Shown: positions 1-64,000 of the stretch, piece after piece | Layout: each line of letters starts with the position of its first letter | Position numbering within the stretch: position 1 is the first letter of the stretch | Source of the DNA: Acidaminococcus fermentans DSM 20731 | GTDB lineage: Bacteria; Bacillota; Negativicutes; Acidaminococcales; Acidaminococcaceae | Reading direction: 5' to 3' | Assembly (NCBI RefSeq): GCF_000025305.1 | Contig: NC_013740.1 | Location: forward strand, 1,240,001-1,304,000 | DNA: 64,000 bases | Notes under the pieces: model-generated | What the model was told of the DNA's origin: nothing | Seen by the model: the letters and a program-made list of their open reading frames with translations, nothing else | The model's database searches: none | Translations under genes and position numbers: made by a program

Positions 1-101
1 AATTTTATTACTCTCCTTATCCATACTGAATAAATGTGTTACTTTCAACCTTCACTGAACAACAAAACAAATTCAGTTTATGATCAGATATTTCGAAATA
101 C

Positions 102-2330
102 CTACTCCTCTATCCCCATCATCCCCGCAAACCACTGATACGTCTCCTCCAGTTTCCACTCCTTCGATTCCCTGGGAAAATACAAGAGCATCCCTTTGCG
201 GCTTCGGGTTAGAAGCACCCGGTACACGTTTTCCAGGACTTTTCTCAGATCCTTCAACCCTGGATTGGTGGCCTTGGGATCTACCACCCATTTTCCATTT
301 TGGATGTAGAAATCACCGATGAAGGAAACGATGGGAAATTCCAATTCGATCCCCTGGATCAGGAATTCTGATGCGCCCCGGGTCAGCTTGTAACTTTCTT
401 CATTATACCATTGATAGGCTTCGGTAGCCTTAACATAGCTGCCCCTATACTGGGGACCAAACATCCCTGGGATATGTCGAAGATGGGAGGAAACCACGAT
501 CCCCGTATGGTCTCCTGGATAGTTCTGCTGGACATAGGAAACGAAACCGGGGAGTTTCTTGGGGTCCCAGGCTCTCCAACATAGAAACCCTTTGGCCAGC
601 ATGTCCTGGTACGCCTTCCTGGCTTTGTCCATGTTGAGTTCCAAGATCGCTTCCACCCAAGGGCTTACGTTGATAAAGTCATGCCGGATGGATGTGGTGA
701 GCATCAATTCCGGGCTCACATGAAGGGTAGGAACACTGCTAAAAAGCTGTTTGTAAGAATCAGGAACATAGGCATTCCAATCACTTCTATTGGATAAGGC
801 ATCCACCCAAAGGGGCATGCCCGTTTCTTCGTGACGATGAATGGCCTGGCCATCTCCAATCAAGCACAAGATGGTCACCTTTCCATATTTCGCCGCAATC
901 CGGTCCCCCAGACGTAACAGCAGGGTGGCTTCGTTTTCTCCTGGTTCCTTGGTGTCCGTATCCCAGGCCCGTTGGGCTTCATCAAATACAATAATATGGT
1001 GCAAAGGAACCGTTACCCCATGGGCCAGGTATTTGAAGTCTTTCATGGACTGGATGTAGCTTCCGCCTTCTTTGTCCACCCCGTTGGTGGATAAGGTATG
1101 CTGCAGAATGTTGACCAGGGGATCATTTCCGGACAGGTAGATGGGTGTCAAGGTTTCCAGGTCATGGGCATGATCGTAGACGGTTTTCAGACCTACCAGG
1201 GTCTTCCCCGAGCCCGGGACGCCAGAAACAAAGATGATGCTTTTGGCAATAGAGGGATCCGCAATGACGGCATTGATGGAGTCTAGGGTCTCTTTAATAT
1301 CGCCTTCTCGGATGGTCTTGATATTGGGCAGGTCCCCTTCTTTGAAAAGCTGCAGAGTGGCATCGGCAATATTCTTCAATGGGTAGAAGGGAGAAGCAAT
1401 CCAATTGTACCATTCTTGTTCGGTCATGGGAACCTGGTCTTTTAGGGTGTTTAGAAGGGTGGACGTAAAGTTACCAGGATGCAACACATCCACCAGGTGA
1501 TGATTCCCTTCCGGGTCCACATGGGTATAAACCAGATGAGCTTCCACCTGCATCTCGTTCTTTTCCGTTTCGTAATGATAATGGGAAATGCTTTGCCGAT
1601 ACCCAGCAGCCTGGGCCACATCATCTTTGAGGATGGCCCTTTTTTCCTTAAATTCCAAGATGATCACCTTATCCCGGGAAAGGAGCAGTACGTCCGCACG
1701 CTTTTGGGAATCGGGCATCATATATTCAAAGGCCAGGGTAAAATTATCCAGTGCCGCATCGATAGGAAGATATTTTTGAAGGAACTCATAGCAATCGTAC
1801 CAGGAGCGATCGTTGGCCTCCCCTACTGAACAACCGCAGGTCTTTTCTACAAAATCATGACAAGCGGCCACAAACCCTTCTTGGGTGATTTCTTCCCGAA
1901 ATTCCTTCAAGGTTGTGACAAGAGCAGCTCTATCTTTAACTAGGTATTTCCGAAAAGCCGTCACCACAATCCGATCCGCCGGCAGCCAATCCACATCATC
2001 CAAGTCATCATAGGAAAGCCACTTTTTCGCTTCGTGTTCCAGCAAAGTCAGGTCGCCTTTTTCCACTTTGCAGATGAAGCACTCCATGGAGAGGTGAAAG
2101 GTGGGGTAGTCGTATTCCACCGTAGTGAGAGGCTGTTCCACCCGGATGTCCGTAGCCAGTTCTTCCCGGATTTCCCGTTTGATGGCCTGTTCCGGAGTTT
2201 CCCCTAGCTCGATCTTGCCTCCAGGGAATTCCCATCCGTCTTTGAATTCTCCATACCCCCGTTGGGTGGCCAGAACCTTATCCTGGTTGAGAATCAGCGC
2301 TGCCACAACCCGTACCGTTTTCAAAGCCAT
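102..2330 (-). CDS. NUDIX / PD-(D/E)XK / DUF2075 helicase fusion
   Basis: Three enzymatic parts lie in one 742-residue chain. Residues 1-130 are a MutT-like NUDIX domain: the Nudix box (37-59) is intact except that the usual Gly near its end is Ala. Residues 150-270 contain a PD-(D/E)XK nuclease-like signature (D213, E226, K228). Residues 355-735 are a DUF2075/Schlafen-type helicase with Walker A GVPGSGKT (370-377), Walker B DEAQ (450-453) and a C-terminal motif with TRSRKG. DUF2075 proteins are ATP-dependent helicase-like enzymes, often in defence contexts. A nucleotide-sensing or nucleotide-cleaving NUDIX domain joined to nuclease and helicase suggests antiphage function by inference. The ATG at 2330 has a purine-rich ribosome site (GAAGGGGAG). 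It stands alone, with no partner gene visible. Confidence 0.88.
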   Translation of the reverse strand: MALKTVRVVAALILNQDKVLATQRGYGEFKDGWEFPGGKIELGETPEQAIKREIREELATDIRVEQPLTTVEYDYPTFHLSMECFICKVEKGDLTLLEHEAKKWLSYDDLDDVDWLPADRIVVTAFRKYLVKDRAALVTTLKEFREEITQEGFVAACHDFVEKTCGCSVGEANDRSWYDCYEFLQKYLPIDAALDNFTLAFEYMMPDSQKRADVLLLSRDKVIILEFKEKRAILKDDVAQAAGYRQSISHYHYETEKNEMQVEAHLVYTHVDPEGNHHLVDVLHPGNFTSTLLNTLKDQVPMTEQEWYNWIASPFYPLKNIADATLQLFKEGDLPNIKTIREGDIKETLDSINAVIADPSIAKSIIFVSGVPGSGKTLVGLKTVYDHAHDLETLTPIYLSGNDPLVNILQHTLSTNGVDKEGGSYIQSMKDFKYLAHGVTVPLHHIIVFDEAQRAWDTDTKEPGENEATLLLRLGDRIAAKYGKVTILCLIGDGQAIHRHEETGMPLWVDALSNRSDWNAYVPDSYKQLFSSVPTLHVSPELMLTTSIRHDFINVSPWVEAILELNMDKARKAYQDMLAKGFLCWRAWDPKKLPGFVSYVQQNYPGDHTGIVVSSHLRHIPGMFGPQYRGSYVKATEAYQWYNEESYKLTRGASEFLIQGIELEFPIVSFIGDFYIQNGKWVVDPKATNPGLKDLRKVLENVYRVLLTRSRKGMLLYFPRESKEWKLEETYQWFAGMMGIEE

Positions 2331-2867
2331 CTCCCCTTCTCCCCGCAGTTACATTATAGTTTATTATACCATAGACAGTGTGCGAAATTTGGGACGGGAA
2401 GAAAAAAGAACCGTGACGGGAGCCTCCCCACCACGGTGTTTGTCCTTTCTGAGTGAACGTATGAGTGCTTACGAATATTAATTTACTTCTCTGAACGCCA
2501 GGGCGCCATTTTCTCCAAGATCCGCAGCATTTTAGGCGTTTTCCAAGTACACAATATGTATTAGTACCACATTTTATGAACCACTATATCTTGTGGTTAG
2601 TAGTAATACAGTAGTCATTTTCGTACACATGTTTGGTTATGCGCCCAGTTTATGCGGGTATTTAAAAACAGGTGTTCGTAGTGCCGTGGCAGATAAATAG
2701 TATTTTGATCATGGACACGAAACTCCCTTCTATGCCGAAATATGCCGAGTTAATGCGGTTTTGCCCGTTTCACCTGTTCACGGAGAAAAGGACATAATTT
2801 TGCAAAAAACGGCACAACTTTCCCCATTGTAGTAGTAAAAATGGTAGTAAAACGGGTTTTTCCTACT
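2331..2867. other. Long non-coding stretch upstream of the DUF2075 gene
   Basis: No supportable gene. It holds short hairpins (ACCACTATATCTTGTGGT near 2580-2597; GGTAGTA/TACTACC arms near 2841-2870). If transcription starts at the leftward promoter near 2905 it would form a leader of over 500 nt for the DUF2075 gene, but nothing recognisable as a riboswitch was seen. Confidence 0.4.
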
Positions 2868-2910
2868 ACCGAACTTTTTCTGGGGTGAAATTTTCTCTGT
2901 TATTATAGCA
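2868..2910 (-). promoter_or_regulatory. Repeated promoter-like fragment (TGCTATAAT)
   Basis: On the minus strand the segment reads TGCTATAAT followed by a CACCCCAGAAAAAGTTCGG block. The same block recurs near 6637-6690, and part of it near 53521-53550. The extended -10 is convincing; no good -35 is visible here. In the two longer copies this stretch is the end of a 21-22 codon ORF, so it may be a remnant of that element rather than a working promoter. Confidence 0.35.
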
Positions 2911-2916
2911 ATCAGG

Positions 2917-2960
2917 CAAGAAAAAAGCACCTGGCATTTTTGCTGGGTGCTTTTTTCTTG
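2917..2960 (-). terminator. Rho-independent terminator
   Basis: Strong hairpin: CAAGAAAAAAGCACC pairs with GGTGCTTTTTTCTTG, leaving T-runs on both strands. It lies 18 bp beyond the stop of the leftward gene ending at 2978 and closes that small operon. Confidence 0.8.
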
Positions 2961-2977
2961 CACATAATACAATCATC

Positions 2978-3226
2978 TTAATCCAATTGGGACACATCTA
3001 CCATTGGCAAAATTTCCTTCAAAGGACGTCCACTCACTATGAAATTATTCAATAAATCGTCCATGTCTTTAAATTCCTGAGCAGAGTCTTTGTATTTCCC
3101 ATATATATCTGTAGTAGCGGTAATGCTACCAGGGCCTTTTAACCCCGTATATATTGCAAACTGAAAATTTTCTAGGGAACAAACGACGTCTCCCAACATT
3201 TCATTTTCCAGTTCTTCTTTCGTCAT
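2978..3226 (-). CDS. Small acidic hypothetical protein (82 aa)
   Basis: Not recognised as a named family. Acidic, soluble, no signal peptide or membrane segment, no cysteine cluster. It is the last gene of a leftward run of four (4682 to 2978) with 10-30 bp gaps and is followed directly by a terminator. Size, acidity and company (Imm35-like and HTH genes) are typical of orphan immunity proteins, which is an inference from context only. A C-terminal 'LKEILPMVDVSQLD' resembles the C-terminal 'LTEIVPEIENLEL' of the gene at 4110-4682. Confidence 0.6.
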   Translation of the reverse strand: MTKEELENEMLGDVVCSLENFQFAIYTGLKGPGSITATTDIYGKYKDSAQEFKDMDDLLNNFIVSGRPLKEILPMVDVSQLD

Positions 3227-3239
3227 GGCCGACTACCTT

Positions 3240-3491
3240 TCAATTCAAATCATCCGTCACTACATGCCATTCTCCAAATGGCCATGGGTCAAAGAATTTA
3301 TGGGGATCTTGCTTAACTTCTCCTGTACTCTTAGACACTATATATGACTTTGGACCATATACCACCTCTCCAGGTTTAAAAATGGAAAAGGCAAAACTAT
3401 CTTCTGAATCAGCATATTTATGAAATTTAGTTCCCACATGGTTTTCGGCAATTTTCAAAGCTTCTCCTACGGTCATACTATTGTTGGTCAT
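3240..3491 (-). CDS. Imm35-like small protein (83 aa)
   Basis: An N-terminal helix (MTVGEALKIAENHV) is followed by a beta-rich part containing GEVVYGPKSYIVSKSTGEV. This resembles the Imm35/YrhB-type immunity fold, in which a displayed strand is followed by 'vdk.TGev'. If so it would neutralise a cognate polymorphic toxin by direct binding in the cytoplasm. No matching toxin is nearby, so it would be an orphan. The assignment is by eye; the coding call is firmer than the family call. Confidence 0.6.
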   Translation of the reverse strand: MTNNSMTVGEALKIAENHVGTKFHKYADSEDSFAFSIFKPGEVVYGPKSYIVSKSTGEVKQDPHKFFDPWPFGEWHVVTDDLN

Positions 3492-3521
3492 TTCACCAAA
3501 CCCCTTTTATCCAGCTATTTG

Positions 3522-4100
3522 CTACAAACCGATTTTATCTAAAAACTTTTGAAGGATAGATTTATGTTCTTTAGATTCAGGATAGGGGTTGTGGACACCA
3601 GGAAGCTGATTTTTCCTTACTATTTCTTGTTTTTCCTTTATAGAATCGTAAATTGGTCCTAAAGAGTCCTCAAAACTGCCCATAAAGAGATCTTCTGTTG
3701 CTTTCCACTCGGCTTTATCCCTATTACCCCATTCCTCCAAATACCAGCCGACTCGACCGGTCTTTTTCTCTACTTTTGGGAGTCCTCCGCCATACCATCG
3801 CCCAGAAAATACGAATCCACGCTCGGTTTCATAATAGTTCGTAATCAGGGCACCAGGCCATTCTAATTGGGCAAGCATATAAGCTTTATCAGCAGTAATG
3901 GCCCTCATCGGCCAAAAAAGGCGTTCCATGGCTTGCCTTGTCACAAGCCATGTATCTTGGATTTTATCTACTTCATCATCATGAAATTTGGGCTGATCTA
4001 AAGGCCCAGCGGTTATACATTTTAGTAAGCCTTCATACTTGATACCCCAGATAACAGAGGCTTCGGCCAAAGTCATAACGTCGTTGAGCATTTTCCTCAC
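3522..4100 (-). CDS. Helix-turn-helix domain protein (192 aa)
   Basis: The N-terminus (MTLAEASVIWGI, then TWLVTRQAMERLF) matches a small HTH module common in Firmicute accessory genes, where it recognises DNA or regulates toxin/immunity loci. The remaining ~130 residues are rich in Trp, Tyr and charged residues (VGWYLEEWGNRDKAEWKATEDLF) and are not recognised. The first methionine (MRKML) has an upstream GAGAGGTGAGGAAA site. It sits in the leftward operon between two other small unknowns. Confidence 0.7.
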   Translation of the reverse strand: MRKMLNDVMTLAEASVIWGIKYEGLLKCITAGPLDQPKFHDDEVDKIQDTWLVTRQAMERLFWPMRAITADKAYMLAQLEWPGALITNYYETERGFVFSGRWYGGGLPKVEKKTGRVGWYLEEWGNRDKAEWKATEDLFMGSFEDSLGPIYDSIKEKQEIVRKNQLPGVHNPYPESKEHKSILQKFLDKIGL

Positions 4101-4109
4101 CTCTCCGTT

Positions 4110-4682
4110 TTACAATTCCAGGTTTTCGATTTCGGGAACAATTTCCGTAAGACTTTTTCCATCAAAAAACGGTTTGTTCATAACCTCGTCTATGCTTGTC
4201 ATGGTTTCTGCCTTATCTCCATACCAAACATCGAACTCTTTATGAGAAAATGGATCTACTCCACAAGGAATTCCTTTATAGTCAAAAAGAACATGTTGAA
4301 TCAAAGAATTGATCCGGTATCTTAAATAGGCAGCCGTCGCAAGCAGATAATCCGTTTCCATCGTTAAAAACGGTCTTGTGTACCTTGTAGTTTCGATTTC
4401 CAGCCTGTCGTCTTTTTTATACAGAATCAAAACAATGGGCGGAACAACTGAATTATCCAGTAAATTCTTATCGTCGTCCTTGTTAGGTACATTATAGGGA
4501 GAGACAGGAGCCTGATAGACACGGCTTTCATAATTCTCGCTTACATGACATTTCTTTAATTTTTCTACTGAAAGGTTATGTTCTGCAAAGTATTTTTGAA
4601 TTACCTGATGTGCCTGGGGGTTCAAGTCATCCCACATTGTATCAATGGACAACCCATGTTTATGACAACGGTTTATGCTCAT
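4110..4682 (-). CDS. Hypothetical protein (190 aa)
   Basis: Unrecognised soluble protein beginning MSINRCHKHGL. I chose the ATG at 4682 because GGAGGTG lies just upstream and the promoter's TATAAT (4744-4749) overlaps any earlier start. The N-terminal CHKHG suggests a possible metal site, but no second Cys pair follows. First gene of the leftward operon 4682-2978. Its C-terminal motif LTEIVPEIENLEL resembles the 82-residue gene at the operon end. Confidence 0.65.
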   Translation of the reverse strand: MSINRCHKHGLSIDTMWDDLNPQAHQVIQKYFAEHNLSVEKLKKCHVSENYESRVYQAPVSPYNVPNKDDDKNLLDNSVVPPIVLILYKKDDRLEIETTRYTRPFLTMETDYLLATAAYLRYRINSLIQHVLFDYKGIPCGVDPFSHKEFDVWYGDKAETMTSIDEVMNKPFFDGKSLTEIVPEIENLEL

Positions 4683-4743
4683 ATTTGCCACACCTCCATC
4701 CTGTTCCTTTACCAACAGTCCCCTTACTTCTTGCTTTATGTTC

Positions 4744-4749
4744 ATTATA
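4744..4749 (-). promoter_or_regulatory. Minus-strand -10 (TATAAT) for the 4.7-kb operon
   Basis: TTTGCTATAATG on the minus strand is a good extended -10 (TGCTATAAT) with a weak -35. It reads into the gene starting at 4682 and lies at the edge of a dispersed-repeat copy. The ATP-grasp gene at 6147 has a similar arrangement. Confidence 0.55.
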
Positions 4750-4774
4750 GCAAATGACCTATCCAAAAATCCCG

Positions 4775-4965
4775 ACAGAAAAAGGCCCGCAATCAATTTG
4801 ACTGCGGGCCTGCTTTTTTACCCACTGGGCGGCCGGGGATGGGCTCCCCTGCGGGTAGCCCCTACACCGTTGGAGTCATGGACTTGTCCATCTGGCGGGG
4901 CACCGGTCCTGCGAGTCCTACGGCATCGTAATGGCTCAGCTGTGAAGGCCCAACATATCTTACTC
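4775..4965. repeat. Dispersed repeat, variant 2 (copy at 4.8 kb)
   Basis: It begins with GACAGAAAAAGGCCCGCA, forms a terminator hairpin (AGGCCCGCA at 4783-4791 with TGCGGGCCT at 4803-4811, then T6), and continues with a GC-rich part (GGCCGGGGATGGGCTCCCCT ... CATCTGGCGGGG ... CCTACGGCATCG). Related copies lie near 8.7 and 44.7 kb, and variant 1 copies at 6.2, 11.2 and 47.4 kb. The hairpin has T-runs on both strands and can terminate transcription in both directions. Confidence 0.75.
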
Positions 4966-5046
4966 TCATCTTCTCACCCCTATTTATCTTTATTGATCAG
5001 CATTTTATTTTTCTATAGGCAGCCAGCTTATATCAGAATTGGCAAA

Positions 5047-5337
5047 TCAACGATACCTTTCAACAAATGCCTCATAAAAATCACTGCGCTGGCCTAGATC
5101 TTCGATATCTGCATCAATGAAAGCCTGTAAATCTTTTTTCATCATTTCATAAAGATGCTGGGATACTAAAGGATCCGAATAGACAGTATGCACCATGTCA
5201 CCATATACACCACAAGTAATGGCATCATATCGTCTACAGCGTTCCAATGTTATGCGGCACGAATCTTCATACTCTTCATCCTGAAGAATGATTCCACCCT
5301 CTGAACCAATAATATCATTTTTAATTGACTTCCACAT
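5047..5337 (-). CDS. Hypothetical protein (96 aa)
   Basis: Not recognised. I start at MWKSIKNDIIG because GTAAGGGAGAAAATGAA precedes this ATG; an earlier in-frame Met lacks a ribosome site. Acidic, soluble, with a central CRITLERCRRYDAITCGVYG segment. It sits between a dispersed-repeat copy and an ATP-grasp gene on the same strand, and looks like cargo of the immunity-like array. Confidence 0.6.
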   Translation of the reverse strand: MWKSIKNDIIGSEGGIILQDEEYEDSCRITLERCRRYDAITCGVYGDMVHTVYSDPLVSQHLYEMMKKDLQAFIDADIEDLGQRSDFYEAFVERYR

Positions 5338-5406
5338 TTCATTTTCTCCCTTACTCGGTTCGCAAAAATAATTCATGATAGGCGGTTATTTCAACAGCTC
5401 AGATAT

Positions 5407-6147
5407 TTAAAAATCTTCATACTCATCCTTTGTCCCGGTCAATTCTGCCCAACGGGCTGCCAGGAGTTTTGCATAGTCAATATAAAACAGCCCGTAACTT
5501 CCCAGTGCATATCCATCATTGACTTCAATGAGTAGAGTTTTGTCCGTATCCGTCACACCAAAATCCAAAGAATAGCCGGCTGGCGCGGTTTTGTAATCCC
5601 GTACGGCCCTTTTGATGACTTCCGGATCCGGTATTTTCTCCCAGGTTCCCCGATAGTGTCTTGCATCCAGGATTTTGCCATAGCGGATAAAACAGCGCCA
5701 CTCTGTTACAAACCGGACGGGTTCCGAACACCACACAGGTACATCGTGCTCCCAGTTTCCGCAGCCGACCAGATCTTTGGGAGAACGGACCAGTACACCG
5801 GTGATTTCTTTATCAGCAATGGATTTGACGAATACAGGCCACTGTTCTGGATGGGAGTTAATGGTATTGATGGTGGATTTCCAGATTTTTCTTCCCAGAC
5901 AATATTCCAGCTCTGCCGGATAATCCAAGTCTGGATAGGAGAAACCCATTTCTTCCAAATGTTGCTGGACCGCTTCTACATAACCAACCAAAATATCTTC
6001 TGGCTCAGCCTGCCGCATTTCCAAGGGATTATGAAAGAAGCGGATTTCGGCCCCCAGTTCTTCAAACCCGCACATGGCCTCAAAAAAATTCTTGCTGGCA
6101 GGACGTTCCCCTTTGTGAGCCTGTATCCAAACTTTCATTTTGTTCAC
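5407..6147 (-). CDS. ATP-grasp domain protein, copy 1 (246 aa)
   Basis: Resembles the short ATP-grasp (DUF4343-like) proteins: MKVWIQAHKGERP at the start, a central FVKSIADKEITGVLVRSP that fits the lysine-containing nucleotide-binding strand, EWRCFIRYGKILDARHYRG, and a C-terminal LIEVNDGYALGSYGL with the E/N metal ligands. ATP-grasp enzymes ligate a carboxylate to an amine using ATP; the substrate is unknown. A near-identical copy lies at 10346-11086. It is preceded by its own promoter within a dispersed-repeat edge. Confidence 0.85.
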   Translation of the reverse strand: MNKMKVWIQAHKGERPASKNFFEAMCGFEELGAEIRFFHNPLEMRQAEPEDILVGYVEAVQQHLEEMGFSYPDLDYPAELEYCLGRKIWKSTINTINSHPEQWPVFVKSIADKEITGVLVRSPKDLVGCGNWEHDVPVWCSEPVRFVTEWRCFIRYGKILDARHYRGTWEKIPDPEVIKRAVRDYKTAPAGYSLDFGVTDTDKTLLIEVNDGYALGSYGLFYIDYAKLLAARWAELTGTKDEYEDF

Positions 6148-6221
6148 TTCCTTTACTTTCTGGTGATGCCCAAATCTTTCTTATTTTCAGTATATCATAT
6201 GACCTGTGCAAAAAAGCGGAC

Positions 6222-6480
6222 AGAAAAAGGCCCACAATCTTCTCAAGACTGCAGACCTGCTTTTTTGCCCCCTGGGCGGACCTGGCGACGGGCTCCCCTG
6301 ACGGGTAGCCCCTACGGAATGATATCGTACAGTACGTGATATGCGTAGGGACGACCCATAAGGCGTCCGTTCCCAGGTCTGTAAGCAGGCGGATCACCGA
6401 TCGGCCCCTACGGCATTGCAAAAGATCATTGGACCCACACCGTCCTGCTCTGCACTCTTCGCTCTTCCTTCATTCAACCC
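6222..6480. repeat. Dispersed repeat, variant 1 (copy at 6.2 kb)
   Basis: Terminator-like hairpin (GGCCCACAATC...GACTGCAGACC, T6), then TGGGCGGACCTGGCGACGGG, a large palindrome centred on GATATCGTACAGTACGTGAT, then CCCAGGTCTGTAAGC and CTACGGCATTGCAAAAGATC. Closely matches 11158-11425 and 47362-47600. The adjoining sequence (about 6184-6222) carries the leftward promoter of ATP-grasp copy 1 (TATACT as -10). Confidence 0.85.
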
Positions 6481-6481
6481 C

Positions 6482-6617
6482 TCACGCCTTATTAGGAAAC
6501 TGGATCACTTTGGGCTGGCTCTCTCCCACCTGCTCCAGTTCTTTCCGGACGTTTTCCATCTCCTTCTGCTGCCGGGCCTGGATGAGTGCCACTTCTTTCT
6601 GGGCGTCATCGAACTTA
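6482..6617 (-). pseudogene. Integrase 3'-end fragment
   Basis: About 135 bp matching the 3' end of the integrase gene at 11425-12717 (on the plus strand CACGCCTTATTAGGAAAC through GGGCGTCATCGAACTT). It encodes the C-terminal tail only and has no catalytic residue. It marks a past recombination or deletion that removed the rest of the gene. Confidence 0.85.
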
Positions 6618-6680
6618 TTGAACCCGGCCTTGACATTTTCCTACTACCGAACTTTTTCTGGGGTGAATTTTTCTCTGCTA

Positions 6681-6746
6681 TTATAGCAGAAAAGCCACAC
6701 ACTCAACCAGACCTCTCTGGAGAAGACCCAATGCTATGTCATTCAT
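6681..6746 (-). CDS. Putative 21-residue peptide MNDIALGLLQRGLVECVAFL..
   Basis: A very short ORF with an excellent ribosome site (AAAAGGAGGGGACC-ATG). It encodes a mostly hydrophobic peptide ending VECVAFLL. A second copy at 53537-53605 encodes a 22-residue version with the same ribosome site, three substitutions and an added C-terminal Ser. Conservation of frame, start and site suggests a real small protein, perhaps a membrane-active or leader peptide. It ends inside the palindrome TCTGCTATTATAGCAGA. Confidence 0.4.
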   Translation of the reverse strand: MNDIALGLLQRGLVECVAFLL

Positions 6747-6770
6747 GGTCCCCTCCTTTTCAGGCATAAG

Positions 6771-6799
6771 AAAAGCCCGCTGCCGGGGCAGGGGGCTTA
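6771..6799 (-). terminator. Terminator between the 56-aa gene and the 21-aa ORF
   Basis: AAGCCCGCTGCC pairs with GGCAGGGGGCTT; on the minus strand it is followed by CTTTTCTTAT. It overlaps the stop of the gene at 6797. The same hairpin occurs at 53630-53659. Confidence 0.7.
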
Positions 6800-6967
6800 T
6801 GAAACATAAATTATTCTTTTTATGTCTTCCTTTGAAATTTCTATCTGATCCTCTATTTCAGGGCTCTCATAAGGTTCCATCAAGAAATCTCCGTTAGGAA
6901 ATTCGTGAAGCAAGCACCCTTTTCTCCCATTCTTTAGTTCTACACAATCTAACTCTTTTGCCTTCAT
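6797..6967 (-). CDS. DUF4926-like small protein (56 aa)
   Basis: Begins MKAKELDCVELKNGRKGC and continues LLHEFPNGDFLMEPYESP. The pattern 'vELkdGrkG.vve.f.nG...vE' resembles DUF4926, a small beta-barrel protein often next to DUF6883 toxin-like domains. Ribosome site GGAGGGGAAGCC; the start ATG overlaps the upstream stop (ATGA), so it was translationally coupled to the DUF6883-like gene. Probably the immunity half of a toxin/immunity pair whose toxin half is now broken. Confidence 0.6.
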   Translation of the reverse strand: MKAKELDCVELKNGRKGCLLHEFPNGDFLMEPYESPEIEDQIEISKEDIKRIIYVS

Positions 6968-7345
6968 GGCTTCCCCTCCTTAATTTCAGGTTTTAAATAA
7001 GAAGATGTTAGACGTGGCTTTATTGAACCATTATCTATAATCCACCCGGTTGTTAGCAAAATCCTGTTATTTTGCAAATCAGTAACAAAGAAATTAGCGC
7101 CATATTATGGCCTTGTTCGTTTATTCCTCTATCCTCAAACTTAGCATTAATAATATTTTGACCTATCAAATCATCAAGCTTTTTATAGACACTTTGAGTA
7201 TACCCTAAATATTTTTCAAAAGCAACTGCGTTTGGCCCCCTGATAGATGATCCTTATTCAAACAATAATCATATAACTTTTCTTTAGCTATAACGAGATT
7301 TTCAGGATTCGCAAATAATCTTGCAATCTCATCGCTTTCTCAGGA
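6964..7345 (-). pseudogene. DUF6883-like toxin-domain remnant
   Basis: Three reading-frame segments align in order to one domain: FANPENLVIAKEKLYDYCLN, then PNAVAFEKYLGYTQSVYKKL, then TGWIIDNGSIKPRLTSSYLK ending in TGA. At least two frameshifts separate them, and a further stop lies upstream, so no full protein can be made. The pattern (KL.DYLLN..H, FE..LGYT, GWii..G...PRLTSaY) is that of DUF6883, a C-terminal domain of polymorphic or CDI-type toxins. The rest of the toxin is missing. Confidence 0.6.
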
Positions 7346-7488
7346 AACTCTGCCCCGCTGCCATTCCTTTTCCCCTTTTAATGTGTATGAGTTTACAGCA
7401 GATGCACTTGCTGCATGGCTTCGTAAAATTCCTTGCAAATATGCCCAAACCGTGGTAATTTTGTTAAAAAAAGAAGGAGCCCTGGAAT

Positions 7489-7686
7489 ATGTTTCCGATA
7501 AATAGATGTAGGTGTTGTAAGCATTATGTGGTTTATCCGCGGGAAGATATGCGGGGATGTCCCTACTGTGATGCATTTCCAAAAGGGATTCCTTTTGATA
7601 TTTTTACCGAAAAAGTGAAGCATGATAAACCGTATCCAGGCGATCATGGGATTCAATACGAACCAGCGCATCCAGAAGCTGAATAA
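7489..7686 (+). CDS. Cys-rich small protein (65 aa)
   Basis: Contains CRCCKHYVVY then MRGCPYCDAFPKGIP and a conserved-looking tail PYPGDHGIQYEPAHPEAE. The cysteine pairs suggest a small zinc ribbon. I recognise the pattern as a widespread short hypothetical family in Firmicute accessory regions; function unknown. AGAAGGAG precedes the ATG by 9 nt and a terminator follows at once. It is on the opposite strand to its left-hand neighbours, as a self-contained single-gene unit. Confidence 0.7.
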   Translation: MFPINRCRCCKHYVVYPREDMRGCPYCDAFPKGIPFDIFTEKVKHDKPYPGDHGIQYEPAHPEAE

Positions 7687-7696
7687 AATCTAATAG

Positions 7697-7730
7697 AAAG
7701 CACCTGGCAGAAATGCCTGGTGCTTTTTTC
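7697..7730 (+). terminator. Terminator after the 65-aa gene
   Basis: GCACCTGGCA / TGCCTGGTGC hairpin with loop GAAA and a run of T (TTTTTT), starting 11 bp after the stop. Confidence 0.8.
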
Positions 7731-7755
7731 ATGCCTGAAATAATGGGCTGACCCC

Positions 7756-7900
7756 CAATCATCAAGAATAGCTCCATGCCTTTTATTGCAAGAAAAAGCC
7801 CCGCAATCGCCTTGACTGCAGGTCTGTTTTTTCCCCCTGGGCGGACCTGGCGACGGTCTCCCATGACGGGTAGCCCCTGCGGCATTGCAATGGGTCATTG
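7756..7900. repeat. Dispersed repeat, short copy, plus a copy of the doc 3' flank
   Basis: 7759-7790 (AATCATCAAGAATAGCTCCA onward) nearly duplicates the end of doc and its downstream flank (8598-8630). This is followed by a shortened repeat: hairpin GCCCCGCAATCGCC...GACTGCAGG, GGGCGGACCTGGCGACGG and GCCCCTGCGGCATTGCAA. Confidence 0.7.
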
Positions 7901-7932
7901 GATATCCACAGTACCGTTTTTTATTCTATAGG

Positions 7933-7961
7933 TTGAATTTATCCTATTTATGGGTTACAAT
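7933..7961 (+). promoter_or_regulatory. phd-doc promoter
   Basis: TTGAAT (7933-7938), 17-bp spacer, TACAAT (7956-7961), 32 bp before the phd start. Phd-Doc operons are normally autorepressed by Phd/Doc binding at such a site. Confidence 0.65.
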
Positions 7962-7992
7962 TAAATCATCAAACTTTAAGGAGGCATCAACT

Positions 7993-8235
7993 ATGAATGT
8001 CAATACAGAAAATCTTGTTTCCATCACAGAAGCAAACCAGAACTTTTCCCGTGTAGCCAGAATGGTTGATGAGAAAGGTCCTGTTGTCATTCTGAAAAAC
8101 AACTCGCCTCGCTATCTACTGGTTGAGTTCAACAACGCTGAACAGGAACAGCTTGCTGACGACGAAGATGTACTTACCGTTTCCAGACGTTTAATCGCCA
8201 AGAATCGGAAGGCCTATGAGGTTCTTGCCAAATGA
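7993..8235 (+). CDS. phd: Phd/YefM-family antitoxin
   Basis: 80 residues. The N-terminal half (VSITEANQNFSRVARMVDEK, then GPVVILKNNSPRYLLVEF) is the Phd/YefM fold that dimerises and binds DNA; the acidic C-terminal tail would occupy the Doc active site. The ATG at 7993 has TAAGGAGGCATCAACT upstream. Its stop overlaps the doc start (ATGA), so the pair is translationally coupled. The antitoxin neutralises Doc and should repress the operon. Confidence 0.92.
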   Translation: MNVNTENLVSITEANQNFSRVARMVDEKGPVVILKNNSPRYLLVEFNNAEQEQLADDEDVLTVSRRLIAKNRKAYEVLAK

Positions 8236-8609
8236 TTGTTCTTTCAAAAGATCAAATCATCAAACTTCATACGCAACTGATTCAAGAGACAGGGGGAACT
8301 GATGGCATCCGGGATGAAGGATTACTGGAATCCGTATTGGCCGCACCATTTCAGTCCTTCTCAGGCACAGACATTTATCCATCTTTACAACAGAAGGCTG
8401 CTCGTCTCGGATATGGTCTTGTAAAGAACCATGCTTTTATTGACGGCAATAAACGTATCGGTGCACATGTAATGTTGGTGTTTCTCGCTCTTAATAAGAT
8501 TGAGCTCACCTATACACAAGATGAACTGTCAGATACATTTTTAAAAATTGCCTCTGGAGAACTCTCGCAGCAAGATCTTCTTCACTGGATTATCATTCAT
8601 CAAGAATAG
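8232..8609 (+). CDS. doc: Doc toxin (Fic-fold kinase)
   Basis: 125 residues with the Doc variant of the Fic motif, HAFIDGNKRIG (H/F/D/GNKR), in a helical Fic fold. In this family the enzyme phosphorylates EF-Tu and blocks translation (family knowledge). All key motif residues are present, so it should be active. Full usual length; overlaps phd by 4 bp and is followed by a terminator. Confidence 0.93.
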   Translation: MIVLSKDQIIKLHTQLIQETGGTDGIRDEGLLESVLAAPFQSFSGTDIYPSLQQKAARLGYGLVKNHAFIDGNKRIGAHVMLVFLALNKIELTYTQDELSDTFLKIASGELSQQDLLHWIIIHQE

Positions 8610-8634
8610 CTCCATGCCATTTGTTGCAAGAAAA

Positions 8635-8675
8635 AAGCCTTGTAGGATTTTTACATCCTGCAAGGCTTCTCTTTA
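8635..8675 (+). terminator. Terminator after doc
   Basis: AAGCCTTGTAGGAT / ATCCTGCAAGGCTT hairpin followed by CTCTTTATTCTCTTTT. Confidence 0.75.
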
Positions 8676-8689
8676 TTCTCTTTTCTCGT

Positions 8690-8795
8690 GAGTCTATCAC
8701 CCCGACTGCGGGCTTTCTCTTTTCTGTCCCCTGGACGACCGGGGATGGGCTCGTGCATCTGGCGGGGCGCCGGGCCTGCGCCTAGTTGCTTTTTT
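8690..8795. repeat. Dispersed repeat, variant 2, partial
   Basis: Contains GACTGCGGGCTTTCTCTTTT, CGGGGATGGGCTCGTGCATC and TGGCGGGGCGCCGGGCCTGC, matching parts of the copies at 4.8 and 44.7 kb. It lies between the phd-doc unit and the next cargo pair. Confidence 0.65.
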
Positions 8796-8894
8796 ACTCT
8801 CTTGACCGCCTGCTCTGTATGTGATATATTTTTAACATGAAATATGTATTTTCAATATATGTATTCTATTTCCCAAAGTAGAGGTGTATCCGTA

Positions 8895-9302
8895 ATGTCT
8901 AAAAAGATCTTTGTTACTGTAAAGCAGTCTATCTTTTTGAATTATACTTTTACCGGTATATGCTGGATTATAGCTGGAATATGTAAATTCCTGCATTCTT
9001 TCATTTTCACATTGACTGCTTTAGTTTTCGTTTCACTGGCTACTATTTTAAGTATTATTTTATTTACAATGGGACAAGAAGAAGAAAGGGATGAAATGGC
9101 TAAATCCCATATTATGGAATCCTGTTATAGGGGTTTTAAGGTTATGTGTATGACCACAATGTTATCTCTTATCTTCGCCATAGGTAATAGTTTTTTACCA
9201 ACACCTATTAACTTTCCACAAGAAGCTCTGTTGAATATTATCTTAGGAGCTGGAATGACTGCTGCTGGACTTACTTTTAGTGACCTAGAAAAGGATGCTT
9301 GA
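8895..9302 (+). CDS. Four-helix membrane protein paired with an HTH regulator
   Basis: 135 residues starting MSKKIFVTVKQSI (ribosome site AGAGGTG). Four hydrophobic segments (about 15-32, 38-60, 78-98, 108-125) with a charged cytoplasmic loop GQEEERDEMAKSHIME between the second and third. Followed 3 bp later by an XRE regulator. Small membrane protein plus XRE pairs of this kind are common in Firmicutes, probably as a signal-responsive regulator and its membrane partner; no molecular role is established. Confidence 0.75.
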   Translation: MSKKIFVTVKQSIFLNYTFTGICWIIAGICKFLHSFIFTLTALVFVSLATILSIILFTMGQEEERDEMAKSHIMESCYRGFKVMCMTTMLSLIFAIGNSFLPTPINFPQEALLNIILGAGMTAAGLTFSDLEKDA

Positions 9303-9305
9303 ATC

Positions 9306-9548
9306 ATGGAGTATCTAATTACAAAAATCCGTGACTTACGCCGGATCCATAAAATGCAACAAAGTGATTTAGCCAAATTAGTTCATGTCCGCAGAGAAAC
9401 AATCAGTAATATTGAAAACGGCAAATATAATCCTTCTTTAAAATTGGCCTTGGACATTGCTCATGTATTTGGTAAACCTGTGGAAGATATTTTTGAATAC
9501 ATTGAGGAGGATGATTTACATCTTCCGGATTCTGAAAAAACAAAATAG
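9306..9548 (+). CDS. XRE-family HTH regulator (80 aa)
   Basis: Single HTH_3 domain: IRDLRRIHKMQQSDLAKLVH, then VRRETISNIENGKYNPSLKL, then ALDIAHVFGKPVEDIFEYIE. This is the usual short cro/CI-like repressor format with a few extra C-terminal residues. It follows the membrane gene by 3 bp and is presumably co-transcribed and involved in its control. Confidence 0.88.
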   Translation: MEYLITKIRDLRRIHKMQQSDLAKLVHVRRETISNIENGKYNPSLKLALDIAHVFGKPVEDIFEYIEEDDLHLPDSEKTK

Positions 9549-9605
9549 CGCATCCTATCTTTAATTCTAGTATATCATCTTACAAGAGTGAAAATACGGA
9601 CAGTA

Positions 9606-9784
9606 AAAAGCCATGGCAGGAATTCCCACCATGGCTCTTTTCATTTCCGTACCAAAGCCACCAGCAAAACCGTACCTATTCCATAAGCCAGGTTCCGCTG
9701 TGCTTTCAGCCGTTTCTGTGTTCTATTGGTTTCTTTCTCGTATGCGGCTAAGGATTCGTTGGCAATCCGCAAGGATTCATCCTG
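9606..9784 (-). pseudogene. Spanin-like gene 3' fragment with its terminator
   Basis: 9641-9784 repeats the 3' part of the gene at 13107-13541 (C-terminal ~47 codons, stop included), and 9606-9640 repeats its terminator hairpin (GCCATGG...CCATGGC). Three of the four differences within the coding part are synonymous third-position changes in the 144-residue frame; one is Glu to Asp. The 5' part of the gene is absent, so nothing is expressed from it. Confidence 0.85.
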
Positions 9785-10229
9785 TAATTTCATCCCCCTT
9801 TTTCCAAGCTTCACGTGCCTCGTTCAGGGACATTTTGTTGGCGCCGTTTTTCATGTCCGGGTCTGCGGTTTGCCTGTCATCCACTTTCCATCCGCATTCA
9901 ATACATTTGCCAAATTCTTTCACAACACTTCTGGTTCCGCAAACTGGACATACTTCCTCATTATCAGGTTTCCCTTCCACAAACTTCTTTTGAAAAAGGA
10001 GCTCTGCTTCTTCTGGCGTAATCTTTAGTGGCTTTGTGGGCCCATCATAACAAATACATAAAGTTGATATTTCGTCTGCTGTAAGTTTATCCATTGGCAA
10101 GTTGCGAACCTGCTTATATCTTTCCCAAAATTCTTTTTCTTCCCGGGATGGTCTCTTCCGCTTTTTTCTTACTGGTGGGTCTTGCCGTTTTTTTATCATT
10201 ACGTTATTTCTTCGTTTTTTCATAGACAT
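9777..10229 (-). CDS. Cysteine-rich CPCC-domain protein (150 aa)
   Basis: Residues ~93-148 match the Cys_rich_CPCC family: CPVCG, then GKCIECGWKVDDRQTADPD, then GANKMSLNEAREAW. The two Cys pairs should bind zinc. The N-terminal ~90 residues are Lys/Arg-rich at first (KKRRNNVMIKKR) and then acidic. The domain is often found among immunity-like cargo. The start may be the Met at 10223 instead, which has better spacing from GAAGGG. Its end overlaps the spanin fragment by 8 bp. Confidence 0.8.
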   Translation of the reverse strand: MSMKKRRNNVMIKKRQDPPVRKKRKRPSREEKEFWERYKQVRNLPMDKLTADEISTLCICYDGPTKPLKITPEEAELLFQKKFVEGKPDNEEVCPVCGTRSVVKEFGKCIECGWKVDDRQTADPDMKNGANKMSLNEAREAWKKGDEITG

Positions 10230-10345
10230 ATGCCCTTCATTATATATGTCAACAGTTGGAGAAAACAGCCCACCTAAAAGATTGAAAACGTTCTATAAAA
10301 GTTCTCCAATCAAAATAGATGGTTGTATCTCAACAATCCAGATAG

Positions 10346-11086
10346 TTAAATATCTTCATACTCATCCTTCGTGCCTGTTAATTCTGCCCAACGGGCTGCC
10401 AGGATTTTTGCATAGTCAATATAAAACAGCCCGTAACTTCCCAGTGCATATCCATCATTGACTTCAATGAGTAGAGTTTTGTCCGTATCCATCACACCAA
10501 AATCCAAAGAATAGCCGGCTGGCGCGGTTTTGTAATCCCGTACGGCCCTTTTGATGACTGCCGGATCCGGTATTTTCTCCCAGGTTCCCCGATAGTGCCT
10601 TGCATCCAGGATTCTTCCATAGCGAATAAAACAGCGCCACTCTGTTACAAACCGGACGGGTTCCGAACACCACACAGGTACATCGTACTCCCAGTTTCCG
10701 CAGCCGATCAGATCTTTGGGAGAACGGACCAGTACGCCGGTGATTTCTTTATCAGCAATGGATTTGACGAATACAGGCCACTGTTCTGGATGGGAGTTAA
10801 TGGTATTGATGGTGGATTTCCAGATTTTTCTTCCCAGACAATATTCCAGCTCTGCCGGATAATCCAAGTCTGGATAGGAGAAACCCATTTCTTCCAAATG
10901 TTGCTGGACCGCTTCTACATAACCAACCAAAATATCTTCTGGCTCAGCCTGCCGCATTTCCAAGGGATTATGAAAGAAGCGGATTTCGGCCCCCAGTTCT
11001 TCAAACCCGCACATGGCCTCAAAAAAATTCTTGCTGGCAGGACGTTCCCCTTTGTGAGCCTGTATCCAAACTTTCATTTTGTTCAC
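10346..11086 (-). CDS. ATP-grasp domain protein, copy 2 (246 aa)
   Basis: Differs from the copy at 5407-6147 at only a few residues (for example DLIGCGNWEYD versus DLVGCGNWEHD, and a final EDI versus EDF), with all motif residues kept: FVKSIADKEITG, EWRCFIRYG and LIEVNDGYALG. Both copies therefore appear to be under selection, or the duplication is recent. Its upstream promoter and repeat are duplicated too. It lies downstream of the integrase gene on the same strand. Confidence 0.85.
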   Translation of the reverse strand: MNKMKVWIQAHKGERPASKNFFEAMCGFEELGAEIRFFHNPLEMRQAEPEDILVGYVEAVQQHLEEMGFSYPDLDYPAELEYCLGRKIWKSTINTINSHPEQWPVFVKSIADKEITGVLVRSPKDLIGCGNWEYDVPVWCSEPVRFVTEWRCFIRYGRILDARHYRGTWEKIPDPAVIKRAVRDYKTAPAGYSLDFGVMDTDKTLLIEVNDGYALGSYGLFYIDYAKILAARWAELTGTKDEYEDI

Positions 11087-11157
11087 TTCCTTTACTTTCT
11101 GGTGATGCCCAAATCTTTCTTATTCTCAGTATATCATATGACCTGTGCAAAAAAGCG

Positions 11158-11425
11158 GACAGAAACAGGCCCGTAATCTTCTCAAGACTGCAGGCCTTCT
11201 TTTTTTGCCCTCTGGGCGGCCGGGGTGGGCTCCCCTGACGGGTAGCCCCTACGGAATGATATCGTACAGTACGTGATATGCGTAGGGACGACCCGTAAGG
11301 GGCGTCCGTTCCCAGGTCTGTAAGCGGGCGGGCGGATCACCGATCGGACCCTACGGCATTGCAAAAGATCGTTGGACCCACATCGTCCTGTTCCTTACTC
11401 TTCACTCTTCCTTCATTCAGTCCCT
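11158..11425. repeat. Dispersed repeat, variant 1 (copy at 11.2 kb)
   Basis: Same order of blocks as at 6.2 kb: hairpin, GGGCGGCCGGGGTGGGCTCC, palindrome around GATATCGTACAGTACGTGAT, CCCAGGTCTGTAAGCG and GGCATTGCAAAAGATCGTTG. It runs directly into the 3' end of the integrase gene. Confidence 0.85.
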
Positions 11426-12717
11426 CACGCCTTATTGGGAAACCGGATCACCTTGGGCTGGATCTCGCCCACCTGCTCCAGTTCTTTTCGGACGTTTTCC
11501 ATCTCCTTCTGCTGCCGGGCCTGGATGAGTGCCACTTCTTTCTGGGCGTCATCGAACTTGATGTGGGTGTACACATTCAGGGTGATGGAAATGTCGCTGT
11601 GCCCCATCAGGTACTGGAGAGTCTTGGCACTGACCCCGGAAAGGGCCATATTGGTGCAGTATGTATGGCGACAAACATGGGGCGTAATCCTGGGAAGCTG
11701 ATATTTATAGATGCTGTTGTGTTTCCGCACGATAAGTTTGAAGTAATGTTCCCAGTGCAAGGCTACTGTTGGATGTCCATTCACATCATAAAAAAGGAAT
11801 TTCCCCACCCCATCGATGATGGGTTCTACCTTCGGCGGTCTTCTCCGCTCCAGGATAGCCGCAAAGCATTGGTAGACCTCATCGGTCATGGGCAGCAACC
11901 TGGCCCCCGCTTTGGTTTTTGTAGAAAGAATGTAATATTTTCCATTCCCCTTTTGGAGCTGTTTGTCCACGTTGATCGTCCTTTTTTCCAGGTCGATATC
12001 GTTCACCGTCAGTCCACAGAATTCTGATACCCGCAACCCTGTATGGAACAGGATGAAGATTCCTTCATAATATCTCTTGTAGTGGGAGTCGTTTTTAATG
12101 AAATCCAGAAAAATCCGCATATCTCTTTTTGAAAGAGCCTCCCGCCTTACGCTGTCGTTGATCAGGACTTCTTTCAGTTCGAAGTTAAAGGGATTTCTCC
12201 ACAAGATTTCATCATCTACGGCCATTTGGAAGGCGGGCCGCACCACACCCCGGATGCTGTGGATGGAACTGTAGCTTTTTCCTTCTGACTGTAACTTGAC
12301 CAACCATAATTTGGCATCGGACATTTTCACCTTCCCAATAGCCTTCTGGGAAAAGGGCTCTTTCTTTAGGGCATTGACCACAAACCGGTAATTGGTCAAT
12401 GTGTTTGGTTTCACACTCTTTTTGAGAAGCAGATAGCGCTGAACCAGTTCCAGGACGGTCATGGAATCGCTGTTGGCATTGGGGCAGATCACCAAGCGGA
12501 CCTCCAGGCTGTCTTCCATCTCCCGAAGGGACCGGCAATGCTTTCTTCCTGGTGGCAATGGGTCCGTAGGCTCCAGTTTCCAGCTGTAAAAGAATTTGGG
12601 TTTGCCATCCACCATGTATTTAAATTGGTACTTACCATCAATCCGAACAGACTCTCCCGGCCGTAGGATCCGTCTTTTCTTATCTCTTCGGATCCGGCCT
12701 GTCATACGTCTTTTCAT
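11425..12717 (-). CDS. int: Phage-type tyrosine integrase (430 aa)
   Basis: Site-specific recombinase with an N-terminal arm-binding region (1-80), a SAM-like core-binding domain (~85-175) and a catalytic domain (~190-395). The catalytic residues are present: R229 (HTGLRVSE), K268, H347-x-x-R350 (HVCRH), H373 (LMGHSD) and nucleophile Y383 (NVYTH). It lies 68 bp downstream of an excisionase. Fragments of this gene occur at 6482-6617, about 46566-46640, 48890-48920 and 53870-53935, so it is the likely agent or victim of repeated recombination in the window. Confidence 0.95.
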   Translation of the reverse strand: MKRRMTGRIRRDKKRRILRPGESVRIDGKYQFKYMVDGKPKFFYSWKLEPTDPLPPGRKHCRSLREMEDSLEVRLVICPNANSDSMTVLELVQRYLLLKKSVKPNTLTNYRFVVNALKKEPFSQKAIGKVKMSDAKLWLVKLQSEGKSYSSIHSIRGVVRPAFQMAVDDEILWRNPFNFELKEVLINDSVRREALSKRDMRIFLDFIKNDSHYKRYYEGIFILFHTGLRVSEFCGLTVNDIDLEKRTINVDKQLQKGNGKYYILSTKTKAGARLLPMTDEVYQCFAAILERRRPPKVEPIIDGVGKFLFYDVNGHPTVALHWEHYFKLIVRKHNSIYKYQLPRITPHVCRHTYCTNMALSGVSAKTLQYLMGHSDISITLNVYTHIKFDDAQKEVALIQARQQKEMENVRKELEQVGEIQPKVIRFPNKA

Positions 12718-12785
12718 TGCTTTTCCCCTTTCGTTTCTTTTGGCATCCTATACATCACTCTGAAGACAAAATAAGTCAACTTCTA

Positions 12786-12995
12786 TCAAATACACGAAGT
12801 TTGGCGAAGGAATTGTTCAAATTCTTCCCGGATGATGAGCACTTTCCGTCCATTATGAATCAAAAACCCCGCGCCAGGGTCTTCGGCAGCCATCTTCCGA
12901 AGTTTCTTTTCTCCTATATGGAAATACTGACTGGCTTCTTTCAGGGTTAACGTAAAACGCTGGTTCAATGGCAGCTTTTGGCTTTGTTCTTTCAT
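12786..12995 (-). CDS. xis: Excisionase / DNA-binding protein (69 aa)
   Basis: Winged-helix excisionase pattern: LTLKEASQYFHIGEKKLRKM, then GAGFLIHNGRKVLIIREEFE and QFL. Same size and layout as Tn916 Xis-type proteins, which bend attachment-site DNA and direct the integrase to excision. It precedes the integrase on the same strand. A phage 30-bp motif lies 36 bp upstream of the start. Confidence 0.9.
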   Translation of the reverse strand: MKEQSQKLPLNQRFTLTLKEASQYFHIGEKKLRKMAAEDPGAGFLIHNGRKVLIIREEFEQFLRQTSCI

Positions 12996-13030
12996 GATCA
13001 GTTTCCTCCTAAAATTTCGTTTCTAAGAGT

Positions 13031-13060
13031 AGCAGGACAAGAATGGTAGGAATAAGTACC
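13031..13060 (-). promoter_or_regulatory. Phage 30-bp motif, site 3
   Basis: AGCAGGACA-N15-AGTACC on the plus strand. The same two blocks with exactly 15 bp between them occur at 15124-15153 and 21301-21330, each just upstream of a leftward phage operon. Here the operon is xis-int. It could be a promoter for a phage sigma-like factor or a regulator operator. Confidence 0.6.
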
Positions 13061-13068
13061 CATAATGC

Positions 13069-13105
13069 AAAAAAAGCCATGGCAGGAATTCCCACCATGG
13101 CTCTA
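13069..13105 (-). terminator. Terminator after the lysis cassette
   Basis: AGCCATGG / CCATGGCT hairpin with a T7 run on the minus strand, directly after the 144-residue gene. Duplicated at 9606-9640. Confidence 0.75.
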
Positions 13106-13106
13106 T

Positions 13107-13541
13107 TCATTTCCGCACCAAAGCCACCAGCAAAACCGTACCTATTCCATAGGCCAGGTTCCGCTGTGCCTTCAGCCGTTTCTGTGTTCTATTGGTTTCT
13201 TTCTCGTATGCGGCTAAGGATTCGTTGGCAATCCGCAAGGATTCTTCCTGCCTGATCGAGGTCCTCTCCAGATCTTTCAATTGACTCCCGAGCCGATTGG
13301 ACTGTTCCCTGGCTTTCTGTAATTCGGTCTGTGCTGCGGTCAATTGCGTCTCCAATTCCTTCATGCGTTTCTTCTGCTGACTGGATTCCTTCTGTAATCT
13401 GTTGTTGATGGTCTGCAGCTCGCTGATATTCTGCTCCAACTGGGTCAGTTCCTCTTCTGTTATGGTATACGTAGAGGCCCAGGACACCTGCGGAAAGGAG
13501 AATAACAAACAAAGCAGCAAGACCCAGACGCTTTTTCTCAA
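13107..13541 (-). CDS. Spanin-like secreted coiled-coil protein (144 aa)
   Basis: Signal peptide (KSVWVLLLCLLFSFPQVSWA), a long coiled coil (~25-115) and a C-terminal hydrophobic segment (YGIGTVLLVALV). It begins at TTG (13541) two bases after the ATG of the overlapping frame and shares its ribosome site. The coding status of this frame is supported by the truncated copy at 9641-9784, where changes are mostly synonymous. Position after amidase and holin genes, envelope-spanning topology and a diderm host argue for a role in disrupting the outer membrane at lysis. Confidence 0.75.
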   Translation of the reverse strand: MRKSVWVLLLCLLFSFPQVSWASTYTITEEELTQLEQNISELQTINNRLQKESSQQKKRMKELETQLTAAQTELQKAREQSNRLGSQLKDLERTSIRQEESLRIANESLAAYEKETNRTQKRLKAQRNLAYGIGTVLLVALVRK

Positions 13542-13545
13542 TCAT
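13189..13545 (-). CDS. Overlapping spanin-like membrane protein (about 118 aa)
   Basis: Read in another frame across most of the 144-residue gene. It starts MIEKKRLGLAALFVILLSAG: a short positive N-terminus and one membrane segment, then a soluble, acidic helical domain (ITEGIQSAEETHEGIGDAID). This is the layout of an inner-membrane spanin (Rz-like). The overlap with a signal-peptide protein parallels Rz/Rz1 nesting. GTG at 13551 is a possible earlier start; ATG at 13545 is preferred with AGAGGGTGGGG upstream. Codon-level proof is lacking. Confidence 0.6.
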   Translation of the reverse strand: MIEKKRLGLAALFVILLSAGVLGLYVYHNRRGTDPVGAEYQRAADHQQQITEGIQSAEETHEGIGDAIDRSTDRITESQGTVQSARESIERSGEDLDQAGRILADCQRILSRIRERNQ

Positions 13546-13560
13546 CCCCACCCTCTTTCT

Positions 13561-13650
13561 TCAGATGACCAAGGTGAACAGGAGCACCCCGGTCAAGATG
13601 CCCAAAAGATAGCCTAAGAGAAATTCATCGCTGATCCGCCACATGTCCAT
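13561..13650 (-). CDS. 29-residue membrane peptide
   Basis: MDMWRISDEFLLGYLLGILT then a hydrophobic tail GVLLFTLVI. A single predicted membrane helix; ribosome site GGAAAGGATGAGACC. It fits between the amidase and spanin genes with 6 and about 15 bp gaps and is on the same strand. Probably a small lysis-cassette membrane peptide. Confidence 0.55.
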   Translation of the reverse strand: MDMWRISDEFLLGYLLGILTGVLLFTLVI

Positions 13651-13656
13651 GGTCTC

Positions 13657-14211
13657 TCATCCTTTCCAGGCCACATAATCCGTCACCCCGCGGGCGATGG
13701 CACGGGCAAATTCATCCTTCCGATTCATCAAGAGCTGCACATCCTCTTCGTTGGTGATGAAAGCCGTCTCCACAAGAACTGCCGGCATCTCCGTTTCACG
13801 GAGTACGGCCAAGCCCGGACGCTCTTTTACACCGCGGTCTACCGTATGGAGGCTCTTAACAATCTGGTTCTGGATGCATTCAGCAAGAGCCGTGGCTTCC
13901 TTGCTGTCTTCACTGTACACCAGGGTTTCCGTGCCTTTAGCTTCTTCTGCTGCCGCCGCATTGCAGTGGATGGAGATAAAGAGATCTGCCTTCCATCCGT
14001 TGGCACTGGCACAAATGTTGGTATAATTGGGAGACTCCCCGCAGAGATTGTCGGACTGGACCAGCAGGCAGTCATAACCCACCCGGTTCAAGTACTGCTG
14101 GACTCCTGCCCCGATTTCCTTCACGATACCGGCTTCCGTGACGCCGTATTTGTCATTAACAGCCCCGCTGTCCACACCGGGCATATGCCCTGGATTGATA
14201 AAAATCTTCAT
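13657..14211 (-). CDS. N-acetylmuramoyl-L-alanine amidase (endolysin)
   Basis: 184 residues comprising only the Amidase_3 catalytic domain: INPGHMPGVDSGA (first Zn His), VTEAGIVKEIG (Zn Glu), LFISIHCNAA (second Zn His) and PAVLVETAFITN (catalytic Glu). It cleaves the amide bond between MurNAc and the stem peptide. No signal peptide, so export depends on a holin. Its start overlaps the holin-like gene's stop (ATGA). Confidence 0.93.
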   Translation of the reverse strand: MKIFINPGHMPGVDSGAVNDKYGVTEAGIVKEIGAGVQQYLNRVGYDCLLVQSDNLCGESPNYTNICASANGWKADLFISIHCNAAAAEEAKGTETLVYSEDSKEATALAECIQNQIVKSLHTVDRGVKERPGLAVLRETEMPAVLVETAFITNEEDVQLLMNRKDEFARAIARGVTDYVAWKG

Positions 14212-14522
14212 TTCTTCTCCTCCTTTTCAAAGTGGTCCGGGATGCCGTTCCCGTCAAGATCCACAAAGCAGCCTGCAATGAAGGTGACAAACCCCACCAT
14301 GGCAGGCCCGACCAGTTCGCGCACCATGGCCAGAAGGTCCGGCAGCTGGATTTTCCCCGTCACCGCCAGATACAGCCAGAAGCCATAGTAGGAAAGCACA
14401 AAAAGAAAGACCGTCACAAGATACCCTATGACGATCCATTTGATGGGCTGCTGGAATTGGTTCAGGCGTGCTTTCACCGCATCCAGGCCTTTAGTCAGTA
14501 TCCCTTTTACTTTTTCAAACAT
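14208..14522 (-). CDS. Holin-like membrane protein (104 aa)
   Basis: An N-terminal amphipathic part (MFEKVKGILTKGLDAVKARL) and two strong membrane segments (~30-55 and ~70-90), ending with FVDLDGNGIPDHFEKEEKK, a charged tail like those of class II holins. The DLDGNGIPD stretch resembles a calcium-binding loop. Adjacent to and overlapping the amidase, so a holin or holin regulator is the natural reading. Confidence 0.75.
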   Translation of the reverse strand: MFEKVKGILTKGLDAVKARLNQFQQPIKWIVIGYLVTVFLFVLSYYGFWLYLAVTGKIQLPDLLAMVRELVGPAMVGFVTFIAGCFVDLDGNGIPDHFEKEEKK

Positions 14523-14806
14523 GGCGGATTCCCCAGATCCCGATTGTGGTCATGGATTCTGTCCACTTCTCCCTTCAGATCTTTGTACCGGTGCCAGAGA
14601 TTGGTAATGTTCGTCTCCACACTTGCCTGGGCCACTCGCATTTCGTTGATCAGACCGGTCAGGTCCTCCAGGGCCTTGGTATTATTGTCGATACTCTTGT
14701 GGAGCGCCCGATTCTCAATCTTTTGAGGACGCAGGATGAGCCAGCACCCGAATACGGCCAGGGCACTGATCACGGCGTTTACAAAGGTGTAGCTGATAAA
14801 ATCCAT
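14507..14806 (-). CDS. Membrane-anchored coiled-coil lysis protein (99 aa)
   Basis: Starts MDFISYTFVNAVISALAVFG with AGAAAGGAGGGGCAAC upstream. One N-terminal membrane helix, then a coiled coil (KSIDNNTKALEDLTGLINEM) and a charged tail. It resembles XhlA-type accessory proteins that work with a holin, although here the membrane helix is N-terminal. Overlaps the next gene by 16 bp. Confidence 0.65.
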   Translation of the reverse strand: MDFISYTFVNAVISALAVFGCWLILRPQKIENRALHKSIDNNTKALEDLTGLINEMRVAQASVETNITNLWHRYKDLKGEVDRIHDHNRDLGNPPCLKK

Positions 14807-14823
14807 GTTGCCCCTCCTTTCTT

Positions 14824-15042
14824 TTACCGCTGGAAACCTGAAATATGGAGTGCCCGCCCTTTGTACCGTCCACATTGAGGCCCACAGTACACATCTTCCG
14901 AAGGACTCCAATTGCCCAAGACTTTTTCCAGATTCACCGGCACTTCCTTCCCGCATACCGGACACCGGCAGAATACATTTTTGTCCGTGATTCCCATCTG
15001 GAATTCCATATTGTCCGTAATAGGTTCCTTCACATAAAACAT
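14824..15042 (-). CDS. Small zinc-ribbon protein (72 aa)
   Basis: CRCPVCGKEVPV and YCGPQCGRYKG form two CxxC knuckles that probably bind one zinc. Starts MFYVKEPITDN with GAAGGAGTG upstream. First gene of the leftward lysis operon, below the phage motif at 15124-15153 and a two-hairpin leader. Function unknown. Confidence 0.7.
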   Translation of the reverse strand: MFYVKEPITDNMEFQMGITDKNVFCRCPVCGKEVPVNLEKVLGNWSPSEDVYCGPQCGRYKGRALHISGFQR

Positions 15043-15070
15043 GGCGCTATCACTCCTTCAAAAAATAAAC

Positions 15071-15117
15071 AGCGGATTCCAATCCCGCTACATGGACTAG
15101 AGAAGATCTTCTTCTCT
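15071..15117 (-). promoter_or_regulatory. Two-hairpin leader of the lysis operon
   Basis: AGCGGATT/AATCCCGCT and AGAGAAGA/TCTTCTCT hairpins lie between the phage motif and the first lysis gene. They could act in attenuation or simply stabilise the transcript; no T-run follows on the minus strand. Confidence 0.35.
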
Positions 15118-15123
15118 ACCTGT

Positions 15124-15153
15124 AACAGGACAGAACCCGCTGGGTTGAGTACC
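15124..15153 (-). promoter_or_regulatory. Phage 30-bp motif, site 1
   Basis: AACAGGACA-N15-AGTACC, 82 bp before the first lysis gene. Same architecture as sites at 13031 and 21301. Confidence 0.6.
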
Positions 15154-15179
15154 GGAATTATTTGATTTTTAAAGATATT

Positions 15180-15208
15180 TTCACTTTATGGGCAATTAGT
15201 AGTATTAT
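15180..15208 (+). promoter_or_regulatory. Promoter of the secreted-protein pair
   Basis: TTCACT, 17-bp spacer, TATTAT, about 54 bp before the ATG at 15262, which has AGGAAGGAGCATTAAAC. It reads opposite to the flanking phage operons. Confidence 0.5.
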
Positions 15209-15261
15209 AAAGACAGCAGAATAGATAGGGGTATTTTTTATTTTAGGAAGGAGCATTAAAC

Positions 15262-16014
15262 ATGAAAAAAGGGTATGTCGTAACCAAATCGCTTCTATTT
15301 TTTGCATTTCTATTTTCAATATTCCTATCTGGTTACTCCAAGGCATTAGCAGCACCATTAGATTCACGTTGGAAATTATATAACTCTGTAAGCAGCCTTA
15401 ATCAATATTATGACATTAAAACTATTGAATATGATCCTAATGAACAAATTGCCAAAGTCTGGACTTTATGTACAGATAGTAAAAGTGGAGAATCAAAAAG
15501 GCTAGAGTTATCAGCGATATCCTTTAAATATAAGTCTTCTGATATGGCAATGCAAATTGTTACATATAATGATAATGGAGATCCGATAACTAGAAAGATT
15601 TCAGAAACATATACATGGCGTTATATTCCTCCAGACACTCCTATTGAAGCCTTGGCCAATAGTGTTGCCTCTGAACTGCACATTAAACCAATATACCCAG
15701 GGGGTCCAGATCGTTGGAAATGGTTACGTTCGACAGATAAATATGGATTATATGTAGCAAAAGATACAATAACATATGATCCAGATCTATCTGAGTACTC
15801 AATTTGGACAAAAAGAATATATCTTAATAATTATAGGCCAGAAACATTATATTCCGTTAATTTTGTTGATAAAACCATATGGGTAGCACAACCGACGTCG
15901 CCTTGGATCCGATATGAAGGTCATATCCATCCTTTTCCAGAAAGCGATGAAGAATACATATATAATGCTGTCAAAGATTTAGCGCAAAATCTTAAATATA
16001 CACAGAATCAGTAA
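15262..16014 (+). CDS. Secreted protein with a repeated domain (250 aa)
   Basis: Signal peptide (SLLFFAFLFSIFLSGYSKAL, cut near Ala30). Two related halves follow: 'RWKLYNSVSSLNQYYDIKTI..YDP..', and 'RWKWLRSTDKYGLYVAKDTI..YDP..', each with a Trp-rich beta pattern. This fits tandem copies of the surface-adhesin E-type domain common in Negativicutes envelopes. Probably periplasmic or surface. AT-rich compared with the flanking phage genes, and transcribed oppositely, so it looks like cargo (a moron). Confidence 0.7.
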   Translation: MKKGYVVTKSLLFFAFLFSIFLSGYSKALAAPLDSRWKLYNSVSSLNQYYDIKTIEYDPNEQIAKVWTLCTDSKSGESKRLELSAISFKYKSSDMAMQIVTYNDNGDPITRKISETYTWRYIPPDTPIEALANSVASELHIKPIYPGGPDRWKWLRSTDKYGLYVAKDTITYDPDLSEYSIWTKRIYLNNYRPETLYSVNFVDKTIWVAQPTSPWIRYEGHIHPFPESDEEYIYNAVKDLAQNLKYTQNQ

Positions 16015-16041
16015 ATCGAAAGCAATGGAGATGTTGATAAA

Positions 16042-16548
16042 TTGAGAACCAAAAGAGCATCTGTATGTACATTTATTTTGATAGTATTCTTCATTTTTAC
16101 TATTATTGTACCAGTATATGCCAATGATATAGACAACTCGAATTATATCCAAAATGCTAGTATAGGAAACATTACCTTTGATGATGATTTTGACTTAGAT
16201 ACGATTAGTGAAGTATTAGGTCCTTTTGATAGTGTCGAAAAAACAATAACTGATACTGGATTTATAGAAAAAACCTATTATTTTGAAAGAGGTACTGTTG
16301 ATGTTTTATTTGATAAAGTTGTCGGTGCAACTGTAATTTTCCCAACTTCTCCAACTGGTGAAACACTTAGCACTCCACGAGGAGTAACTGTCGGAGAATA
16401 TAAGACGCAGATTCTAAAAGCATATGGAAGGCCTGCTTATGTACAATCAGATATTTATTTTTATGGAGAAGGCCCATATAACCTTTGTTTTCACCTAAAT
16501 AAATCAGGGTATGTTAAAGCTATTAGTTATTTTGTGGATGGACTATGA
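16042..16548 (+). CDS. Secreted hypothetical protein (168 aa)
   Basis: Starts at TTG (LRTKRASVCTF) after TGGAGATG; a signal peptide runs through VPVYAND. The mature part ends with a unit GVTVGEYKTQILKAYGRPAY ... YNLCFHLNKSGYVKAISYF that resembles the fragment at 42522-42710 (GMTAQDIIDAYGQPSFSYNG). The family is unnamed; the pattern recalls 'small-protein A/BLIP-like' periplasmic repeats. Co-transcribed with the upstream secreted gene (27-bp gap). Confidence 0.65.
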   Translation: MRTKRASVCTFILIVFFIFTIIVPVYANDIDNSNYIQNASIGNITFDDDFDLDTISEVLGPFDSVEKTITDTGFIEKTYYFERGTVDVLFDKVVGATVIFPTSPTGETLSTPRGVTVGEYKTQILKAYGRPAYVQSDIYFYGEGPYNLCFHLNKSGYVKAISYFVDGL

Positions 16549-16696
16549 TTGAATCGCAATGGCACAAGTAATGGGAGTATACTGTTGTTACCTTCAGGAA
16601 ATCTACATTCCTGATCCGCAATGTTTCTTACTGACATACATATCACAGTTTTCATTCTTGACTGATTTGTAGTTACCTGATAAAATAATCAATCCA

Positions 16697-16887
16697 AAGT
16701 ACTCTTCTTTCTAGGCTTCAGGGCAGCGCTCTTTCCGGCACTTTGCGGAGCGGTGATTTTCGTCGCGGATTAGCAGCAATATATATCAGGTTGCAGCTTT
16801 TCCGTCGGGCGGATTACTGTCCAGAATAGAATCGGCGCCGGAGCCGGTTGGTGAAGGTAGCCGCCACCAGAGAAGAGTACTTTTTTA
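16697..16887. other. GC-rich structured element bounded by inverted repeats
   Basis: Terminal inverted repeats AAAGTACTCTTCTTTCT (from ~16696) and AGAGAAGAGTACTTT (to ~16887) enclose ~160 bp rich in GC hairpins (for example GGCGCCGGAGCCGG and GGTAGCCGCCACC). The flanks are AT-rich. It may be a MITE or a structured RNA; I could not match it to a riboswitch class I know. Confidence 0.45.
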
Positions 16888-16898
16888 TTTGAATAATA

Positions 16899-16937
16899 GA
16901 AATGGGTATGTGATTCGCTCGCATACCCATTTATTTT
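16899..16937 (+). terminator. Bidirectional terminator
   Basis: AATGGGTATG / CATACCCATT hairpin followed by TATTTTTT on the plus strand. It lies at the convergence of the secreted pair and the DNA polymerase gene. Confidence 0.75.
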
Positions 16938-18926
16938 TTAGTCCTTCTGATAAAACTCACATGCATACCCATCTGCCCGAAGCACCAACCCTTCCGCCCA
17001 GGGAGGTGTCCGTCCCATCTCTTCACAGATAGCATCGACGCTGGTGTCTTTGGGACACTCGATAATCAGTTCATCATGGACATGGCCGACGATGGCACAG
17101 CATCGCAACGTCTGCATGGCATAACAGAGAATGTCCCGGCTGATGCCCTGGACGATGTTTTCCACGAACTTTGGTCCGTAGCTTTCCAGCTGTTCCCATT
17201 TCTTGGTGGCTCCAATGCCTTCATAGGTGACGGATTCCCCGCCGAAGCGGTTCTCGCCTATCCGGGGCTTTACGTAAGAAAGTCTCCGCCCGCTGGGCAA
17301 TTCGATGAACAGCATCCCGCTCTGGCAAAAAAAGCGAATGTTATTCACCCAGACGGGGATTCTCTGTTTGATGGTGGTCTTCACCGCCCCATCTACCTGC
17401 CACCAGAAATCTACGATGTGGGGATTGGCTGACCGCCAGGACTGAACCAGGTTCCCCAGCTCCTCTTCCGGGATTCCCATATCCAGAGCTCCCATAGCCT
17501 TCAAAGCACCAACAGACCCGCCATAGCCACAGGCCAATTCTGCGATTTTCCCTTTCTGGCGGAGATTCCCATTGATGCCATGTTTCACAACAGGCACCCC
17601 AAACATCTGACTGGCCGTTGAACAGTAGATATCCTTCCCGGCTGCAAAATCCTCGGACTTCCACCTTTCCCCCGCCAACCAGGAAATGACCCTTGCCTCG
17701 ATGGCTGAGAAGTCCGAAACCACAAATTTCATCCCAGCCCGAGGCACAAAAGCCGTCCGGATCAGCTGGGACAACACGTCGGGGATAGAATCGTAGAGAA
17801 GGTCCAGGGCTTCGTAGTTTCCCTGACGCACCAACTCCCGGGCCTCGGATAAGTCCGGCAGATGGTTCTGGGGAAGATTTTGCAATTGGATATGCCGGCC
17901 GGCAAACCGTCCGGTCCTATTGGCCCCATAAAACTGGAACATACCTCTGGCTCGTCCATCCTTACAAGCCGTCATTTCCATGGCCTGATATTTCTTCACC
18001 GAGGACTTGGCCAGTTTCTGTCGGAGCAACAGGACGCTGCGCAAAGGCTCCTGGGCGGTTTTCAATAGTTCCTGGACATTCTTCTTTCCCAGGGAATCCG
18101 TCTTTAATCCATGCTGTTCCAACCAGTCCAACATCTGGATGACAGAATTGGGGTTCTCCAGACCAGTCCGTTCCTTCAGGGCTGCCATTAGGCTCTCCCG
18201 GCTTTTGGCATCCAGGGCCACCGCTTGTTTGGCCAGTTCCAGATCAATGGCGATACCCCGATCGTTGATTTCTTGGTCCAGATGGTATTCCTCCCACACC
18301 TGTTTCGGCACTGGGTACTTTTGCAATCGCTGTTGAATGGCCATTTCCACTTCCACGTCCCGTTTGTTGTAAGATTTGAACAGGTTCCATTTGTCCAGGG
18401 CATGTTGAGGGAGATTTCTGGTCCGGCCGCCGTTGGCCTTGGTTTCCTTGCAGGGGATGCAGAAATACCGGATCAGCTCCCGCCCTTCCTTCATCTTCTG
18501 GTTGTCCAGATTCAGCACGGCCCCCACTCCCTCCAAAGAAAGGGGCAGCCCCAGATAGGCGGACCAGACCATGGAACACTTCCATCCGGCCGGATTCAGG
18601 AACCGGGCACATTTCTTGGATAGGGGATGCTGGTCATGAAAGGGGTCCAAGCTCCTTCCCAGGTCAGTGAGGTGCCGGGACAAACACACCCGTTCGAAGT
18701 TGGCATTGAAGGCCCATTTGGTAACGGTGTCATCGGTCAGGGCATCCAGGATTTCTTCCGGGATGGATTCTCCCTGGGCCAGATCGACGACCTGCACGGG
18801 TCCTCCATCCACTGCATACCCGAAAAGAAGGATTTCAAAGGCGGGAGACTCGGCATACTTATAGACACCGCATTTGGCCAGGTTCACATCGCTGTATGTT
18901 TCGATATCAATACTGAGAGTTTTCAT
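16938..18926 (-). CDS. Phage DNA polymerase, family A
   Basis: 662 residues from the ATG at 18926 (GAGGTGAAGTTT upstream; a GTG three codons earlier is possible). The N-terminal 3'-5' exonuclease begins LSIDIETYSD (DIET motif). Polymerase motif A is VSDFSAIEARVISWLAGE, motif B is RQKGKIAELACGYGGSVGAL, and motif C is VGHVHDELIIECP (HDE). This is the common siphophage replicative polymerase. It heads the late part of the leftward replication operon 21251-16938. Confidence 0.95.
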   Translation of the reverse strand: MKTLSIDIETYSDVNLAKCGVYKYAESPAFEILLFGYAVDGGPVQVVDLAQGESIPEEILDALTDDTVTKWAFNANFERVCLSRHLTDLGRSLDPFHDQHPLSKKCARFLNPAGWKCSMVWSAYLGLPLSLEGVGAVLNLDNQKMKEGRELIRYFCIPCKETKANGGRTRNLPQHALDKWNLFKSYNKRDVEVEMAIQQRLQKYPVPKQVWEEYHLDQEINDRGIAIDLELAKQAVALDAKSRESLMAALKERTGLENPNSVIQMLDWLEQHGLKTDSLGKKNVQELLKTAQEPLRSVLLLRQKLAKSSVKKYQAMEMTACKDGRARGMFQFYGANRTGRFAGRHIQLQNLPQNHLPDLSEARELVRQGNYEALDLLYDSIPDVLSQLIRTAFVPRAGMKFVVSDFSAIEARVISWLAGERWKSEDFAAGKDIYCSTASQMFGVPVVKHGINGNLRQKGKIAELACGYGGSVGALKAMGALDMGIPEEELGNLVQSWRSANPHIVDFWWQVDGAVKTTIKQRIPVWVNNIRFFCQSGMLFIELPSGRRLSYVKPRIGENRFGGESVTYEGIGATKKWEQLESYGPKFVENIVQGISRDILCYAMQTLRCCAIVGHVHDELIIECPKDTSVDAICEEMGRTPPWAEGLVLRADGYACEFYQKD

Positions 18927-18986
18927 AAACTTCACCTCGAGAAAAGCGGCGAGGCATAAAGCCCCGCCGCCACCATTTTCCGTTCT

Positions 18987-19166
18987 TTATTTCAGGAAAG
19001 ATTCCATTTGTTTACGGTGATACTCTTCTTCCCGATGCCAGGCGATTTCTTCATCACGCTGGTCTTTCTTGATGTCGGTGTAAGTCAGTGCCAGAATGAA
19101 TCCAAAAATACCCAGTGCAACAAGGCAATACAGAGCTTCCAGAATCAGTTTCAGTGTCGTTTCCAT
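18987..19166 (-). CDS. Small membrane protein (59 aa)
   Basis: METTLKLILEALYCLVALGI then a second hydrophobic part and a charged helix DIKKDQRDEEIAWHREEEYH. Ribosome site AAGGGAGGATAAATT. One or two membrane segments at the N-terminus. It sits between the polymerase and DUF2815 genes, in the operon; role unknown. Confidence 0.65.
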   Translation of the reverse strand: METTLKLILEALYCLVALGIFGFILALTYTDIKKDQRDEEIAWHREEEYHRKQMESFLK

Positions 19167-19179
19167 AATTTATCCTCCC

Positions 19180-19658
19180 TTAAGCCAGGAAATCATCATC
19201 GTCTGCGGAAGCAAAGTCATCCTCTGCCCGGGGCTTGCCTCCCAGAGGTTCCCCGTCCCGGATCTTCTGCAGGTTGTTCAGGCCGCAGGCAATCCCCTTA
19301 TTCCCGTTGCTGTTGAAAGCATAGAAGTTGATGGAGGCCCGGCCATACACCCCGGAATACACTTCGGGGCGTTCCAGGATCTGCTGGCAGTCGGCGTCCA
19401 CGATTCCGGGCTTCGTGGCAGAGTTGGCGTTGATGAAGAAACTGCCTTTGTAGGCATCATCTCCAGGGCGTTCCAGGTCCCCGTCCCGCAGCGGGGTCTT
19501 GATGGCTTCCAGGGCTGGCACCACACGGCCGTTCCCCTTCAGTTTCTCTTCCCCTTCTTGGTAGGCGGCCTTGATGGCAGCCCGGACCTTTTGGCATAAC
19601 TCCAGCGGGTGCTTGCCCCGGTAATCACTTTGCACGGATTCACATAATTCTTAGACAT
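19180..19658 (-). pseudogene. DUF2815 protein, internal deletion and frameshift
   Basis: The N-terminus (MSKNYVNPCKVITGASTRWS, start at 19658 with GAAGGAG) and the C-terminal ~135 residues (KVRAAIKAAYQEGEEKLKGN ... YSGVYGRASINFYAFNSN ... GIACGLNNLQKIRDGE) belong to the DUF2815 ssDNA-binding/recombination-associated family but are in different frames. About 33 family-typical residues between them are missing, so a deletion of ~100 bp shifted the frame. A 151-residue product starting inside the gene is possible but would lack the N-terminus. Confidence 0.75.
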
Positions 19659-20799
19659 TCTCGTTTTCTCCTTCATTTTCCTTAGAAAAATCATCAGCCG
19701 CTGTATGCATGGACGGCCGTTTGTCTGTTTCCGGTACCAGGACCGGTTTGCCCTGGGGCTTTTCAATAAGGTCCGTCAACAGTTCATCGAACCGGCGTTT
19801 CCCCAGCAGTTTGGTAAGGGCCGTAATCCCCAGGAGTTTCTTCTCATAGGGAGAATACCCGGCTTCTTCCACCTTGGCGGCTACGGCTTCTTCGTTCACG
19901 TACCGCCGGTTGGACCGACCTTCCACCACTTTCCATCCAGCCCAGTTCTTGCCGGAAAGAGCCTGCTGCAGGGCATATTCCTTCACGTCCCCAGCCCAGG
20001 TCACCAGTTCATCGGCTTTGGCCAGGATGGCTTCCACTTCGGTATCTTCCAGGGTGGAAGGCATGGCAAAGTCATATTTGGCCAGTTCCAGGTTGTACTC
20101 CGCCCGTTTCCGGCAGGTAGCCCTGATCTTGCAGAACCGGCAGTGGTCACCGGCCTTGTACTCCCCTTCTCCCCCGGATGCCAGTTCCGCCGTAGGCTTC
20201 AGCACCGTTTCAGCCCATTGGAGCAGCTCCTCCTTGGACAGGGTGCAGGTGCTGACGTTTTCCCGCCTTGGCTGGAAGATGGTCATGGAGACTTTCTGGA
20301 TATCGTAGATCCCGTCAAAAAGTTCCAGGGCCCCCAGGGCGTAACACATCATCTGGGGATTTTTCTCCGCTTCCACCAGGACTCCCAGCCCATGCTTGTA
20401 GTCGATGACGGAAAGGGTATCGTCCGCCACAATAAGGCAGTCTCCCGTGCCGAATCCTTCCGGCACCCACCGTGAAAAGTCCAGGCGCTGTTCCACCAGG
20501 ACCAGGGGATCCTTGCAGGTCGTTTTGGCAGCGGCCAGGGTTTCCAGTACAAACTGGGCATAGGCATCGGTGCATTCAGCCATTTCCTCATCGAAATACG
20601 TCAGGGACTTGGTGGGATCTTTCCCTTTCTGTCCCAGGGCCTTCTTCATCTTGTATTCGCAAAGGGCATGGGCTTCCGTCCCCTGTTTGGCAAAGTCGCT
20701 CTGTACATCCGGCAGTCTGGCGCATTCTATAGCTGAGGGCGGGCAGGCCAGCCAGCGGTAGCTGGACGAAGCGGAAAGGACCGCATGGTTACCCGGCAT
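19651..20799 (-). CDS. DUF2800 PD-(D/E)XK nuclease (382 aa)
   Basis: Starts MPGNHAVLSASSSYRWLACP, typical of phage DUF2800. RecB/Cas4-like features: KQGTEAHALCEYKMKK, GTGDCLIVADDTLSVIDYKHG (D...D-x-K core), and a Cys cluster with HCRFCKIRATCRKRAEYN likely binding an Fe-S cluster. It probably acts with the DUF2815 protein in phage recombination. Overlaps both neighbours by 8-11 bp. Confidence 0.9.
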   Translation of the reverse strand: MPGNHAVLSASSSYRWLACPPSAIECARLPDVQSDFAKQGTEAHALCEYKMKKALGQKGKDPTKSLTYFDEEMAECTDAYAQFVLETLAAAKTTCKDPLVLVEQRLDFSRWVPEGFGTGDCLIVADDTLSVIDYKHGLGVLVEAEKNPQMMCYALGALELFDGIYDIQKVSMTIFQPRRENVSTCTLSKEELLQWAETVLKPTAELASGGEGEYKAGDHCRFCKIRATCRKRAEYNLELAKYDFAMPSTLEDTEVEAILAKADELVTWAGDVKEYALQQALSGKNWAGWKVVEGRSNRRYVNEEAVAAKVEEAGYSPYEKKLLGITALTKLLGKRRFDELLTDLIEKPQGKPVLVPETDKRPSMHTAADDFSKENEGENENV

Positions 20800-21100
20800 G
20801 GCCCATCACCTCCAGGTCCTTCAAGAAAGCATCATACTTTTCCGGATCCAGACTGGACAGCTTGTCCGCCCTGTAATGGTGGATCAGGTTCCGGACTTCT
20901 TCCGTGAACCCCTGCCGGGACTTGTCCGCCGCCACTTTCCTCACTTCTTCCAGTGTCAGCGTTCTGGGAACGGGTTCTTTCTTCGGGGATTCCGGAGCCG
21001 GTGCTTTTTCTTCGGACCGCAGGGCTTCCGCAATCTTCAGAAGGGCTTTTCCACAGGTTTCCAGCTCAGCGGATAATTTGACCAACGTTTCCTTTGTCAT
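20789..21100 (-). CDS. Phage replication-operon protein (103 aa)
   Basis: N-terminal heptad-like helix (LVKLSAELETCGKALLKIAE), a Pro/Glu linker (EEKAPAPESPKKEPVP) and a C-terminal LTLEEVRKVAADKSRQGFTE ... EKYDAFLKDLEVMG segment. The C-terminal part resembles the phage proteins annotated 'rRNA biogenesis protein rrp5', whose function is unknown and probably unrelated to that name. Overlaps DUF2800 by 11 bp. Confidence 0.7.
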   Translation of the reverse strand: MTKETLVKLSAELETCGKALLKIAEALRSEEKAPAPESPKKEPVPRTLTLEEVRKVAADKSRQGFTEEVRNLIHHYRADKLSSLDPEKYDAFLKDLEVMGHAG

Positions 21101-21251
21101 AATGTTTGACTCCTTTCGCTTTTCTCTCTTGTCTCAGGATCATGATGTGCCGGGCCGCACGTTCTGCCGTGTCACTGATTTTCATCAGCACTCTGGCCAG
21201 TTCCCGGTCCAAAGCCTGACTCCGCTCTTGAAGCGCTTGTGCATTCTCCAT
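21066..21251 (-). CDS. Small helical phage protein (61 aa)
   Basis: MENAQALQERSQALDRELAR followed by a helical basic C-terminus. The ATG at 21251 has AGAAAGGAGGACAAGCC; earlier in-frame Met residues lack a site. First gene of the leftward replication operon, 50 bp below the phage 30-bp motif. Overlaps the next gene by 35 bp. Confidence 0.6.
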   Translation of the reverse strand: MENAQALQERSQALDRELARVLMKISDTAERAARHIMILRQERKAKGVKHYDKGNVGQIIR

Positions 21252-21300
21252 GGCTTGTCCTCCTTTCTGAAGGTTTCTTGTTTTTCCCCCCTTCACCATT

Positions 21301-21330
21301 AACAGGACAAGTTCACCTAGTTTAAGTACC
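21301..21330 (-). promoter_or_regulatory. Phage 30-bp motif, site 2
   Basis: AACAGGACA-N15-AGTACC upstream of the replication operon; same spacing as the sites at 13031 and 15124. Confidence 0.6.
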
Positions 21331-21380
21331 GATTTTAGAAAAATCCGGCCAGAAATTTTCCAGCCGGATGTGCCAAACCT

Positions 21381-21956
21381 TTACCGATAGTCATTCATCT
21401 GCTCGCGAAGCTGTTCCAAGAGCTTATGCTTTCTTTTATTTACCCCTTTCTGAGAAAGGCCCACCTCACGGCCAATGTCCACTTCACTGATTCCGTTGCT
21501 AGCCATGTTCAGGATGGTCCGGTCCACTTCTTCCAACTTGGCCAGCTCCTCACGCAAGACTTTCAGAAGTTCCTCTTTCACCAAAATCTCGTCCAAACTA
21601 TCCTGCCCAGTTTCATCCATAAATCCGTATTCCGTTTCACACAGCTGCTCAAAGGAAACAGGCGTATCCCAACCCTGGACGGAGGGATCATACCGGTGTT
21701 CCTCTTGGGCTTTTTCCCGTTTCTTCCGTTTTTCGGCCAGCCGCTGCTGCCGTTTATCTTCCCTCCATATTGGCCGCATATAGGCCTCATATTGTTCTTT
21801 GGTAGCCGGTATGAGGATAGCACGGACTAGCCGATTTCCAATTTTCAACCACTGCTGTGGCGCGTTTTCAAATTCCTTCGTAATAATGGTCCCCTCCTTC
21901 ACTTCCAAGGGAATGTAGTACTGCTGTTTGACACTGCTTTTCGCTTGATTGGCCAT
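21381..21956 (-). CDS. Phage sigma-70 region 4-like regulator (191 aa)
   Basis: Start MANQAKSSVKQQYYI with GAAGGAG upstream. The C-terminus is an HTH of the sigma region 4 type: LEEVDRTILNMASNGISEVD then IGREVGLSQKGVNKRKHKLL. Related phage proteins (ArpU/sigma-like) switch on phage operons. It is the best candidate for a factor that reads the three 30-bp motifs, which is an inference. The middle is a charged coiled segment (KRQQRLAEKRKKREKAQEEH). Confidence 0.8.
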   Translation of the reverse strand: MANQAKSSVKQQYYIPLEVKEGTIITKEFENAPQQWLKIGNRLVRAILIPATKEQYEAYMRPIWREDKRQQRLAEKRKKREKAQEEHRYDPSVQGWDTPVSFEQLCETEYGFMDETGQDSLDEILVKEELLKVLREELAKLEEVDRTILNMASNGISEVDIGREVGLSQKGVNKRKHKLLEQLREQMNDYR

Positions 21957-22336
21957 GTGCGGACTCCTTCGCAAAATGCGAAGCGAAGATCCACACAGGC
22001 AGCCTGTTGTAATCGGTCATAGGTGCTCCTCGCTCCGTATGGCCAACCATCCCAGTAGGCTGGTGCTAAATTATCCGTCTGTCCCATCGCTCTGGGCACT
22101 CCCGCGTCCGATAGTGAACTTTGGGACAGAAATTTTTCCACAAAGATCCGTAATTTTTTTTGTATTTATCGAGAGTATGATAAAATATAGGTAAATTGTG
22201 ATATTTTCCTTGGGATTCAAATATTTGTTTCTTGGATCTGCCTTCAGTCTACCAAATTGCTTGTTTTGAAAATCGGACTGGACGGACAGATTCGGACAGA
22301 TTCGGACAGACCTATCTTCCGAAGGGGGTGCACTAA
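21957..22336. other. Phage-defence boundary, no gene
   Basis: No supportable ORF. The left half is moderately GC-rich and phage-like; from about 22140 base composition drops sharply. TATGAT/TAAAAT near 22170-22190 is a possible rightward -10 for the ABC-3C operon. Confidence 0.4.
22283..22312. repeat. Three tandem CGGACAGATT decamers
   Basis: CGGACAGATT, CGGACAGATT, CGGACAGACC in direct succession, with a partial ATCGGACTGGA just upstream. The period of 10 bp puts the units on one DNA face. The last unit lies 24 bp before the TTG start of the operon, well placed for an operator. Confidence 0.6.
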
Positions 22337-23263
22337 TTGAAATTTTCAGATTTCGCCAATGGCTTATACCCTTTTTGTTCGGGACGCTTGAAAAAAGAAC
22401 AATATTTCAATGAATTAATTGGAAATTTTATTCAAGATTCCGCTTTGGATTCATGCCCTGTTCTTGGGAAAAAACGTGACACAAAATATCGATATATACA
22501 AGGTAAACGTAACTTTACCCCTAGTGATGCCAAATACATATATGATTATCGCGACAAAAAAAAGTTCTCGGCCTGGATTGCACATCAGGATGACGAATTT
22601 AATTCATATGACGGTATAAAAAAATGGTTGGAAAGTAATGGTATAAATGATGAGTATGTAGATGACGCCTGTGCAGACTTATTTGAAGAAATCATATTGG
22701 CACTTACCGACAACACCTCATCAAACGATGTTTCACAACTAAAAGTTGATTTGTCAGTAATTAATGATATAGAGGAAAAAATAAAGTGCCTCCCTCGGCC
22801 GATCTCTGTACCGGTTCCAAAGAAAGCAACTGAAAATGAAAAACAGTATATTGAAGAATTATTCAGGGCCTATGGTGATGCAGAAAATCTTCCGATGTTT
22901 TCTGCAACTGATCTAGACAAATACCCAGATTATTTCGAGGACCTTAATGATCGTCGGATTGATTTCTATGCTGCTGTTTCTATCCAAAGAGGTGTTTTAG
23001 AGCTGCACGGTAAAAATCTCGCTAACCAGTTCGATGTCCTTAAAGAGGAAGTCCTAGATGGAGTAAAAGATACTGTCCGAAAATCCCACCCTAATGGGTA
23101 CGAACGAATGCTTTCCGTAATGGAACTTGCCGTAGCATTGCCAGTTCCAAACTACCTTTTAAGTTCGTCCCCATTCTGGATTAGCGGAAAAATCAAAAAA
23201 GGTGTGTGTCACCATCTTGTAAACGACCATAAAATAAGGTGGATAAAGGAAAAGCATGAATAA
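22337..23263 (+). CDS. ABC-three-component system, first component (308 aa)
   Basis: Starts at TTG with GAAGGGGGTGCACTAA upstream. MKFSDFANGLYPFCSGRLKK, a long helical body and a C-terminal part with KIRWIKEKHE. Together with the two genes that follow, it fits the ABC-3C defence operon: an effector or scaffold protein, a small middle component and a Rad50-like ATPase. The specific effector activity is not apparent from motifs. Much more AT-rich than the phage genes to the left, suggesting separate acquisition. Confidence 0.65.
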   Translation: MKFSDFANGLYPFCSGRLKKEQYFNELIGNFIQDSALDSCPVLGKKRDTKYRYIQGKRNFTPSDAKYIYDYRDKKKFSAWIAHQDDEFNSYDGIKKWLESNGINDEYVDDACADLFEEIILALTDNTSSNDVSQLKVDLSVINDIEEKIKCLPRPISVPVPKKATENEKQYIEELFRAYGDAENLPMFSATDLDKYPDYFEDLNDRRIDFYAAVSIQRGVLELHGKNLANQFDVLKEEVLDGVKDTVRKSHPNGYERMLSVMELAVALPVPNYLLSSSPFWISGKIKKGVCHHLVNDHKIRWIKEKHE

Positions 23264-23717
23264 TACAAAAGCAATTAGCTCAACATTTGAAATGGCTTTA
23301 CGCATCTTACTTTTATTAAGTAGAGTTAGAAGTCATACTTTAAACATAATGCAAATATGCGAAATAGACTTTATTGCTGTATATGCTGCAGATTTCGGAT
23401 TATTGGATGAAAATTTACATGGATACGGGGAATATAGATTCAGTGAATTTCTAGCAAGAAAATCTGTTGTATGGGAAGCAGTAAAGGACTTAGTGATCGA
23501 ACGGCTTCTAGATTTTAAGTTATCCAAAAAGGGGTATCTTTTTAAAATAAATGCTGTAGGTCTTAATTTTGCTGATGGAATTACCGCGCCATACGCTGAA
23601 GAATATAGGTTGGCTGTTGAAACCGTTATTAACGCATACAAACTTTCAGAATCACGTATGCTAAAAGAAATCAATCAATACACACTCCGTTCTTTACAGG
23701 AGGATTCCCATGAATAG
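23256..23717 (+). CDS. ABC-3C middle component (153 aa)
   Basis: Small helical protein resembling the middle components of ABC-3C systems: TFEMALRILLLLSRVRSHTL, then ICEIDFIAVYAADFGLLDEN, and VVWEAVKDLVIERLLDFKLS, a winged-helix-like pattern. Overlaps the first component by 8 bp and the ATPase by 8 bp, so translation is coupled. Likely an adaptor between effector and ATPase. Confidence 0.7.
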   Translation: MNNTKAISSTFEMALRILLLLSRVRSHTLNIMQICEIDFIAVYAADFGLLDENLHGYGEYRFSEFLARKSVVWEAVKDLVIERLLDFKLSKKGYLFKINAVGLNFADGITAPYAEEYRLAVETVINAYKLSESRMLKEINQYTLRSLQEDSHE

Positions 23718-25538
23718 ATTTTATTTTAAAAAATTAATTGTATCTGGCGGAGGGCATAAGAGTTCTTCTATCGATTTTATTCGAGGATTTAACCTTATCA
23801 TTGGTCCTTCCAATACAGGAAAAAGTTTTATAATGGCTTGCTTGGATTATGCTTTAGGAGCAATGCCTAAAGCAAATCACCCTTCAAAAGTCATTGATGC
23901 CAACGAAGGTTATGAATTTGTTACATTAGAAATTAAAACAGCAAATGGTGACGTCACATTAAAAAGAAAAATTGGAGAAAATAAAATAGAGGTGACAAGC
24001 TCAGATACTGCAGTTGAATCTGGGTGTTATAGTGTTAAATCGAATACAAAGAAAAACATAAATTCGTTTTTTTAGCACTTTTAGGGGTTAATTCTGACCA
24101 TAATATTTTGTCTTCTGAAGCCGGAGATACTCAAAAATTATCTTGGCGGACGATGCTTCATTTTTTCTTTATCTGTCAATCAGATATCGCTCGGGAGACT
24201 TCACCTTTTATAACTCCAGGTTGGCCTGCTTCAACTCCTTCAAAAGCAACTCTACTTTTTTTACTAACTGGCAAGGACGCTAATAATCTGCAAAAGCCAG
24301 AAGATCCTGAAATAAGTAAAGCAAAAAAGAAAGCTCTTATCTCGTACATTAGAGATAAACTCGATAATTTAAGTTCCAGACAAGAAAGCCTAGAAAAAAT
24401 TGCCTCACAGTATGAGGATATGAACATAACCGATGCTGTTAATGACCTAAAGAAGGAAATGCTAAATGTTCAAAAACAGATTAATACAGCTGTAGTTAAA
24501 GGACATTCCATTATGTCAAAAATTTATGACTTAAATGGAAAGCTCGCTGAATGTGAAACTGTTATTCACAGTTTTTCAATTCTTCATCAACAGTATCAAT
24601 CTGATATTAATAGATTAGAGTTTATAATTGACGGTGGCTTAGCTACTCAAAAACTCGCTCATGTAGCACACTGCCCCTTCTGCAATTCTGATATAACAAA
24701 AACTCCTAATACAAAATATATAGAAGCATCTTCAGCTGAACTGGAAAAAATCAAATCACATCTTAAAGGCTTATACACAGCAAACCAAAGTGTTGAAAAG
24801 AAGAAGCAAAGCATACAAACACATATCAAGGTGCTAGAGGATGAAAAAAATAATATTGATGTACTGATCTCCAATGAACTGTCGCCGCGGCTTTCAGAGT
24901 TCCAAAAAGAGTTAGAAGACAAAATGCATCTTATACAAGTGTTTAGTGAACTAGAATTCTTACGTCAAACTGAATCACAATACCGAAAGGAGTTATTCGA
25001 CAAGGAAAATGAGGAAGATCCGGTATCTGTTAAACACAAAATAGCGGATTATTTTGATTATGACCTTGTACATGGCTTTGAAGAAACATTAATAAAATTT
25101 TTGAGTGCATCAAAAGTTAGTGGTGCTACTACCGCTCGCCTCAATATGAAGAACTTTGATATTGAAATAAATAATAAAGGTAAAGCATCTATAATGGGTG
25201 GCGGATATTGTGCGCTTTTTAATACAATCACAACATACGCAATGAGCGAATACATTATTAGTAAAAATGGCTACGCTCCTGATTTCTTTATAACGGACTC
25301 TTCTCTGACCCAACTTTCTGAACCTGAGCAGGTCAAAGATATAGAAACTATCAAACATAATTTTATCCGATACCTCATTGATAATGCTTTAAAACGTCAA
25401 GTGATTATGATTGAGCAAAAAGAACGTATGCCTTTTATTCCTTCTGAAAATCCTAAGAAAGGTATCCATGTAATTGAATTTACTGGAAGCAAAAATGTAG
25501 GACGATATGGATTTTTGAATGATGTATTCAGTTTCTAA
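23710..25538 (+). pseudogene. ABC-3C ATPase, frameshifted in a T7 tract
   Basis: A Rad50/SMC-like ATPase of about 609 residues if one base is restored. Part 1 (23710-24075) carries FNLIIGPSNTGKSFIMACLD (Walker A) and ends NINSFF-stop. Part 2 resumes in another frame with LALLGVNSDHNILSSEAGDT, coiled coils, a zinc-hook-like CPFCNSD, a signature-like IMGGGYCALF and Walker B PDFFITDSSL. The break is exactly at T7 (24067-24073); one more T gives NSFFLALLGVN, the expected sequence. Either inactive, slippage-restored, phase-variable or a sequencing error. Confidence 0.8.
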
Positions 25539-25584
25539 TATGACATTCATATTGTTTTGATAAAATAATTTTAGGCATGAACAA

Positions 25585-25624
25585 ACACGGCAGTAACGAT
25601 AAAAAGCTATCGTTACTGCCGTGT
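25585..25624 (+). terminator. Perfect 16-bp hairpin after the ABC-3C operon
   Basis: ACACGGCAGTAACGAT (25585-25600), loop AAAAAGCT, ATCGTTACTGCCGTGT (25609-25624). Perfect stem, no long T-run after it; probably a terminator or the mark of an element end. Confidence 0.55.
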
Positions 25625-25882
25625 TCATATTCATTGGCCGCTGGCGTCTCCTTCAAGCTAAAATCCACACAATTTTTGAGCAAAAAAAAATCGGCCCCTT
25701 GCCGACCTGGCCGGGAACCCCGCTACATGTTGACTTTTCAGCTATGCGCACCGTTCATAATGTTGTATTCCATCGAACACTTGTTGCTCGCAGAGCAGCA
25801 CGACTTTGATACAATGTAACGATTACTTCGATTTTGCACACCCCTGCATGCTATCCTAAAATATAAGTATTACGTTAATTCC

Positions 25883-26476
25883 TTATCCATATTTCATAAA
25901 CAGCACGCCTGCAATCCATAAAATAATAATTACGGCATTCCAAAACCACAGATGATTATCCGATACATATCCTTCAGGACAGATAAACCGCTCCTCCACA
26001 AATTCACGTCCGCTGATGGTATTATTAACCTTTTCCAAACGAAATAAACTCCATGTATCGGTCTTCACTTCATACTCCAGCACATACACAGCTCCCGCCT
26101 CCACAACAACTTTCGGCAGCTTTTCCACCGTGTAATGGAACCAGCAAAATGCACTAGGCCCGGACCGTACAGGCCAATCCGCACGAACCTCCATGCGGTG
26201 TACTCCGGGGGGCACATATATTGCGCGTTTCCATGGCCACCTATAAAGAAACGATTTTGCCTTCTTCCCATCCACAGTAAGAATCTATACGGAAGAAGCA
26301 CAATTAAATCCCTGCCATGATTTTGTCCGCAGCCGGATGATGGCACTGCTTTTATGAGAGGACGCCAGTTTTTCTCGCTTATGCACCTGATACCGCCAAG
26401 CAAAGAAAATAATTCCAAAACTTATGGCGAGGGTGGATACCACAAAGGCAATCCAGAAAATCTGATACGCATACAT
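25883..26476 (-). pseudogene. Membrane-associated protein interrupted by an amber codon
   Basis: One frame encodes MYAYQIFWIAFVVSTLAISF (N-terminal membrane helix), is stopped by TAG at 26285-26287, then continues in the same frame with ILTVDGKKAKSFLYRWPWKR, PPGVHRMEVRADW and a C-terminal helix WNAVIIILWIAGVLF. The beta-rich middle resembles DUF2846-type lipoproteins. A 130-residue restart at GTG (26275) is possible but would lack the first helix. Confidence 0.6.
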
Positions 26477-26665
26477 GGCTGACTCCTTCTTCTCTTGTAT
26501 CCTTTGATATATTTTTGTCCATTGGGCGGCGCAACGATGCCATTCTGCAGTCCATCCCCGACGGAGAAAAGATAAATAGATCTTTCTATAACCTTACGGA
26601 ATCAAATTACTGTATAATTAAAATAAGTAACTGCTAAAATAGATTTTTCAAACGAGGTGCTGCCT

Positions 26666-27490
26666 ATGCATACTTTCCTGCAATTGGCCTTATCTTCTCT
26701 ATTCACTGTATGTATCCTTCTGCTTTCGGGATGTTCGTTTTTATTGACTACGGAACAAGGAGATCCCTATACACCCGCCGATGTCGTTTCCATGGTAGAA
26801 AAAGAATTTGCTGCCCTTCAACCCCACCTTGTCATCCAATCTACAGCAGTGGAGAAAGAAAAACCCTTCCAGCGCAATCTCTACCACCTGTACGACCAAG
26901 CCCATGACATCTTTTTCACCTGCACAGCCAATGTACGGCGCCCTACACTGCCATTCCCGGGAGGTCAGCGTACCACCAATGCATTGTTCAATTAGGCTGC
27001 AGCCTATAGCCACTATATCAATGCCAACATCATCCCCAGCGAAGCTACCCGAAACATCCGTCTAACCACGGAGGCTGAAGCCCAGGAACTGCAGACCTCC
27101 AAATTGACGAGAACGGTAGGGATGGGGGATAAAATACCTCTGTTTCAGGCCAATCATTTCGTTTTTGTCAATGCTGATACAACAGGAGAGGATGCCGCGA
27201 ACCTATGTAAACAAATATATCATCTCTACCGCCCCCATAATGATGATGCCCTTTTACGCACATTGGGATTACGGAACATTGCCTTTTATTATCTGCCTTC
27301 CGGCCAGGAGGATTTAAAAAAAGCCGTTTACCTCATGACCTTCCGCATCAATAGAGAAGGACATAAGGAATGGAACAAAGTCTTGAAAGATAATATAAAT
27401 TGTCCTCTGGACATAACAGATGCAAACACCCAGGAAAGGGAATTAGCGAACCATTTTCAACATCTCATCTGTCAAGCTGCAGCAAAATAA
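26666..27490 (+). pseudogene. Lipoprotein interrupted by an amber codon
   Basis: Starts MHTFLQLALSSLFTVCILLL with lipobox LLSGC (ribosome site ACGAGGTG). The frame is stopped by TAG at 26993-26995 (ALFN-stop) and continues without shift through AAAYSHYINANIIPSEATRN to the end at 27490. Restoring one codon gives a ~274-residue lipoprotein, unrecognised family. The distal part could only be made by readthrough. Confidence 0.65.
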
Positions 27491-27536
27491 AGGCAGAAAG
27501 AGAATGGCAAAACGAAAAAATGTCACAACCTCTTTT

Positions 27537-28349
27537 TCACATTTCTTCCGCAGCAGCTATCCGATGCAAAAGGCCCCTTGCCAATTCTTTTGCCTTATGA
27601 AAGGCCCCTTTTTCAAGAACAATTAACACATATCCGTCACTGCCCATATCCATAGCCGCTAAAATATAATCGGTCCATTGGGCATTAAGTATTTTACTCC
27701 ATCTCGGAATGTCTTCATTCTCATCCATTACGGTTTCATTAATTTCAAGATCTAAATCTGCACTCAATTTCTTTACGGCATGAAGGAAAATATCTTTTCC
27801 ACTTTTCCAATCAAGGTTTGCTGCCTTTCCCCTAAATAATAGATCTTCACAAAGTTTACCCCATGCGGTTTCGACATCCTCCATATTTTCCAGCTTTACC
27901 CTTTTTAGAAATGTCTCAGTATGTTTGGAATCCTCTATCAGCAGCTCCGATAATTGAGCAAATGAATTCTTGATCTTCTCGCTATCATTCTCCAAAACTT
28001 CTATGTATTTTTCTTTTTCCGGCAGTACCGAATCCTTCACAAAGGATCTCATGATCTGTACTGTCTCATCGTAGCTCAAATCAGCGGCACAGTATCTTTT
28101 GCCAAAGATTTCCATATATAAATTCACCAAATCCTTACCTTCTCCGACAACAGCCTTCATAGAAGTACAGCCTCTCACTGCATACGGCGGACATATCTCT
28201 GTATACATGATATATCCATCCCGCATATTCTTTAGTGAATTGTTAATGCTATCAATATGAAAACCGTTACGGTTATAATTTGAATTTTTCATATGCCATT
28301 CTTCATAGATATTAAAAATCGTTTTTTGAATCCAATTGTAAATGCTCAT
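27537..28349 (-). CDS. DUF6630-like protein (270 aa)
   Basis: The C-terminal ~150 residues follow the DUF6630 pattern: ETAWGKLCEDLLFRGKAANLD, WKSGKDIFLHAVKKLSADLD and DYILAAMDMGSDGYVLIVLE ending with KAKELARGLLHRI. The N-terminal ~110 residues are helical and not recognised. Soluble. DUF6630 proteins occur among immunity-like cargo; no biochemical role is known to me. Monocistronic, convergent with the broken lipoprotein. Confidence 0.6.
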   Translation of the reverse strand: MSIYNWIQKTIFNIYEEWHMKNSNYNRNGFHIDSINNSLKNMRDGYIMYTEICPPYAVRGCTSMKAVVGEGKDLVNLYMEIFGKRYCAADLSYDETVQIMRSFVKDSVLPEKEKYIEVLENDSEKIKNSFAQLSELLIEDSKHTETFLKRVKLENMEDVETAWGKLCEDLLFRGKAANLDWKSGKDIFLHAVKKLSADLDLEINETVMDENEDIPRWSKILNAQWTDYILAAMDMGSDGYVLIVLEKGAFHKAKELARGLLHRIAAAEEM

Positions 28350-28480
28350 GATAAAACCTCCTCCCCCACGCCCGTTCAGATCCTGATTGATATGCAGCGC
28401 CTTTAAAAGGCTACCATTCTTTTTCCAGTCTTTGCCAATTCTACGAGGCTAGCTGTAGAATTGGCAGTATCTACTATTCC

Positions 28481-29641
28481 TTAGGATCCAAGCAAAACGT
28501 AGTAACAGGGGATCCCCTCTAATGGGTCGCTCTTTTCCAATCCTTCAAAAAAGTCATGGTCTCCCAGATTTTTTTCTGCCATCTGATTATGGATTTTCAT
28601 TAGCAGTTCTTCATTTGTAAAGTATTTTCCATTATCAGCAAAAAGAAGTGCGGCAATATCGGTCTGGAACAATCCATCTATTTTGCATTTTTCCTCTAAT
28701 GTCGAAATGTCCGTAACATATTCATTGGCAAGCAACGCTTCCTTTCCAATAATAAAAGCTTCAAAAATAATATATATTTTCTCCGCCTCGACAGCCATTT
28801 CTCCGGGATGCCAATTCTTATGATTATCCTCTATGTATTCCATCACATCGTGAGAAAAAGTATTTGTCGAAACATATATTATTTCATTGAACATCCAATA
28901 CACATTTTTCAATACTTCCTTTGGTACGCTCTCAAAAGAGGCAATTTTTTTCCAGTTACCGGTATCCGGAACGATCTTTCTGTTTATATAGCCCTGTATA
29001 GCATGCAGCACCTGTTCTTTCGTCTGCTCTTTTTGTTCATAAATAACACTGCCGTTATTTTCCCTCCTGCTTACTTCTATAGTAAACAGGTTTCCTTTTT
29101 CATGAGCAGTCTGCATGAAAAGGCTATCCATTACTTCAAACGGCGGCGATATAATCAAATACTGGATCTTATCATCCTGTAAAAGCTCCATTCCCTGTTT
29201 CACATCCGCAAAGGTAATCCCCCGTGTCATTTTCAAATCTGTTTCCATGCGCCATTGATGAGACAGCTTCCCCGCGGCCCTTCTGACCAAGTGCTTTCTG
29301 CATCCAACAAAAACTGCAATCATAGGAATCGACACCGTTGCGATTAAGGGAAGAAGAGCAGGCAGGCTGACTATGATAGCTCCTATGCGCTTAGCCCGTG
29401 TTCCGCTATGTTCAAAGTTGCTGTTCACCAGATCAGTTATGCGGTTGAAACCGGGTATAATTTCCGGATACTGGAATGCCACCCAAATGAGGAAGCCTAC
29501 AACTACTATCTCTATAGCGCCCCATAAAATTACCATCTGCACCGCTGCCTGATGACAGACTGTTTTCTTCTCGTCCATGGACAGCTCATCCATTTCAGAA
29601 ATTCCCCGGCTCCATTTTTTCACTCGTTCTTCTTCTGTCAT
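28481..29641 (-). CDS. Two-helix membrane protein (386 aa)
   Basis: Two N-terminal membrane segments (~35-55 MVILWGAIEIVVVGFLIWVA; ~90-115 IGAIIVSLPALLPLIATVSI) and a large cytoplasmic domain of mixed alpha/beta pattern (IQYLIISPPFEVMDSLFM; NVYWMFNEIIYVSTNTFSHD). Family not recognised. Its start overlaps the stop of the next upstream gene by 4 bp, so it belongs to a leftward operon with the PH-like proteins. Confidence 0.7.
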   Translation of the reverse strand: MTEEERVKKWSRGISEMDELSMDEKKTVCHQAAVQMVILWGAIEIVVVGFLIWVAFQYPEIIPGFNRITDLVNSNFEHSGTRAKRIGAIIVSLPALLPLIATVSIPMIAVFVGCRKHLVRRAAGKLSHQWRMETDLKMTRGITFADVKQGMELLQDDKIQYLIISPPFEVMDSLFMQTAHEKGNLFTIEVSRRENNGSVIYEQKEQTKEQVLHAIQGYINRKIVPDTGNWKKIASFESVPKEVLKNVYWMFNEIIYVSTNTFSHDVMEYIEDNHKNWHPGEMAVEAEKIYIIFEAFIIGKEALLANEYVTDISTLEEKCKIDGLFQTDIAALLFADNGKYFTNEELLMKIHNQMAEKNLGDHDFFEGLEKSDPLEGIPCYYVLLGS

Positions 29642-30094
29642 AGCGGCCTCCGATATGTAGTAACCCTAATCCCGTAGCTTTTGGTTTCTTTTTTCAACCT
29701 CTCCATCAATTTATCGATTCTCTTCGACTTTCCAAAAAAGACTGTCATTGTCTTACCCCGTTTTCGTTCTATATACATGGTGTACCTTAGACCGGATCCC
29801 ATTCTTCTGCCAAAATAGCCGATGAATCTGATGCTTTGTATTGTGTTCATAGGAATCACTCTCTTGCCGAAAAACAGGGCCGAATGAATATAAAAATTGC
29901 CCCGGGCTATATGATAAGGTGCCCAAAACGCTCCGCCGCTGCGATGAACTGCATATACTCTGCGTAGAAAAAGAACAAGTGCAAACAGAGACAATAAGGA
30001 TCAATAGGGAGCGGCTTACATAGTCATTCCAAGCAAATTCCATTCCTGTCAAAAGATATTCCGCCAATTTGCCCCCCTTCTCAAAGGTGGTCAA
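29638..30094 (-). pseudogene. Small membrane protein, frameshifted paralogue
   Basis: The last 118 codons (SLFALVLFLRRVYAVHRSGG ... VFFGKSKRIDKLMERLKKET) match the intact protein at 30144-30563. The N-terminal membrane start (MEFAWNDYVSRSLLILI) is in another frame, with the break near 29994-30005. A TTG restart at 29994 could give the shorter form. Probably recent decay of one of two tandem paralogues. Confidence 0.6.
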
Positions 30095-30143
30095 GATTCA
30101 CATGCACCGCACATTCTCTCCATTTTTCCCGCAAGCTCAAATT

Positions 30144-30563
30144 TTAATCCCATGTTTCTTTAGAAATTTGAATGTGATACTTTTGAGCATCCTCTTCCAA
30201 CTTCTCTAACAGCCTATCATTTCTTTTAGATTTCCCAAATATAACACTACCAGTAGGTTTGCCGTTTTTCCTTTCAATATTCAAAATATATATTTTACCG
30301 CCTCTTCCGTGAGCACAATGTACTTCTATACGCTTTATCTCGTTTAGCGGAATGTTTCTTTGCCTTAAATAAAGGGCATTATGAATGCAAAACTCCCCCT
30401 TATAAATACGATATGGCGAAAAAAAACTTCCTTGACTGTGATAGGCGGCTGTCAACCTGCGCACAAATACAAACGTTATAATTGAAATATTTGCAAACAC
30501 TGCATATCTGAAAATTGCTATATCCCAAAGAAGCTTGAGACCATCAAAAAAATGTTCAATCAC
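30144..30563 (-). CDS. Membrane-anchored PH-like protein (139 aa)
   Basis: An N-terminal membrane helix (FRYAVFANISIITFVFVRRL) and a soluble domain with IYKGEFCIHNALYLRQRNIP, LNEIKRIEVH and SVIFGKSKRNDRLLEKLEED, the alternating pattern of bacterial PH-like (YdbT/DUF304-type) domains. Paralogue of the neighbouring frameshifted gene. Role unknown. Confidence 0.65.
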   Translation of the reverse strand: MIEHFFDGLKLLWDIAIFRYAVFANISIITFVFVRRLTAAYHSQGSFFSPYRIYKGEFCIHNALYLRQRNIPLNEIKRIEVHCAHGRGGKIYILNIERKNGKPTGSVIFGKSKRNDRLLEKLEEDAQKYHIQISKETWD

Positions 30564-30790
30564 TCGTTAAACGCTCCTTGCTTTACATATAATTCAGTTT
30601 TCTTCTGCAAATTGATTTCTTCTATTTCTCGTTTTGCTAAAAAAATTAAAAAGAAAAGAGGCCGATAATCATTTTACGTAGATTCTAGATTTGATTTCCT
30701 CATCTTTAAGATTGACATTGGTTTTCAGTATTCATTATCAACACCTACTTTACGATTACCCAATTTAAATTAATTTCTTTCCTGTAAACT

Positions 30791-31195
30791 TTATCCCCAT
30801 TTCAGTGAATAAAGCGCTCCAAACAAGATGAATAACCCGACCGCTATAATGGCAATATGCGCCAAAATCAGAAATGTCATCCCTGTTTTTCCCCACCAGG
30901 TTTTGCGATGAGCGTCAAAAAAGTCCCATAAGATAAAATAAGACAACAACACAATCCCTACAATAGACCCTACCCATAAAAAAGGAAGGAAGCCCAGGTG
31001 TGGATAGTCTGCTCCCCACCCTAGCGGTAGAGATTCCAGAATGAAATACGTTGTAATTTCAGTTCCTGCTAAGACAGCGTTTATTACATAGAGTATTTTA
31101 TCCTGGACCTGTCTGTCCCAAATGATGATGATCAAATTCAGTAGCAAAAGAATGCTCATCGCATACAGACAGCTATTTTGACTATCTTCTATCAT
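30791..31195 (-). CDS. Four-helix membrane protein (134 aa)
   Basis: Four membrane segments: YAMSILLLLNLIIIIW, ILYVINAVLAGTEITTYFIL, FLPFLWVGSIVGIVLLSYFI and MTFLILAHIAIIAVGLFILF. Not recognised as a named family. A 228-bp gap without genes separates it from the operon at 30.5 kb. Confidence 0.65.
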   Translation of the reverse strand: MIEDSQNSCLYAMSILLLLNLIIIIWDRQVQDKILYVINAVLAGTEITTYFILESLPLGWGADYPHLGFLPFLWVGSIVGIVLLSYFILWDFFDAHRKTWWGKTGMTFLILAHIAIIAVGLFILFGALYSLKWG

Positions 31196-31278
31196 ATATG
31201 CTTTCCCCCCATTAGACTATTAGCCGGCTAATAGTTCAGGCATACGAATTTATATCCGTAGACAGTTAATTTGATCAA

Positions 31279-31917
31279 TCAAAAAAAGTTTTCCACGTCT
31301 TCCCACTGATATCTTGTCCACGGGCTATCTTTTTCTTGCAAAAGTTTATTTGATGCTCTGGAAATTATCTTTTTTCCAATGGCATGATTAATGACATCGC
31401 CAGCAACAAATTCTTTTGAAAATTCCTCCCATGAATTCACTGAATCACGCTCTACGATTTCCTGAATAAGCTGTTTGCATTCCTCCCGATACTCTTCCAA
31501 AGAAGCATATCTTAAATCAACTGCAGTAGTGATCTGATAAAGTAGAATCGAACTGATGAACACGCTTTTCTCATCGAACTCTTGAAATTCCAACACGGAC
31601 CTGGCAAAGCTTTCCCTGTCCCGGATATCAAAATCTCTTTCAAGTACCATTCTAGCTGCATTTTTATCATCATCCGAAAGGGCGAAAAATTTAAACAAAC
31701 GGATGGAATCCCCTGGAATTAAGATTTCTCTCATTGGGCAGCTGAATGCCAACGCCAATTTTTCAAGGCTCAACGGTGCAGAATAAATTCTTTCCCTTTC
31801 TGCATTTTGTTTATCTTCCTCTTTTTTCCTTTTCTCTTCTTCCCGCCTTATTTCTTCTTTGGCTTCTTCTAACCCTTCACTAATTGCTTGTTTTATTTCT
31901 TTTATGAATGTAAACAT
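31279..31917 (-). CDS. DUF1266-like protein (212 aa)
   Basis: Charged N-terminal coiled coil (GLEEAKEEIRREEEKRKKEE), then a helical domain ending NSWEEFSKEFVAGDVINHAI and DSPWTRYQWEDVE. The late 'sWe.f...y..G' pattern recalls DUF1266. Soluble, cytoplasmic. Stands alone on the minus strand. Confidence 0.5.
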   Translation of the reverse strand: MFTFIKEIKQAISEGLEEAKEEIRREEEKRKKEEDKQNAERERIYSAPLSLEKLALAFSCPMREILIPGDSIRLFKFFALSDDDKNAARMVLERDFDIRDRESFARSVLEFQEFDEKSVFISSILLYQITTAVDLRYASLEEYREECKQLIQEIVERDSVNSWEEFSKEFVAGDVINHAIGKKIISRASNKLLQEKDSPWTRYQWEDVENFF

Positions 31918-32152
31918 CTATGTCTCCTTCTGATGATTCTGCCCATAAGAACATTCACTATAAAATTCCATGATTACTTCAATCAGTAATATTTTTTCTC
32001 TATATTTTTACTACTAAGAGTTGTTTTCTGTATCCATTCTAAGCCATTCTCATTCAGTCGTTTAAATTAGAAACAGTGGGAGAATATGGATATGCCCATC
32101 CATAAAGTCTCACTATTTTTATTACATAAGCAATGGTATATCTACAAATTTT
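31918..32152. other. Intergenic with a bidirectional hairpin
   Basis: No gene. AGTGGGAGAATATGGAT near 32072-32088 pairs imperfectly with ATCCATAAAGTCTCACT, followed by ATTTTTATTA on the plus strand; a likely terminator for the aquaporin gene or a divider. Confidence 0.5.
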
Positions 32153-32809
32153 TTATTTTGAAATAAATTTATACACATATGCTGCTAAAGCTCCACCAAT
32201 GAACGGGCCTGCCACGAACACCCATACGCAAGATAAAGCGGCTGGATCTCCACACAAGATAGCCGGGCCAAAGCTCCGTGCAGGATTTACAGAAGTTCCT
32301 GTAAAATAAATGCCCAATAAATGGACTAATGTCAACGATAACCCGATGACCAATCCAGCAACTACATTATTTTCAACGTTTGAAGTAACACCCAGCACCG
32401 CTAAAACAAAGACAAAAGTCAGAATGACTTCTACGGTTAAAGATGCCCCAACATCATTTAAGTAGAGCCCATTAGAGCCTAAATTCCCTTTCGTACCAAT
32501 CAACGCAAAAAGGACTGCGGCCCCGATAATAGCCCCTAAAAACTGAGCAATTACATATCCGATAAAGTCTCGTCCACTCATCCTCCCTGAAAGAAATACA
32601 CCAAGAGATACTGCTGGATTTACATGGCAGCCAGAAACATTACCAATGGAATAGGCCATTGCCACAATAGAAAGGCCAAAGGCAAAAGCCGTTGCAAAAT
32701 ACGCAGGCATGAACATTCCATTCAAGACTTTAGCCCCCGAGACAGCCGCTGTGCCACAAGCAAACACGACCAAGACAAACGTACCAATGAACTCTGAAAT
32801 GTACTTTTT
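32153..32809 (-). CDS. Aquaporin family channel (218 aa)
   Basis: MIP-family protein starting MKKYISEFIGTFVLVVFACG; TTGGGAGGGAACCCT precedes this ATG. Six membrane helices and the two half-helix NPA motifs (GCHVNPAVSLG and GTSVNPARSFGPA). The Arg after the second NPA is the selectivity-filter residue. The family conducts water and, in the GlpF branch, glycerol; I cannot decide between them from sequence. Inner membrane. Confidence 0.93.
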   Translation of the reverse strand, partial: KKYISEFIGTFVLVVFACGTAAVSGAKVLNGMFMPAYFATAFAFGLSIVAMAYSIGNVSGCHVNPAVSLGVFLSGRMSGRDFIGYVIAQFLGAIIGAAVLFALIGTKGNLGSNGLYLNDVGASLTVEVILTFVFVLAVLGVTSNVENNVVAGLVIGLSLTLVHLLGIYFTGTSVNPARSFGPAILCGDPAALSCVWVFVAGPFIGGALAAYVYKFISK

Positions 32810-32899
32810 CATAGGGTTCCCTCCCAAATACAATTGAATAGAGAATTGGGGCAACGAAATCAAGCATTGCCCCAATTTCATAACTTATCCTACATGCCT

Positions 32900-35800
32900 T
32901 TATGATTTCTGGATATGCGATCCATACACATCCCGGAAATCACCTCTGTTTTTATCTTCCTTATCATTGATACGGACACGTTCTACCTTATGACGGTCAT
33001 TATCCTTACCAGAAATACGATCCACACGGAACCGGTCAATATTTTGAACTTTGACCAGTTCAGGTCCAAATTCATCCACCGACCGGGCCATATTTCCATC
33101 AGAAGGTGCCCCATTCTGTAAAGCCCGGTAGATGATCGCAGCATACTCATAGCGAGTCATAGAACGATCTCCCTTAAATTCTCCGTCCGGATATCCCTCC
33201 AAGTAGCCTTTTTCGGCCAATGTCTTCACATATTGGTAAGCCCAGTGGTTCTCTGGTACATCAGGGAAGTTCATGCTGTGCGTAGACGCAGGGATCGCCT
33301 TGGCAGGCTGGCCTGATTCATAAGCGGCTAATTTTTTCGTGAGTGTTTCGATTTGGTTTTTCATGGCCAGCATGTCCTTGGCCATGGACACTCTAGAGCG
33401 AGAGATATGGTTCTTTTGTCCAAATTTCCAACTGACTCCTACATTCACCATATTTTCGCCTCCGCTAAAGGAACCGCCCACACTGAACATCGTATCTTCG
33501 TTAGGACGATAATACGCTCCGATAGCGACTGCATGAGCATCTTTATAATTCCCATACCCTGCAGCAAAATCCCATTTGTCATCTGGATCGAAATCCAAAG
33601 GATGCAATCCTGCCAGAGCTGCGGCACCTGCCCCAACACGGTTCACCCGATCTCCCAATCGGCTGATCCGATTTTCCGCACGATACAGCTGGCTTCCATT
33701 TACGGCATCCGTACTGGTCGATGAAATATCTCCAGGAGCTACGTTAGTGATCTTATTTCCACCATTATTCAACCCATCTTTATTGAGCGTAACATCCTGA
33801 CCTGCGGAACCGTTTTGGATTGTCACCCCTCCTGTGGTTATGGTGGTGTCTCCAACGTTGACAGTGCTGGCATTTACCGTCGTGATATTCCCAGTGTCTG
33901 CTGTAACAGTCTTCGTGGTAACCGAATCCAGTCCTTTCAAATCCTTTGAAAGCCGCACTTTCAGGTTATCACTGCCATCAGATACCACTCCGATATTGTC
34001 TTCCATTGACAGTTGAGAAGAATCCTTAATGCCCCCAACGACATTTACTTGCCCATTGAGTTTTTTACTGATTACATTCCCTACGTCACCGCCATACTTC
34101 ATTCCATCGTTCATAGTGGCGACCGTCTGGGTATTCCCATTGTGATCTTCATAGACGATCCGATCAATACCATCTGTGCCATTATAGCCATCCGTGCCGT
34201 CTACTCCATTCACACCTTTTACAACATGGATGTCAGCAGAAGCACCATCCTTGCCATTGATGCCAATATGACCATCGGTACCATTGGTTCCGTCTTTGCC
34301 TATAGAAGAAATGGTAACCCCATCTTTGCCATCAGCACCTTTTACACCGATAGCCCCATTGATGCCATCAGCGCCGTCTTTGCCCTGGCCGCCTACGGTA
34401 ACCGTATCTGCTTTCAGATTCTTGTCCAATCCAATGACCAGATCTCCATTTGCATCCACTACAGTCTTGATGTTGGAAGCATCATATTCTGCGTCTGCTT
34501 TCGTCCCATTCCCTTTGATGGTCATGGTGCTGTTCAGTTTTTTGGCCACAGATCCTGTATTCCCCGCAAACTTCAGTCCATCATCTAATGTGGCAACTTC
34601 ATGGGTGACATGCCCATCATCTTCGTAAACAATACGGGTCATACCATTGGCACCATTGGAACCATCCACGCCGTCCTGACCCTTCGCGGATTTCATGGTA
34701 AGCCCATCTTTCCCGTCTTTTCCATTCATTCCGATAGAGCCATCTTTCCCATTGATGGTAACAGCTGAGCCATCTTTGCCCGCTACACCGATGGAACCGT
34801 CTATACCATTTTCGCCTTTTTCACCCAGATTCAGATTGTCATTGACATTGACCTTGTAGGGATCTTCCGTTGTGCCTGTGCCTGTAACTGTGGTATTTTT
34901 TCCGTCTACCAGTTTGGTGGCATTCTTGGCTATTTCATCTTTCAGCTGGCTGACATTCACCGCATCCGTCTCAGCAGTGCCAGCAGCCACATTGTGGATC
35001 TGGTTGCCGCCATTATCCAGCCCCTTTTCTGTCAAAGAAACTGGAGAAGTCCCTGGTGCCGGATTTTTCGGTTTGATCGTAATACCGCCAGCACCAATCG
35101 TTGTCTCATTCCCATATTTATCCGTAATGGTCGTGCCGCTTCCCTGGGTCACGGTCTTATTTCCGTTCGTATCGGCGGTAGTTACACTGGTTACATTCAA
35201 ATCATCGTTCAGGACCACTTTCATCGTTCCGTTTTCCACTTTCGTAGAAATATTTTTGCCGTCCCCGGTAACTTCAATATCCTCTCCCAGAGATTTGTGG
35301 ACGATATTCCCATCCTGATCCTTTAATCCGAACCCTTTTTCCGTTAAATCAGCAGACTGTTTCGTCAACTGACTGACGTTGACAGCATCTGTATCTGCTG
35401 TACCAGCAGCTACGTTGGTAATTTTCGTGCCGTTGGCATTGATTCCTTCCTTGGTCACAGATGGTCCGCCAGTTATGGTCATGCCCTGATTATTGATGGT
35501 GGTATCTCCAGCCTTTACCGTCTCAGCATTTACGATTTTCGATGTAATACTGTTCAGCCCAGTCACATCTTTTGCCAGTTTCACATTCATCGTATTATTG
35601 GCAGGATCAGCGACCACCCCAATATTATGATCACTTAAATTGCTGCTGTCAGCACCGCCCAAAAGGGACATGGCCTGGTCGGAACCGCGATGGAGCACAT
35701 TGACATCTGCTTCTGAAGTATTGCCAATGGTCGAATTATCTCCAGCAAACCGCAGAGGCCGGGTCATGGTGTAAAGCTGGCTTCCGTTCACAGCATCCGT

Positions 35801-38800
35801 ACTCTTTGCACTGACCAGACCAGCCGCAACGTTCTGGATGCGCCGTTCTTTCCCTACGGAGCCCACCGTTACAATACCAGCAGGGGTCCCCCCAGCATAT
35901 TGATAGGTTCCATTGCTGCTATAAGCATCCTTCCCTTTCGTAGTGGCTCCCGATACAACATAAGCAGAGTTACTGCCCAGATAGACGGAATTCCCCAAAG
36001 TGGCCGTTACATGGCTGCCCAAGATCTGGGTGTTGGACAAATCCGTATTCTGAGTCGTGGCATCAACGGTATTCTGGTTCCCCACGATTTGGATATCTGT
36101 CAGATTCATGTTTTTCTGGTTTTTTGACCGGATGGTGTTTTCCGAACCAGTAATAGTAATATCAGACACACTGCCCGCATCGCCTGCTGTACTTGTATCC
36201 GGATCTCCGGTCACCATATTCTGATTGCCCGTTACAAAGATATTACCAAAAGCTTTCGGGTTGGCAGAATTATTGGAAAGGGATTCCATTTTCAGCACGT
36301 TTTGATTCCCGACAATACGATTGCTGTCCCCTTCCATCCGGTTTTCATTCCCAAAGATCCCAGAATTCGAAGCACTTACATCAGCAGCTGTACCTGTTGC
36401 AGCCGTACTGTTCTGGCTGCCCAAAACATATGTATTTGCTCCCGTGACCCTGTTTTTAGTGCCGATCGCCCCGGAAGAAACACCTTCTGCCTGTGCATTC
36501 GTACCCACTGCGAGAGCATTTTCTGCCAGTGCCTGAGCCGTATCACCAATAGCGGAAGCACTTTTGCTGTTGCTCTTGGCATCGCTGCCGATGGCGATGG
36601 CTTTGTCATCAGAAACGCCAGCAGAATAGCCAATGGCCACAGCTTTATCTACACTGCTTCCACCATTTTTTATAGAGGAGGTTGCCAAAGACCCTATTGC
36701 CAGAGAATGATTTCCGGCTGCCTGAGCGCCAGCCCCGATTGCCGTGTTATATTGATAACCGCTGATGGCTAACGTCTGTTTCAGGCTGCCCGGGTTAGCC
36801 GGATCTTCATAACCGGCTCCCACTGTGATACTGCCAAGGCTCTGTGCTTCCGTATTATTCCCCAGGGCAACACTCCTGTCACCTAAAGCTTTGGCGCTCA
36901 CGCCAGCTGCCATAGAGTCTTCCCCGGTGGCCAAATCGTTATCATAATTATTCAGATTGGCAGATTTTACAGAGTAGTAATGTGTTTTTGCCGTATCGAC
37001 GATCTCATTGACCTGAGCGACATTCGCAGCATCAGTCCCCAGTGTCCCTGCAGCGACATTATGGATTTTCGTTCCCTTATTGTCATGATTGCGAAGGGTA
37101 ATACTGTCTCCCTCTCCAGAAGTGACCGTATCATAATATACCCCACTTGCCGTTGCAGAAGAAACATTCGCATTGACCTGAGCTACCGTAGCGTCTATTG
37201 ATTTTTTGAGCTGTGCCACAGTGACGGCATCCTGATCCAGTGCCCCGTCAGCAACGTTGGTGATGCGGCGCAAAGCCGATGCACTGCCGACTGAAACAGC
37301 CGTCTTAGGGGCCGCTTGGCCCGTCAGATATCCGGTTCCACTGATCATTGCGGCATTCGCTACGGAATCATTGCCGATGGCAACATTGCCTTCTGAAGCT
37401 TTTGCCCCCTGCCCCAAAGCCACACTGGCTGCATCTGCTGCCTGGGCGTTAAACCCAACTGCCGTAGATCCATTTCCATTCGCTTGGGCCTGATAGCCTA
37501 CGGCTACAGCGTCATCGGCAGCCTTTGTCTCACTGCCCAATGCTGTAGATTGGATCCGAGAAACAGCCGCATCATTTTTGTTCGCATGATAGCCGATAGA
37601 AACATTTTTCCCTTCCGATGTGTTTCCGCCAGCCCCGATGTTAGTTCCAGCTTCAGAACCAATGGCTACATTATGGTCGCTTTTGACATCATTTCCCGTT
37701 TTATAGCCAATTGCAATATTTTGCTGTCCGTCAATATTGTTGCCGGCACCATCGCCAATGACCACATGGGATCCTTTGGCCCCTAATACATCCCCTACCA
37801 TACCTACCCCTGCATTCGGGCCAAGTACGACAGACCGGACGGCATTGGCACTGGCATCTTTACCCAAAACCACAGAAGCACTGCTCCCAGCAGCGGCTCC
37901 GTTCCCAATAGCTACGGCATCTGCCCCACTGGCCTGCGCACTCTTCCCCATAGCCAGGGCATCTGCTCCACTGGCTGCTGCCTCCGTTCCAACCGCAATG
38001 CTGGCAGCTCCAGAAGCAGCCGCACTTTTACCTAGCGCCATTGCCTCTTCTGCCTCAGCCTTTGCGCTGTCTCCCATTGCTACAGCACTATGACTGTTTT
38101 TCGTCACAGCAGCGCTGTTGCCCATCGCAATTGCATGATTCGAAGCGACCGTGCTGGCCTTCGTTCCAATTGCCATACTGTTATTGTTGAGCTGAGCGTT
38201 TGTCCCGTCATTATAGACCGTCGCTCCATCCCCCAGGGCAATCGAAGAATTTCCCCGAGCATTGGCTGCATCGCCGATGGATATGCTGGATTTGCCTCCG
38301 CCTGTAACCACAGTGGAGCTATCACCATCAGACGTCATACCGTTGAAAGATCCGCTGACAGCTTTTCGGCCAATGGCAATACTGTTTTCAGCAAATGAAG
38401 CAGAACGAGCAGCATCGCCCAGGGCTACAGAATCTTTGCCATTCGCTTTTGCACTGACACCGATGGCAACAGCATCTTTACCCGCAGCTGCAGCGTCCTC
38501 TCCTGTGGAATTGGCGCGGAAATACTTCATTCCCGGTTTTGTTTTATCCAATCCCAAAGCAGAATTCACATTTTTTAGCTCTGTAATATCGGCTGTATTA
38601 TTGTTGATTTTTCCTGTATTAGTCGTAATTGCATTTTTATTTGCTGTAATATCCGTCTTGTTTTGCTGGATTTCATTGGCATTCTGGTTAATCCCAGCCT
38701 TATTGTTAGCAATCTCTGTGCTGTTATCCGCAATTTTGTCAGTATTGGCAGCAATAGCTGTTTGGTTATTTTGTACATCTGTTTTAACTGCATCCACTTC

Positions 38801-39103
38801 TGCACTGGTTGCGACCCCATCAGTGGATATTGTGATTGTCTTTGTTGTGTCGTCTTTAGTTACAGAGATGTTAGTTCCGGCATTCAAAATATCACCGTCA
38901 TGAACAACTTCTGCGTTAACATAATGCACACTTCCAAATACGAACATAGCTGTTAATACGGTGCTAGTCAGTGCCTTCCCAGATTTAACAATCGATCTTA
39001 ATAAAGAATTTCCCGATGTTTTTCCGCCATTTTTTGCTAATTCTGAAACAACCTGGTACTGCCCTTTTGCGCGATTGAATATAACCTTGTAAACCCTATT
39101 CAA
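32900..39103 (-). CDS. Trimeric autotransporter adhesin with C-terminal SLH domain (2067 aa)
   Basis: Starts at TTG (39103) after AAAGGAGGCGATTAGA. Order: ESPR extended signal (MNRVYKVIFNRAKGQYQVVS, 1-24) and signal peptide; coiled coil (~95-180); many YadA-type head repeats (AxAxGxxSxAxG pattern, for example GKDAVAIGVSAKANGKDSVA); neck/HIM repeats (TKITNVAAGTADTDAVNVSQ); collagen-like Gly-X-Y stretches (~1400-1700, GADGKDGVTIS); YadA anchor barrel (~1815-1896) and, unusually, a coiled coil and one SLH domain (~1944-1995, PDVPENHWAYQYVKTLAEKG) after the barrel. Surface adhesin; the SLH part would face the periplasm and could bind peptidoglycan. Confidence 0.92.
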   Translation of the reverse strand: MNRVYKVIFNRAKGQYQVVSELAKNGGKTSGNSLLRSIVKSGKALTSTVLTAMFVFGSVHYVNAEVVHDGDILNAGTNISVTKDDTTKTITISTDGVATSAEVDAVKTDVQNNQTAIAANTDKIADNSTEIANNKAGINQNANEIQQNKTDITANKNAITTNTGKINNNTADITELKNVNSALGLDKTKPGMKYFRANSTGEDAAAAGKDAVAIGVSAKANGKDSVALGDAARSASFAENSIAIGRKAVSGSFNGMTSDGDSSTVVTGGGKSSISIGDAANARGNSSIALGDGATVYNDGTNAQLNNNSMAIGTKASTVASNHAIAMGNSAAVTKNSHSAVAMGDSAKAEAEEAMALGKSAAASGAASIAVGTEAAASGADALAMGKSAQASGADAVAIGNGAAAGSSASVVLGKDASANAVRSVVLGPNAGVGMVGDVLGAKGSHVVIGDGAGNNIDGQQNIAIGYKTGNDVKSDHNVAIGSEAGTNIGAGGNTSEGKNVSIGYHANKNDAAVSRIQSTALGSETKAADDAVAVGYQAQANGNGSTAVGFNAQAADAASVALGQGAKASEGNVAIGNDSVANAAMISGTGYLTGQAAPKTAVSVGSASALRRITNVADGALDQDAVTVAQLKKSIDATVAQVNANVSSATASGVYYDTVTSGEGDSITLRNHDNKGTKIHNVAAGTLGTDAANVAQVNEIVDTAKTHYYSVKSANLNNYDNDLATGEDSMAAGVSAKALGDRSVALGNNTEAQSLGSITVGAGYEDPANPGSLKQTLAISGYQYNTAIGAGAQAAGNHSLAIGSLATSSIKNGGSSVDKAVAIGYSAGVSDDKAIAIGSDAKSNSKSASAIGDTAQALAENALAVGTNAQAEGVSSGAIGTKNRVTGANTYVLGSQNSTAATGTAADVSASNSGIFGNENRMEGDSNRIVGNQNVLKMESLSNNSANPKAFGNIFVTGNQNMVTGDPDTSTAGDAGSVSDITITGSENTIRSKNQKNMNLTDIQIVGNQNTVDATTQNTDLSNTQILGSHVTATLGNSVYLGSNSAYVVSGATTKGKDAYSSNGTYQYAGGTPAGIVTVGSVGKERRIQNVAAGLVSAKSTDAVNGSQLYTMTRPLRFAGDNSTIGNTSEADVNVLHRGSDQAMSLLGGADSSNLSDHNIGVVADPANNTMNVKLAKDVTGLNSITSKIVNAETVKAGDTTINNQGMTITGGPSVTKEGINANGTKITNVAAGTADTDAVNVSQLTKQSADLTEKGFGLKDQDGNIVHKSLGEDIEVTGDGKNISTKVENGTMKVVLNDDLNVTSVTTADTNGNKTVTQGSGTTITDKYGNETTIGAGGITIKPKNPAPGTSPVSLTEKGLDNGGNQIHNVAAGTAETDAVNVSQLKDEIAKNATKLVDGKNTTVTGTGTTEDPYKVNVNDNLNLGEKGENGIDGSIGVAGKDGSAVTINGKDGSIGMNGKDGKDGLTMKSAKGQDGVDGSNGANGMTRIVYEDDGHVTHEVATLDDGLKFAGNTGSVAKKLNSTMTIKGNGTKADAEYDASNIKTVVDANGDLVIGLDKNLKADTVTVGGQGKDGADGINGAIGVKGADGKDGVTISSIGKDGTNGTDGHIGINGKDGASADIHVVKGVNGVDGTDGYNGTDGIDRIVYEDHNGNTQTVATMNDGMKYGGDVGNVISKKLNGQVNVVGGIKDSSQLSMEDNIGVVSDGSDNLKVRLSKDLKGLDSVTTKTVTADTGNITTVNASTVNVGDTTITTGGVTIQNGSAGQDVTLNKDGLNNGGNKITNVAPGDISSTSTDAVNGSQLYRAENRISRLGDRVNRVGAGAAALAGLHPLDFDPDDKWDFAAGYGNYKDAHAVAIGAYYRPNEDTMFSVGGSFSGGENMVNVGVSWKFGQKNHISRSRVSMAKDMLAMKNQIETLTKKLAAYESGQPAKAIPASTHSMNFPDVPENHWAYQYVKTLAEKGYLEGYPDGEFKGDRSMTRYEYAAIIYRALQNGAPSDGNMARSVDEFGPELVKVQNIDRFRVDRISGKDNDRHKVERVRINDKEDKNRGDFRDVYGSHIQKS

Positions 39104-39578
39104 TCTAATCGCCTCCTTTTGAAAAAATATTCATTTATGCAGCAAAATCATAGAAGTAATTTTGTCATTTCATAAATTTGTTTTGCCTTATTCTATCATT
39201 CTTATTTCTACTTAACAATATATTTTTCTATATTTTTATAAACTTTTATGTATAGTCATATATCTATATATTGACATATTTTGTTTTATTTAGTGTATTC
39301 CCTACTATATATAGTGGTTTTTGTTTATTAATTACAAAGCTATTTAAAATATGTCCTACTGTAAATGTACGAAAATCCATAATTATATTTTATCTATATA
39401 ATTATGGATTTTCTGCTGCTATGAGTTTATGTTTTTGATAGTTTATTCTATTTATGCATATTTATTCATTTTAAATAGTGCTCTGAAAATACGCTCACGA
39501 GACCCTTGTTGCTCTCAACCTCGTTAGACCAATTATTCTAGCTTACTAGGCACATCATGTTTCAAAGCTTTGCTTCTT
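39104..39578. other. AT-rich intergenic with a perfect 17-bp inverted repeat
   Basis: No gene. GAAAATCCATAATTATA (39371-39387) and TATAATTATGGATTTTC (39397-39413) form a perfect stem with a 9-nt loop. Long AT-rich runs nearer 39104-39300 probably hold the adhesin promoter, which I cannot place. Confidence 0.5.
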
Positions 39579-40678
39579 TTACGTCTGTATTTCCGTTCCA
39601 TCACAAAATGTTATCCTCATATCTTTCTCACTATATATTGTTATAAAATCCAATAGACTCACCCATAAATTTTCATCAAACTCGGTGATAATTCCTTGCT
39701 TTTCGAGCACACCAATAAATTCGCCTATCTGAGCACTGTATCGTACTTTTTCTCGTTTCCGTTTCTGGATCTCTTCCTGGACCCATTCAAAGACTTGCGG
39801 ACTTATAATGGCTTCATGATTATGTTCCACATAATACTGTGGTACTTCGCCTTCATTATTTTTCATTTTTTTCGTAAGGAAGTTAATTGTGAGTCGTTTC
39901 TGCAATAAGACATCACCTTTATATTTTTCATTCGTTAAAATGCTTCGTACTGTTCCTGCACACCAAGAAGTCTTCCCTGCTGAACTTTTAATACCATCTT
40001 CCGTCAGCTTACGGGCAATAGAATGATATGTATATCCGCTAAGAAATAGCCCGTATATTTTTTTATAGTTTCCGCCTGCTCTTTGTTGATTACCAGATTA
40101 CCATCTGCACCTCTCTCATATCCAAGAAAATGACTAAATGCAAGACTAACTTTTCCATCAGCAAATCGCTTCCGATGTCCCCAAGTAACGTTCTCTGAGA
40201 TACTCCGGCTTTCTTCTTGTGCTAGGGAACTCATGATCGTAATGAGAAGTTCTCCTTTTGCATCCAGTGTCCAAATGTTTTCTTTTTCAAAATAAATTTC
40301 TATGCCCTTATCTTTTAACTTACGTACAGTCATTAAACTGTCTACTGTATTCCGTGCAAAACGGCTAACAGACTTTGTGATGATAAGGTCTATTTTCCCC
40401 GAGAGGGCATCCTCTATCATTCGTTTGAACCCTTCTCGATGCTTTGTATTGGTGGCTGAGATACCTTCATCAGTATACATTCCAGCGAATTCCCAGTCAG
40501 ATCGGCTTTTAATGTAACGCGTATAATAATCAACTTGTGCCTCATAACTGGTAAGCTGTTCGTCATGATCTGTTGAAATTCTTGCATAACCTGCAACCTT
40601 CCGTTTCTTCCGGCTGTTAATCGGAGCCGCTGTATAACGGCTGATTGTCGCCGGAATTGCTCTTACTATTCTTTCCAT
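39579..40678 (-). pseudogene. Large serine recombinase, decayed
   Basis: The N-terminal resolvase domain is intact (VAGYARISTDHDEQLTSYEA with the catalytic Ser; then ITKSVSRFARNTVDSL). A frameshift near 40030 separates it from the continuation (GIKSSAGKTSWCAGTVRSIL ... VPQYYVEHNHEAIISPQVFE). The zinc-ribbon region normally following QEEIQKRKREKVR is deleted, and the C-terminal tail (LEKQGIITEFDENLW) resumes directly. Tn4451/TnpX-type recombinase, not functional. Overlaps the upstream intact recombinase by 13 bp. Confidence 0.8.
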
Positions 40679-41964
40679 CGGTTATCATCTCTCCTCCATT
40701 CCTTTTTTAACTCCATTATTTTCACTTTTGCTTCTGGGTTCTTGCTTCTTGCCAATTTCATAAGGTCATGCATATATCTCCGGTATGCTGCACTGTGGCG
40801 GCACCTATGTATTTTTTCTTTATATTGCCTGGTCTCTGTATGTCCATCCTTGAAATAAAAGACTACTTCGCCGTTTTGGATGACAGCCTTTTCCAGAAGT
40901 TCATCCATTCTTCCTTCATCAAAGAAAGCCATTCCCAATACAGAAGCTGTCAAATTTTTCATAGTGCTATCCTTGATGGAGCCATTGCCACATTTGCCGG
41001 CGCAGCGCCAGTACCGTTCCTTTCCACCATCAAGACAGGTGTTAATGGACCAGTTTGCCAAAGCCCCTAGTTTCCTGCGCCGTTCCTGCTCCGCCTGTAC
41101 CTTTTGATAGACTTCCATAGGGATGATGGCTTCATGGGTATTTCCCACGAAATATTGAGGTAACTCCCCACGGTTGATTTTTGTCTTTCCTGTAATGGGG
41201 TCCGTAACATATTCTTTCTGAAATAGCAGGTTGCCGGTATAAGTAATATTCTTTAATATCGCCCGAATGGACGTATTACTAAAATGTTTTCCATTGGAGG
41301 ATTTCACTCCCCGTTCAGCCAGTTGCTTTTCTGTAGCCTCAGCGGATAGCCCATTCAAGAAATTATCATAAATGAGCTTTATCACAGCCGCTTCTTTCGG
41401 TTCAATAACAAGCTGGTCACCTTTCCAACGGTATCCATAGATTCTAAAGCGTCCGTTGGGAATCCCTTTTGCAAAACGCTTCCGGGTTCCCCATTTCACA
41501 TTCGTACTGATGGAGCGGCTTTCCTTCTGAGCAAAGGATGCTAAGATTGTCAGCATCAATTCGCCATCACCACTCATGGTATGGATATTTTCCTTTTCAA
41601 ACCATACCTCGATACCCAGTTTTTTCAAGTGTCGAACAGTACGCAGTAGGTCTACCGTGTTACGGGCAAAGCGCTGGATGGATTTTGTAAGAATAATATC
41701 AATCTTCCCTGCTTTAGCATCTTCCAGCATCCGCCGGAATTCCTGTCGCTTTTTTATTCCCGTCCCGGAAATCCCGTAGTCAGCGTAGACCCCGGCGTAT
41801 TCCCATTCCGGGTTCTTCTGTATCAGACTGCTGTAATAGCTAATCTGGGCTGAAAGGGAATGGTGCATTCGTTCCGATTCCATGGATACTCGGGCATATG
41901 CAGCCACTTTTTTACGTGGCCTGAGATTAGGAACGCTTTGCTCGATTTTACGAATTGTCCGCAT
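40666..41964 (-). CDS. Large serine recombinase (432 aa)
   Basis: Starts MRTIRKIEQSVPNLRPR with GAAGGAGTTGATACT. Resolvase domain: VAAYARVSMESERMHHSLSA (catalytic Ser), ILTKSIQRFARNTVDLL; then the recombinase domain (AVIKLIYDNFLNGLSAEATE; FSNTSIRAILKNITYTGNLL) and a short Cys motif region (CLDGGKERYWRCAGKCG). The zinc ribbon is shorter than usual, lacking one CxxC, which may reduce function. It would integrate or excise a conjugative or mobilisable element. Confidence 0.85.
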   Translation of the reverse strand: MRTIRKIEQSVPNLRPRKKVAAYARVSMESERMHHSLSAQISYYSSLIQKNPEWEYAGVYADYGISGTGIKKRQEFRRMLEDAKAGKIDIILTKSIQRFARNTVDLLRTVRHLKKLGIEVWFEKENIHTMSGDGELMLTILASFAQKESRSISTNVKWGTRKRFAKGIPNGRFRIYGYRWKGDQLVIEPKEAAVIKLIYDNFLNGLSAEATEKQLAERGVKSSNGKHFSNTSIRAILKNITYTGNLLFQKEYVTDPITGKTKINRGELPQYFVGNTHEAIIPMEVYQKVQAEQERRRKLGALANWSINTCLDGGKERYWRCAGKCGNGSIKDSTMKNLTASVLGMAFFDEGRMDELLEKAVIQNGEVVFYFKDGHTETRQYKEKIHRCRHSAAYRRYMHDLMKLARSKNPEAKVKIMELKKEWRRDDNRWKE

Positions 41965-42009
41965 AGTATCAACTCCTTCCAACACCATATATCACTCTGT
42001 TTGATACAA

Positions 42010-42174
42010 TTAGCAAGTAAATAAGTCCCCAGAAAACGGCTGGTATCGTCGGAGCATGTCGCGCTCAAAGTCATGATATTCCTTTTCTGTGATGAGCTTC
42101 TTGGCCAGCATCTTCCGAGCCAAATGCAGGGTCACCTGGAAAGCTACTTCTTGTTGAAACGTCTTCTTATCCAT
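42010..42174 (-). CDS. SHOCT-like small protein (54 aa)
   Basis: MDKKTFQQEVAFQVTLHLAR then MLAKKLITEKEYHDFERDML and RRYQP. The 'Ll..GlIt.eEy..fk..l..ry' pattern is a SHOCT domain, a short module often next to serine recombinases of mobile elements. Ribosome site AGAGGTG. It overlaps the upstream zinc-finger remnant (stop inside its start region). Confidence 0.7.
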   Translation of the reverse strand: MDKKTFQQEVAFQVTLHLARKMLAKKLITEKEYHDFERDMLRRYQPFSGDLFTC

Positions 42175-42522
42175 GGCGAACACCTCTAAACCGGTAAGCA
42201 ATATAGCAGTCATGGGAGCAGAACTTTCTGTGGCTATCCCCGTAGACCATGAACTCTTTTCCACAGGCAGGGCAGGTAAAAGTATAGTTTGCTTTCCTCC
42301 GCACCAGGTTCAGATGGTTATTCCACCACTTATTGCGGCAAGCGTCCGAGCAGAAGCGTTTCCTCTTCCGGCCAGGATTCTGTGTGATCGGTTTGCCACA
42401 CTCTTCACAGACAGTTCCCGTCTTTGGCGCTGTAAGGCTATTCCTCCTGCAGAAAGATTTTACTGTGTTGATAGAAATCCCAAGCTCGGTAGCTATGCTG
42501 CCATACCCTGCTCCATCCCGGC
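42167..42522 (-). pseudogene. HTH/zinc-finger regulator, 5'-truncated
   Basis: The frame reads GYGSIATELGISINTVKSFC (HTH), then CEECGKPITQ, RFCSDACRNKWWNNHL, FTCPACGKEF and KFCSHDCYIAYRF. This matches the family sometimes annotated 'sigma-70 subunit' in conjugative elements. The N-terminal ~10 residues and start codon are missing; an unrelated fragment begins at the junction near 42522. Probably not expressed. Confidence 0.75.
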
Positions 42523-42710
42523 GAGGAATTTACTGTGGCATGACAGCTCAAGACATTATTGATGCTTATGGCCAGCCTTCGTTCTCATACAATGGGAAGA
42601 ATAGTACAATGGATACCTCCATAGTTTATGAAGTAGAGGATAGAATTGACCTGATATTTGATTTGTTAAATAATAAAATTACTTGCATTCGATTTGGAGA
42701 ATTTGACTAA
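42522..42710 (+). pseudogene. Secreted-protein C-terminal fragment
   Basis: RGIYCGMTAQDIIDAYGQPS and VYEVEDRIDLIFDLLNNKIT resemble the C-terminal unit of the secreted protein at 16042-16548 (GVTVGEYKTQILKAYGRPAY). No signal peptide or start remains; truncated at the junction with the zinc-finger remnant. Confidence 0.6.
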
Positions 42711-42810
42711 ACTCCTAAACATTAACAATTTCTTTAATCACTCTAACCGCCGATAATAGCAAGTACTTCTCACTTACTAGTCCACGAAATATTCAGTTTT
42801 TTAAGGTACA

Positions 42811-42841
42811 AAAAAAGAGCCTACCAAAGGCTCTCTTTTTA
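42811..42841 (-). terminator. Terminator after the 147-aa gene
   Basis: AGAGCC / GGCTCT hairpin flanked by A6 and T5 runs; it closes the leftward gene ending at 42842. Confidence 0.75.
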
Positions 42842-43285
42842 TTAAAGTGTGAAAAGGAAGGTTGGTCTTTTTTCATATTCGTTGTTCATGAGCTTTTTGT
42901 TATCGCTGTAGATTTCAACCATACCTTTCAGGTTGCAGCCCATTTTCGTGAAGACCCAGGCGGTGTCCTTGGCGTTGGTCCAGTTGGAGGAGAAGGTGAA
43001 TTCTTTTACCCCAAACTCTTTGAACATCTGGATGATTCTTTCTGGTTCCGTGTAGGAGCCGCTTACGTCCAGGAGCTTGTTGCCGCGCTGCTTCATTTCG
43101 CTGTAAAGCCGCATCATGCTGCTGAAGTCTTTCCCTTCGGCCCGAACCTCCTGGAGCAGTTCCTGGTAACCTTCCCTGCAGGCTTCCATGCCCTTTTCGT
43201 CTTTTGCCTTTTCGGCCTCGTTGAATTTCTTTTCCAGGTCCAGGCTTCTTTCGTAGAACCTTGCAATCATTTCCATCTTTTTCAT
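42842..43285 (-). CDS. Mobile-element hypothetical protein (147 aa)
   Basis: MKKMEMIARFYERSLDLEKK, a charged helical N-terminus, then YTEPERIIQMFKEFGVKEFTF and NAKDTAWVFTKMGCNLKGMV. This family recurs next to recombinases and SHOCT genes in Firmicute conjugative elements; its function is unknown. Complete, with a good ribosome site (AGAGAGG) and a terminator. Confidence 0.75.
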   Translation of the reverse strand: MKKMEMIARFYERSLDLEKKFNEAEKAKDEKGMEACREGYQELLQEVRAEGKDFSSMMRLYSEMKQRGNKLLDVSGSYTEPERIIQMFKEFGVKEFTFSSNWTNAKDTAWVFTKMGCNLKGMVEIYSDNKKLMNNEYEKRPTFLFTL

Positions 43286-43367
43286 TTTGTGTACCTCTCT
43301 TTCTTTGGGGTGTTTCCCCTTTTCTTGTGTATATATATCACTCTAAAGGTACATAATAGCAAGCCGA

Positions 43368-43523
43368 TTATTCGATAAATATTGTACTTATCTTCGGTTT
43401 GTATTTCTCTTCCATCCGCTCCTTGAACCGGCGATATTCTTTTCGAGTAATAAGCCCTTGGGCCAGGAGCCGCTTTGCCAGGTTCATAGTCGCAAGGTAT
43501 GTTCCTTCTTCTTTAAGGCTCAT
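43368..43523 (-). CDS. SHOCT-like small protein (51 aa)
   Basis: MSLKEEGTYLATMNLAKRLL then AQGLITRKEYRRFKERMEEK. Same short-C-terminal-domain pattern as the gene at 42010-42174. The ATG at 43523 has AAGGAGG upstream. Orphaned by rearrangement. Confidence 0.65.
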   Translation of the reverse strand: MSLKEEGTYLATMNLAKRLLAQGLITRKEYRRFKERMEEKYKPKISTIFIE

Positions 43524-43624
43524 GATGACCAAACCTCCTTCCACCCGCTTACTAGTACACAAAATGTTCAGTTATTTAAGAGCAAAAGAAAAAAGCCCAC
43601 CATTTCTGATGAGCTTAACATGGC

Positions 43625-44640
43625 CTAGCATTCCAGCAGCTTCTGCAGCTTTTCTACATAAAGCTTTCGAATGTTTTCCAGTAAAAGTCCCCAATATTTC
43701 AGTCCGATATTAGGATGAGTCTTGCGATATTCCCTTATGTTGCTTGCCCTTTTCAATGCATCCTGATTTACCTGTTTTTCATGCGGGTCTTTATTGACAT
43801 CGTAAGTTTCAATGAAGAATTCCAAAGCTCCTGGTTCAACGCACCATTCCTTAGCAAAGTCATCCACCAATCCTTTTACCTTAGCACGAACACGGTTATT
43901 CATAACGTCGGCAAAATTCTGGTTAATGAACATTGACGGGTTGTCCTGATATTCCTTCCAGATTCCTTCCAGAATCTCTGCACGGGCAGGATTTGTTTTC
44001 CGGAAGCGGGCGATTTCTTCGTTGATTTCCTTAATAATTCTCTTAGTCCTAGTATCCTGAGCAATAATCAAAGCAGTTTCATCTGTACGTGTTGCTTCCA
44101 TCAATTGCAGGATATAGTCTTCATCAATTTGGTCTCTATGCCAGCAGCGCAGGTCATAGCTAATGGCAAGATTAATATCCGGGTCATCTCCCCCTGCAGG
44201 ATCTTTTTTCAGTTCCTCTTTAACATTGACGAACTTGCCATTATAATCTTCTATGTCTTGCTCTGTAATATGATAATCCCGTTCAAGATTCCGTTCCTGG
44301 TATTCCGAATAGACCTGCAAATCAGAGTAAGCATCATCGAAATCCCGGTAAGCCTTCAAGAACTGAATTTTCCCTTTCGGGGTTAAACCGTCAACTGCTT
44401 CCGGGGTGGGAGCTACCTTACGAAGTTGTCTAAGTGATTCCTTAAAGGTTTCCTCTGCCTCTTCCCAAGTAGGAGCCTGCACATAGCTGCCGCCACCCAT
44501 GGAATACAGTTTCATTGCATGGTCTACTGCCCGTTTGAAATGAGCCGGCACCTGGAAAGTCACAATCTGCCCATACCTCTTTTGATTGTCATACAGTCGA
44601 TTGGTACGGGAGAATGCCTGAATAATACTGGCAGACTTGC
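43625..44640 (-). pseudogene. hsdR 3' remnant (type I restriction subunit)
   Basis: Starts mid-gene at SASIIQAFSRTNRLYDNQKR (helicase motif VI) and continues with the HsdR C-terminal helical domain to a normal stop (LYVEKLQKLLEC). The nuclease and the first helicase domain are absent. Its 5' part is replaced by a dispersed-repeat copy and an IS3 element. It differs from the intact hsdR at 56.7-59.9 kb, so a second type I system once lay here. Confidence 0.85.
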
Positions 44641-44775
44641 TTTTTTGCCTTCTGAGCGGCCGGGGATGGGTTTTCCTGCGGGGAGCCCCTATCACGTTGG
44701 GATCGGGGGATCGTGCATCTGGCGGGCCTCCCGGCGTGAGGCCCCTACGGCATCGCAATGGACCATTCGCCCTAT
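44640..44775. repeat. Dispersed repeat, variant 2 (copy at 44.7 kb)
   Basis: GAGCGGCCGGGGATGGG, GCGGGGAGCCCCTATC, GTGCATCTGGCGGG and GCCCCTACGGCATCGCAATG match the copy at 4.8 kb. The right part of the element is displaced by the IS3 insertion and reappears after 46526. Confidence 0.7.
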
Positions 44776-44944
44776 ACTGTCCCCATAAGTGTGGACACTT
44801 TTTAAGAGTAGCACCTGCCCACAAAATTGGACAGGCTACAATTTGAATCCTTTAAAATTGGCGTGCTCATTTTGGACCCAACCTATTGAACACAATCATA
44901 TGCATGTGGTATCCTCAAATCCAATAAAGCCAAGGAGAATCCAC

Positions 44945-45349
44945 ATGAGCAGAAAACTTTTTACTGAGGAGCAGATTGCAGCGTTGCGCCAGAACCCTTA
45001 TGTGTATAGCGTAAGCCGCTCTACCCTGGTCCTGAGGAAGTCCTTTAAAGAAATCTTTTACACCGAATATATGGAAGGAGTCTATCCTAAAGACGTCTTC
45101 AAAAAATACGGCTTTGACCCTGCTGTGCTGGGCGAAAGACGCATTGGCGGTGCTCTCCAGCATATCAAAGAGGAATATGCCAAATATGGTTGTTTCTATG
45201 AAGGCAGGAGACCCGCCGACAGGTCTGACACCGCCGCCAAGGTCAAGCCTGAAGATGACATTAAGGCCCTCAGACATGAAGTTGAATACTTGCGGCAGGA
45301 AGTGGAATATTTAAAAAAAATTTCCGCGATCAAGAACACAAAAAGGTAG
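44945..45349 (+). CDS. IS3-family transposase OrfA (134 aa)
   Basis: HTH-type OrfA: MSRKLFTEEQIAALRQNPYV, YPKDVFKKYGFDPAVLGERR and a C-terminal leucine-zipper-like KALRHEVEYLRQEVEYLKKI. Binds the IS ends. An A8 run (45313-45320) near its end is a slippery site; a -1 shift there leads into the orfB frame. Confidence 0.88.
   Translation: MSRKLFTEEQIAALRQNPYVYSVSRSTLVLRKSFKEIFYTEYMEGVYPKDVFKKYGFDPAVLGERRIGGALQHIKEEYAKYGCFYEGRRPADRSDTAAKVKPEDDIKALRHEVEYLRQEVEYLKKISAIKNTKR
45313..45320 (+). promoter_or_regulatory. A8 -1 frameshift site
   Basis: TTAAAAAAAATTTCC within the orfA end. A -1 shift gives KNFRDQEHKKVGSLL, then M-N-D-S of OrfB, so the OrfAB transposase would be made by programmed frameshifting, as is general in IS3. 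Confidence 0.7.
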
Positions 45350-45360
45350 GTTCTCTGCTC

Positions 45361-46359
45361 ATGAACGATTCCTCTTGTGTGTTCGAAATCATAGAAAAGA
45401 CGGTAAGTACCAGCGAGAACAGACTTTCCATCAGCAGTTTATGCAAGATGGCAGGCGTGTCCCGAAGCGGTTATTATGCCTGGGTAAAGGCGGAAGCATT
45501 TCGGCAGGCCCAGCAAGAACAGGACCGCAAGGACTTTGAACTGATCCTTGCCGCTTACAAAAGACGAGGGTACAAGAAGGGCGCCCGCAGCATCTATATG
45601 GAGCTGCTCCACATGGATCCGCCCGTCATTATGAATGTGAAGAAAATCCGTCGTCTGATGAAAAAGTTCCACCTGCTTTGCCCCATCAGGAAGGCGAATC
45701 CCTATCGGCAGCTGGCGAAAGCCCTGAAGACCAATACGGTGGCCGATAATCTGCTGCAGCGCCAGTTTGAGGACTATGGTCCTCGCATGGTACTGCTGAC
45801 AGATATTACCTATCTTCCTTACAATGGGATCTTTGCTTATCTTTCCACCATACTGGATGCCTATACCAAGCAGATTCTGGCGTATGTCCTCAGCGATTCT
45901 TTGGAGGTGGATTTCGTGGTAGAAACGGTGAACAACCTGATTCGAGATCACGGCGTCTCACTGCATGCTGAAACCATCGTGCATTCTGACCAGGGTTGCC
46001 ATTACACGAGTCACAGCTTCATCGATATCCTCCATGACAAGGATCTCAGACAATCCATGTCACGGCGGGGGAATTGCTGGGACAATGCGCCGCAGGAAAG
46101 CTTCTTCGGCCGTATGAAAGACCATGTGAAAAAGAAAATTGCAGCAGCAGTGAGCTTTGGGGAGGTGAAGGCCATCGTAGATGATTACATGGATTATTAC
46201 AACAACGAGCGCTACCAGTGGGAACTGGCGAAACTGTCGCCAAACGAGTTCTACCAATTTGTAACAACAGGGGTTTATCCGCTCGATATTCCCAAGATGC
46301 CCGAGGTTCCTACATTGAAGCGGAGAGCCTGTGAGCTGGGGAACCAGCTCACCTCATAA
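45361..46359 (+). CDS. IS3-family transposase OrfB (332 aa)
   Basis: HTH_21 N-terminus (VSRSGYYAWVKAE; KKGARSIYMELL) and an rve integrase core with the DDE triad: VLLTDITYLPYNG (D), IVHSDQGCHYTSHSF (D) and CWDNAPQESFFGRMK (E). Appears complete. It carries out cutting and strand transfer as the OrfAB fusion. Confidence 0.92.
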   Translation: MNDSSCVFEIIEKTVSTSENRLSISSLCKMAGVSRSGYYAWVKAEAFRQAQQEQDRKDFELILAAYKRRGYKKGARSIYMELLHMDPPVIMNVKKIRRLMKKFHLLCPIRKANPYRQLAKALKTNTVADNLLQRQFEDYGPRMVLLTDITYLPYNGIFAYLSTILDAYTKQILAYVLSDSLEVDFVVETVNNLIRDHGVSLHAETIVHSDQGCHYTSHSFIDILHDKDLRQSMSRRGNCWDNAPQESFFGRMKDHVKKKIAAAVSFGEVKAIVDDYMDYYNNERYQWELAKLSPNEFYQFVTTGVYPLDIPKMPEVPTLKRRACELGNQLTS

Positions 46360-46565
46360 AATGGCAAAAGCAGCCATTTTATGAGTAAGGAGCCAGTGCA
46401 TAAGATTGGATGGTTAGGGGCCTTCTGATAGACAATTACCAAACGTCCATTTTAAAGGTACCAGGATTGTTGAACTGTCTAAAACAAGGGGTCCTACTTT
46501 TAGAAACTGTCCTTGACAAGGGGTACGGTTTACCCCTTCCGTCCTGCTCTGCACTCTTCGCTCTT

Positions 46566-46645
46566 CACTATGCACTTAGCTTTGGAAACCGGATCACCTT
46601 GGCCTGGATTTCTCCCACCTGCTCCAGTTCTTTCCCGGACATCTT
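46566..46645 (-). pseudogene. Integrase 3'-end fragment (46.6 kb)
   Basis: AAACCGGATCACCTTGGCCT onward to GCTCCAGTTCTTTCCCGGAC matches the 3' end of the integrase at 11.4 kb. Same position relative to the dispersed repeat as at 6.5 kb. Confidence 0.75.
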
Positions 46646-46658
46646 ATATGTAGATTTC

Positions 46659-46687
46659 TTGCTTTTTGATAGCATTAATGCTATCAT
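46659..46687 (+). promoter_or_regulatory. higBA promoter with palindromic operator
   Basis: TTGCTT (46659-46664), 17-bp spacer, TATCAT (46682-46687). The perfect 20-bp palindrome TGATAGCATTAATGCTATCA (46667-46686) fills the spacer and overlaps the -10, the expected place for autorepression by the antitoxin. Confidence 0.8.
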
Positions 46688-46715
46688 TAAACGAGAACAC
46701 TGTAAGGAGTATATA

Positions 46716-47084
46716 ATGTACAAGATTGAATTCTACGAGAATCAACATGGCGAATCAGACGTCTGGGATTTCTTGGAAGCGTTACGTAAAAAGAGTACAA
46801 CCAGCAAAGATGCTCGTATTCAATACAACCAGATTATTTTCTACATTGACCTGCTTGCTAAAAACGGGACAAATCTCCCGACCAATATCACCAAGCATTT
46901 AGAAGATAATATATGGGAACTTCGTCCTGGAAATAACCGAGTATTTTATTTCTATTATGACGAAAGCCAATATGTACTGCTCCATCATTTCCGCAAGAAA
47001 TCCCAGAAAACGCCAAAACGCGAGATCATCCGAGCCAAGTCAGAGCGGGATGACTATATCCGTCAGAAGGAGGAAAAGTCATGA
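46716..47084 (+). CDS. higB: HigB/RelE-like toxin (122 aa)
   Basis: Phage-derived Gp49-like/HigB family: MYKIEFYENQHGESDVWDFL, KHLEDNIWELRPGNNRVFYF and YYDESQYVLLHHFRKKSQKT. The family cleaves ribosome-bound mRNA. ATG at 46716 with TAAGGAGTATATA. It precedes the antitoxin and overlaps it by 4 bp (reversed order, typical of higBA). Confidence 0.85.
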   Translation: MYKIEFYENQHGESDVWDFLEALRKKSTTSKDARIQYNQIIFYIDLLAKNGTNLPTNITKHLEDNIWELRPGNNRVFYFYYDESQYVLLHHFRKKSQKTPKREIIRAKSERDDYIRQKEEKS

Positions 47085-47359
47085 GAACGTGGGAAGATTA
47101 TAAAAATCACGTAAAATCCATTAGTGAGGAAGAACGCCGCAACATGGAAGAAATCGAAGAACTAAGCAGTATTGTTTCTTCTATCATTCGGCGGAGACAG
47201 GAACTGGGAATCAGTCAACGTACTCTTGCAGAAAGGTGCGGTATTCCTCAATCTTCCATTGCCCGTATCGAAACCCTCAAGACAACTCCCAAACTGGATA
47301 CGCTTGTAAAACTATTGCAGGCACTGGACTTAAAGCTTCAGGTGGCTGCTGCCGGATAA
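47081..47359 (+). CDS. higA: HigA-like XRE antitoxin (92 aa)
   Basis: HTH_3 domain: IRRRQELGISQRTLAERCGI, PQSSIARIETLKTTPKLDTL; about 35 N-terminal residues form a helical extension. Neutralises the upstream toxin and should bind the palindrome at 46667-46686. Confidence 0.88.
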   Translation: MRTWEDYKNHVKSISEEERRNMEEIEELSSIVSSIIRRRQELGISQRTLAERCGIPQSSIARIETLKTTPKLDTLVKLLQALDLKLQVAAAG

Positions 47360-47361
47360 TT

Positions 47362-47640
47362 ACAGAGCAGGCCCGCAATCACTACGACTGCGGGCCTGCT
47401 TTTTTGCCCGACCGGCGACCTGGCGACGGTCTCCCCTGACGGGTAGCCCCTACGGAATGATATCGTACAGTACGTGATATGCGTAGGGACGACCCGTCAG
47501 GGGCGTCCGTTCCCAGGTCTGTAAGCGGGCGGATCACCGATCGGACCCTACGGCATTGCAAAAGATCGTTGGACCCACACCGTCCTGCTTCTTACTCTGC
47601 ACTCTTCCTTCATTCAGTCCCTGGTCATCTGGAATCCTCC
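47362..47640. repeat. Dispersed repeat, variant 1 (copy at 47.4 kb)
   Basis: Terminator hairpin AGGCCCGCA...TGCGGGCCT with T6 after higA, then the clearest palindrome: CCCCTGACGGGTAGCCCCTA (47433 on) mirrored by TAGGGACGACCCGTCAGGGG (ending 47503), with GATATCGTACAGTACGTGAT at its centre. The right part (CCAGGTCTGTAAGCGGGCGG ... GTTGGACCCACACCGTCCTG) matches 6.4 and 11.3 kb. Confidence 0.85.
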
Positions 47641-47726
47641 CGGAAGATACAGCCCGTTCCAGCAAGATTCGTTTTTCTTCTTATCTTCCCTCTTCTCTTT
47701 CCTCCCACCTTATCTACCTCATTCTC

Positions 47727-47755
47727 TTGCTATCTGCCTCATTTCATGCTAAAAT
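47727..47755 (+). promoter_or_regulatory. Promoter of the Fic gene
   Basis: TTGCTA, 17-bp spacer, TAAAAT (47750-47755), 34 bp before the ATG. Confidence 0.65.
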
Positions 47756-47788
47756 GTGGCAGATAATAAAAAGATGAGGGAGATTTTT

Positions 47789-48838
47789 ATGCGGACATTT
47801 AACTACTCGCAGGAAATACAAAATTTACTGACACCTGAAATCGTCCAGCTTCTCACCTGTATCCATGAACACAAAGGACGGCAGGATTTATTTCTGGAAG
47901 CGAATACAGACGAACTGAAAACACTGGTAGACGTTGCTATGATCCAGAGTACAGGGGCTTCCAACCGTATCGAGGGAATCCTCACCAGTGACAAACGATT
48001 AGAAGCACTGGTCAGCCAAAAAGCGAAACCGCACAATCGGTCTGAACAGGAAATTGCCGGATATCGTGAAGTACTCGCCTTGATCCATGAAAATCACGAC
48101 TATATTTCCCCTGCCCCTAATGTCATCAGGCAGCTCCACCGAGATCTGTACTCTTACTCAACAGGAGCCATTGGCGGAGATTATAAAAACGCAGATAACG
48201 TCATTGCGGAAACGGATGCACAAGGGCATCAAAAGGCCAGGTTTATTCCCGTTCCTGCTTTTCAGACAGCTGACGCTATGGATTCTTTATGTCAATCGTT
48301 CCAGAATTCCTGGCAGGAAAACATAATAGATAAATTGCTGTTGACTCCCATGTTCATCCTGGATTTTCTCTGCATTCATCCATTCAATGACGGAAATGGA
48401 CGGATGAGCCGGCTTCTGACACTCCTTCTTTTATATCGTGCCGGCTACATCGTCGGGAAATACATCAGCCTGGAAATGCTGATTGAAAAGACCAAGAAAA
48501 CTTACTATGAAGCCCTTCAGGCCAGTTCTTTCGGCTGGCACGAAAATCAAAACACCTATGCTCCTTTTGTGAAATATTATTTGGGCATCCTCATAAAAGC
48601 ATATGATGAATTCGAAGACCGGATTCAATACTTGGTAACCAAAAAGATTTCCAAGCCAGACCGTATCAAAGCCATCATCTCCCAAACACTAGGGAAAATC
48701 AGCAAAAAGGATCTGATGGAACGCTGCCCGGATATCAGCCAGGGAACTATAGAACGCACTTTGTCCAGTCTGGTAAAAGAAGGCTATATCAGCAAAGTCG
48801 GCTCTGGTCCGGCTACGGCATATATCCGCAAGCATTGA
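47789..48838 (+). CDS. Fic family AMP-transferase (349 aa)
   Basis: Class II Fic protein. The inhibitory helix motif appears near residue 50 (TGASNRIEGILTS, S-x-x-x-E-G), the Fic core at HPFNDGNGRMSRLLTLLLL, and a C-terminal winged helix (LMERCPDISQGTIERTLSSL). Fic enzymes transfer AMP to hydroxyls of target proteins; the inhibitory Glu keeps them off. ATG chosen with GAGGGAG upstream. Single-gene unit flanked by dispersed-repeat copies. Confidence 0.92.
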   Translation: MRTFNYSQEIQNLLTPEIVQLLTCIHEHKGRQDLFLEANTDELKTLVDVAMIQSTGASNRIEGILTSDKRLEALVSQKAKPHNRSEQEIAGYREVLALIHENHDYISPAPNVIRQLHRDLYSYSTGAIGGDYKNADNVIAETDAQGHQKARFIPVPAFQTADAMDSLCQSFQNSWQENIIDKLLLTPMFILDFLCIHPFNDGNGRMSRLLTLLLLYRAGYIVGKYISLEMLIEKTKKTYYEALQASSFGWHENQNTYAPFVKYYLGILIKAYDEFEDRIQYLVTKKISKPDRIKAIISQTLGKISKKDLMERCPDISQGTIERTLSSLVKEGYISKVGSGPATAYIRKH

Positions 48839-49224
48839 AAATAGAGAAAGTCCACAATCACCTCGACTGCGGTCCTGCTCTTTTCCTCACGCCTTATTGG
48901 GAAACCGACCACTTTGGCATGAGACAAGCACCTGAATGTCTGGATTCCGTACACATTTCCGCCCGTTTGTGGGAACTGCTCAAAGCCGAAAATCAGTGCT
49001 TTTACATGTGCTCTCCGTTTGCGGGAATTTGTCCACCTGTTTTTCTACCTATAACACGGCGGGCAGGAGGGAGGCCATCGTCTCTACCTCCCCTCCTCTG
49101 CTCAGTCGGTTTATGATCAGGGTCTCAACCCGTATATCGTTAACTTGGTCGGTATCTTGGTCGCTTATCTTGATCGGTCAGCGATCAAGTTGCTTTTTTC
49201 TTAAACCTGCTCCGGCATGATTCC
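48839..49224. repeat. Dispersed-repeat and integrase debris
   Basis: Starts with a degenerate repeat (ACTGCGGTCCTGCTCTTTTC) fused to CCTCACGCCTTATTGGGAAA, the integrase 3' end. The remainder to 49224 shows no supportable gene. Confidence 0.55.
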
Positions 49225-49284
49225 AATGTACGGTTTTCTATTTGAATGTCCAGTTTTGCTTTTCAATGTCCGGTTTTCTACCGT
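49225..49284. repeat. Three tandem 20-bp repeats, IS21-like end
   Basis: AATGTACGGTTTTCTATTTG, AATGTCCAGTTTTGCTTTTC and AATGTCCGGTTTTCTACCGT in direct succession. On the other strand the core is GAAAACCGGACATT. Multiple repeats of this kind mark the ends of IS21-family elements. No transposase gene remains nearby. Confidence 0.55.
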
Positions 49285-49610
49285 CGCAGATTCTCGGCTG
49301 GCATTCTGCTACTGGCTCCGCGACACCCATCGTTAAAAGATTCTAGCTGTACATGACATCTAATCCCGACACTCGCGCCGTATCTGTTGCCCTTCTATAT
49401 CTGATACAATGTAACTTTTCCGGCATTTACACTCCTTAACCCAAAATGCACACTGGGTCTGTATTTCCTCGTTTCATACAGATGGGTGCACTGGGTGTAT
49501 GCAAACTATCACACCTGCTGATCTTCGTTTTCCAGGCACAAATAGACCTGGAAATCCTCAATTTCATTATAACATTTCGATTAAGATCAACAACCTGTAC
49601 CGTCGATATT
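49285..49610. other. Gene-free stretch
   Basis: Only short out-of-frame ORFs; no promoter, RNA or repeat I can support beyond the neighbouring IS21-like end. Confidence 0.4.
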
Positions 49611-50264
49611 TCAGGCAACGGGCGTATTGTATCCATCATTGAGGATCCCGCCCTTTTCCTTAATGATATTCAGATTTTCCTCTAAATCATTGAGGGTAAT
49701 CGCACTTCCTTTTAAGTCATAATGCTTCCCATTTATTTCAAGAAACAGCGTCGGGAAGGATGTGACTCCTATTTTTCTTGCCTCATAAAAGTCCGGATGG
49801 TACTTGCCCTCTTCAGAAATACGGATGAACTCCTCTGCAATCTTGTCTGCAGGAAGGTCATAGGATTTGGCGATTGATCCGATTGTCTCCACGTCAGAAA
49901 GTGATTTACCATCCAAATAGAATGCTTCATGCATCTTTGACGCAAGATTAACATGTTCTCCTTTGGGTAAGAAGCTCCTGAGAACTCCAAATCCTATTGC
50001 GGCATCATTCGAGTCAGGAACCATACTTCCCGTCTCTAACAGGTTCAGATATGGCTTGCCGAATTCCACTCCAAACATATCCGCGATTCTTTTATTCGTA
50101 TCACTCATATACGGAAATGCCGAAAGCGAATGTCCGTCCATAAATAATCCACCTGATAGCACCGTTACTTCCAATTCCGGATGTGCTTCAATAAACGGTT
50201 TAAGAATTGTCTCAAACCCATAGCACCATCCGCAATAGCTGTCAAAAATATAATACACCTTCAT
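49611..50264 (-). CDS. DsbA-family thioredoxin-fold protein (217 aa)
   Basis: MKVYYIFDSYCGWCYGFETI carries a CxxC active site (C11-C14) at the start of a DsbA/FrnE-type fold with a helical insert and a C-terminal TSFPTLFLEINGK (cis-Pro loop). No signal peptide, so it is cytoplasmic like FrnE. Follows a radical SAM gene by 31 bp in the same operon. Substrate unknown. Confidence 0.85.
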   Translation of the reverse strand: MKVYYIFDSYCGWCYGFETILKPFIEAHPELEVTVLSGGLFMDGHSLSAFPYMSDTNKRIADMFGVEFGKPYLNLLETGSMVPDSNDAAIGFGVLRSFLPKGEHVNLASKMHEAFYLDGKSLSDVETIGSIAKSYDLPADKIAEEFIRISEEGKYHPDFYEARKIGVTSFPTLFLEINGKHYDLKGSAITLNDLEENLNIIKEKGGILNDGYNTPVA

Positions 50265-50295
50265 CTAAATACCGCCTTTCTGATTTTTGTCCTGG

Positions 50296-51174
50296 TCACA
50301 GGCTTCTCATGCTGTCTCTTCGCATCCGCAATCGCTCTTCCCCCTGTTCGTCTGCACCCTGTTTGAGCATCGCCAGTATCTTCTCTTTGTCCTCCGGAAG
50401 ATATCCATATACCGGCATCATGTTGGAGACATTCGTCGCATCCAGCAGAGTGTGGATATCAAGCGTCTTCACAAAGGTATACAGTTCCTGTATCTTCTCT
50501 GTCTCTGTAGCCTCTACGAACTCACCTCTTCTTACTTCTTCCATAAGCGGCGTATCAGGGAAGATCGAGAGTCCGGAAGCCAGTACTCTGACGGGCGACA
50601 GGTGGTTTAGCACTTCTGCTGTTTTCACGGCATGCCCCATACCATACTCATGACCTCCCAGCCCGTATAAGAAGATGACAGAATAATGCATTCCCGCCTC
50701 ATCCATCTTGGAGAGCTGTTCCACTATATCACTGGCATGATAGCCCTTGTTCATCTTATCAAGGACAGCATCATCGCCCGACTCGATCCCGAATACGATC
50801 ATGTCGTATCCCATCTCTTTCAACGACTTCAGCTCACCTACAGACTTGTTCCTTACACTATCCACCCGGCCATATCCGCCGACGGAAACACCCCAGGGCA
50901 GGTATTCTTTTATCAGGTCCATGATTCTTTTAAGCCTGTCGTAGCTCAGCAGGAACGGATCTGCCCCCTGCAGAAAAATCCGCTTTACCTTCCATCCGGA
51001 ATCCCGGATCTCCTGAAGATCCTCCCGTATCTCACTCTCCGGAGATACGGAAAAAGGTGCTTCCTTGTAAAAGGTGCAAAAGCGGCACTTATTATGCGAA
51101 CAACCCGACGTTACTTGTAAAAAACAGGAACCAGCCTCATAAGGCGGTCTGACGATTCCACATGAAAAATGCAT
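50296..51174 (-). CDS. Radical SAM protein (292 aa)
   Basis: Cluster motif CSHNKCRFC (C25, C30, C33; a Cx4CxxC variant), then KVKRIFLQGADPFLLSYDRL, GGYGRVDSVRN and DMIVFGIESGDDAVLDKM of a TIM barrel. Belongs to a group of small radical SAM proteins of unknown substrate. Ribosome site GAGGAGGAATTCGT. Its promoter carries the same ATATC-N10-GATAT box as arsR. Confidence 0.88.
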   Translation of the reverse strand: MHFSCGIVRPPYEAGSCFLQVTSGCSHNKCRFCTFYKEAPFSVSPESEIREDLQEIRDSGWKVKRIFLQGADPFLLSYDRLKRIMDLIKEYLPWGVSVGGYGRVDSVRNKSVGELKSLKEMGYDMIVFGIESGDDAVLDKMNKGYHASDIVEQLSKMDEAGMHYSVIFLYGLGGHEYGMGHAVKTAEVLNHLSPVRVLASGLSIFPDTPLMEEVRRGEFVEATETEKIQELYTFVKTLDIHTLLDATNVSNMMPVYGYLPEDKEKILAMLKQGADEQGEERLRMRRDSMRSL

Positions 51175-51204
51175 ACGAATTCCTCCTCGTTTCTATATAT
51201 CCTT

Positions 51205-51224
51205 ATATCTCGCTTTGTCGATAT
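51205..51224. promoter_or_regulatory. ATATC-N10-GATAT operator (radical SAM promoter)
   Basis: ATATCTCGCTTTGTCGATAT, an inverted repeat 31 bp before the radical SAM start. Same spacing and arms as the box at 53397-53416. Confidence 0.6.
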
Positions 51225-51269
51225 GTAATGGTTTAAATTAAACGGGATCTTCATCCCGTCTAATCTATG

Positions 51270-51430
51270 CACAACGTGAACGTACCCCCGCCTATAGAGG
51301 CGGGAGCTTCCTGCTTCGGCGAGAACAGCACCGCTAACTCCGAAGAGTTATGGCGACTTACACTCTCTCCACAGGCGTAGATTCCCGTGCGACCCACGGT
51401 ACTTTATAAGTTACGCTAGGCAGATATTCG
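51270..51430 (-). ncRNA. Putative omega RNA (reRNA) of TnpB
   Basis: TnpB guide RNAs come from the tnpB 3' end and the adjoining right end of the element. This segment covers the tnpB stop and the GC-rich hairpins up to the end. Extent inferred from the family; not a sequence-only call. Confidence 0.35.
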
Positions 51431-52525
51431 CCTAGCTTCTTCTCTAATGTTTATTGCAGCGTTCTTGTCACGGTTATGATGACTGCCACACTTAGGGCAA
51501 TCCCATTTCCGCACAGATAAGTCTTTGGTGTTATTGTTCTGGTAGCCACAAACATGGCATAGCTGACTGCTTGGATACCATTTGTCTATCTTGATAAGTT
51601 GCTTGCCCTGCCATGCAAGTTTGTATTCCAGCATACTTGTGAACATGCTCCAGCCATTGTCGGATATGGATTTACCAAAGCTGAACTTGCCACCCTTCTT
51701 TCGCTTCGCCATGGCTTTTACGCTAATATCCTCTATGCCAATCGCATCATAGCGGTCTGCAAGATAACGAGCTTTCTTATGCAGGAAGTCACGGCGTTGA
51801 TTAGCAATTTTCTCATGGAGTACAGCCACACGCAGTCTTTGCTTATTCCTGTTACGGCTCCCTTTTTGTCTCTTAGAGAGTTTTCTTTGTGCCTTGACCA
51901 ATCTCTCTTCGGCTTTCCGTAAGAAATTTGGATAATCGGCATTGTCCTCATCGGAAGCAACATACAGACCGTGCATAGCAAAATCCAATCCAAGAAAATT
52001 CTTCGGTATGATGGAAAGTATTTGGTTTTCATACTCAACCAAAATACTGATATAGTATTTTCCGGACGGTGTTTTACTTATGGTTACAGTCTTTATGGTG
52101 CTATTCTCCATCAATGGACGATGCAGACACAGCTTTACCCAGCCTGTTTTAGGCAGCTTGACCTTGTTTCCCTCGATTCTTACAGAGCCATGTTGGTTAT
52201 TCGTAGAATATGAAGCATGACCTGTTTTTTTCGACTTGAAGTGTGGCTTGCCAAAATGCTTCCTATTGCTCCAAAAGTTGTTATATGCCTTGTTCAGGTT
52301 TATTTGGGCATTGGCGAGAGCAAGGCTGTCAACCTCTTTCAGCCAAGGAAATTCTTTCTTGTACTGTGCAGGTGTATTGTTCAGCCTCTTGCCTGTTTCC
52401 TTATAGTAATCAAGACGATCTCCAAGCATCTTGTTATAGATGAATCTGGCACAGCCGAAAGTCTTGGCAAACATAATCTTTTGTTCAGTTGTCGGGTAGA
52501 GCCTGTATCGGTAGGTCTTATTCAC
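51416..52525 (-). CDS. tnpB: TnpB RNA-guided nuclease (369 aa)
   Basis: RuvC catalytic residues D181 (FLGLDFAMHG), E265 (AIGIEDISVK) and D353 (HHNRDKNAAIN) are present, with the zinc finger C323/C326 and C343/C346 (CHVCG, CPKCG). In the family this enzyme cuts DNA guided by an omega RNA and helps retain the element at its donor site. It appears intact and of usual length. Starts 7 bp after tnpA. Confidence 0.93.
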   Translation of the reverse strand: MNKTYRYRLYPTTEQKIMFAKTFGCARFIYNKMLGDRLDYYKETGKRLNNTPAQYKKEFPWLKEVDSLALANAQINLNKAYNNFWSNRKHFGKPHFKSKKTGHASYSTNNQHGSVRIEGNKVKLPKTGWVKLCLHRPLMENSTIKTVTISKTPSGKYYISILVEYENQILSIIPKNFLGLDFAMHGLYVASDEDNADYPNFLRKAEERLVKAQRKLSKRQKGSRNRNKQRLRVAVLHEKIANQRRDFLHKKARYLADRYDAIGIEDISVKAMAKRKKGGKFSFGKSISDNGWSMFTSMLEYKLAWQGKQLIKIDKWYPSSQLCHVCGYQNNNTKDLSVRKWDCPKCGSHHNRDKNAAINIREEARRISA

Positions 52526-52532
52526 TATAATC

Positions 52533-52928
52533 TCACCTGCCTTGATGTTCTATGTATTTTCGTATTGTCTCAATAGGAGTACCGCCTGTTGTCAGCAGGC
52601 AATAACTTCTTGACCAAAACATTTCTTTCCACAATTTACGCCTAACCTCTGGAAAATCTTTTTTGATCAGCCTAGAGCTGGCACTTTTATAAGCATTGAT
52701 GAATTTTGATAGTTCTGTATTGGGATGAGCGCGAAACATGATATGAACATGGTCTTGGTCGTGATTCCATTCCTCCAAGGTTATGTTATACGATGAACCA
52801 ATGCGGACAAAAATATCTTTAGCGTATTGGCTCATTTGGTCAGAGAATACTTTGCGGCGATACTGTACCACCAAAACAAGATGGTAATAGAGTAAGAACA
52901 CTGAATGGTTATTACTATCCAATTTCAT
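52533..52928 (-). CDS. tnpA: TnpA Y1 HUH transposase (131 aa)
   Basis: IS200-type transposase: HUH motif H60-V-H62 (DQDHVHIMF), catalytic Y125 (TIRKYIEHQ). It excises and inserts single-stranded DNA. Complete. The HUH and Tyr residues are intact, so the element may be mobile. Confidence 0.93.
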   Translation of the reverse strand: MKLDSNNHSVFLLYYHLVLVVQYRRKVFSDQMSQYAKDIFVRIGSSYNITLEEWNHDQDHVHIMFRAHPNTELSKFINAYKSASSRLIKKDFPEVRRKLWKEMFWSRSYCLLTTGGTPIETIRKYIEHQGR

Positions 52929-53072
52929 AGTATAATCAATCCTTTCTCATCTACGACTGATTATACTACATAACTATCTACAGAGCAATGGTATGGCTCA
53001 ATGACTTACGTAAATTCGCCATACCCGCCTTCATCCCCCACCTAAGAGGTGGAGGACTTCTGGCGGCTTAGG

Positions 53073-53387
53073 TTAAATTTCGTGACCGAAGTAGTCTGCC
53101 AGCGCAGCGAGGGTCTCTTCATTCCGTCTGTAATATGTCCACTTTCCGTGCCTTTCGGAAAGAAGCAAGCCTGCTTTTTGCAGCATATCCAGGTAATGAG
53201 ATACGGTTGACTGTGATATCCCGGCTTTGTCGCGGATGCTTCCAACACACACACCGCCTTTCAGATCCACCCCATCATCAAAATGTCCTCCCTGCGGTGG
53301 AAAGTTTTTCTCCGGTTCCTTCAACCACTCAATAATGCTGAGCCGTGTTTCATTTGATAGTGCTTTAAATATTTCAATCTTATCCAT
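53073..53387 (-). CDS. ArsR-family transcriptional regulator (104 aa)
   Basis: Winged helix: IFKALSNETRLSIIEWLKEP, then AGISQSTVSHYLDMLQKAGL and SERHGKWTYYRRNEETLAAL. A Cys in GGVCVGSIRDK near the HTH may sense metals or thiols. It lies just below its own ATATC-N10-GATAT box, and the radical SAM/DsbA operon has the same box, so it probably controls both. The IS605 element starts at its stop codon. Confidence 0.88.
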   Translation of the reverse strand: MDKIEIFKALSNETRLSIIEWLKEPEKNFPPQGGHFDDGVDLKGGVCVGSIRDKAGISQSTVSHYLDMLQKAGLLLSERHGKWTYYRRNEETLAALADYFGHEI

Positions 53388-53396
53388 ACGTCTATT

Positions 53397-53416
53397 ATAT
53401 CTATTTTTCGCGATAT
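53397..53416. promoter_or_regulatory. ATATC-N10-GATAT operator (arsR promoter)
   Basis: ATATCTATTTTTCGCGATAT, 10 bp before the arsR start. Identical arms and spacing to 51205-51224. Confidence 0.6.
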
Positions 53417-53431
53417 GTCAATGCTTATAAG

Positions 53432-53478
53432 CAAAAAAAACGGCTGATAGAGAAATATATTTACTCTATCAACCGCCA
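53432..53478 (-). terminator. Terminator upstream of arsR
   Basis: GGCTGATAGAG / CTCTATCAACC hairpin; on the minus strand it is followed by a T8 run. It would stop leftward transcription before the arsR promoter. Confidence 0.65.
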
Positions 53479-53536
53479 CATCAGTATAGTTGTAGACTGC
53501 CTTCCGCTTCACCAGCTCCAGGTGAAATTTTCTCTG

Positions 53537-53605
53537 CTATGATAGCAGAAAAGCCACACACTCAACCAGACCTCTCTGGAGAAGACCCCACGCTATGGCA
53601 TTCAT
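53537..53605 (-). CDS. Putative 22-residue peptide, second copy
   Basis: MNAIAWGLLQRGLVECVAFL.. with AAAAGGAGGGGACC upstream. Near-copy of the 21-residue ORF at 6681-6746, including its terminator and the palindrome at the end. Confidence 0.4.
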   Translation of the reverse strand: MNAIAWGLLQRGLVECVAFLLS

Positions 53606-53629
53606 GGTCCCCTCCTTTTCAGGCATAAG

Positions 53630-53659
53630 AAAAAAGCCCGCTGCCGGAGCAGGGGCTTA
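53630..53659 (-). terminator. Terminator after the 51-aa gene
   Basis: AAGCCCGCTGCC / GGAGCAGGGGCTT hairpin with T6 on the minus strand. Copy of the hairpin at 6771-6799. Confidence 0.7.
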
Positions 53660-53812
53660 CAACCACATTTCTTTTTTAACGAGTTTTTTATATTCCTCAA
53701 ATGCTTCTTGTATTTCTTTTGGAGCATCAGGAACAATGCCACCCATTCTTGCAAAATAAGGTTTCAATTTCTTTTCAAGTTCTTCTACTCTTGGTGAAAA
53801 AGACATCCGCAT
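53657..53812 (-). CDS. Small helical protein (51 aa)
   Basis: MRMSFSPRVEELEKKLKPYF then ARMGGIVPDAPKEIQEAFEE. The ATG at 53812 has AAGGAGGAACGTAAA; the longer frame upstream lies in repeat debris. Family not recognised. Confidence 0.55.
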   Translation of the reverse strand: MRMSFSPRVEELEKKLKPYFARMGGIVPDAPKEIQEAFEEYKKLVKKEMWL

Positions 53813-53837
53813 TTTACGTTCCTCCTTCGGCGAACCT

Positions 53838-53990
53838 TGTGGAAAGAGCCCCCTGGGCGACCTGGCGACGGTCTCCGCTCCAGGATGGCCGCAAAGGGAT
53901 TTCTCCACAAGATTTCATCGTCCGCGGCCACCTGGAATCCTCCCGGAAGATACGGCCCGTTCCAGCAAGATTTGTTTTTCTTCTTTGCTC
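53838..53990. repeat. Mosaic of dispersed repeat and integrase fragments
   Basis: GGGCGACCTGGCGACGGTCT is followed by CCGCTCCAGGATGGCCGCAA (integrase, compare 11847) and GGATTTCTCCACAAGATTTC (integrase, compare 12190), then ATCCTCCCGGAAGATACGGC, also found at 47631 on. Several recombination joints lie within 150 bp. Confidence 0.75.
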
Positions 53991-54052
53991 AGATTGTGCT
54001 GACGGATGTATTTCTTATTTACAATTTTTTGAAAGGTCCAATATAAAAGCAT

Positions 54053-54676
54053 TTATTTCTCGGCAATAACTATAATCCATGGCCTGGTCTCATGATGAAA
54101 ACTCTGCACAGAGCCAAAACCCGTTGCATACAACGTATCCATGATTTGAGGGACTGTATAGTTTTTCATTCCTTTAATGATTTTTTCATACTTCTGGCCC
54201 TCTATGTCCGTGCCATCGCTTTCTGATACAATACAGAAATATCCTCTATTTTTTAGAATGCGGCGAACCTCAATAAAGCACCTTGGCAAATCTGGCCAAA
54301 AATAAATTGTTTCAAAAGCTGTTGCCAAATCGAATGCACCATTCTCAAAAGGAAGAGAAACTACATTGGCCTCCTGTACAATGCATCGTTTCTGCTCCAT
54401 AAGCCTGCGATTATAGGCTTTTGTTTTTGCAACCGATAAGGGGGAATAATCAATGGCTGTCAATGTAGCGTTCTGGTACTTTTTGAGCAGTTCACTTGCA
54501 TTCCGCCCTCCCCCGCATCCAATATCAAGAATTGTCTTTGGATCCATCTGAGGAAAATGGTTCATCCCCCATTTCGCCATTCTGGCATGTCCTACATTCA
54601 TCCCCCAAATCATGATTGATCCAAGGAGTCCTTCAGGCTTTCTTGTATTGTTTACAAACTTTCGGAATAACCCCAT
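54053..54676 (-). CDS. Class I SAM-dependent methyltransferase (207 aa)
   Basis: Motif I ILDIGCGGGRNASELL (near residue 50), then ATLTAIDYSPLSVAKTKAYN, and FENGAFDLATAFETIYFWPD (motif II region). UbiE/Methyltransf_11 type; substrate unknown. Ribosome site CAGGAGGAACTGA. No operon partner visible. Confidence 0.88.
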   Translation of the reverse strand: MGLFRKFVNNTRKPEGLLGSIMIWGMNVGHARMAKWGMNHFPQMDPKTILDIGCGGGRNASELLKKYQNATLTAIDYSPLSVAKTKAYNRRLMEQKRCIVQEANVVSLPFENGAFDLATAFETIYFWPDLPRCFIEVRRILKNRGYFCIVSESDGTDIEGQKYEKIIKGMKNYTVPQIMDTLYATGFGSVQSFHHETRPWIIVIAEK

Positions 54677-54945
54677 TCAGTTCCTCCTGAAAAAGCAGTG
54701 CACCCAACAAGTTCTTCCTAAGCGATTGCGTATCCGGGGATTTTTCCCGGATGCCGTACCATGACTCTCATTTTGTACAATCAGTTCATTCCTGTAGCTG
54801 TTTATCCGCTTGCCACTTGGATTGTAAAATGTACTTGATTCACAGAATTCTTTCCTTTGAGTGTTGATTTGGCCACTTACATTTTACCAGAAGAGATGTT
54901 CTATGGATTTTTTATTTTTAACCATGGTTCGATTTGATTTTACAA
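54677..54945. other. Intergenic, short hairpin only
   Basis: Contains ATCCGGGGATTTTTCCCGGAT near 54731. No gene, no clear promoter. Confidence 0.35.
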
Positions 54946-55403
54946 TCATCCGTTATCTTTTTCTGCTTCGATTTCCTTTAAAGACTTTCCATTCGCATCT
55001 TTCCATGCCTTAGGACCACTGACGCTGTATCCAAGCACAAAATCGGCAGCTGCAGAAGAACTGGAAAAAAGCAAATCTTCCGTTGTTACCCAATCTTCTA
55101 CTTTTTCATCCGCCATCCATTTCTCTCTCAGTTTAACGATTCCATTGCTGAGATATTTCGCACTTAATTTTTCATTTAGTCTGGCTCCTTGTAAAACTAC
55201 AAAGCCTTCCGGTGTAATTTTTCCAACTGCATTGGCTGATCCTGAAGAGATATAAAGCAATCCTTCATCATTTTTTCCAATAATCTCTTTTTGAATCAGT
55301 GGTTCAAGGACCTTATACCCTAATGCATTGATGACCACTTTAACGTCATCAATAAATTCTTCCATAACAGCATAATCGGATTCTTTCAGTACTGTATCAC
55401 TTC
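54946..55403 (-). pseudogene. GIY-YIG/DUF4357 protein, C-terminal remnant
   Basis: ITPEGFVVLQGARLNEKLSA, TTEDLLFSSSSAAADFVLGY and KAWKDANGKSLKEIE are DUF4357. The frame is open upstream of the first ATG (LKESDYAVMEEFIDDVKVVI), matching the linker that follows a GIY-YIG nuclease in intact homologues. The nuclease domain is missing and no ribosome site precedes the ATG at 55365. Possibly silent. Confidence 0.65.
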
Positions 55404-55697
55404 AATGCGGGGAATTTTGATTGCCTTGCCATTCCAATTCGACAGTTCAGCTGTAATGATGCTGTCTGCAGTCCCATTCACATCATATGCCCCAACTCAG
55501 TATTCCATCTCTGGTAAATCCAGCAGCACTTCCCGAGAATCGATTTCCCTTTCAGTCCGTGCGTTGATGATTTTCAGATAGTAACGTTGGTTGGCATCGT
55601 AATTCCGCTTAAGCAAGTCAAATGACAGGCTTTCCGTTTCAGTTTTAATCAATAACCAGCTGCCGGCACCGGTTGATTTTATGTCAATCCCCTTCAT
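55386..55697 (-). pseudogene. Short ORF pair interrupted by TGA
   Basis: MKGIDIKSTGAGSWLLIKTE ... LLDLPEMEY ends at TGA (55497-55499), and the same frame continues VGAYDVNGTADSIITAELSN to a second stop at 55386. The second part may be a natural extension lost by the stop, or non-coding. Starts 10 bp downstream of the tyrosine recombinase; unknown family. Confidence 0.4.
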
Positions 55698-55707
55698 CAG
55701 CCATATA

Positions 55708-56637
55708 TTACAACAAATTAGCCAATGAACGCATCACCAGGTCAATATCCTGATTTTCCAGTTCTTGGATAATATGAAGATATGTTTTCTGCGTAGTCGT
55801 CATACTGGCATGCCCCAATCTGCGAGCTACACTGGCGATGGAAACACCGGCAAAAAGCAGCAGAGAAGCATGAGTATGCCGCAACCCATGGATTGAAATT
55901 ATTGGAATCTCTAATCTCTTACAGTGCCGTTCCAGGATGTTATTCACGGTGGAATTATACAATTTTCCTTTATGGATGAAGAAAGGCACTTCCTTTGGCA
56001 AAGAATCAGTCAATACAGCAAATTGCATCACTGTCTTCCAGTCAATCTGGATTTTGCGTATAGAAGACCGATTCTTGGTCGGCAAAAAGCCTCCATTGCC
56101 TTTATAATTCCACGTTTTGTTTATGCAGACTGTTTGATGGGCAAAGTCAAAATCATCTGGCGTTAGTGCCAAAGCTTCAGAAAATCGCATTCCTGTTTTA
56201 GCAACCAGCAGGATGAACCAGTCCCAGTTTACTCTTTCACCCAAATCCAGATGTTTCAGGAGTGTGTGGAGTTGAAACTGATTCAGATACTTGATTTTCT
56301 TCTCTCTCGGAGCCATTCCCTTAATAATAACTTTCCTGGTAGGATCCCGTTGGATAAGCCCTTCATCCACAGCGTCCAAAATGGCGCCCTTCAATTGATG
56401 ATGGAAATCCATGGTTGTCTGACGCTCATGGTACTGGGCATAATCATTAATCAGCTGTTGATAAGCAAGCCTTGTCAAATCCTGCACCCGTAATTCTGGG
56501 AGTAACCGTTCCAACCAGGATTGGGTCATCTGATATTTCGCCAGAGTCACCGGCCGTACGGCTCCTTCTTTGTACATGGTCACCCAATGGGCATAGTATT
56601 CTCGAAACAGCTGTTCCCCGCCTTTTCGCTCCTGCAT
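55708..56637 (-). CDS. Tyrosine recombinase in the hsd locus (309 aa)
   Basis: Phage-integrase family: core-binding domain ~10-105, catalytic domain with R151 (KTGMRFSEAL), K188, H250-R253 (IHGLRHTHA), H276 (RLGHASMTT) and Y286 (KTYLHII). All present. Distinct from the 11.4-kb integrase. Lies 39 bp downstream of hsdR on the same strand, as do specificity-switching recombinases of type I restriction loci. It may recombine hsdS cassettes or be the integrase of the island. Confidence 0.9.
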   Translation of the reverse strand: MQERKGGEQLFREYYAHWVTMYKEGAVRPVTLAKYQMTQSWLERLLPELRVQDLTRLAYQQLINDYAQYHERQTTMDFHHQLKGAILDAVDEGLIQRDPTRKVIIKGMAPREKKIKYLNQFQLHTLLKHLDLGERVNWDWFILLVAKTGMRFSEALALTPDDFDFAHQTVCINKTWNYKGNGGFLPTKNRSSIRKIQIDWKTVMQFAVLTDSLPKEVPFFIHKGKLYNSTVNNILERHCKRLEIPIISIHGLRHTHASLLLFAGVSIASVARRLGHASMTTTQKTYLHIIQELENQDIDLVMRSLANLL

Positions 56638-56676
56638 AAGTGTACTCCTTTCGTACTCCTATGCTGATGAAGGGGA

Positions 56677-59600
56677 TTACTTATCCAAATCCGGTGCATC
56701 CGGCAGTTTCTTTCCATCAGAAAGGAAGAATTCCTTCAAAATAGATTCAGCCATATTGTTGACTCTGAAAGGAGGCACCTTTTTCCCTTCCAGTGCCGTT
56801 ATATAGGTAGCAGCATCTTCTTTCACAATGTATTTTTTCACGTCATCGAACCGTCCATAGGCATTGTAATTTTGTTCATTAACGTGAGCATCCAGCATTT
56901 GGCAGACCACTTCTTCCGGAATCCCAAAATACTTTGTAACTTTTCCCACCTGCCGTTTTCGTTCCGCATTGGCATACTGATGGATATAATCCATAAACGT
57001 GCAGTCTGGTTCCATACGAACGTCCCCTGCTTCCACATCATGGAGGAACAAATTGGCATACTTCTGTTCTTCCTGAGACAAGGACGCAAAAGCTTTGTGC
57101 AGTTGCTCCAGCGTCGTCTCTTTTTCTGCAGGATCCACATCTGGCTGGGTCAGGATCTTTCGATACTTTTCAAATCGGGAATTCAGATATTGGGAATCAA
57201 TCAATCCGGTGGAAAGTTCCGTCAGATAAGGATCGATGGCAAAAGTGGGATCCACACCGCCACCTCCACCTGAGGGTTCATTCCGCAGTTCTTTGTACCG
57301 TTCAAGAAGTATCTTATACTGTTCCCGGGTCGGAATGACAGAAATGGTTCCCGTTTTCTCTCCCGTATCCAGATCCGTAATCGAATATTCCTGTGTGTCC
57401 CAGGTAAAGCCCTGGATTTGTGCCGCCTGCAGATAAGTAGAAAATTCCCGGAACAGCTTGGCAAATTTGCCCCGGACTGTATTGTCTTCCGGAAGCCGTT
57501 CCATATCAGGAACGCCAGCTTCCCGGAAGACCTGCGCCATATCCTGGAATCGTTCATTCATGTGCTGTAGATTTTGAGGTAAATGGTCAGCAAACAGTCC
57601 CCAGGGCTTATCCCCGGAATACAGTTTCATGGCGTTTTCAATATTCTGTTTCATAGTATGAGGATACCGGTAATACCGAATGGAACCAAAGGGTTTTTCA
57701 TTGATGTTGTACAGTCGATTGGTCCTGGAAAAAGCCTGGATCAAATTTTCATAGGTAAGCATCTTATCCAAATATAATGTATTGATCCATTTGGAATCAA
57801 ATCCCGTAAGCATCTGGTTCACCACAATCAGCAGATCCAGTTGCTGTTCCTTTTTGCATCCTCTATAAGGGGCTTTATGGGACAACCGGGCAGCCACATC
57901 CTTTTTGAACCGATCATATCCTGCCAAATCAAACTGCTGCTGATAAAGATTGTTATAATCCTGCAGCATGTCTATGAGCCCATTTTCCTTGGATAAAGAC
58001 CGCTGACCTCCTTTGTTGTCAATGGTAGGATCGAACAGCCCGGTTACTTTCAGCCGAGGTGCTTTGGCTCGGAATTTTTTGTAGTACCGGATGGCTTCCG
58101 GAATGCTGCTGGTGGCAAAAATGGCATGGAATTGTCCTCCCTGGCTCAACGTCATCCAGTTCTTCAGGATATCGTCCACCACTGCATTCTGATACTCGTC
58201 CGTTTCAAATTGGGCTTTTGGTACATAATCTTCGATACCCTTGATCCAGTTTCCATCATTCCCTACTCGTCCTGCCATGGGAACTTCATTGGGACGGACA
58301 AAACGGTAATAAATTGCTTTTTTGGCAGGATCTGCCAGGGCTTCCGCCACAGTCTGAGCTTTGGCTTCCTGCAGCCCCACCTTTTCCCGCAGGGCTTTGT
58401 CCGGATAAACCATTACCATCGTAGGATCGAATCCAAGCACATTCTTGTCCCGGATTCCATCAGCAATGCTGTACCGGTGCAGTTCATTGCCAAACACATC
58501 TGCCGTAGTGCTGAGTGCCTTTTCGTTTTCCTGGAATACAGGAGTGCCTGTAAAGCCAAAGAATAGGGCATGAGGGAAGGTCGTTTTGATATTGCTGAGC
58601 ATTTCTCCAAAGGTGGACCGGTGACATTCATCCAGGATAAAGACTAAGCGTTTTTCCCGGATTTCTTCCAGATCTTTTTCCCGCCCTTTGGCCATGCCGT
58701 CTTCCCGTATTTTGCTCATCTTTTGGATGGACGAAACAATCAGGGTATCTTTGGGATCATTGCTTTTCAGTTTGGTCAGCAGGGCAATGGTATCTTCTGT
58801 TGCCTGCACATCATCTGCATCATCAGCAAAACCCCGATATTCCTTCAAAGATTGGGTTCCCAATTCAATTCGGTCCATAAGGAACACGACCTTGTCCGCA
58901 TCCTTGGAGCTGGCAATCAGCTGGGCACTCTTGAAAGAAGTCATGGTCTTCCCGGAACCGGTGGTATGCCACACATATCCCCCAAGCTGGGTTCCATCTT
59001 CCCAGTCATTTTTGGCCACCCGGTCGGAAATCTTGGTGGAAGCATAGTATTGGTAGCTTCTCATAACCTTCAGGATACCGTCGCTGTCATCGGCAACTGT
59101 ATAGAACCCAATCAACTGATGGGCCATGGGAATGGATAGAAGTTCAGAAGCTATACGCTGCCAGTCATTGATTGGTTCATTATTGAAATCTGCCCAATGG
59201 AAGTAAAAATCCGGATTGAATTTTCCCTCTGGACCCGGATTGGCATAGTAGACAGTTTCTTCCGGATTCATGGCCACGAATACCTGCACCAGTGAAAACA
59301 GCCCTGTAAAAACCTGTTCCTCGGCATATTTCGCAATCTGATTGGCTGCTTCTGATACGGGAACCCCGCTCCGTTTCAACTCAATATGAAACAAAGGCAT
59401 CCCATTGATCAGCAGCATCAAATCTCCCCGCCGATCTTGTCCCAGGAGATTTTTTCGAGCGAACTCCGGCTGTTCCACAATCTGATATCGGCTTTGGCCC
59501 GCGGCAATTTCCAATCGGTCGTAAATCTTTAAGCTCACTTCTTTACCATAATGAAGGGCATCCTTAGGATTTCTCCGAGTAATGGAAACCGTCTTGCCAT

Positions 59601-59853
59601 TGATGAATCCGTTCAGTGCCAGAGGCGTCCGCAAAGAACGAATTTGGTCCAGCAGCTGGTCCATTTCTTCTTTATTGAGAGGGACCCCATTCAGCCGGTC
59701 GATATTCTGATTGTTTTCATACAGGATATCCGCCCAGTTCTGGATCAGGTCCTGTTCCGTCGGATGATGAAGGACCTCTTTGGCCCATCCATGATTTTGC
59801 AGAACCCGTATCAAAGCGGCCTCAAAATCAGCTTCTTTCGTAAATCCACTCAT
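56677..59853 (-). CDS. hsdR: Type I restriction enzyme HsdR (1058 aa)
   Basis: Nuclease domain with D144...E158-L-K160 (RRGDLMLLIN, HIELK), Walker A HTTGSGKT near 297-303, DEAD-box-like DECH 408-411, motif VI AFSRTNRLYNI and a C-terminal helical domain binding the methylase. It translocates DNA and cuts it when methylation is lacking at the HsdS site. Complete. Ribosome site GGAGCC. Confidence 0.95.
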   Translation of the reverse strand: MSGFTKEADFEAALIRVLQNHGWAKEVLHHPTEQDLIQNWADILYENNQNIDRLNGVPLNKEEMDQLLDQIRSLRTPLALNGFINGKTVSITRRNPKDALHYGKEVSLKIYDRLEIAAGQSRYQIVEQPEFARKNLLGQDRRGDLMLLINGMPLFHIELKRSGVPVSEAANQIAKYAEEQVFTGLFSLVQVFVAMNPEETVYYANPGPEGKFNPDFYFHWADFNNEPINDWQRIASELLSIPMAHQLIGFYTVADDSDGILKVMRSYQYYASTKISDRVAKNDWEDGTQLGGYVWHTTGSGKTMTSFKSAQLIASSKDADKVVFLMDRIELGTQSLKEYRGFADDADDVQATEDTIALLTKLKSNDPKDTLIVSSIQKMSKIREDGMAKGREKDLEEIREKRLVFILDECHRSTFGEMLSNIKTTFPHALFFGFTGTPVFQENEKALSTTADVFGNELHRYSIADGIRDKNVLGFDPTMVMVYPDKALREKVGLQEAKAQTVAEALADPAKKAIYYRFVRPNEVPMAGRVGNDGNWIKGIEDYVPKAQFETDEYQNAVVDDILKNWMTLSQGGQFHAIFATSSIPEAIRYYKKFRAKAPRLKVTGLFDPTIDNKGGQRSLSKENGLIDMLQDYNNLYQQQFDLAGYDRFKKDVAARLSHKAPYRGCKKEQQLDLLIVVNQMLTGFDSKWINTLYLDKMLTYENLIQAFSRTNRLYNINEKPFGSIRYYRYPHTMKQNIENAMKLYSGDKPWGLFADHLPQNLQHMNERFQDMAQVFREAGVPDMERLPEDNTVRGKFAKLFREFSTYLQAAQIQGFTWDTQEYSITDLDTGEKTGTISVIPTREQYKILLERYKELRNEPSGGGGGVDPTFAIDPYLTELSTGLIDSQYLNSRFEKYRKILTQPDVDPAEKETTLEQLHKAFASLSQEEQKYANLFLHDVEAGDVRMEPDCTFMDYIHQYANAERKRQVGKVTKYFGIPEEVVCQMLDAHVNEQNYNAYGRFDDVKKYIVKEDAATYITALEGKKVPPFRVNNMAESILKEFFLSDGKKLPDAPDLDK

Positions 59854-59901
59854 ATTTTTTGGCTCCTTACTGTATATATATCCGTTTAAATCAAGATCGT
59901 A

Positions 59902-60408
59902 TCAAAAAGCACTTTTTTGCATACGCTGATGAAGGGTGATGAGGTTATCAAAGGCCCCCAAATAGGAACTGATTTTAAGTTGTTCCTGTTTACCTGGAAC
60001 AAATGCCTTCAATGCAATAAGTTTATTTACGGCTAATCCAGGTTGAGCAGATTGGCCCGAATATTGTCCCAAATTCATATTACATAAAATATAATAGAGA
60101 AATTTTGTGTCATTAATTTCATTGGCTTTTACAGCCACTGCATGTTCTGTAAAATAGGCCTTGCCCATCGAAAAAGTCATATTACCGCAAAGTGCACCCT
60201 GACGACCTATCAAGGCATATTCACCGTCATGGTTATATTGCTCTGCATAACCTCGTAGACCATTACCGCCGTATACCGGATATGTTCCTCGCGCTTCTAT
60301 TTCATTCGCTTTTATTCCTTTACCGCTTTTAAACTCTATTGTGAGTTCCCCCAACTTACGCTGTTCCCAAGAAAAAACACAAAAAAAGCGCTGGCTACGG
60401 AATTGCAT
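59902..60408 (-). pseudogene. Orphan hsdS target-recognition cassette
   Basis: A single TRD (WEQRKLGELTIEFKSGKGIK ... YSGQSAQPGLAVNKLIALKA ... DNLITLHQRMQKSAF). It carries the same boundary sequences as the TRDs of the intact hsdS (ACTTACGCTGTTCCCAA; CGCTGATGAAGGGTGATGAG). No convincing ribosome site before its first Met, and it is too short to function. It looks like a silent stored cassette or a deletion remnant. Confidence 0.75.
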
Positions 60409-60512
60409 TCTAGTTCTTACGTATAAAAAATCAATAATTTAGGATTTAATGTATATTCACCAATTCGTAAGACTTGAAAATACTGTTAGTCCTCTTTTTC
60501 TTCATCCTTGCT

Positions 60513-61667
60513 TTAGATAAACATCTTTTTTAGTAGGGCTTTCTTCAGATTTTGAAGTTTTTCGAGCTTCCGCTGATGAAGGGTGATGAGGTTATCCAAA
60601 CAATCAATATAGTTCCCGATTGCTTTTTGTTCTTCAACTTTCGTCCAAGGAATGTTGATGGTTTTCATGCCTTCAATATCAATACTACGACCGTCCCGTA
60701 TTCCATAGACATGCGGTTTTAAATCGTGATTGATAAAGCGTTCAGATCTGAAGTAACAATAATAAAATCTGGAGTCTGTGCCTTCCCCATGAAATGTATG
60801 GTATGCAGGACTGATAATTCCTGATGTCGTTGCTTTTTCAAGACCTCCCTCGAAAGAACGAAGATGAACGATAAAATCCCCTGTCTCTACCTTTTTATAG
60901 TTTGCAAGGCTTTTCTTATCATATTGTAAATTTCGGTCTGAATCATCACGCCGTATCGTTCCACCACCTTGAATTATTGTAAGCGCAGAAAGATTCGGAT
61001 GGCCTTTATCTGAGTATTCTTCAAAGATAGCTCCCAGCTTACGCTGTTCCCAATCGTCCGTAAATCCGCTAAATCGTAGTTCTGGAACCCGTTTTCCATT
61101 TTTCGGAAACATTTTTTCCAAAAAGGATTTTTTTATCTTTTTTAGCATCTCATACTTACGCTGATGAAGGGTGATAAGGGAGTCGATGTGACTAAAATAG
61201 TTTCCCAGCTTTTCCTGCTCTTTATGCTCTGGCAACAACAAATCCAACTTCATAAGTACGCCTGCATTGAGTTTTGCACGCCCACCACCAACAAGCAAAG
61301 ATGATATATCAATCTGACTAAAAGCATAACTCAAAAATTTAGTATCTGCTATTCCAGTTTTACCTTGAAGTACATGCGCATGATTGTTAACCCAAATTCG
61401 CCCATTTACATAATGCACTGGATAATTTTGTAAATCATTCGCCCCATCTTCGGCTATTAAAATATATTCTCCATCATGCGTATATCCGTCTACATAATCT
61501 TGAACCCCATTTGCTCCATAATAAGGAGTTGTTCCATGGACACGTTTATTCGACGATACTGGAACACGAAGGTTATCATACCGGCCTACGATATCAGAAA
61601 CCTTACGCTGTTCCCAATCGTCTGTGAAGCCTTTGAATCTTAGTGCCGGTTTTTTCTTTAGGGCCAT
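60513..61667 (-). CDS. hsdS: Type I specificity subunit HsdS (384 aa)
   Basis: Two TRDs, each followed by a conserved helix: TRD1 starts after GFTDDWEQRKVSDIVGRYDN and its spacer is SLITLHQRKYEMLKKIKKSF; TRD2 starts at GFTDDWEQRKLGAIFEEYSD and ends with NLITLHQRKLEKLQNLKKAL. The repeats are also DNA-level direct repeats. Determines the bipartite target of the M and R subunits. ATG directly after the hsdM stop, ribosome site GGAGGG inside hsdM. Confidence 0.93.
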   Translation of the reverse strand: MALKKKPALRFKGFTDDWEQRKVSDIVGRYDNLRVPVSSNKRVHGTTPYYGANGVQDYVDGYTHDGEYILIAEDGANDLQNYPVHYVNGRIWVNNHAHVLQGKTGIADTKFLSYAFSQIDISSLLVGGGRAKLNAGVLMKLDLLLPEHKEQEKLGNYFSHIDSLITLHQRKYEMLKKIKKSFLEKMFPKNGKRVPELRFSGFTDDWEQRKLGAIFEEYSDKGHPNLSALTIIQGGGTIRRDDSDRNLQYDKKSLANYKKVETGDFIVHLRSFEGGLEKATTSGIISPAYHTFHGEGTDSRFYYCYFRSERFINHDLKPHVYGIRDGRSIDIEGMKTINIPWTKVEEQKAIGNYIDCLDNLITLHQRKLEKLQNLKKALLKKMFI

Positions 61668-61668
61668 T

Positions 61669-64000
61669 TTATTTCCCTCCCAGAAGTTTCTTCAGCTCTT
61701 CAATCCCTTTCAGATCCATTTCCGGTCCAGTCAGTTCTCCCAGCATCTGGATGAGCTCATGCTCCGTTTGTTGGATGCCCTGTTCCACATCATCCAGAGT
61801 TTCAGCATATTTTTCATTCAGGTCCTGCAGCTTACGAATCAGGGATTCCAGCAGATTGACAGGCAATTGCGCCAATTGGGTAGAAATAGGCCGTATCCAT
61901 TGTAAATCCAACAGATGGATGATTTCATCCGGAGTCAGATTATGGATCTTTTCCCGAGTCTGTTCCACCAATTTCTCTTCGCTTTCTTTAACTGCCCGTT
62001 TCAGGCTCTTTTCTTCCTTATCAAGACTTTCCACCTGCTGAAGAGTCTTCAGGGCCATTTCATTTTCTTCCGGATTTTTTTTCAGTTCTTTCAACAAAGG
62101 CGATATATTCTTCACTACAAAAGCATCGCCATTCTCATTCAAAGCAGAGGCTATGCTCTCTTTTTCTTCTTCCCCCATTTCATCCAATAGATTTTGGATT
62201 GCTTCGGGAATTTCCTGTAGCCGGTTCTGCTTGTTATGCAACTCGATCAATTGGTCCTGCATATACGTCTCCTGTACCAGGCTGAAAGCCAGCACATGTC
62301 CCTGCCAGCCTTCCTGGACTTCTGCTTCCTTGCCATTCTTCTTTTTCACCACCATATGAGGGTCTACCTGATTGGCAGCAGAAAGTCCCTCTGCCTGGAG
62401 GATTTCCAGATCGCCGGCAATCCGTCCATACTGGTTATGGAATAATTCATAAGCTTCATAGGGATCCAGAAGAGGAACTGTGGAAAAATGCCGAAAAAGC
62501 TCCTGGGTAGCATCTTCTTCCGCCTGGGCAATGGAAATTTTCTCCATTCCGTCAATCAGGGTATGGTGCAGATATTGGGGGAAATCCTTGAAATTCTGGG
62601 TAAATTTTTCTTGAAAATCTCTTACGGCCAGATTGTTTTCCACTGTCTTTCGGATATCCGGATTTTTCAGCTGAGCGTATCCCTGACAAGTGACAAAAAG
62701 CTCCTCTTTTAAAGTAGGGAACGTATCCCAGTAGGGCTGGAGTCCTGCCAGCTCGCTTTCCGGGATACCGCCAAACATGGTGGCATAGATATCCCAGCTT
62801 TCCGTAGGCTCTGATGAATCCACATACCGCGGAATATTTAGATTGTAGTCATTGGCACGGATTTCTTCCCGGCTCACTTTCCGGGCATACTGGGGTACAT
62901 CCCGCCGGCTGATGACTGTATCCACAATCCGACGAATGTCAGAAGCCCGGAGCTTGTTATTTTTTCCTTCTTTCACAAAACCCTTAGAAGCATCTACAAT
63001 CAATACATCCGTATTCTCCCGTTTTTGTCGCAGTACCATGATAATGGTAGGAATCCCCGTGCCGAAAAAGATATTGGCCGGCAGGCCGATTATGGCATCG
63101 ATATGATTGTATTCCACCAGGTTTTTCCGGATGGTTCCTTCCTCGCCGCCCCGGAAAAGGACCCCATGGGGCAGGACGATATTCATTATGCCGTCCGGTT
63201 TAAGATGATATAGGTCGTGGAGTAAAAATGCATAATCCGCCTTGGATTTGGGAGCCAGTCCAAAGCGAGAATACCGAGGGTCATTGTCTTTACCGCTGGG
63301 ATCCCATTGCTGGCTGTAGGGAGGATTCGAGACCACCGCATCCACATAAAGCGGATTGTAAGTCCCGGTGGGATCACTGTCATCAAAATAGGGCCAATCT
63401 TCTTCCAGTGTATCCCCATTCCTGGCAATGATATTGGCAGGCAGGATGCCTCGCATTACCAGATTCATACGGGTCAGGTTATAGGTATTTTGTTTCAGTT
63501 CCTGGGCATAATACCGGATTTTGTTGGCATCTTTCATATACTTGGCCGCTGCATGCCCTATGTTGATCAGCAAAGATCCGGACCCTGATGTAGGATCATA
63601 GATGGAAATTTCTTCCCGGCCCTGAAGATAGTGGGCAATGATTTCTGACATCAACTGAGAAACTTCATGGGGGGTATAGAATTCCCCGGCTTTTTTCCCG
63701 GCATTGGCTGCAAACTGACTGATTAAATATTCATAAATAAAACCCAGCACATCATAATCCTGTTTCCCATCCATGGGAATATCTTTGATTAACTGAAGCA
63801 GGTCTCGCACCGCTTTGGTCTGGGATTTGGTATTTTCTCCCAGTTTGCTTAACCCGGTTTCCAGTGTATTAAAAATTTTATCAAATACCAGTTTATGCGT
63901 AGGAGAAATCAAACGGGTAAAAGAACTGAGAGCCGTACGGACATTGTCTACAGTAAAGTCTCTTCCCATGCTCAGCCAAGTAGAAAACATGTCTTTATAA
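61669..64000 (-). CDS. hsdM: Type I methylase HsdM, 5' end outside the window
   Basis: N6-adenine methylase with the SAM-binding region EFYTPHEV and DPTSGSGSLL, catalytic NPPY (VVSNPPYSQQW), and a long C-terminal helical domain of ~250 residues (KTLQQVESLDKEEKSLKRAV). The frame stays open to the window edge, and the first Met (63990) is internal because the N-terminal helical domain is missing. At least 777 residues are visible. It methylates the HsdS site together with HsdS. Confidence 0.93.
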   Translation of the reverse strand, partial: YKDMFSTWLSMGRDFTVDNVRTALSSFTRLISPTHKLVFDKIFNTLETGLSKLGENTKSQTKAVRDLLQLIKDIPMDGKQDYDVLGFIYEYLISQFAANAGKKAGEFYTPHEVSQLMSEIIAHYLQGREEISIYDPTSGSGSLLINIGHAAAKYMKDANKIRYYAQELKQNTYNLTRMNLVMRGILPANIIARNGDTLEEDWPYFDDSDPTGTYNPLYVDAVVSNPPYSQQWDPSGKDNDPRYSRFGLAPKSKADYAFLLHDLYHLKPDGIMNIVLPHGVLFRGGEEGTIRKNLVEYNHIDAIIGLPANIFFGTGIPTIIMVLRQKRENTDVLIVDASKGFVKEGKNNKLRASDIRRIVDTVISRRDVPQYARKVSREEIRANDYNLNIPRYVDSSEPTESWDIYATMFGGIPESELAGLQPYWDTFPTLKEELFVTCQGYAQLKNPDIRKTVENNLAVRDFQEKFTQNFKDFPQYLHHTLIDGMEKISIAQAEEDATQELFRHFSTVPLLDPYEAYELFHNQYGRIAGDLEILQAEGLSAANQVDPHMVVKKKNGKEAEVQEGWQGHVLAFSLVQETYMQDQLIELHNKQNRLQEIPEAIQNLLDEMGEEEKESIASALNENGDAFVVKNISPLLKELKKNPEENEMALKTLQQVESLDKEEKSLKRAVKESEEKLVEQTREKIHNLTPDEIIHLLDLQWIRPISTQLAQLPVNLLESLIRKLQDLNEKYAETLDDVEQGIQQTEHELIQMLGELTGPEMDLKGIEELKKLLGGK

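Follow-up and report, generated by a model that had tools for sequence, protein, structure and literature searches.

A Nudix domain fused to a nuclease-helicase in Acidaminococcus fermentans: a possible modified-dCTP hydrolase within a putative modification-dependent restriction enzyme

Introduction

Why should a nucleotide hydrolase be joined to a nuclease and a helicase in one protein? The question is raised by P0001, a 742-aa protein encoded on the reverse strand at positions 102 to 2330 of the window, the 64,000-nucleotide stretch of Acidaminococcus fermentans DSM 20731 that was analysed here (NC_013740.1, positions 1,240,001 to 1,304,000). A sequence-only reading had placed a Nudix box, the nuclease signature D213/E226/K228 and an intact helicase in this chain, and had proposed that the Nudix domain could sense or destroy a nucleotide signal and so gate the nuclease-helicase.

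Results

Three domains in one open reading frame

P0001 is a single ORF that opens with an ATG, immediately preceded by AGAAGGGGAG, and contains no internal stops. Its N-terminal Nudix domain spans residues 4-130 (positions 1941 to 2321, reverse strand, as are all features below) and was recognised by Pfam NUDIX (PF00293, residues 6-115, E 2.5e-18), by the PADLOC profile PDC-S07 (6.8e-47), by the solved structure 3GWY (2.9e-24) and in the structural model. The SF1-type helicase domain at residues 363-719 (positions 174 to 1244) matched PF09848 (SLFN-g3_helicase) with an E of 1.4e-39 and 136.9 bits against a cut-off of 24; we take this profile to be the present-day form of DUF2075. SLFN11 (7zep) matched residues 316-720 with a Z of 17.4. 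In the alignment, the Walker A motif GVPGSGKT (residues 370-377, positions 1200 to 1223) was invariant except for A/S at 374, and the Walker B motif DEAQRAW (residues 450-456, positions 963 to 983) except for residue 455.

The AlphaFold model had a mean pLDDT of 90.2 and a pTM of 0.84. Comparison with a same-genus homologue gave a dN of 0.17 and a dS of 1.73 for the nuclease-helicase part, and comparison of the Nudix part with two homologues gave dN values of 0.03 and 0.11 and dS values of 0.30 and 0.53. The open ORF, the confident model and the low dN/dS speak against an artefact of annotation or frameshift, and this reading of the fusion was set aside.

Between the two domains lies a PD-(D/E)XK core at residues 171-268 (positions 1527 to 1820), recognised from invariant columns, related profiles and model topology. 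E202, D213, E226, K228, Q240 and Y244 were invariant across 14 aligned homologues. The model revealed an alpha-beta-beta-beta-alpha-beta core with D213 on strand 2 and E226/K228 on strand 3, so that P0001 carries the D...ExK and QxxxY (Q240 to Y244) motifs of RecB-like PD-(D/E)XK nucleases on the expected fold. HSDR_N and NERD are PD-(D/E)XK-type profiles, and in a profile scan at E <= 1 each recurred in 8 of 13 nuclease segments (best values 4.6e-5 and 3.6e-4, respectively), the segment of P0001 itself matching NERD only, at E 0.061. Pfam gave no nuclease match in the whole of P0001, and the nuclease profile, searched against PDB sequences, returned no nuclease. The whole-model structure search of the PDB listed mostly Nudix entries, and for this reason no solved nuclease is named for residues 171-268 by fold or sequence. 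The profiles, the alignment and the model thus agree on the three-part chain first read from the sequence, and the nuclease fold sought around residues 200-250 is present in the model.

The Nudix domain resembles dNTP-pool enzymes

The Nudix box at residues 38-60 (positions 2151 to 2219), GGKIELGETPEQAIKREIREEL, retains its catalytic acidic and Arg residues; its final G is replaced by A (A59), and in box (Gx5Ex7REUxEExGU) and fold the domain conforms to a Nudix hydrolase. The closest solved relative was 3GWY (Q5LBB1, Q5LBB1_BACFN), with an E of 2.9e-24 and 41% identity. Passages of PMC5158307 report that this enzyme hydrolyses 5-Me-dCTP and 5-MeOH-dCTP with kcat/Km values of 4.8e6 and 4.4e6 M-1 s-1. 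MutT2 with 5mdCTP shared its Z of 20.5 with other top structural matches. A 37-row Nudix tree placed 3GWY among Nudix proteins linked to SRA-HNH and SauUSI genes (82/90), and this group adjoined the one holding P0001 (93/83). The partner Nudix proteins came from several lineages, with 8 changes on the tree, so that those beside McrBC (L081, L094) are not the closest kin of P0001. D119 sets the P0001 Nudix apart from MutT (N119), yet it was also found in chains named MutT.

The Nudix domain is therefore nearest to dNTP-pool enzymes (3GWY, MutT2). It looks active, and its nearest characterised relative suggests that it may be a 5-substituted dCTP hydrolase. A Nudix acting on ADP-ribose or on cyclic-nucleotide signals was set aside, the nearest relatives being dNTP enzymes. 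Kinship with such enzymes agrees with the idea that the domain destroys a nucleotide, whereas a signalling nucleotide and gating of the nuclease-helicase found no such backing. Among the loci inspected the Nudix mostly had a gene of its own, frequently next to restriction nucleases of unrelated kinds. In one same-genus homologue (G094) it had been lost in frame while the nuclease-helicase was still open. On these grounds the Nudix looks more like a companion activity than a gate that regulates the nuclease-helicase.

Nudix genes are recurrently linked to nuclease-helicase genes

A second Nudix-nuclease-helicase fusion was found in a Flavobacteriales genome, far from P0001 in the tree, and separate Nudix and nuclease-helicase genes adjoined in several phyla as tight, often overlapping pairs in both orders. 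The frequency of this linkage was counted in 81 loci not chosen for Nudix, namely 61 listed matches with a helicase-only E <= 1e-36 and 20 class loci, Nudix genes being detected with a profile made from the sequences of the Nudix partners. The 61 were among the matches listed in a source scan confirmed with the whole protein, so that loci with a nearby Nudix rank higher in it. A Nudix gene lay within 150 bp in 8 of the 81 loci (on the opposite strand in two, L081 and L106) and was fused in one, the other 72 having no Nudix fused or within that distance. More distant slots held 3 Nudix genes in 843 (Fisher 2e-7 versus adjacent), with slots taken from ORF lists rather than annotations and related loci not independent of one another. 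L131, L084, L097 and L116 were not counted as adjacent. L138 was rejected as a second true fusion and counted as adjacent, because a stop codon closes its Nudix ORF, with which the following gene overlaps.

On a 101-row tree without seven loci under 480 aa (L106 included), the Nudix link required at least 12 changes; the linked rows were slightly clustered, 20 of 500 shuffles being as low as 12 on this quick tree without bootstrap. A scan of viral contigs with the nuclease-helicase alignment found at least nine viral relatives with no Nudix in view, and none was in view in the plasmid loci L184 and L186. Five phylum genomes have the family; one of them carries the Nudix as a fusion and another as a gene of the operon. 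Some relatives adjoin or are fused to genes without evident link: DUF2130 (L072, and at the locus of L023), a decarboxylase of the Orn/Lys/Arg type (L060) and a 2-thiouracil desulfurase (L064).

These distributions bear on the explanation that the Nudix is a general housecleaning enzyme, acting on 8-oxo-dGTP or similar, and a chance passenger whose fusion is irrelevant to defence. In its favour are the presence of the intact fusion in one of nine genus genomes, the loss in G094 and the other neighbours or unrelated fused enzymes of some relatives. Against it are the two fusions at distant places of the tree, tight pairs in both orders, partners that share one functional theme and low dN/dS, and we hold this explanation to be improbable.

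Relatives adjoin modified-base readers and modification-dependent nucleases

The nuclease-helicase of L128 carries an SRA domain at its N-terminus (PF02182, 5.9e-48), and that of L099 has a fused SRA-like domain where P0001 has its Nudix. An SRA-like gene is next door in L084, L171 and L107 and one gene away in L092 and L098; the L107 ORF gave no Pfam match, its SRA-like domain being detected by a purpose-built profile only (7e-13). The L092 reader modelled as an SRA-HNH protein (ScoMcrA Z 14.2, SUVH5 SRA 14.2, TagI 12.9). McrB and McrC genes adjoin the nuclease-helicase in L081, L094, L184 and L185. Relatives thus lie beside restriction genes; confinement of the family to housekeeping contexts, which the earlier reading had named as counting against it, was not observed.

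From the Nudix side, 26 loci with the best scores were compared, those with a Nudix among the best 30 loci of a longer match list. A SauUSI-like gene lay directly beside the Nudix in 13 of them and was not a neighbour in the other 13; the 13 linked loci include near-copies (L008/L009/L010 and L011/L012). The Nudix gene preceded the SRA-HNH gene in five of six viral contigs that are closely related to each other. Passages of PMC12813430 state for S. suis that a type IV RM system and PDC-S07 lie within 20 genes in 23/23 cases. The reverse test, which covered a limited flank per locus and mostly one flank for DUF3427 and HsdR genes, gave a modest result, with a Nudix in 6 of 30 loci for DUF3427, 1 of 30 for McrC and 0 of 30 for type I HsdR.

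In P0001 itself, Pfam and NCBIfam revealed neither SRA nor DUF3427 nor any other reader. Since a type IV enzyme is recognised by a modified-base reader in the protein, P0001 was not classed with type IV, although its mode of action is likely to be similar. The fused Nudix fold could itself be that reader, filling on DNA the slot taken by SRA in L128 and by the SRA-like domain in L099. The Nudix-like C-terminal domain of MutY reads modified bases in DNA, MutY chains were also among the structural matches to the P0001 model, the N-terminal position is the same, and P0001 has no other reader. Against this, the Nudix box is complete in P0001 and in every partner Nudix compared, the Nudix is mostly a separate gene, and SRA-HNH and Nudix genes occur together in L092, L098 and L171. 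We regard a reading role as very unlikely.

Surroundings of P0001

The impression that the surroundings are rich in defence genes was borne out. A type III restriction pair lies 53 bp downstream of P0001, just outside the window; type I R-M genes (HsdR and HsdS, with HsdM identified by eye) are found at 56-64 kb and an ABC-3C component at 22 kb of the window. The methylase of the type III neighbour is of the N6/N4 type, so that the pair is no C5 system. A search for C5-cytosine methylases (PF00145), positive in 10 of 14 controls, found none in the host's own genome. Another DUF3427 helicase is encoded by the host, and the part of its flank in view contains no Nudix.

Discussion

The explanation we favour, to which we give slightly less than an even chance, is that P0001 is a modification-dependent single-chain restriction enzyme whose own Nudix domain hydrolyses modified dCTP and perhaps protects host DNA in this way. 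Judging from its motifs and neighbours, P0001 would degrade invading, probably base-modified DNA, the helicase moving along or opening it and the RecB-like nuclease cutting it. The domains, motifs, fold and recurrent linkage are observed, whereas the substrate, the target and the way in which the target is recognised are inferred, the last since the chain has no recognisable reader domain. The N-terminal Nudix would remove 5-methyl- and 5-hydroxymethyl-dCTP from the nucleotide pool, as its nearest characterised relative suggests. A nuclease against modified DNA is safe only if the host genome is free of modified cytosine, so the likeliest benefit would be self-protection, in which the host genome is kept clear of modified cytosines that stem from phage enzymes or from degraded phage DNA. 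A second possible benefit would be to starve phages of modified dCTP.

In favour of this explanation we counted the kinship with 3GWY, the linkage, the readers in relatives, the Nudix genes beside modification-dependent enzymes and the lack of an own PF00145. Against it we counted the missing reader, the type III N6/N4 neighbour, the 72 of 81 loci without Nudix, the viral and plasmid relatives with none in view, the one fused and one operonic case among five phylum genomes, the near-copies and the 13 unlinked loci in the SauUSI set, the unrelated partners, the mixed Nudix lineages, D119 in MutT chains, the host's other DUF3427 helicase without visible Nudix and the modest reverse test.

Type IV restriction is usually held to be safe because the modification is absent from the host. 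This safeguard would be lost if infecting phages loaded the pool with 5-methyl- or 5-hydroxymethyl-dCTP, and an enzyme dedicated to cleaning the pool would then be needed; Q5 polymerase takes 5-methyl- and 5-hydroxymethyl-dCTP about as well as dCTP, according to passages of PMC10742078. The Nudix relatives beside modified-DNA restriction genes suggest an unrecognised partner that may shield its own cell. A wider proposal, which is tentative and which we consider possible but doubtful, is an unnamed nucleotide-pool arm of modification-dependent restriction, with Nudix enzymes specific for 5-methyl- and 5-hydroxymethyl-dCTP as a metabolic antidote for the unrelated PDC-S41, SauUSI-like, SRA-HNH and McrBC nucleases. 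Such an antidote would keep the host genome free of modified cytosine, and thereby safe from the nuclease, and would also starve modified-base phages; P0001 would then unite nuclease and antidote in one chain. If true, the antidote would target a precursor instead of the nuclease or the DNA, and a Nudix family listed so far only as a phage defence candidate would gain a function.

Comparison with known systems

No literature joining DUF2075 with Nudix was found, the available passages on DUF3427 and Nudix concern a different context only, and a literature search on PDC-S41 and PDC-S07 returned PDC-S07 only. Nhi of Staphylococcus epidermidis, like P0001, is a single-chain nuclease and helicase. 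An Nhi- or AbiO-like nuclease-helicase triggered by phage replication complexes, with the Nudix lowering a nucleotide pool or removing a signal as part of the response, is an alternative that widens the earlier proposal, and we think it unlikely. PADLOC Nhi (6.8e-8, 29.6 bits, two stretches) and AbiO (4.1e-7) also matched P0001, and Nhi is described as responding to phage SSB and as nicking and unwinding DNA in passages of PMC12904381 and PMC10732053, those of PMC12904381 leaving Nudix unmentioned. Both matches, at 27-30 bits, are far below the 270.6 bits for PDC-S41, and a signal does not predict the company that Nudix genes keep with SRA, DUF3427 and McrBC genes.

SauUSI, ScoMcrA and TagI-type enzymes are comparable in that relatives of P0001 are fused to or lie beside SRA-like readers and HNH, and related Nudix genes adjoin SauUSI-like genes; P0001 differs in having no recognisable reader, and its cleavage of modified DNA is putative. 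Q5LBB1 is a stand-alone enzyme for which the passages of PMC5158307 mention no defence role, and PDC-S07, a Nudix candidate, is a single domain of 135 positions, whereas in P0001 the Nudix is fused to a nuclease-helicase. The closest known counterpart of that part is PDC-S41, a candidate single-gene defence family with conserved D/ExK and helicase motifs, which matched residues 167-724 over profile positions 31-629 of 657 (E 6.4e-81, no curated cut-off being printed). P0001 is a divergent member, at 270.6 bits against 420-527 for matches in three other genomes (two of them partial), and, as the match begins after the Nudix domain, it adds a fused Nudix to the PDC-S41 architecture.

Domain composition of P0001

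The gene of P0001 (window 102-2330, minus strand) is one open gene of 742 codons at 1240102-1242330 of the 2,329,769-base genome, the search match itself spanning 1240105-1242330. Pfam recognized NUDIX at residues 6-115 (2.5e-18) and SLFN-g3_helicase (PF09848) at 363-719 (1.4e-39), and gave no nuclease match on the whole protein. The PADLOC candidate defence families PDC-S07 (Nudix) and PDC-S41 (nuclease-helicase) covered residues 4-128 (6.8e-47) and 167-724 (6.4e-81, 270.6 bits), far more strongly than Nhi (6.8e-8) and AbiO (4.1e-7). Across 14 aligned homologues, E202, D213, E226, K228, Q240 and Y244 did not vary, and neither did the main residues of GVPG(S/A)GKT and DEAQR-x-W. In a scan at E <= 1, the profiles HSDR_N (best 4.6e-5) and NERD (best 3.6e-4), both of PD-(D/E)XK type, each matched 8 of 13 nuclease segments, and the best profile match of P0001's own segment was just 0.061. 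In the AlphaFold model (42-row alignment; mean pLDDT 90.2, pTM 0.84), residues 171-268 form a helix-strand-strand-strand-helix-strand fold with D213 on strand 2 and E226/K228 on strand 3, in line with the nuclease signature of the sequence-only reading. Structure comparison matched the helicase at 316-720 to human SLFN11 (Z 17.4, rmsd 4.4, 289 aligned). No recognisable reader (modified-base-recognising) domain was found in P0001, which is a PDC-S41-type nuclease-helicase plus an added enzyme.

Relationships of the Nudix domain

By sequence, the closest solved chain to the P0001 Nudix domain was 3GWY (2.9e-24, 41% identity), compared with 30% identity to E. coli NudG and 29% to MutT. 3GWY is Q5LBB1 of Bacteroides fragilis, which is described as hydrolysing 5-Me-CTP, 5-Me-dCTP and 5-MeOH-dCTP with kcat/Km of 4.4e6 to 6.7e6 M-1 s-1, its activity on 5-OH-dCTP being about 50-fold lower (PMC5158307). 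The best structural match was Mycobacterium MutT2 with 5mdCTP (Z 20.5, rmsd 2.1, 126 aligned), tied by several other Nudix chains. The Nudix box is complete except for A in place of the last G. Of the 37 compared Nudix sequences, 36 have D at residue 119 and one, E. coli MutT, has N; since D119 is present too in PDB chains called MutT (5x1x, 3hhj), it separates the P0001 domain from E. coli MutT without proving the substrate. On the 37-sequence tree, 3GWY fell in a group of Nudix proteins whose linked genes are SRA-HNH and SauUSI-like (82/90), and the neighbouring group (93/83) contained P0001 with further SauUSI- and PDC-S41-linked proteins. The PDC-S41-linked Nudix proteins came from several lineages: the best tree implies a minimum of 8 changes, 6 of them required by well-supported branches.

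Linkage between Nudix and nuclease-helicase genes

The class-wide search (300 genomes) gave matches in 102; among the matches listed, the single full-length one was in P0001's own genome, and most others were the Nudix part alone. The nuclease-helicase family was sparse, occurring in 5 of 398 phylum genomes (E <= 1e-30); of these five, P0001's own genome has Nudix fused to it and genome G402 has Nudix within its operon. When 84,980 species genomes were scanned, at least 465 relatives were confirmed from at least 592 stretches, and the best 80 were kept. Among these best 80 of at least 465, locus L083 of a Flavobacteriales MAG encodes a 784-aa protein with Nudix, nuclease and helicase in one chain, ordered as in P0001. 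Adjacent same-strand Nudix and nuclease-helicase genes, in both orders and frequently overlapping by a few bases, were found in Vibrio (L092, L098), Flavobacterium (L086), Salinimicrobium (L094), a Coriobacteriia MAG (L089), Geothermincola (L110), Clostridiales (L138, L156), Bacteroidales (L157), a faecal phage scaffold (L034), and L047 and L049.

Since loci with Nudix were at an advantage in the confirmation, linkage was counted only in 81 loci, namely 61 with helicase-only E <= 1e-36 and 20 class loci. Nudix lay within 150 bp in 8 of the 81 (same strand in L047, L049, L086, L089, L094 and L110; opposite in L081 and L106), was fused in one, and three Nudix genes were at greater distance. Nudix thus occupied 8/77 near gene slots versus 3/843 far ones (Fisher 2e-7). 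When 101 nuclease-helicases were placed on a tree, Nudix linkage (15 rows) called for a minimum of 12 changes, against a mean of 14.3 after shuffling (20/500 shuffles as low), and the two Nudix fusions are far apart. Among three plasmid loci, a Nudix domain adjoins in L185, with none in L184 and L186.

Predicted modification-dependent partners of both parts

In L128, from a Chloroflexi genome, an SRA domain (PF02182, 5.9e-48) occupies the N-terminal position of the nuclease-helicase. L099 has another domain in this position; its relatives are encoded separately, next to the nuclease-helicase in L084 and L171, with a weaker match in L107, and one gene away in L092 and L098. The Vibrio member of this domain family has a C-terminal HNH (1.4e-10), with DUF3427 and SRA sub-threshold only, and that of L171 an HNH (9.4e-11) with SRA sub-threshold. 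The Vibrio model (pLDDT 80.8) matched ScoMcrA over 1-279 (Z 14.2, rmsd 8.5), the SUVH5 SRA (Z 14.2, rmsd 2.8, 130 aligned), TagI (12.9), AspBHI (11.2) and SauUSI (11.1), and is accordingly predicted to be an SRA-HNH modification-dependent nuclease. L171 is a compact operon in the order Nudix, SRA-HNH, nuclease-helicase. In L081, L094, L184 and L185, the nuclease-helicase has McrB and McrC genes next to it. On the Niallia taxi megaplasmid (L185), a 494-aa protein (6506-7990, plus strand) between McrC and the nuclease-helicase carries HNH (9e-11) and Nudix (1.5e-7) side by side, and is a further kind of Nudix-nuclease fusion. C5-methylase and/or Vsr genes lay within about 2.2 kb in L040, L045, L091, L133, L140 and L165, and Vsr alone in L049.

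Among the 26 best-scoring Nudix loci of the class-wide search, 13 had a SauUSI-like PLD-helicase-DUF3427 gene directly beside Nudix (domains checked in one); these 13 include near-copies (one set of three, one of two), and one, L027, has a nuclease-helicase too. Binding to modified DNA, as in SauUSI, has been predicted for DUF3427 (PMC7159879). Five of six viral contigs with an SRA-HNH gene had a Nudix gene just upstream; these pairs represent one lineage, since their Nudix proteins are 88-92% alike (four compared). L251 has the order McrB-like, McrC, Nudix, PLD start of a DUF3427 gene. In the reverse count, Nudix was in view at 6/30 DUF3427, 1/30 McrC and 0/30 type I HsdR loci. Nudix domains of P0001 type were also C-terminal to an Orn/Lys/Arg decarboxylase (L060: 7927-9741, minus strand), directly before an SRA-like gene (7265-7924), and in two genomes had another domain fused at the C-terminal side (L063: 7332-8135; L064: 7837-8643; both minus strand), that of L064 being a 2-thiouracil desulfurase (PF04463). 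L072 has DUF2130 by, or fused to, a relative.

Genomic context of P0001

Downstream of P0001 on the same strand, beyond the window and 53 bp after the stop, an 871-aa N6/N4-type DNA methylase and a 919-aa ResIII protein constitute a type III restriction-modification pair. The own genome gave no C5-cytosine methylase by PF00145, a search that was positive for 10 of the 14 control genomes. McrC was likewise not found at E <= 1e-20, and the genome's one other DUF3427 helicase had no Nudix gene in the visible flank. Of nine genus genomes, seven had a match and one the intact fusion. The nuclease-helicase of genome G094 is 73% identical to P0001, and its N-terminus (...ALKTVEV|GTAFR...) joins the first and last Nudix residues, the middle being gone in frame. 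Its separate Nudix gene (80% identical) lies in L058 (7959-14157, plus strand) just before genes for an SNF2-type helicase that carries a NOV_C domain and for a DUF1156 protein, a set resembling a class 1 DISARM locus. Genome G078 retains an intact Nudix part (91%) but only C-terminal remnants of the nuclease-helicase. With dN 0.17 and dS 1.73 for the nuclease-helicase against G094, and dN 0.11 and dS 0.53 (G094) and dN 0.03 and dS 0.30 (G078) for Nudix, both parts are evolving under constraint.

Elsewhere in the window, two genes (5407-6147 and 10346-11086, both minus strand; 239/246 residues identical), the first with an ATP-grasp R2K_2/R2K_3 match, are a recent duplication. A Phd-like antitoxin (below Pfam's cut-off) with a Fic/Doc gene (7885-8609, plus strand) is probably a type II toxin-antitoxin module. 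A gene with an ABC-3C CTD6 domain and two downstream genes (22337-25538, plus strand), the second of which had no Pfam match at E 0.001, are probably an ABC three-component defence locus. A type I R-M locus (55708-63990, minus strand) comprises HsdM (by eye), a two-domain and a half-length HsdS, HsdR and a tyrosine recombinase; its HsdS genes contain related direct repeats and no inverted repeats of 25 nt. A C-terminal remnant of a second type I HsdR (EcoR124_C) lies at 43625-44824 (minus strand), adjoined at 45-46 kb by an IS3-like transposase pair (transposase named by eye), and a 2067-aa YadA-like trimeric autotransporter adhesin was named by eye at 32900-39103 (minus strand).

Proposed mechanism and comparison with known systems

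We propose that the nuclease-helicase would degrade invading DNA, probably recognised by base modification, and that the Nudix domain would remove 5-substituted dCTP. A cell with a modification-dependent nuclease would benefit from keeping 5-substituted dCTP out of its own DNA, and its removal may starve modified-base phages as well. Counted against this mechanism are P0001's own operon, which is type III and not a C5 system; the lack of a close Nudix in 72 of 81 unselected relatives; the other neighbours in 13 of 26 best-scoring Nudix loci; and partners without evident link, namely the DUF2130 of L072, the L060 decarboxylase and the L064 2-thiouracil desulfurase.

In the literature searched, preprints and most subscription papers being outside its scope, no statement was found of Nudix enzymes as companions to several unrelated nucleases of the modification-dependent kind. 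Part of the Nudix/modification-dependent pairing is already present, as co-localised PADLOC labels, in a Streptococcus suis paper, in which PDC-S07 and RM type IV lay at most 20 genes apart in 23 of 23 occurrences (PMC12813430).
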